Assembly (NCBI GenBank): GCA_027023665.1
Contig: JALVUY010000054.1
Span: 1-16,650 of the forward strand
DNA from: Methanocaldococcaceae archaeon
Lineage (GTDB): Archaea > AGJL01 > Methanococci > Methanococcales > Methanocaldococcaceae
Length of the DNA: 16,650 nt
Direction of reading: 5' to 3'
Part shown: one piece after another, positions 1-16,650 of the stretch
How positions within the stretch are numbered: the stretch's first letter is position 1
Layout: every line of letters starts with the position of its first letter
Notes under the pieces: generated by a model
Database searches by the model: none
Told to the model about the DNA's origin: nothing
The model's input: only the letters and a program-made list of their open reading frames with translations
Program-made: the position numbers and the translations under genes

Positions 1-1088
1 AATATTTTTAATGCAATTTCTTTTGCTTGATCTCTCTTTTCCTCTAATTCTTTTAAAAATTCTACGACTTTTTCATAAGCCATTTTTTTACACTTTCCAC
101 ATGTTAATTCTCCACTTTTGCATTTTCTATAAATTTCTAAAAGTTCATTATCATCTAAAATTAAGTGGTATAAAAATAATTCATAAATAACACATTCTTC
201 AGGAACTCCACCGTATTTTTTGTGCTCCTCTAAAGTTTTTCTACCGCCAGTTTTAGCTGAAAATATTTTCTTTTTAACAGTTTTTTCATCATCAGTTAAA
301 AATATTGCAGTTTCTGGCTTTGAAGAACTCATTTTTCCTCCTAATAATCCAGTCATAAATCTATGATAGGTTGAGGAGGGAGGAATAAATTTAAATTCTT
401 TGGCTCTGTTGGCTATATCCCTTGTTAATCTAATGTGTGGATCTTGATCAATCCCTACTGGAACTACAACTGGTTTTGGTTCTGGATTTAAATTTTCGTC
501 GAGTTGAGGATGTAGTATATCTGCAACTTGAACTATTGGAGCAATTACATGTCCTATATTTGTCTCTCCTTTAAATCCATAAATTGCACTCATTTCGCTC
601 CAATTTGTTTTTTTAGATAAAATTAAAGCCAAATCTTTAACTTTTTGATATTTTGACTGTAAATATACATTTATTTTTTCTGGATCTAATCCAAGAGCTA
701 TGTAGTTGGTTATATATTCATTTAAAGCAAGTTCTTTAGTTTTTTCAAAGCTCATGTTTCTTGCCCAGTATGCCTCTAAGTCTGCTATAGGAATATTTAT
801 ATTGTCAGTGTATTTTTGATAATATTTTAATAAATCAACGACCATCTTATGCCCAAAGTGCATTTTTCCAGAGGGCATCATTCCACTAACTACAGCAAAC
901 TCTTTATTATTTTTTATAGATTCCACTATTTTGTCAAAATCTCTATGTCCGAGTATAATATTTCTCCTAAAAAAATGATGTTCATCTTTTAAATCTTTTA
1001 AAATATCTTCTATTGGTTTTATTCCAAACTGTTCCATTGTTTTTCTATAATCTATAACTGATGGTGTCTCCCATGGTGTTAATTCCAT
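1..1088 (-). CDS. trpS: Tryptophanyl-tRNA synthetase, 3' end beyond the window
   Basis: Charges tRNA-Trp with tryptophan in the cytoplasm (class I aminoacyl-tRNA synthetase). The frame is open from the ATG at 1088-1086 to the window edge, giving 362 codons with no stop. The family is about 370-380 residues in archaea, so only a short C-terminal tail is missing. The HIGH signature appears as MHFGH near residues 76-80, after SGMMPSGK. The KMSSS loop is at about residues 252-256, preceded by GLLGG. PVGIDQDPH near 210-218 is typical of archaeal TrpS. The start is fixed by GGTGGG (1098-1093, minus) four bases upstream. Cysteines in CGKCKK near the C-terminal part resemble a partial metal-binding pair. 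The gene lies downstream of the marker 3 gene in the same direction, with a 134-nt gap that probably holds its own promoter. Identity is very secure. Confidence 0.96.
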   Translation of the reverse strand, partial: MELTPWETPSVIDYRKTMEQFGIKPIEDILKDLKDEHHFFRRNIILGHRDFDKIVESIKNNKEFAVVSGMMPSGKMHFGHKMVVDLLKYYQKYTDNINIPIADLEAYWARNMSFEKTKELALNEYITNYIALGLDPEKINVYLQSKYQKVKDLALILSKKTNWSEMSAIYGFKGETNIGHVIAPIVQVADILHPQLDENLNPEPKPVVVPVGIDQDPHIRLTRDIANRAKEFKFIPPSSTYHRFMTGLLGGKMSSSKPETAIFLTDDEKTVKKKIFSAKTGGRKTLEEHKKYGGVPEECVIYELFLYHLILDDNELLEIYRKCKSGELTCGKCKKMAYEKVVEFLKELEEKRDQAKEIALKI

Positions 1089-1185
1089 ACATCCCACCTT
1101 TTGTTTTCTAACTAATTAAGAATTATTAGATTAAAAACTCATAAAAATAGTTTAATTAAAATAAGACTTAAAAACTTAAAATGAA

Positions 1186-1198
1186 ATTATATGCTAAT
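1186..1198 (-). promoter_or_regulatory. Possible TATA box for trpS
   Basis: On the minus strand this reads GCATATAATTTC, a fair archaeal TATA box. It lies about 100 nt upstream of the trpS ATG, which would give a leader of roughly 75 nt. The whole gap (1089-1222) is so AT-rich that other TATA-like strings (for example around 1120-1135) are equally possible. This is a weak call. Confidence 0.25.
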
Positions 1199-1222
1199 AA
1201 GCAAAAAAATTTAGATGTTATT

Positions 1223-2719
1223 CTACTTTTTTAATAGTATATAAACATCTTCTCCATGTTTAACATTTTTTAAATACTCGGCATTTTCAACGATTCTTCC
1301 AACAATGTTGGTTTTTTCAAAACTTTCTCCAGTAGGTCCAAATCTTTCACTGTCATTGAATCTAACCCCTATCATCCCTTTGTATCTACTAACCATATTA
1401 GTTACTCCAATGTAGTATTTTTCAACTTTTTCTTTTGGAGTATTTTCTGGCAATAAACCTTTTGCATAGTCAGGATTTCCTTTAAACATAATAACATCTT
1501 TGTGTTTGAAATAAACATGTAGTTTTCCTACTCTCTTAGTAGTTAATCCAGTAGTCTTTCTGAAATACCATGTAGTTATTGGAGCCTTATCTTCAAACAA
1601 TTCTATTACTACTATCTTGTTTTTATTTAACCCAGTGATTTTAACTTTTTTCTTTTTTAATATATCCAAAGTATATTCCGGCTCTTGCTCTACTACAATA
1701 GCATTTTCTAAGTCACCCTCTTTTTCTACCTCTATATTATACTTTTTAAACAATTCCTCTGCCTCATCTATGGTTAAACCAATAGCACATAACCTTTCAG
1801 GTATAGTTTTTACTGACAAAATTCCAGAGTCTGAGAAGTCTATAAGCTCAATCCCCTCCTTCACTCTTCCTACAACTGTATGAGATAGAGAGGAGCTTCT
1901 ACTCTCTCTATAAATATAAACTTTCCCTACACCAACTCCATAATTCCTTACAGTTATAGCTCCTCTATATCTGTCTATTAAACTACCCTCTTCAATTTTT
2001 AAGGTTTGTAATCTACAATCTGCGGCATAAGTGTTAGTATTTTCAGAAATTTCAAATATTCCATCTTCCATAAGTGCCAAACAGTGCTCAACTGCTGAGG
2101 GAGTTCCATCAAATTCTGCAATGAAGTAAGTATAAATTTTCCAACCATCTTCCAACTTTGTATTTAAATCTGTTGTTACAAAGTAATCAACTGCCTCTTT
2201 TTCCTCTCTAATTGGCTCTATATCAATAATTTCATCTCCAATATTTAGTTTATCAATAACCCACTTACCTCCAACAACAATTCCAATTTTTGGATCCTTT
2301 AATCCATAAACCGCATCTCCTCTTCTCTTAACAAATACTATATGACCCTCATCTTTATCCAAACCAGATATACTCAATACAACATCCCACTTTTTAAATT
2401 CTTTTGGTTCAGTTGAAATTTCTAAATCAATTCTTGTAGAACCAAATGCCACATCTATTCCACTAACCCATCTAAGTTTTTTTACGAAGTTTTTATAATT
2501 ATTTATGAAAAATTTGGCAGTTTCGTTATTTTCAGTTATCGCAATTGTTATATTTCCCTTGGTAGTTTTAATTAAGAACTTTTTGGGAATTTTTTCAGCT
2601 TCTTTTTTAACTCCTTTTATTATAACAATATTTGCCCCTTCTTTGTAATACTCATCCTTTATAACATCTTTTAAAGTTTCTCCTACTTTTTCTTTTCCAT
2701 TAACTATAACCTTAGCCAT
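1223..2719 (-). CDS. mmp3: Methanogenesis marker protein 3 (UPF0288 family)
   Basis: Recognised as the UPF0288 / methanogenesis marker 3 family, present across methanogens. Its biochemical role is not settled; published work links marker proteins of this group to methyl-coenzyme M reductase assembly or activation. The 498-residue protein starts with a small beta-rich segment ([16 protein letters not shown]). Two stretches resemble the opening strands of cyclophilin-type prolyl isomerases: about residues 49-75 ([11 protein letters not shown]) and 367-390 ([11 protein letters not shown]). Between them, about residues 312-363, lies a PASTA-like segment with the pattern [12 protein letters not shown]...VVEQEP. 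There are no membrane segments. The start is fixed by GGTGAAACC just before the ATG. It probably has its own promoter (TTTAAATAA on the minus strand near 2748-2757). It lies between cofA and trpS on the same strand. Family call is confident; function is open. Confidence 0.88.
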
Positions 2720-2734
2720 GGTTTCACCATAATC

Positions 2735-2757
2735 ATTAAGATTAAGAAATTATTTAA
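2735..2757 (-). promoter_or_regulatory. Promoter and possible operator of the marker 3 gene
   Basis: Read on the minus strand, a TATA-like TTTAAATAA (2757-2748) is followed by TCTTAATCTTAAT (2747-2735), a near-direct repeat of CTTAAT. The ATG follows 15 nt later at 2719. The same 13-mer, in the same orientation, lies upstream of the radical SAM gene (12347-12335). If the TATA box is real, the 13-mer would sit between it and the transcription start, a common place for a repressor site. The regulatory role is inferred. Confidence 0.35.
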
Positions 2758-2833
2758 AAAAAGTATTTGTTTTTACCTCTCATAAATATTCAATACCTAA
2801 TATACAGTTAAGTAAAATAAGTACTATAAAGTT

Positions 2834-4225
2834 CTATTTTGAAATTACCACAGTTTTTATTTCACTCATATCTTCCATTGCATATTTAATTCCTTCCCTA
2901 CCCAACCCACTTTTCTTAATTCCTCCAAATGGCATATTATCCTGCCTAAATAGTGATGAGTCATTTATCATAACTCCTCCATACTCTAAGTTTTCAGCAA
3001 AGTATACTGCCTTATTAATATCTTTAGTAAATACTGCTGAATGTAATCCATATTCTGTACTGTTGGCTATATCTATCATCTCCTCCTCCTTAGCTCTAAT
3101 TATTGGAATTACAGGAGCAAAGGTTTCAGTTTTGCATAAGATATTGTCTTTATCAACCTCTAATATTGTTGGATAAAATACTGCTTTCTCTCTTTTACCT
3201 CCTAATAATAGTTTTCCTCCTTCATCTATAGATTTTTTAACAATTTCCTCAACCCACTCTGCATGCTCTAAACTAATCAATGGACCTACATCAGTTTTTT
3301 CATCTAATGGATTACCTACATTAAGCTCTTTAGCCTTATTTACAAACATCTCTATAAATTTGTCAGATATACTTTCATCAACTATAATCATTCCAACTGA
3401 AATACAAATTTGCCCAGCGTAGATAAAACTTCCTTTAATTAACGAATCAACTGCCTTTTTTAAATCAGCATCCTTTAAAACGATGTTTGGATTAACTCCT
3501 CCCAACTCTAAGGTAATTTTTTTAAAACCTGCCTTTTTAGTTATTAATTCCCCAACTTTAACACTTCCAGTAAATGAAATCATATTAACCTTTTCATTGA
3601 CTACAATTTCATCTCCAACAATCTCTCCATTACCAGTAAGTAAATTATAAACCCCCAAAGGCACTTTATACTTTTTTAAAGCGTTTTCTATTATCTTGGC
3701 TAACTCTATACAAACAAGAGGAGCTTTTGGTGAAGGATGATGAAGAATAACATTTCCTGTGGCAATTGCTGGAGCTATCTTATGCGCTGATAAATTTAAA
3801 GGGAAGTTAAATGGTGTTATCGCTCCAACTATACCAACAGGTTGTCTTAAAGTAAAAATTAACTTATCATCTGAAGGAATTACTTCATTTCTAAACTCTT
3901 TAACATAAAAAGCCGCTGATTTAAAGGTTCCTATACATCTTTCAACCTCAACTCTTGCCTGTTTTATTGGCTTTCCTGCATCAATAGCTAATATTTTAGC
4001 AAGTTCTTCTTTTTTTTCTTTAATTTGTTTAGCAATATTCATTAAAATGTTGTATCTCTTAGTAATGGAAAGATTTTTCATAACATCTTTATATTTCTCA
4101 GCAATATCTATTGCTTCCTTAACTTCCTCTCTACTCAATGCAGGAATCTTTTTAATAACCTCTAAAGTGTATGGATTTATAACTTCTAAATCCTCTCTGT
4201 CTATCCACTTTCCATCTATAAACAT
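2834..4225 (-). CDS. cofA: Lactaldehyde dehydrogenase (CofA) for coenzyme F420 synthesis
   Basis: NAD-linked aldehyde dehydrogenase that oxidises lactaldehyde to L-lactate, the precursor of the phospholactate part of F420. The assignment follows the characterised M. jannaschii enzyme, which this protein resembles in length (463 residues) and motifs. Family landmarks visible: PFNFP at about 138-142 (the active-site Asn140), FTGSVKVGE at 218-226, ELGGVNPN with the general base Glu240, and the nucleophile Cys274 in AGQICIS. Near residue 163 the usual lysine-proline motif of the cofactor pocket is replaced: it reads LHHPSPKAP. The start is supported by GGTGAAAATTT before the ATG. The gene runs divergently from RuBisCO and is followed by the marker 3 gene with a 114-nt gap. 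Aldehyde dehydrogenase identity is certain; the precise substrate rests on orthology. Confidence 0.9.
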   Translation of the reverse strand: MFIDGKWIDREDLEVINPYTLEVIKKIPALSREEVKEAIDIAEKYKDVMKNLSITKRYNILMNIAKQIKEKKEELAKILAIDAGKPIKQARVEVERCIGTFKSAAFYVKEFRNEVIPSDDKLIFTLRQPVGIVGAITPFNFPLNLSAHKIAPAIATGNVILHHPSPKAPLVCIELAKIIENALKKYKVPLGVYNLLTGNGEIVGDEIVVNEKVNMISFTGSVKVGELITKKAGFKKITLELGGVNPNIVLKDADLKKAVDSLIKGSFIYAGQICISVGMIIVDESISDKFIEMFVNKAKELNVGNPLDEKTDVGPLISLEHAEWVEEIVKKSIDEGGKLLLGGKREKAVFYPTILEVDKDNILCKTETFAPVIPIIRAKEEEMIDIANSTEYGLHSAVFTKDINKAVYFAENLEYGGVMINDSSLFRQDNMPFGGIKKSGLGREGIKYAMEDMSEIKTVVISK

Positions 4226-4322
4226 AAATTTTCACCATTAAGGGTTTAACTAAATCTATTTATATAATGAACTAATACTTAAAATTATATGATTAATTAA
4301 AAATTAATGTGGGGGTATTACA
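4226..4322. promoter_or_regulatory. Divergent promoter region, cofA and RuBisCO
   Basis: This 97-nt AT-rich gap separates divergent starts. TTATATAAA on the minus strand (4267-4257 region) is a good TATA box for cofA, about 35 nt upstream of its ATG. For RuBisCO, either the same symmetric box read on the plus strand (TTTATATAA) or AATTATATG near 4283-4291 could serve. The plus-strand ribosome-binding site is the GTGGGGG run just before 4323. Which box drives which gene cannot be settled by reading. Confidence 0.5.
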
Positions 4323-5600
4323 ATGGATTATATAAACTTAGAATATGTTCCTACAGAGGATGATTTGTTATCTTGTATGATAATTAAAGGAGATAACCTA
4401 AAAAAATTAGCAAATGAAATTGCTGGAGAAAGTTCTATTGGGACTTGGACTAAAGTTCAAACAATGAAAAGCGAAATTTATGAAAAATTAAAACCAAATG
4501 TATATGAAATTAAAGAGTTAAAAGAAGAAAATGGATATAAAGTAGGATTAGTAAAAATTGCATATCCATTGTATGATTTTGAAATAAACAACATGCCTGG
4601 TGTCTTAGCAGGAATTGCTGGAAATATATTTGGAATGAAGATTGCTAAGGGTTTAAGGATATTAGATTATAGATTTCCAAAAAAGTTTGTTGAAGAATAT
4701 AAGGGACCAAGGTATGGAATTGAAGGGGTTAGAGAAACTTTAAAGATTAAAGAAAGACCATTATTGGGAACTATAGTTAAGCCAAAGGTTGGTTTAAAAA
4801 CTGAAGAACATGCTAAAGTAGCTTATGATGCATGGATTGGGGGAGTTGATCTCGTTAAAGATGATGAAAATTTAACCTCTCAGGAATTTAATAAGTTTGA
4901 AGATAGAGTTTATAAAACCTTAGAGATGAGAGATAAGGCAGAGGAAGAGACTGGAGAAAGGAAGGCATATATGCCAAATATAACTGCTCCATATAGAGAA
5001 ATGATAAGAAGGGCTGAAATATGTGAAGATGCTGGTAGTGAGTATGTTATGGTAGATGTGGTAGTTACTGGATTTTCAGCAGTTCAGTCATTTAGAGAGG
5101 AAGACTTTAACTTTATAATACACGGACATAGGGCAATGCATGCGGCAATTACAAGGAGTAAGGATTTTGGAATTTCAATGCTCGTATTAGCTAAAATATA
5201 TAGATTGTTAGGAGTTGATCAACTACATATAGGAACTGTTGTTGGAAAGATGGAGGGAGGGGAAAAGGAAGTTAAGGCAATAAGAGATGAAATAATTTAT
5301 AATGAAGTTAAAAAAGATGATGAAAATATATTCTTTGATCAGGATTGGGTAGATATAAAACCAATGTTTCCAGTGTCTTCTGGTGGAGTTCATCCAAGAT
5401 TAGTTCCTAAGATAGTTAAAATTTTAGGCAAAGATTTGATTATTCAGGCAGGGGGAGGAATTCACGGACATCCAGATGGAACAGTTGCTGGGGCCACGGC
5501 AATGAGGGCGGCAATTGAGGCAGTAATGGAAAATAAACCATTGGAAGAGAAGGCTGAGGAAGTTCCAGAACTAAAAAAAGCATTAGAACATTGGAAATAA
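4323..5600 (+). CDS. rbcL: Ribulose-1,5-bisphosphate carboxylase, archaeal form III
   Basis: Carboxylates ribulose-1,5-bisphosphate to two 3-phosphoglycerates. In archaea, form III works in AMP/nucleoside salvage and in pentose-bisphosphate pathways rather than a classical Calvin cycle. At 425 residues it has the family's usual length. All catalytic signatures are present: TIVKPKVG with Lys153/Lys155, GGVDLVKDDEN with the carbamylated Lys179 and metal ligands Asp181/Glu182, HGHR with His269/Arg270, HIGT with His302, VGKMEG with loop-6 Lys309, SSGG at 352-355 and the phosphate-binding GGGIHGHPDG near 377-386. No small-subunit gene is seen, as expected for form III. The start follows a G-rich site (GGGGG at 4312-4316). 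The gene is convergent with the methyltransferase gene, with 20 nt between stops. It is probably a single-gene transcript. AMP phosphorylase and ribose-1,5-bisphosphate isomerase genes are not in the window. Confidence 0.97.
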   Translation: MDYINLEYVPTEDDLLSCMIIKGDNLKKLANEIAGESSIGTWTKVQTMKSEIYEKLKPNVYEIKELKEENGYKVGLVKIAYPLYDFEINNMPGVLAGIAGNIFGMKIAKGLRILDYRFPKKFVEEYKGPRYGIEGVRETLKIKERPLLGTIVKPKVGLKTEEHAKVAYDAWIGGVDLVKDDENLTSQEFNKFEDRVYKTLEMRDKAEEETGERKAYMPNITAPYREMIRRAEICEDAGSEYVMVDVVVTGFSAVQSFREEDFNFIIHGHRAMHAAITRSKDFGISMLVLAKIYRLLGVDQLHIGTVVGKMEGGEKEVKAIRDEIIYNEVKKDDENIFFDQDWVDIKPMFPVSSGGVHPRLVPKIVKILGKDLIIQAGGGIHGHPDGTVAGATAMRAAIEAVMENKPLEEKAEEVPELKKALEHWK

Positions 5601-5620
5601 ATAATTTTATCCGTATATTT

Positions 5621-6478
5621 TTAAATTTTTCCAGTTTCTTTTTCTTTTGGTATTATAGATACAACTCCTAAAGCCTCTGGAACTCTTTTAACTTTTACAA
5701 ATCCTACTTTTCTTAGTCTATCCATTACTCCCTTCTGTAAATCCTTTCCCCTATATTTTTTCCCGGGATTTCCAACATAATGAAACAATCTACCCCCAGG
5801 TTTTAAAACTCTAAAAATTTCTTTGTAAAATTCTTCACTGTATAGATGTCCTGCCAAACTAAATCTTGGAGGGTCGTGGATAACTACATCAAACTCTTCA
5901 TTATCAAAGGTTTTTATAACATCAAAGGCATCTCCCATTATTATCCTTATGTCTCCTTTAAATAACTCCTCACTGTATGGATTAATTTTAGCCAACTCCA
6001 AAACATTTGGATTTTTTTCTATCGTTATAACCTTTGCTCCTCTTTTATATGCTTCAATTGCCGTATAACCCAAACCCATACAGGTGTCTAAAACCTTCTC
6101 TCCTTTTTTAACTTTTACAGAGTTGATTTTATTTAAAGTATCTTGATATGGATCAACTTCCTTAGTTCTGTGCATTCTTATTCCATTTATTTCAATTGTT
6201 GGAGGAATTGTAGGAACTAACTTATAATAGCCATTATTAGAAATTGCCGCTTTAAAGACATTTCCATCTTTTATAAAGTATATATGTCCCTCATCCTTAG
6301 CAATTTTTTTTAAAATTTCAAAACTAATATCCCCCTCAGGAAATTTAACTATTTCATTTTTTCTATCAATTATTATTTTTTCTTTTTTATCAGTTTTATT
6401 TAAGTCTAAATTTATAAAAAGTTCATCTTCTTTTGAGTTTAAAATTACCTTTGCAATTTTTGAGGTTAAATATTTCAT
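5621..6478 (-). CDS. Archaeal SAM-dependent methyltransferase of unknown target
   Basis: A Rossmann-fold methyltransferase of an archaeal family (I believe COG2521) whose substrate is unknown to me. The 285-residue protein has an N-terminal accessory region (about 1-100) of lysine-rich strands. The SAM-binding motif VLDTCMGLGYTA is at 129-140, an acidic ribose-binding residue at Glu154, and MGDAFDV at 181-187. The motif-IV-like HDPPR at 201-205 recalls the D/N-P-P-Y/F motif of N-methyltransferases, but with Arg in the last place. VLKPGGRL follows at 224-231. The longest frame begins 12 nt upstream with alternative start codons, but these lie within the ribosome-binding site TTTGGTGA, so the ATG at 6478 is chosen. 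The gene is divergent from the HTH-CBS regulator. A nucleic-acid or small-molecule (spermidine-synthase-like) target is possible; I cannot choose. Confidence 0.82.
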   Translation of the reverse strand: MKYLTSKIAKVILNSKEDELFINLDLNKTDKKEKIIIDRKNEIVKFPEGDISFEILKKIAKDEGHIYFIKDGNVFKAAISNNGYYKLVPTIPPTIEINGIRMHRTKEVDPYQDTLNKINSVKVKKGEKVLDTCMGLGYTAIEAYKRGAKVITIEKNPNVLELAKINPYSEELFKGDIRIIMGDAFDVIKTFDNEEFDVVIHDPPRFSLAGHLYSEEFYKEIFRVLKPGGRLFHYVGNPGKKYRGKDLQKGVMDRLRKVGFVKVKRVPEALGVVSIIPKEKETGKI

Positions 6479-6530
6479 AATCTTCACCAAATATTATTCT
6501 CACAAATTTTGATTAAAATCAAATCGATAA

Positions 6531-6546
6531 TTATATATTTATATAG
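6531..6546. promoter_or_regulatory. Symmetric TATA element between methyltransferase and HTH-CBS genes
   Basis: TTATATATTTATATAG reads as a TATA box in both directions. On the plus strand it would place transcription initiation near 6565-6570. On the minus strand it would place it near 6505-6510, about 30 nt before the methyltransferase ATG. It is the only strong TATA-like element in the 139-nt gap. Position relative to both genes fits; actual use is inferred. Confidence 0.5.
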
Positions 6547-6556
6547 TTTCATAATA

Positions 6557-6584
6557 TTTATCATATATGTCAATGATTTATCAT
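6557..6584 (+). promoter_or_regulatory. Direct repeats and palindrome, possible operator of HTH-CBS gene
   Basis: TTTATCAT occurs at 6557-6564 and again at 6577-6584, 20 bp apart, or about two helical turns. The second copy is part of a perfect inverted repeat, ATGAT-TT-ATCAT (6573-6584). A related TTTATAATCAT follows at 6588-6598. The elements lie just downstream of the symmetric TATA box, where a bound protein would block initiation of the regulator's own gene. Autoregulation is an inference from position. Confidence 0.4.
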
Positions 6585-6617
6585 CATTTATAATCATGAA
6601 GAGTTTAGGGGATTTAT

Positions 6618-7517
6618 ATGGAACTAACTGTTATCCAAAGAGAGATTTTACAGGAACTTATAAATCTATATAGAGAAAAAAATAGGCCAATTAAGGGAAC
6701 TGAAATAGCTCTCAGATTAAATAGAAACCCTGGAACTATTAGAAACCAAATGCAGGCATTAAGGGCATTAGATTTAGTTGATGGTGTTCCCGGACCAAAA
6801 GGGGGATATGTCCCTACAAGTAAAGCGTATAGAGCATTAGGTTTGGGAGATGAGGGGGAAATTATAGTTCCAATATACAAAGAAGGAAAAAAAGTTGAAG
6901 GAGTTAAAGTAATAAAGATTGAATTTGATACAGTTACTCACGAAAAATGTTGTTCCTCTAAGATACATATTGAAGGAGATACAAAGCATTTCAACATTGG
7001 AGACATTATAAGAGTTGGACCCACATATCATAATAAAATAATAATAAATGGAAGGGTTATTGGTAGAGATGACATTCATAGAATTTTATTAATTGATGTA
7101 TTGGGAGTTTCAAGTATTCCAAATATTAGAGTTGGAGATGTGGGAATTAAGGAGGTTTATACTGTCTCTCCAGAAAATACTTTAAGAGAGACAGCCAAGT
7201 TATTTGCAGAAAAAAACATTAGTGGGGCTCCTGTTGTAGATGATGATAGATTAGTAGGAATAATCAGTTTGCACGATATTGCTGAAAATATAGATAATGT
7301 AGATAAAAAAGTAGAGGAAGTTATGAACAGAAACGTTATAACAATTCATAAAGATGAAAAGATATATGATGCATTGGTTATTATGAATAAAAACAATGTG
7401 GGTAGATTAGTTATTGTAGATGAAAATGACAAAATCATTGGAATCATAACGAGAACTGATATATTGAAGATTATTAGCGGAAAATTTCCTGAAAATTTCG
7501 TAGTTAATAAAACGTAA
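6618..7517 (+). CDS. HTH transcriptional regulator with paired CBS domains
   Basis: A predicted DNA-binding protein with a ligand-sensing CBS module; CBS pairs commonly bind AMP/ATP or SAM. In this 299-residue protein, residues 1-75 form a winged helix-turn-helix (TEIALRLNRNPGTIRNQMQAL is the recognition region, with PGPKGGYVPT as the wing). Residues 80-165 form a beta-rich middle domain with a Cys111-Cys112 pair followed by histidines, possibly metal- or redox-responsive. Two CBS motifs follow at about 173-225 (SGAPVVDDDRLVGIISLHD) and 233-287 (GRLVIVDENDKIIGIITRTD). The ATG at 6618 follows TTAGGGGAT. It lies between RuBisCO/methyltransferase and pyruvate carboxylase genes, and upstream repeats suggest self-control. 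Domain assignment is firm; target genes and ligand are not visible. Confidence 0.87.
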   Translation: MELTVIQREILQELINLYREKNRPIKGTEIALRLNRNPGTIRNQMQALRALDLVDGVPGPKGGYVPTSKAYRALGLGDEGEIIVPIYKEGKKVEGVKVIKIEFDTVTHEKCCSSKIHIEGDTKHFNIGDIIRVGPTYHNKIIINGRVIGRDDIHRILLIDVLGVSSIPNIRVGDVGIKEVYTVSPENTLRETAKLFAEKNISGAPVVDDDRLVGIISLHDIAENIDNVDKKVEEVMNRNVITIHKDEKIYDALVIMNKNNVGRLVIVDENDKIIGIITRTDILKIISGKFPENFVVNKT

Positions 7518-7533
7518 CTTTCCCTAAGTAAAG

Positions 7534-7562
7534 CATAAATATTATTTCGCCCAATATTTATG
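7534..7562. promoter_or_regulatory. 10-bp inverted repeat downstream of HTH-CBS gene
   Basis: CATAAATATT (7534-7543) and AATATTTATG (7553-7562) are perfect inverted copies separated by nine bases (ATTTCGCCC). It begins 17 nt after the HTH-CBS stop and lies about 127 nt before pycB. It could be an operator, a pair of opposed TATA elements or a transcript-end hairpin. Its weak AT pairing and lack of a following T-run argue against a strong terminator. Confidence 0.4.
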
Positions 7563-7606
7563 TCACGATAAAACTTAATATCAATCACTTTTTAGTCTCT
7601 TCAATT

Positions 7607-7626
7607 TATCAATTTTTGATATAAAT
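7607..7626 (+). promoter_or_regulatory. Promoter of pycB with abutting inverted repeat
   Basis: TATCAA-TTT-TTGATA (7607-7621) is a perfect inverted repeat. Its right arm runs into a TATA-like GATATAAAT (7618-7626). Initiation about 25 nt downstream would leave a leader of roughly 40 nt before the pycB ATG at 7689. The ribosome-binding site is GAGGGAT at 7678-7684. A protein bound to the repeat would cover the BRE/TATA region, so it is a good repressor-site candidate. The role is inferred. Confidence 0.45.
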
Positions 7627-7688
7627 GCCACAAATATTGTTTTCTATTCTATTTTTAAAAATGGATATAGCTATAATGAGGGATAAGA

Positions 7689-9392
7689 ATGGTTAAAATA
7701 ACAGATACTACTTTTAGAGATGCACAACAATCGTTAATAGCCACAAGGATGAGAACTGAAGATATGTTGCCAATTGCCGAAAAGATGGATGAAGTTGGAT
7801 TCTATTCTATGGAAGTCTGGGGAGGAGCTACTTTTGATGTCTGTATTAGATATTTAAATGAAGATCCTTGGGAAAGATTAAGAGAGTTAAAAAAGAGAAT
7901 TCAAAATACTCCACTACAGATGCTTTTAAGGGGGCAGAATTTAGTTGGTTACAGGCATTATCCTGACGATATAGTTGAAAAATTTGTAATAAAAGCTCAT
8001 GAGAATGGAATTGATATATTCAGAATTTTTGATGCTTTGAATGATGTAAGAAATATGGTAACTGCTATAAAAACTGCTAAAAGAGTAGGGGCAGAGGTTC
8101 AAGGGGCAATATGTTACACAATAAGTCCTGTTCATACGATTGACCAATATGTAGAATTGGCAAAAAAGTTGGAGGAATTAGGTTGTGATACAATATACAT
8201 TAAAGATATGGCAGGATTATTAACACCTTATGAAGGTTATGAGTTAGTTAAAAGACTTAAAGAAGAAGTTTCAGTTCCTGTTGGGGTTCATAGTCACTGC
8301 ACAAGTGGATTGGCTCCAATGACATATATAAAAGTCATTGAGGCAGGGGCAGATATAGTAGACTGTGCAATATCTCCATTTGCTATGGGAACTTCTCAAC
8401 CTCCAACAGAGAGTATTGTAGCGGCGTTAAAAGGAACTAAATACGATACAGGATTGGACTTAAAATTATTAAATGAAATTAGAGATTACTTTATGAAAGT
8501 TAGAGAGAAATACAAGATGTTAATATCTCCAATATCTCAAATAGTAGATGCAAGAGTTTTAATATACCAAGTTCCAGGGGGAATGTTGTCAAACTTAGTC
8601 TCACAGCTTAAAGAGCAAGGTGCCTTAGATAAACTTGAAGATGTCTTAAAAGAAATACCAAGAGTTAGAAAAGATTTAGGTTACCCACCATTAGTTACAC
8701 CAACATCTCAAATTGTTGGAACTCAGGCAGTTTTGAATGTCTTAACTGAGGAAAGGTATAAAGTTATCACTAACGAAGTAGTTAATTATGTAAAAGGTTA
8801 TTATGGAAAGCCACCAGCACCAATAAATCCAGAATTATTAAAGAGGGTATTAGATGAAGGAGAAAAACCTATTACATGCAGACCTGCAGACTTGTTAGAG
8901 CCAGAATGGGAAAAGGTAAAGAAGGAAGCAGAAGAAAAAGGTATTGCGAAAAAAGAGGAAGATATTTTAACATATGCATTATATCCACAGATAGCAGTTA
9001 AATTCTTAAGAGGAGAGTTAAAACCTGAACCAATACCAAAAGAGAAGGATATAGAGAAGATTTTAGAGATTCCAACAGAGTATATTGTTGAAGTTAATGG
9101 GGAAAAGTTTGAGGTTAAAATTGAGCCAAAGATAGGAACAGAATTAAAGAGAAAGAAAGAAATTATTACTGCAGAAATTGAAGGGGCAGTAACATCTCCA
9201 TTTAGAGGAATAGTAACAAAAATTAAAGTTAAAGAAGGAGATAAAGTTAAAAAAGGTGATGTTATTGCAGTATTAGAGGCTATGAAAATGGAGCATCCAA
9301 TAGAGAGCCCAGTTGAGGGAATTGTAGAAAAAATATTAATTGATGAAGGAGATGCTGTAAATGTAGGAGATGTAATTATGATTATAAAATAA
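7689..9392 (+). CDS. pycB: Pyruvate carboxylase subunit B (carboxyltransferase plus biotin carrier)
   Basis: Transfers the carboxyl group from carboxybiotin to pyruvate, making oxaloacetate for the incomplete reductive TCA route and aspartate synthesis. The 567-residue protein has an HMG-lyase-like TIM barrel first. It shows DTTFRDAQQS at 6-15, the metal/carbamyl-lysine segment YIKDMAGLL with Lys172, and the metal-binding His201/His203 in GVHSHCTSG. A conserved carboxylase linker domain covers about 290-460. A C-terminal biotinyl domain has AMKM with the biotin-accepting Lys533. The same architecture occurs in the alpha subunit of sodium-pumping oxaloacetate decarboxylase. Immediate linkage to a biotin carboxylase gene, with no membrane beta/gamma subunits, supports pyruvate carboxylase. 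pycA follows after 83 nt. Confidence 0.95.
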   Translation: MVKITDTTFRDAQQSLIATRMRTEDMLPIAEKMDEVGFYSMEVWGGATFDVCIRYLNEDPWERLRELKKRIQNTPLQMLLRGQNLVGYRHYPDDIVEKFVIKAHENGIDIFRIFDALNDVRNMVTAIKTAKRVGAEVQGAICYTISPVHTIDQYVELAKKLEELGCDTIYIKDMAGLLTPYEGYELVKRLKEEVSVPVGVHSHCTSGLAPMTYIKVIEAGADIVDCAISPFAMGTSQPPTESIVAALKGTKYDTGLDLKLLNEIRDYFMKVREKYKMLISPISQIVDARVLIYQVPGGMLSNLVSQLKEQGALDKLEDVLKEIPRVRKDLGYPPLVTPTSQIVGTQAVLNVLTEERYKVITNEVVNYVKGYYGKPPAPINPELLKRVLDEGEKPITCRPADLLEPEWEKVKKEAEEKGIAKKEEDILTYALYPQIAVKFLRGELKPEPIPKEKDIEKILEIPTEYIVEVNGEKFEVKIEPKIGTELKRKKEIITAEIEGAVTSPFRGIVTKIKVKEGDKVKKGDVIAVLEAMKMEHPIESPVEGIVEKILIDEGDAVNVGDVIMIIK

Positions 9393-9475
9393 GCCAATAA
9401 AATAAATGAATTTAAAACTCCTTTTTTAGCATTTTAAATAATTCAATTAATCTCTTTTATGTAAGGGTGGAAAAT

Positions 9476-10990
9476 ATGTTTAACAAAGTTTTAATAGCAA
9501 ATAGGGGAGAAATTGCCATTAGAATTATAAGAGCTTGTTGGGAATTAGGGATAAAAACGGTTGCAGTATATTCTAAGGCAGATAAAAAATCTTTACATGT
9601 CTCTTTGGCTGACGAGGCATACTGTATAGGGGATGCTCCAGCGGTAAAGAGTTACTTAAATATTGATGCAATCCTTAATGTTGCTGAAAAAGCAAAAGTT
9701 GATGCAATTCATCCAGGATATGGATTCTTAGCAGAGAATGCTAAATTTGCAAGGGCTGTAAAAAAGGCAGGTTTTGAGTTTATAGGACCTAATCCTGACG
9801 CTATAGAGGCTATGGGTAGTAAAATTAATGCTAAAAAAATTATGAGAAAGGCAGGAGTTCCTTTAATACCCGGAAGTGAAGGGGCTGTTGAAGATGTTGA
9901 TGAAGCTATTGAAATTGCTGAAGAGATAGGGTTTCCTGTAGTTGTTAAAGCTTCCGCTGGCGGTGGCGGAATGGGAATGAGTGTCGCCTATAACAAAGAG
10001 GAGTTAAAAGACGTTTTAGAATCTGCAAGAAATATTGCAAAGAGTGCATTTGGAGATCCAACGGTATTCATTGAAAAATACTTAGAAAACCCAAGACATA
10101 TAGAGATACAGTTATTAGGGGATAAGCATGGAAATATTATTCATTTAGGAGATAGAGAGTGTTCTATTCAAAGAAGACATCAAAAATTGATAGAGGAAGC
10201 TCCATCTCCAATAATGACTGAAGAGTTAAGAGAAAGAATGGGAGAGGCTGCAATTAAGGCAGGTAAGGCAATAAATTACGATAGTGCAGGAACTGTCGAA
10301 TTTTTGTATGAAAATGGTAATTTCTACTTCTTAGAGATGAATACAAGGATTCAGGTTGAGCATACAGTTACAGAACAAGTTACTGGAATTGATTTAGTTA
10401 AGGCTATGATTAAAATAGCCACTGGAGAGGAGTTAAGTATAAAACAGGAGGATGTTAAGATAAGAGGGCATGCTATTGAGTGTAGAATTAACGCGGAAGA
10501 TCCATTAAATGACTTCGTTCCATGCCCCGGAAAAATAAAGCTTTATAGATCACCTGGAGGGCCAGGAGTTAGAATAGATAGTGGTGTCTGTGGAGGGGCG
10601 GAGATTCCTCCATATTACGATCCAATGATTGCAAAATTAATAACCTATGGAAATAGTAGAGAAGAGGCAATAGCAAGGATGAGAAGGGCTTTAAAAGAAT
10701 ATGTTATTGTTGGTGTTACTACAAACATTCCATTTCATAGAGCTGTTTTAGAGGAGGAAAACTTCTTAAAAGGGAATTTATCAACACACTATGTTGAACA
10801 AAATATGCCTAAATTAAAGAAATTGATGGTCAAATATGCTTTAGAATCAAGAGATCTATATAGCGTTGTTTCAGAAAAAGTCTTTGAAAAGAATACAAAA
10901 GTAGCCGCTGTTATAGGTGGATTGTCAATGTATGTTAATTTAATAATGAAAGAGAAGAATAATCAAAAGAACAAAGAAAGTAAGAGTTAA
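9476..10990 (+). CDS. pycA: Pyruvate carboxylase subunit A (biotin carboxylase)
   Basis: ATP-dependent carboxylation of the biotin on PycB with bicarbonate. The 504-residue protein contains the N-terminal biotin carboxylase fold ([16 protein letters not shown]) and [10 protein letters not shown] at about 79-88. The ATP-grasp glycine loop [11 protein letters not shown] lies at about 158-168. Further landmarks are [13 protein letters not shown], the catalytic [14 protein letters not shown], and a C-terminal biotin-carboxylase domain with ECRINAEDP. The last 35 or so residues form a hydrophobic helix-like stretch ([16 protein letters not shown]) followed by a charged Lys/Asn-rich tail, not part of the catalytic core and possibly for subunit contact. 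A GTG nine bases upstream (9467) also opens the frame, but it lies inside the ribosome-binding site GGGTGG, so the ATG at 9476 is preferred. A TTTTAAATAA at about 9433-9442 could be a promoter of its own. Confidence 0.95.
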
Positions 10991-10991
10991 T

Positions 10992-11109
10992 TTATAGTTG
11001 TGTATAAAATAAAATAAACTTTTTAAAGGAAAATTTGAATGTCTTACCTTTTAGTAAGGCATTCTTTAGTTCCTTATTTTAGTCAAAAAACTTTTGCACA
11101 CAACTATAA
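10992..11109. repeat. Nested inverted repeat between pycA and aIF5A (possible structured RNA)
   Basis: Starting one base after the pycA stop, TTATAGTTGTGT (10992-11003) is the exact inverted copy of ACACAACTATAA (11098-11109). Pairing can continue inward past one mismatch to 11009/11092. Inside lie two further complementary pairs. AAGGAA (11026-11031) matches TTCCTT (11070-11075). GAATGTCTTAC (11037-11047) matches GTAAGGCATTC (11054-11064) with one G-T pair and a six-base loop. The arms are concentric, so the segment could fold as one long stem-loop of about 118 nt. It could be a 3' end structure of the pycBA mRNA, a small RNA gene or a small mobile remnant. No clear target duplication flanks it. 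The structure is seen; the function is unknown. Confidence 0.6.
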
Positions 11110-11114
11110 TATAA

Positions 11115-11130
11115 TCGTAATATTTATATA
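11115..11130 (+). promoter_or_regulatory. Promoter of aIF5A gene
   Basis: TTTATATA at 11123-11130, preceded by CGTAATA as a BRE-like element, is a good archaeal core promoter. It predicts initiation near 11150 and a leader of about 35 nt before the ATG at 11185. The ribosome-binding site is AAAGGTGAT at 11173-11181. The box is nearly symmetric and could also fire leftward into the nested inverted repeat. Confidence 0.6.
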
Positions 11131-11184
11131 ACATAAAAGAATAGTTATTAAAAGCCTCTTTTTAATGAAATTAAAGGTGATAAA

Positions 11185-11586
11185 ATGCCAGGAACTAAGC
11201 AAGTTAATGTTGGTTCATTAAAAGTCGGACAGTATGTTATGATTGATGGAGTTCCATGTGAAATTGTAGATATCAGCGTTTCAAAGCCTGGAAAACATGG
11301 AGGAGCTAAGGCAAGAGTAGTAGGAATTGGACTATTTGAGAAAGTTAAAAAAGAATTCGTTGCTCCAACATCAAGTAAAGTAGAAGTACCAATAATTGAC
11401 AGAAGAAAAGGGCAAGTTTTAGCAATTATGGGAGATATGGTACAAATAATGGACTTACAAACTTATGAAACCTTAGAATTACCAATTCCAGAAGGTATTG
11501 AAGGTTTAGAACCAGGATGTGAGGTAGAGTATATAGAGGCAGTTGGTCAGTATAAAATAGCAAGAGTTCTTGGAGGAAATAAATAA
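11185..11586 (+). CDS. eif5a: Translation factor aIF5A, hypusine-containing
   Basis: Archaeal homologue of eIF5A/EF-P, which binds between the P and E sites of the ribosome and relieves stalling during peptide-bond formation. The 133-residue length is usual. The N-terminal SH3-like domain carries the modification loop [13 protein letters not shown]. Lys37 is the predicted target of deoxyhypusine synthase; archaea carry deoxyhypusine or hypusine here. The C-terminal OB domain begins about residue 70 ([19 protein letters not shown]). The start is supported by GGTGATAAA just before the ATG. It has its own promoter, and its stop is only 3 nt from that of the convergent radical SAM gene. Confidence 0.97.
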
Positions 11587-11589
11587 ATT

Positions 11590-12312
11590 TTAAATTTCAA
11601 AAACTCCATTTACAGTCCTTATATTAACATTATCAATATATTTCTTTGCTATTTTTCCTAATTCTCTTAATTCATTTTCTTTTGGAGATGGCAGTTTTCT
11701 AAACTCTTCATCGTAAGCATCTTTTGGTTCAAATTGTTGAATAACATATAAATCACAATTTTTAACAGTTTTTGCTATTTCCTCAATATCACTTTTATCC
11801 ATAACCTTTGGAACATAGGTAGTTCTACATTCAACAAATACATTATTTTTTTTACATAAATCAATTATCTTCAATATTTTATTTCTAATAGTTTCTCCAT
11901 CTTCTTTACATTTTGTAAATTCCTTATATTTGTCAAATCTACATTTTACATCAACTGCTACATAATCAATAAGATTATGATTTATTAAATATTCAATAAC
12001 CTCAGGATGTGTTCCATTAGTATCAATTTTTACTGGAAATCCATTTATTTTAGCATATTTTGCAATTTCAATTACTGCATCTTTTTGTAAAGTAGGTTCT
12101 CCGCCACTTATAACTATTGCCTCAGAGAAGAAAAAATCTATATTTTTAAATAACTCATCCACAGTCATTTCCTTTTTATGTGTTAAAATAAAATTTAAAT
12201 TGTGACAATACGGACATCTCATATTACAACCATACAAAAATATGACAGAAGAGCATTTTTTTGGGTAGTCAATTGTTGATAAATCTACAATTCCAGAAAC
12301 GAGAACTTTCAT
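11590..12312 (-). CDS. Radical SAM glycyl-radical activase, NrdG2-like
   Basis: A radical SAM protein of the pyruvate formate-lyase-activase / anaerobic ribonucleotide reductase activase type, expected to install a glycyl radical on a partner enzyme. The CxxxCxxC cluster motif is at Cys29, Cys33 and Cys36 (YGCNMRCPYCHN). SGGEPTL near residues 94-100 is the SAM-binding GGE element, and VDVKCRF lies mid-protein. The 240-residue length and the opening GIVDLSTIDYP fit the NrdG2 type, which usually acts on class III ribonucleotide reductase. That reductase is not in the window, so the partner is inferred. The start is fixed by AGGTGAAAAT before the ATG. It lies downstream of the four-CBS gene with an 85-nt gap that contains a T-run, so it is probably transcribed separately. 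Confidence 0.85.
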   Translation of the reverse strand: MKVLVSGIVDLSTIDYPKKCSSVIFLYGCNMRCPYCHNLNFILTHKKEMTVDELFKNIDFFFSEAIVISGGEPTLQKDAVIEIAKYAKINGFPVKIDTNGTHPEVIEYLINHNLIDYVAVDVKCRFDKYKEFTKCKEDGETIRNKILKIIDLCKKNNVFVECRTTYVPKVMDKSDIEEIAKTVKNCDLYVIQQFEPKDAYDEEFRKLPSPKENELRELGKIAKKYIDNVNIRTVNGVFEI

Positions 12313-12334
12313 ATTTTCACCTAAGAATTAAATG

Positions 12335-12347
12335 ATTAAGATTAAGA
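12335..12347 (-). promoter_or_regulatory. Shared TCTTAATCTTAAT motif upstream of the radical SAM gene
   Basis: On the minus strand this 13-mer lies 22 nt upstream of the ATG at 12312 and just downstream of an AT-rich TATA-like tract (12355-12368). An identical 13-mer in the same orientation precedes the marker 3 gene. The pair suggests a common operator or 5' leader element, but AT-rich composition makes coincidence possible. Confidence 0.3.
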
Positions 12348-12355
12348 TGATTAAT

Positions 12356-12362
12356 AAAAAAA
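12356..12362 (-). terminator. Poly-T tract after the four-CBS gene
   Basis: On the minus strand seven consecutive T residues lie about 36 nt past the stop codon of the four-CBS gene. Archaeal transcription commonly ends at such T-runs without a hairpin. No stable hairpin is seen here. Read-through into the radical SAM gene cannot be excluded. Confidence 0.35.
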
Positions 12363-12397
12363 TAAATAATTAATTAAACTTAAAAAATATTTATTAA

Positions 12398-13240
12398 TTA
12401 AACAAAGTATTTTAAAACATCCTTTTCTGTAATAATTCCTTTTATTTTCATATTTTCATCAACTACAGGTAAAGCCCCTATATCGTTAGTTACCATTATT
12501 TTAGCCACATCTTTCAATTTGTCTCCTTCTTTTGCAGTTATAACATCTCTTCTCATAATTTCTTCCATTCTCACATTTGTTATTTCTCTAACATTTCCTG
12601 TTTGTAAGTGATTAAATGCCCAATCACTACCTAAAAGCTTTATAAAATCTGTTGATGTTATAATTCCTACTAATCTATCCTCAGAAACTACAGGTAATCT
12701 TCTAAAGTTATTTCTAACCATAGTTCTCGCAACATCTTTTAATCTCTCTCCTGGAGTAGCATATAGAACATCTCTCGTTATATAATCATCTATAACTTCG
12801 TTTTCGTCTATTCTATCTAATAATGCTCTAATTACATCCCTTTCAGTAATCATTGATATTAATTGATAATCATCATTGACTATTGGTACTCCACCAACGT
12901 TTTTTGTTAAGAAAGTTTCTATAGCATCATCAATATCTGCATTTTCTTTGAGGGTTATAACATTCTCCTCCATTATTTCTCTAACAGGCTCGTTTATTGC
13001 GGCATATAAATTTCTATTATGTTTTTCTCTTGTTAAATTGTATTTTGAGCCCCCTCCCATAAAATCTACAATATCCATACTTGTTAATATTCCAACAAGT
13101 TTGTTATTTCCTGGATTAACTACAGGTAATCTTCTGTATTTATTTTCGTTCATTGTCATTAAAGCCTTTCTTATTGTAGTAGTTGGATATATACAGATTA
13201 TTTCTTTATCTTGAACAACTCTTAACACTCTCACAATCAT
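12398..13240 (-). CDS. Four-CBS-domain protein
   Basis: A 280-residue protein consisting only of four CBS motifs, forming two Bateman modules, with no catalytic or DNA-binding domain. The repeats lie at about residues 8-60 (RRLPVVNPGNNKLVGILTSMD), 80-135 (GGVPIVNDDYQLISMITERD), 145-200 (RRLPVVSEDRLVGIITSTD) and 222-280 (GALPVVDENMKIKGIITEKD). Such stand-alone proteins usually bind adenine nucleotides or SAM and may regulate partners by contact. The repeats alternate in type: 1 and 3 share RRLPVV, while 2 and 4 share G(G/A)(V/L)P(I/V)V, pointing to duplication of a two-motif unit. The ATG at 13240 follows GAGGG with almost no spacer, so a GTG two codons later (13234) may be the true start. No ligand can be assigned from sequence. 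Confidence 0.85.
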   Translation of the reverse strand: MIVRVLRVVQDKEIICIYPTTTIRKALMTMNENKYRRLPVVNPGNNKLVGILTSMDIVDFMGGGSKYNLTREKHNRNLYAAINEPVREIMEENVITLKENADIDDAIETFLTKNVGGVPIVNDDYQLISMITERDVIRALLDRIDENEVIDDYITRDVLYATPGERLKDVARTMVRNNFRRLPVVSEDRLVGIITSTDFIKLLGSDWAFNHLQTGNVREITNVRMEEIMRRDVITAKEGDKLKDVAKIMVTNDIGALPVVDENMKIKGIITEKDVLKYFV

Positions 13241-13269
13241 CCCTCACAAAACCTTTTTAAGTAAAAAAC

Positions 13270-13287
13270 TTACATTTAAAGATGTAA
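13270..13287 (-). promoter_or_regulatory. Inverted repeat enclosing TATA-like box of the four-CBS gene
   Basis: TTACAT-TTAAAG-ATGTAA is a perfect 6-bp inverted repeat. On the minus strand its centre reads CTTTAA, part of a TATA-like CTTTAAATG about 35 nt upstream of the start, so it would be both promoter core and operator. Initiation would fall near 13250, leaving a very short leader. The role is inferred. Confidence 0.4.
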
Positions 13288-13330
13288 ATTAATATTGATT
13301 ATAGCCAATAATATTATTTATCTACAATTG

Positions 13331-13338
13331 TATAAAAT
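13331..13338 (+). promoter_or_regulatory. TATA box of the UPF0216-to-pyrC operon
   Basis: TATAAAAT lies 50 nt before the ATG at 13388 and predicts initiation near 13360. It is the best plus-strand TATA box in the gap and stands at the head of five closely spaced genes, with no comparable box between them. It is therefore the likely promoter for the whole operon. Confidence 0.5.
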
Positions 13339-13387
13339 ATTTTACTATTTTCTATTTCTATATTAACAAATTAATAATGTGATGTTT

Positions 13388-13795
13388 ATGGATGACAAAA
13401 ACTTAGATAGAATTATCAAAGGAATAATAAGAGAATTTAAAGTATCATTTAAAAGAAAAAGATTAAAAGATTTGTTAAATGAAGAAAAACCTTATATAAT
13501 AATCAACGGTAAGAGGCATAGGATAAAGAGAAGAGAGCTTGAACTTCTAAGAGAGATAGGTAGTAGTGAGGATTTAAAAATTCCAATAGTTTTAGAAGTT
13601 GACCCTTCATTAGGTGGGGCTATAAAAGTTAGTGGTAAAGAAGAGGTTAAAGTAATCTCAAAAATATTAGGGAGAGATATAAATATGTTCTCAGAGGAAG
13701 ATGTATTATACATATATAAACCAGAGTTAAGGATCGTTAGAAGAGAACTACCTACAACGACTCAAATTATATTTAAATTTTCATTATATGACTAA
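13388..13795 (+). CDS. UPF0216 / DUF61 family protein, function unknown
   Basis: A conserved archaeal protein family without known function. The 135-residue product is soluble and basic in its first half (FKRKRLKDLLNEEKPYIIINGKRHRIKRRELE), a composition compatible with nucleic-acid contact. A more hydrophobic second half ends in VRRELPTTTQIIFKFSLYD. PIVLEVDPSLGGAIKVSGKEE near residues 66-86 is the most conserved-looking part. Earlier in-frame starts at 13379 (GTG) and 13382 (ATG) overlap the ribosome-binding site GTGAT (13379-13383), so the ATG at 13388 is chosen. It is the first gene of the operon and is followed after 18 nt by the 55-residue membrane protein. Family recognition is good; function is unknown. 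Confidence 0.82.
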   Translation: MDDKNLDRIIKGIIREFKVSFKRKRLKDLLNEEKPYIIINGKRHRIKRRELELLREIGSSEDLKIPIVLEVDPSLGGAIKVSGKEEVKVISKILGRDINMFSEEDVLYIYKPELRIVRRELPTTTQIIFKFSLYD

Positions 13796-13813
13796 ATTAA
13801 TATAGTGATAATT

Positions 13814-13981
13814 ATGAAAAGAAAAAAATATTATGGAAAAAATCCAATAAAAAGACTTTTATATGAAAAAAGAGAACAAATCTTTAAATTTTTATTTATT
13901 ATGAATATATGGGTTTGGCTGTCTGTATTTATTGGAGCAATTATATTTATATTTTTGATGGTAAAATATTATTTAACGTAG
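13814..13981 (+). CDS. 55-residue single-span membrane protein
   Basis: Small gene of 55 codons. The N-terminal 22 residues are strongly basic (MKRKKYYGKNPIKRLLYEKR). They are followed by one hydrophobic span at about residues 24-50, rich in Ile, Phe and Trp (IWVWLSVFIGAIIFIFLMV), and a short YYLT end. The positive-inside rule puts the N-terminus in the cytoplasm. A ribosome-binding site (AGTGAT, 13804-13809) precedes the ATG. It fits tightly between the UPF0216 gene (18 nt) and the MrpF-like gene (14 nt), which supports it as real. I do not recognise a family. A partner subunit of the MrpF-like protein is a reasonable guess from spacing. Confidence 0.7.
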   Translation: MKRKKYYGKNPIKRLLYEKREQIFKFLFIMNIWVWLSVFIGAIIFIFLMVKYYLT

Positions 13982-13995
13982 ATATTGGTGATAAA

Positions 13996-14274
13996 ATGAA
14001 TTTCATAGTTTGGCTGTTTGCAATTATTGCCCTAAGTTTCTCGGCACTGGTAGGTTTAAGATTAGCATTTAAAAAAGGAACAGCCAATGTTTTAATTGGA
14101 GAATCTATATTGACAGCAGTTATTGGTACTTTACTTGTAGTAATTTCTCAGAAATACAAAATAGCCTTTGCCAATAGTATAGCATTGGCTATATTTATAT
14201 GTGGTGTTGTTGGTGCATTTGCATTCTGCAAGGTAATAGGTGAAAATAATGGATCAAAATGTACAAATAAATAA
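13996..14274 (+). CDS. MrpF/MnhF-like three-span membrane protein
   Basis: A 92-residue integral membrane protein with three predicted spans at about residues 2-23, 34-51 and 57-79. Length, spacing of spans and the motif RLAFKKGTANVLIGESILTA resemble subunit F of Mrp-type multisubunit Na+/H+ antiporters. In methanogens, similar subunits belong to the energy-converting hydrogenases Eha/Ehb. No other antiporter or hydrogenase subunits are visible here, so it would be an orphan or a scattered subunit. The frame extends upstream to 13909, but GGTGATAAA directly precedes the ATG at 13996, and the extension would overlap the 55-residue gene; hence this start. The C-terminus overlaps the next gene by 26 nt. 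Membrane topology is clear; the MrpF assignment is by resemblance. Confidence 0.7.
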   Translation: MNFIVWLFAIIALSFSALVGLRLAFKKGTANVLIGESILTAVIGTLLVVISQKYKIAFANSIALAIFICGVVGAFAFCKVIGENNGSKCTNK

Positions 14275-14956
14275 GGATGATATATTTATTGTAATTCCAG
14301 CATATAATGAAGAGAAAATGATTTCAACAACTTTAAAAAATTTGAAAAAAGAAGGATATAAAAACATAATTGTTGTTGATGATGGTTCAAGAGATAAAAC
14401 TTACGAATTGGCAAAAAAAGAGGATGTTATAGTATGTAAGCATATATTAAATAGAGGATTAGGAGGAGCATTAGGTACTGGAATTAAGTGTGCTTTACTC
14501 TATACACCAAAGGTTATTGTAACTTTTGATGCTGATGGACAACATCATCCTAAGGATGTTGAAAAAGTCGTAAAGCCAATATTTGAGGGTTATGATTTTG
14601 TTATAGGTAGTAGGATGATGGACAAAAATGAGTTAAAGAATATGCCATTAGTTAAAAGAATTGGAAACTTTGGATTAAATTTTATAACTTACTTGATGGG
14701 TGGTTATTTAGTAACTGACAGCCAAAGTGGTTTAAGGGCATTTTCTTATGAAGCGGCAAAAAAAATTATTAAGGAGTTAAAGAGTGATAGATACGAAGTT
14801 TCATCAGAATTTATAATTTTAGCCAAAAAAAACAAATTAAAGTTAAAGGAAGTACCAATAAAAACAATATATACTGAATATTCAATGTCGAGAGGAACCA
14901 ATGTTAAGACAGGATTTAAGATTTTATTTAAGTTGATTATACAAAAAATTACTTAG
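14249..14956 (+). CDS. Family 2 glycosyltransferase, dolichyl-phosphate-sugar synthase-like
   Basis: Inverting GT-A glycosyltransferase, likely transferring a nucleotide-activated sugar to a polyprenyl (dolichyl) phosphate at the cytoplasmic face for glycolipid or glycoprotein assembly. Motifs in the 235-residue protein are IVIPAYNEE at 14-22, [10 protein letters not shown] at 42-51, the nucleotide/metal-binding FDADGQHH with Asp94 and Asp96, GSRMM at 120-124, and DSQSGLRAF at 157-165, typical of DPM1-like enzymes. No C-terminal membrane spans follow, as in the short DPM1-type. A GTG start at 14240 lies inside the ribosome-binding site AGGTGA (14238-14243), so the ATG at 14249 is used. It overlaps the MrpF-like gene and precedes pyrC by 23 nt. 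Sugar and acceptor are not determined. Confidence 0.87.
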
Positions 14957-14979
14957 ATTTAGATTATATGGGGAGAATA

Positions 14980-16248
14980 ATGTTACTTAAAAATTGTAGA
15001 ATAGTAAAAGATAATAAGATTGTTGAATGTGATATTTTAATTGAAGATAGTAGAATTAAAAAAATCTCTAAAAATATAAATATAAACGATGAAAAAGTTA
15101 ATTTAAAAAATTATATTGTTATTCCAGGAGTTATTGATGCTCATGTCCATTTTAGATGGGGAGAATGTGAAAAAGAGGATTTTTTAAGTGGAAGTTTGGC
15201 AGGGATAAATGGGGGAGTGTGTTTTGCCATAGATATGCCTAACAATAAGCCTCCAATAACTACAAAAGAACTTTTTTATAAAAAACTTGAAGACTGTAAA
15301 AAAGAGAGTAAAATAAATATATTTTTAAATTTTGGAATTACAGAAAAAAATTATCTTGAGAATATAAAGGAGGCAAAGGCATACAAGATATTTATGGTTA
15401 AATCTGTGGGTGATTTATATATTGAAGATTATTCAAAGTTAAAAGATATTTTAAATCAAAATAAGCGTTTTTGTATTCACGCGGAGCATAAAGATATAAT
15501 TAATAAAAATATGAAAATTTATGAATTGAAAAGTTGGATTGACCATTGTAAAATAAGAGATGAAAAATCAGAGGTTGAGGCAGTTAGAGAAGTTATAAAA
15601 ATCTTAGAATTTATTGATAAAGTTGGGAAATATAAGCCTCATATCCATTTTTGTCATATATCTACAAAAAAATCATTGGAAATAATAAAAGATGCAAAAC
15701 AAAGATTAAAAAATGTTAAGATTACTGTTGAAGTTACTCCCCACCACATTTATTTAAATAAGGAAATGGCTGAGGAATTAAAAGGTTTTGGAAAATTTAA
15801 TCCACCCTTGAGGAGTAAGGAAGATAACATAGCGTTAATTAAAGGGATTGTAAATAGAGATGTAGATATAATCGCCTCAGACCATGCTCCACATTTATTA
15901 GAAGACAAGCTTAAAGATGTTAAAAACTGTCCTTCAGGAATTCCTGGAATTGAGACTATCGTTCCTTTAACTTTAAATTTAGTTAATAAAGATCTAATAA
16001 CATTATTTGATGCTATAAGGATATTATCAGAGAATCCAGCTAAAATATTTGATATAAATAACAAAATTGAAGAGGGTAATTTGGCTAATTTAACTATTAT
16101 TGATTTGAAAAAAGAAGGAAAGATTATGGCAGATTTATTTAAATCCAAGGCAAAATTTAGTCCTTTTGATAAGTTTTTAGTTAGAGGGTTTCCAATATAT
16201 ACAGTAGTTAATGGGATATTATATGAAGCAATTGGAAATATTTTATAG
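14980..16248 (+). CDS. pyrC: Dihydroorotase
   Basis: Third step of pyrimidine synthesis: reversible cyclisation of N-carbamoyl-L-aspartate to dihydroorotate. A 422-residue amidohydrolase of the class I type. The zinc motif is DAHVHFR with His55 and His57. Further landmarks are DMPNNKPP at 85-92 (substrate binding), IHAEH at 166-170, HFCHIST with His226, and SDHAPH with Asp301 and His302. The substrate-binding FNPPLRSK lies at 273-280. The segment [12 protein letters not shown] at about 134-145 is where some relatives have the bridging carbamyl-lysine. An ATG at 14968 is possible, but it overlaps the ribosome-binding site TGGGGAG (14969-14975), so 14980 is chosen. It is the last gene of the operon. 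The stop is followed at once by the structured, more GC-rich region. Confidence 0.95.
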
Positions 16249-16269
16249 CCATAGAGGGTAAAGCCGTTT

Positions 16270-16335
16270 CCCATTTCCATAGCATATCGTAGTATTTAAC
16301 AATATATCATACAAACCGATAGCTATGGAAATGGG
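16270..16335. repeat. Long near-perfect hairpin
   Basis: CCCATTTCCATAGC (16270-16283) and GCTATGGAAATGGG (16322-16335) are exact 14-base inverted copies. After one bulged A, TATCG (16285-16289) pairs with CGATA (16317-16321), and GTAT (16292-16295) with ATAC (16309-16312). That leaves a loop of 13 bases. It is the most stable-looking stem in the window and is probably part of the candidate RNA. It could also shape the 3' end of the pyrC transcript, as it folds on either strand. Confidence 0.75.
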
Positions 16336-16446
16336 TTATCCTCAGCCCATAGCTTCATCGAGAATACCATTCTATCTGCCATAGGTTCATTGGACTTCCG
16401 GGCTGAACGGAGACAGCCCCTAAAATCTTTTTATCAAAGGTATTTG

Positions 16447-16474
16447 ACCTCGAAGGCAGAGCCCTCTCATCGGT
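16447..16474 (-). other. Kink-turn motif in candidate RNA
   Basis: On the minus strand: stem ACC, bulge GAU, tandem GA, six-pair stem GAGGGC/GCCUUC closed by loop UCU, then GA, then GGU closing the first stem. This is the canonical kink-turn arrangement (three-base bulge followed by two sheared G-A pairs), the binding site of archaeal L7Ae. Flanking UUAUC (16485-16481 region) and GAUAA (after CCUUU) can pair as an outer stem, leaving an internal loop like an H/ACA pocket. Confidence 0.6.
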
Positions 16475-16498
16475 TATAACGATAATATTGTCCCGCTG

Positions 16499-16509
16499 AT
16501 ATTTATATG
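16499..16509 (-). promoter_or_regulatory. TATA box for candidate RNA
   Basis: On the minus strand ACATATAAATA is a strong archaeal TATA box, preceded by TATCGTA as a possible BRE. It predicts initiation near 16480, directly before the kink-turn hairpin. Its position relative to the structured island is the main reason for assigning the RNA to the minus strand. Confidence 0.45.
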
Positions 16510-16578
16510 TTACGATATGCTACAAACCCTACCTTTTATCTCATGATGTTACTTATGTTATATCTTAAGATCTATTAA

Positions 16579-16602
16579 TTTAGGTATATATTTAGGTATA
16601 TA
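16579..16602 (+). repeat. Tandem duplication of a 12-bp unit
   Basis: TTTAGGTATATA occurs twice in exact tandem (16579-16590 and 16591-16602). It lies in the AT-rich tail of the window (16531-16650), where I see no open reading frame or RNA motif. Confidence 0.8.
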
Positions 16603-16612
16603 ATTTTAAAAC

Positions 16613-16640
16613 TTTAAATTATAAAATTTAAATTATAAAA
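16613..16640 (+). repeat. Tandem duplication of a 14-bp unit
   Basis: TTTAAATTATAAAA occurs twice in exact tandem (16613-16626 and 16627-16640), ten bases after the 12-bp tandem pair. Simple AT composition may favour slippage here. Promoter-like TATA content is present on both strands. Confidence 0.8.
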
Positions 16641-16650
16641 ACAGTAAAAT

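Follow-up and report, generated by a model that had tools for sequence, protein, structure and literature searches.

A gene-less IS607-family MITE next to archaeal pyrC with a predicted kink-turn RNA of TnpB guide-RNA type

The DNA directly behind pyrC in a Methanocaldococcaceae archaeon holds a gene-less MITE of an IS607-family transposon, which has lost both genes of the transposon and kept both ends together with the RNA scaffold. The window analyzed here is a stretch of 16,650 nt (GCA_027023665.1, contig JALVUY010000054.1). From the minus strand of the element, an RNA with a covarying fold and two canonical kink-turns is predicted. According to our best reading, which we hold with considerable confidence, this IS607-derived MITE keeps a stand-alone TnpB omegaRNA that would take its guide from the pyrC-side flank, have L7Ae as a partner and be served by TnpB in trans. 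The parts of the element are as follows.

16264–16526 (minus): whole mini-element of 263 bp, left end TTTGTAG at 16526 and right end AAACGG at 16264, from the repeat alignment; boundaries set by a rule taken from the element-free sites of three other copies
16527–16530 (minus): AGGG of the left flank, insertion target and predicted TnpB target-adjacent motif, from 26 left-end hits
16500–16507 (minus): TATA box TATAAATA, part of the transposon left end; GATGA of the kink-turn lies 36 nt downstream
16477 (minus): predicted RNA 5′ end, uncertain by several nt, by analogy with sRkB, whose mapped 5′ end precedes GATGA by 6 nt
16445–16476 (minus): Kt-a hairpin with kink-turn 1; where a copy has tnpB, these bases encode DERALPSR of TnpB
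16476–16472/16449–16445 (minus): C-stem of Kt-a, four of five pairs standard in the window copy and one A/C
16471–16469 and 16468–16467/16451–16450 (minus): bulge GAU and tandem GA of Kt-a, with the six-pair stem GAGGGC/GCCTTC
16400–16419 (minus): P2 stem GGGCTG/CAGCCC, loop containing CCGTT (16410–16406)
16338–16395 (minus): P3-P4-P5 arm with kink-turn 2 (GA 16376–16375 with GATGA 16359–16355)
within 16338–16395 (minus): third, kink-turn-like junction AATGA/(T)GA with an extra U
16270–16335 (minus): P6 stem, arms 16335–16322 (CCCATTTCCATAGC) and 16283–16270 (GCTATGGAAATGGG), in minus-strand letters
16264–16268 (minus): AACGG at the end of the element, able to pair with the P2 loop in a predicted pseudoknot and directly followed by the predicted guide
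16244–16263 (minus): predicted guide (assumed length 20 nt) in the flanking DNA that covers the stop codon of pyrC, based on the element architecture and on published IS607 guide RNAs
14968–16248 (plus): pyrC reading frame (named by the earlier note), neighbor and proposed guide source

Composition and motifs of the stretch behind pyrC

An earlier note, made from the letters of the window, had described a GC-richer island beside pyrC with a kink-turn, a GATGA...CTGA element, a six-pair stem and a TATA box on the minus strand. All of these are present. The GC content is 0.403 in 16264–16526 and 0.302 in positions 1–16263; the canonical elements of the kink-turn lie at 16476–16445, the six pairs of GGGCTG/CAGCCC at 16419–16414/16405–16400, and the TATA box at 16507–16500. 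GATGA...CTGA is likewise real (minus strand, 16359–16342), but its halves sit in two different internal loops of the conserved fold. A box C/D-like reading of these motifs was therefore rejected.

Across both strands of the window, a strict kink-turn pattern had a single match, at the 16476–16445 site; a first-order Markov control gave 0.23 matches per window (100 simulations, maximum 2). Thus, one match alone is unremarkable, and its conservation has to decide. The folding energy is low on both strands, with z values of −3.35 for the minus and −3.89 for the plus strand. The strand is therefore chosen not by energy but by the orientation of TnpB and by the kink-turn, which both point to the minus strand.

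The earlier note had further suggested a member of the hgc class or a new non-coding RNA. A search of the window and 17 related loci against Rfam with Infernal, the check it had named, returned no family at the gathering score, and the sub-threshold matches of the window had E values of 0.49 and above. The hgc families are presumably contained in Rfam, and both an Rfam family and an hgc RNA were rejected. The idea of a new RNA at a single locus did not hold either, the stretch being a transposon-derived dispersed repeat with 52 core matches.

No frame of at least 60 aa and no transposase gene lies within 16264–16526, and the sole listed frame that overlaps the element is a minus frame at 15750–16280, antisense to pyrC. 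On the other side, positions 16530–16650 form an AT-rich flank that runs to the contig end, leaving out of view the gene that follows pyrC in several relatives.

Copies, ends and insertion target

A DNA search of 41 genomes found the repeat in nine, often with many matches per genome; the match in G033 is a 29-bp piece only, and the copies of G007 lie at 268858, 780521, 1228055 and 1433704. R1, a covariance model of the core of the repeat built on 30 copies, matched 52 places in 8 of 36 genomes: 17 in G008 (LR792634.1, Methanocaldococcus sp. SG1), 15 in G013, six in the window's own genome, five in G001, four in G007 (which we take to be M. jannaschii), two each in G009 and G016, and one in G012. 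The DNA flanking the repeat varies widely from copy to copy. When R1 was run on 20 loci from other TnpB lineages of Methanococcales, it gave nothing better than E 0.4, and none of 182 pattern stretches in viral contigs encodes a relative.

A single non-coding RNA gene tied to pyrC was rejected, as copies sit elsewhere and, in eight relatives, the repeat was absent from the 260 nt that follow the pyrC match. The flank of the window copy could not be aligned behind pyrC in relatives. Two genomes have a copy approximately 1 kb behind pyrC (G008:C1:551290-551378 and G013:C1:1051733-1051821), by an insertion different from that of the window. At locus L054 (G008:C1:406238-407369), one copy has apparently entered a related one; portions of the same RNA fold lie on either side of the inner element and are joined at AAGG.

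A complete PF07282 TnpB domain directly precedes the core at nine of the 52 R1 places and a partial one at four; at the other 39, no PF07282 domain is listed next to the core. The scaffold lies at the 3′ end of tnpB and stops at the right end of the transposon. On NF040570 (cut-off 100), the TnpB of locus L122 scored 101.2 bits and that of L121 90.7 bits, just below. The motifs ALDFNLDNITYG, (I/V)IE and YADRD, which we take to be the RuvC motifs, are present, and a search of solved structures returned one TnpB-like chain only. At L117 (G012:C1:692800-697000; 1300–3359), a frame of 214 aa that resembles a transposase and seems to be a second insertion sequence splits tnpB, and the RNA end is kept.

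The left end of the window element matches locus L030 over 27 bp at 93%, directly before an IS607 TnpA gene (NF033518, 2.8e-45), and the left ends of three other copies match the same locus at 84–92%. In G009, a left end, a TnpA remnant, TnpB and a right end form one element, and G001 contains two elements with left end, TnpB and right end in succession. In gene-less copies, including that of the window, the left end is joined to the RNA region, inside which approximately 50 nt coding for MYCF..YADRD are missing. As a property of its class, the IS607-family MITE is predicted to be mobilized in trans by TnpA. Another IS607 lineage is represented by L149 (G007:C1:13500-16955), with a TnpA of 48% identity and a weak left-end match. 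The overlapping locus L200 is not among the listed R1 matches, and the guide RNA of this lineage probably differs.

Element-free sites were found for at least three of 18 sites, namely those of L045 (in G007 and G006), L051 (in G012 and G007) and L059 (in G013, G008, and G000); for the window copy, such a site was absent among the matches listed. These sites indicate that the element spans TTTG to AAACGG, with GG at both junctions and no target duplication. The element-free L059 sites read exactly AGGG plus the right flank, and the L045 and L051 sites read AGAG there. The four bases before the 26 hits of the left-end pattern are AGGG (20), CGGG (two), AGAG (one), TATT (two), and GTGT (one). 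Thus, GGG precedes the element at 22 of the 26 hits, while the TATT and GTGT cases, which have no G pair, fit the target rule badly. The available text of PMC6188088 gives (G)GG as the target of IS607.

Fold of the predicted RNA and its relatives in other archaea

Alignment A1 comprised 39 of the 52 element rows, after 11 truncated or rearranged rows and two duplicates had been dropped; alignment A2 kept 30 of the 39, without eight divergent rows and one identical row. The base-paired scaffold is conserved. The fold proposed for A1 consists of 54 pairs including the predicted pseudoknot, with 91.8% of cells paired, and structures slid along the same alignment reached at most 47.2%. Twenty pairs changed on both sides, amounting to 80 such cells against 33.0 ± 4.9 in shuffles, which ignore relatedness, and these cells count sequences, not events. 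The covarying pairs that the earlier note had named as evidence are thus present in the repeat copies, and the fold supports a structured minus-strand RNA of about the proposed size with a conserved kink-turn. RNAalifold recovered the Kt-a hairpin with its open GAU-GA/GA loop from the alignment, the structure not being supplied.

The kink-turn has the defining arrangement of two helices joined by a bulge of 3 nt and, after it, tandem G.A pairs; its first bulge base varies among the 39 rows. The tandem GA pairs of Kt-a are intact in 36 of the 39 rows, those of Kt-b also in 36, and both in 33. The third junction, AAUGA/(U)GA, is kink-turn-like but has an extra U. Between the CCGUU of the P2 loop and the final AACGG, 92.7% of the A1 cells are complementary; since both are nearly invariant, this predicted pseudoknot shows little covariation, with one co-changed cell.

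When TnpB was used as a protein query, a Thermococcus contig was found at 41% identity, on which R1 matches the 3′ end of tnpB (87 bits, E 5.5e-20). P3, P4, and P5 are kept there in changed sequence, and P2 is unchanged. As this contig (G131:C242) falls in the order of G040, we refer to that order as Thermococcales. R1 matched 46 Thermococcales places in 20 of 94 genomes, and by a loose motif test 18 of 30 loci have a TnpB-like frame. The phylum of G038, which is not that of the window, yielded nine places in 8 of 300 genomes, six of them in TnpB-like frames (by eye), and a search of the group of G037, run without a positive control, gave matches in 0 of 151 genomes. AACGG is found downstream in 29 and CCGTT in the loop in 28 of the 30 Thermococcales loci (counted by eye); AACGG is present in seven of the nine from the phylum of G038.

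Two alignments spanned these lineages: A4, with 43 matches (30 of the 46 Thermococcales places and others from Methanocaldococcus and G016), and A6, with 32 rows chosen by hand from the A4 material and the matches in the phylum of G038. Fitted to R1, and so leaning towards its structure, the cross-lineage alignments had 97.0% of cells paired for Methanocaldococcus and Thermococcales (211 both-sided changes against 58.9 ± 9.2) and 94.6% with the further families in A6 (173 against 49.6 ± 6.7), while slid structures paired at 52% or less. Both-sided changes occurred in each of the four core helices, and the number of A6 pairs with such a change was reached by 2 of 500 shuffles.

Upstream of the core, the strict kink-turn pattern occurred at 20 of 40 loci, or at 19 of 39 when L211 and L216, which are the same contig stretch, are counted once; among random stretches it occurred in 29 of 1600. 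The Kt-a alignment A5 (29 rows) paired at 95.5%, a partly circular value, as 19 of the 29 rows had been picked by a finder that requires pairing; its pairs with both-sided change were reached by 158 of 500 shuffles. These shuffles, too, take no account of relatedness, and as controls the pair counts of A5 and A6 are weak.

Six R1 matches fell in G044, a genome that we take to be that of P. abyssi, an assignment backed by two coordinate coincidences, with sRkB and sRkC. The match at 810097–810185 (+) lies inside published sRkB (809887–810256), and that at 1613057–1613145 (−) inside published sRkC (1612986–1613347; PMC3124441). The available text of this paper reports six similar P. abyssi loci, of which only sRkB and sRkC were seen transcribed. 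According to the same text, L7Ae shifts both RNAs in gels, T1 footprinting places it at two K-turns of sRkB, and GA mutants lose the L7Ae shift (data not shown in the paper); the authors suggest a link of the RNAs to the downstream gene. In sRkB, the mapped 5′ end (810048) coincides with the first base of the stem of Kt-a, where GGATTC precedes GATGA. Its short 3′ ends (209–218 nt) fall 2–11 nt past AACGG, short of a 20-nt guide, and its long form (340–343 nt) ends approximately 133–136 nt past AACGG (PMC3124441, available text). From the TATA box to GATGA, we counted 36 nt in the window and 37 nt in sRkB (by eye), and with this similar spacing an RNA start near 16477 is predicted. Because the homologous sRkB and sRkC bind L7Ae in the published gel shifts, L7Ae, with which the earlier note had associated the RNA, is a likely partner of the window RNA as well.

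Proposed function, alternatives and known systems

We propose that the MITE lost tnpA and tnpB and retained the left end with its TATA box, the right end and a complete TnpB omegaRNA/reRNA scaffold. The TATA box would drive a transcript that starts at the Kt-a hairpin (16477) and runs through the fold and the right end (16264) into the pyrC-side DNA, which would form the guide portion of the RNA. L7Ae would bind this RNA at the kink-turns as a structural partner, and TnpB would be loaded in trans, for example from G000:C234. The RNA–TnpB complex would cut insertion-free alleles, that is, AGGG followed by the pyrC 3′ end, and selection would thereby keep the MITE in place.

Alternatively, the conserved palindromes could be DNA sites for transposition, bound by TnpA at the ends and without any RNA role. 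The long P6 palindrome at the right end and the plus strand, which folds as well as the minus strand, would suit such sites. Kt-a, however, is approximately 180–213 bp away from the right end and falls within the tnpB gene of full copies; the changes in each of the four core helices are both-sided, and the homologues are transcribed and bind L7Ae, as far as the available text of PMC3124441 goes. We give this explanation little credence.

Quite unlikely, too, is a domesticated L7Ae-bound regulatory RNA outside the TnpB system, for instance a leader or terminator beside the neighbor gene. The window copy does sit directly behind pyrC, and the restriction of observed transcription to two of the six P. 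abyssi loci, together with the downstream-gene link made by the authors (PMC3124441, available text), would fit such a role. Against it, flanks differ widely from copy to copy, the copies stop at the right end of the transposon, and several of the genomes concerned still encode a cognate TnpB.

That the stretch is a mere tnpB pseudogene fragment, its conservation being accounted for by the protein, is highly improbable. In its favor, Kt-a codes for DERALPSR, and L122, L117 and several further-family loci share a similar, in-frame C-terminal tail (SPK.N.P..E..V.PMK.W). Against it, L118, L119, and L121 (three of the five proteins compared) have a frame-shifted or shortened tail; pairing is as good in rows without a tnpB link as in the eight tnpB rows (approximately 92% vs. 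90% of cells); and the window copy and most gene-less rows keep Kt-a without the approximately 50 nt for MYCF..YADRD. In full-length tnpB copies, the likeness of the tails means that protein constraint may add to the conservation. The earlier note had regarded an aligned reading frame in relatives as speaking against an RNA; such a frame exists, that of the TnpB C-terminus, but the RNA reading nonetheless stands, because the rows without tnpB keep the fold and the tail is broken in three of five proteins.

The reading as a TnpB guide RNA can be compared with known systems. According to the available text of PMC3124441, sRkB and sRkC resemble the RNA described here in their two K-turns, in being dispersed repeats, one of them at the 3′ end of an OrfB (tnpB) gene, and in having a promoter 24 nt before the 5′ end, which is the first base of the Kt-a stem; the covariance model finds them homologous at the published coordinates. 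The same text relates them to OrfB of IS607 and IS200/605. It describes them, however, as P. abyssi-specific ncRNAs without a known role and not as guide RNAs, whereas the RNA here occurs in three archaeal groups and in IS607 MITEs.

In bacterial IS607 elements, an RNA from the right end guides TnpB (PMC11061315 and PMC10711439, available text). The IS607 TnpB reRNA with RAGATH-18 shares a possible kink-turn, mentioned in one sentence, and a G-rich TAM, and PK2 of the solved reRNA, which joins a loop to the scaffold bases directly preceding the guide, is a counterpart of the predicted pseudoknot (PMC11061315, available text). It differs in being bacterial and wholly outside the tnpB coding sequence, whereas the RNA here overlaps the tnpB 3′ end. 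The RNA here also has no Rfam match, RAGATH-18 presumably being among the models searched. As described in the available part of PMC10711439, ISXfa1 TnpB and its reRNA likewise have the TAM GGG, an insertion between GG dinucleotides and an RNA that continues past the transposon boundary, but ISXfa1 has its own tnpB, and the first flanking base is part of its scaffold. The archaeal omegaRNAs of IS200/IS605 elements are also located at the tnpB 3′ end but belong to another transposon family, and kink, L7Ae, and IS607 are absent from the available text (PMC12558985). Among the papers listed, which cover few subscription journals, none joined archaeal TnpB guide RNAs with L7Ae or a kink-turn; PMC12817955 mentions both TnpB and L7Ae in its available text without joining them.

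We conclude that the RNA is probably an archaeal IS607-type TnpB guide-RNA scaffold, with kink-turns kept by compensatory change in distant lineages, which suggests that host L7Ae is possibly a part of archaeal TnpB particles. This reading gives a testable identity to the L7Ae-bound, transposase-linked archaeal RNAs of 2011. Only tentatively do we extend this to a widespread archaeal TnpB lineage that would work as a three-part particle of TnpB, guide RNA and host L7Ae, with the MITEs as guide-only passengers that borrow TnpA to move and TnpB–L7Ae to cut their own empty sites and are retained for that reason. If true, this would connect a Cas12 ancestor with the box C/D, H/ACA and RNase P RNP machinery. 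The dispersed gene-less copies that keep the scaffold provide a natural test of TnpB cutting that serves MITEs in trans.

Palindromic repeats of M. jannaschii were reportedly described by Suyama in 2005. Prokaryotic MITEs, as far as the sources at hand describe them, are a precedent for gene-less elements; MITEs of the present kind were not found for Methanocaldococcus in the literature searched, including the available text of PMC2229807. In A1, the rows L045, L047, and L053 (G001), L071 and L073 (G007) and L051 (G016) carry deletions of the linker between Kt-a and P2 that differ across species, which suggests several origins of gene-less copies. Four Thermococcales loci (L214, L218, L220, and L241) have no TnpB-like frame and 20–26 nt between Kt-a and the core. 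They resemble the Methanocaldococcus MITEs, and a gene loss that keeps the whole RNA may have taken place more than once.
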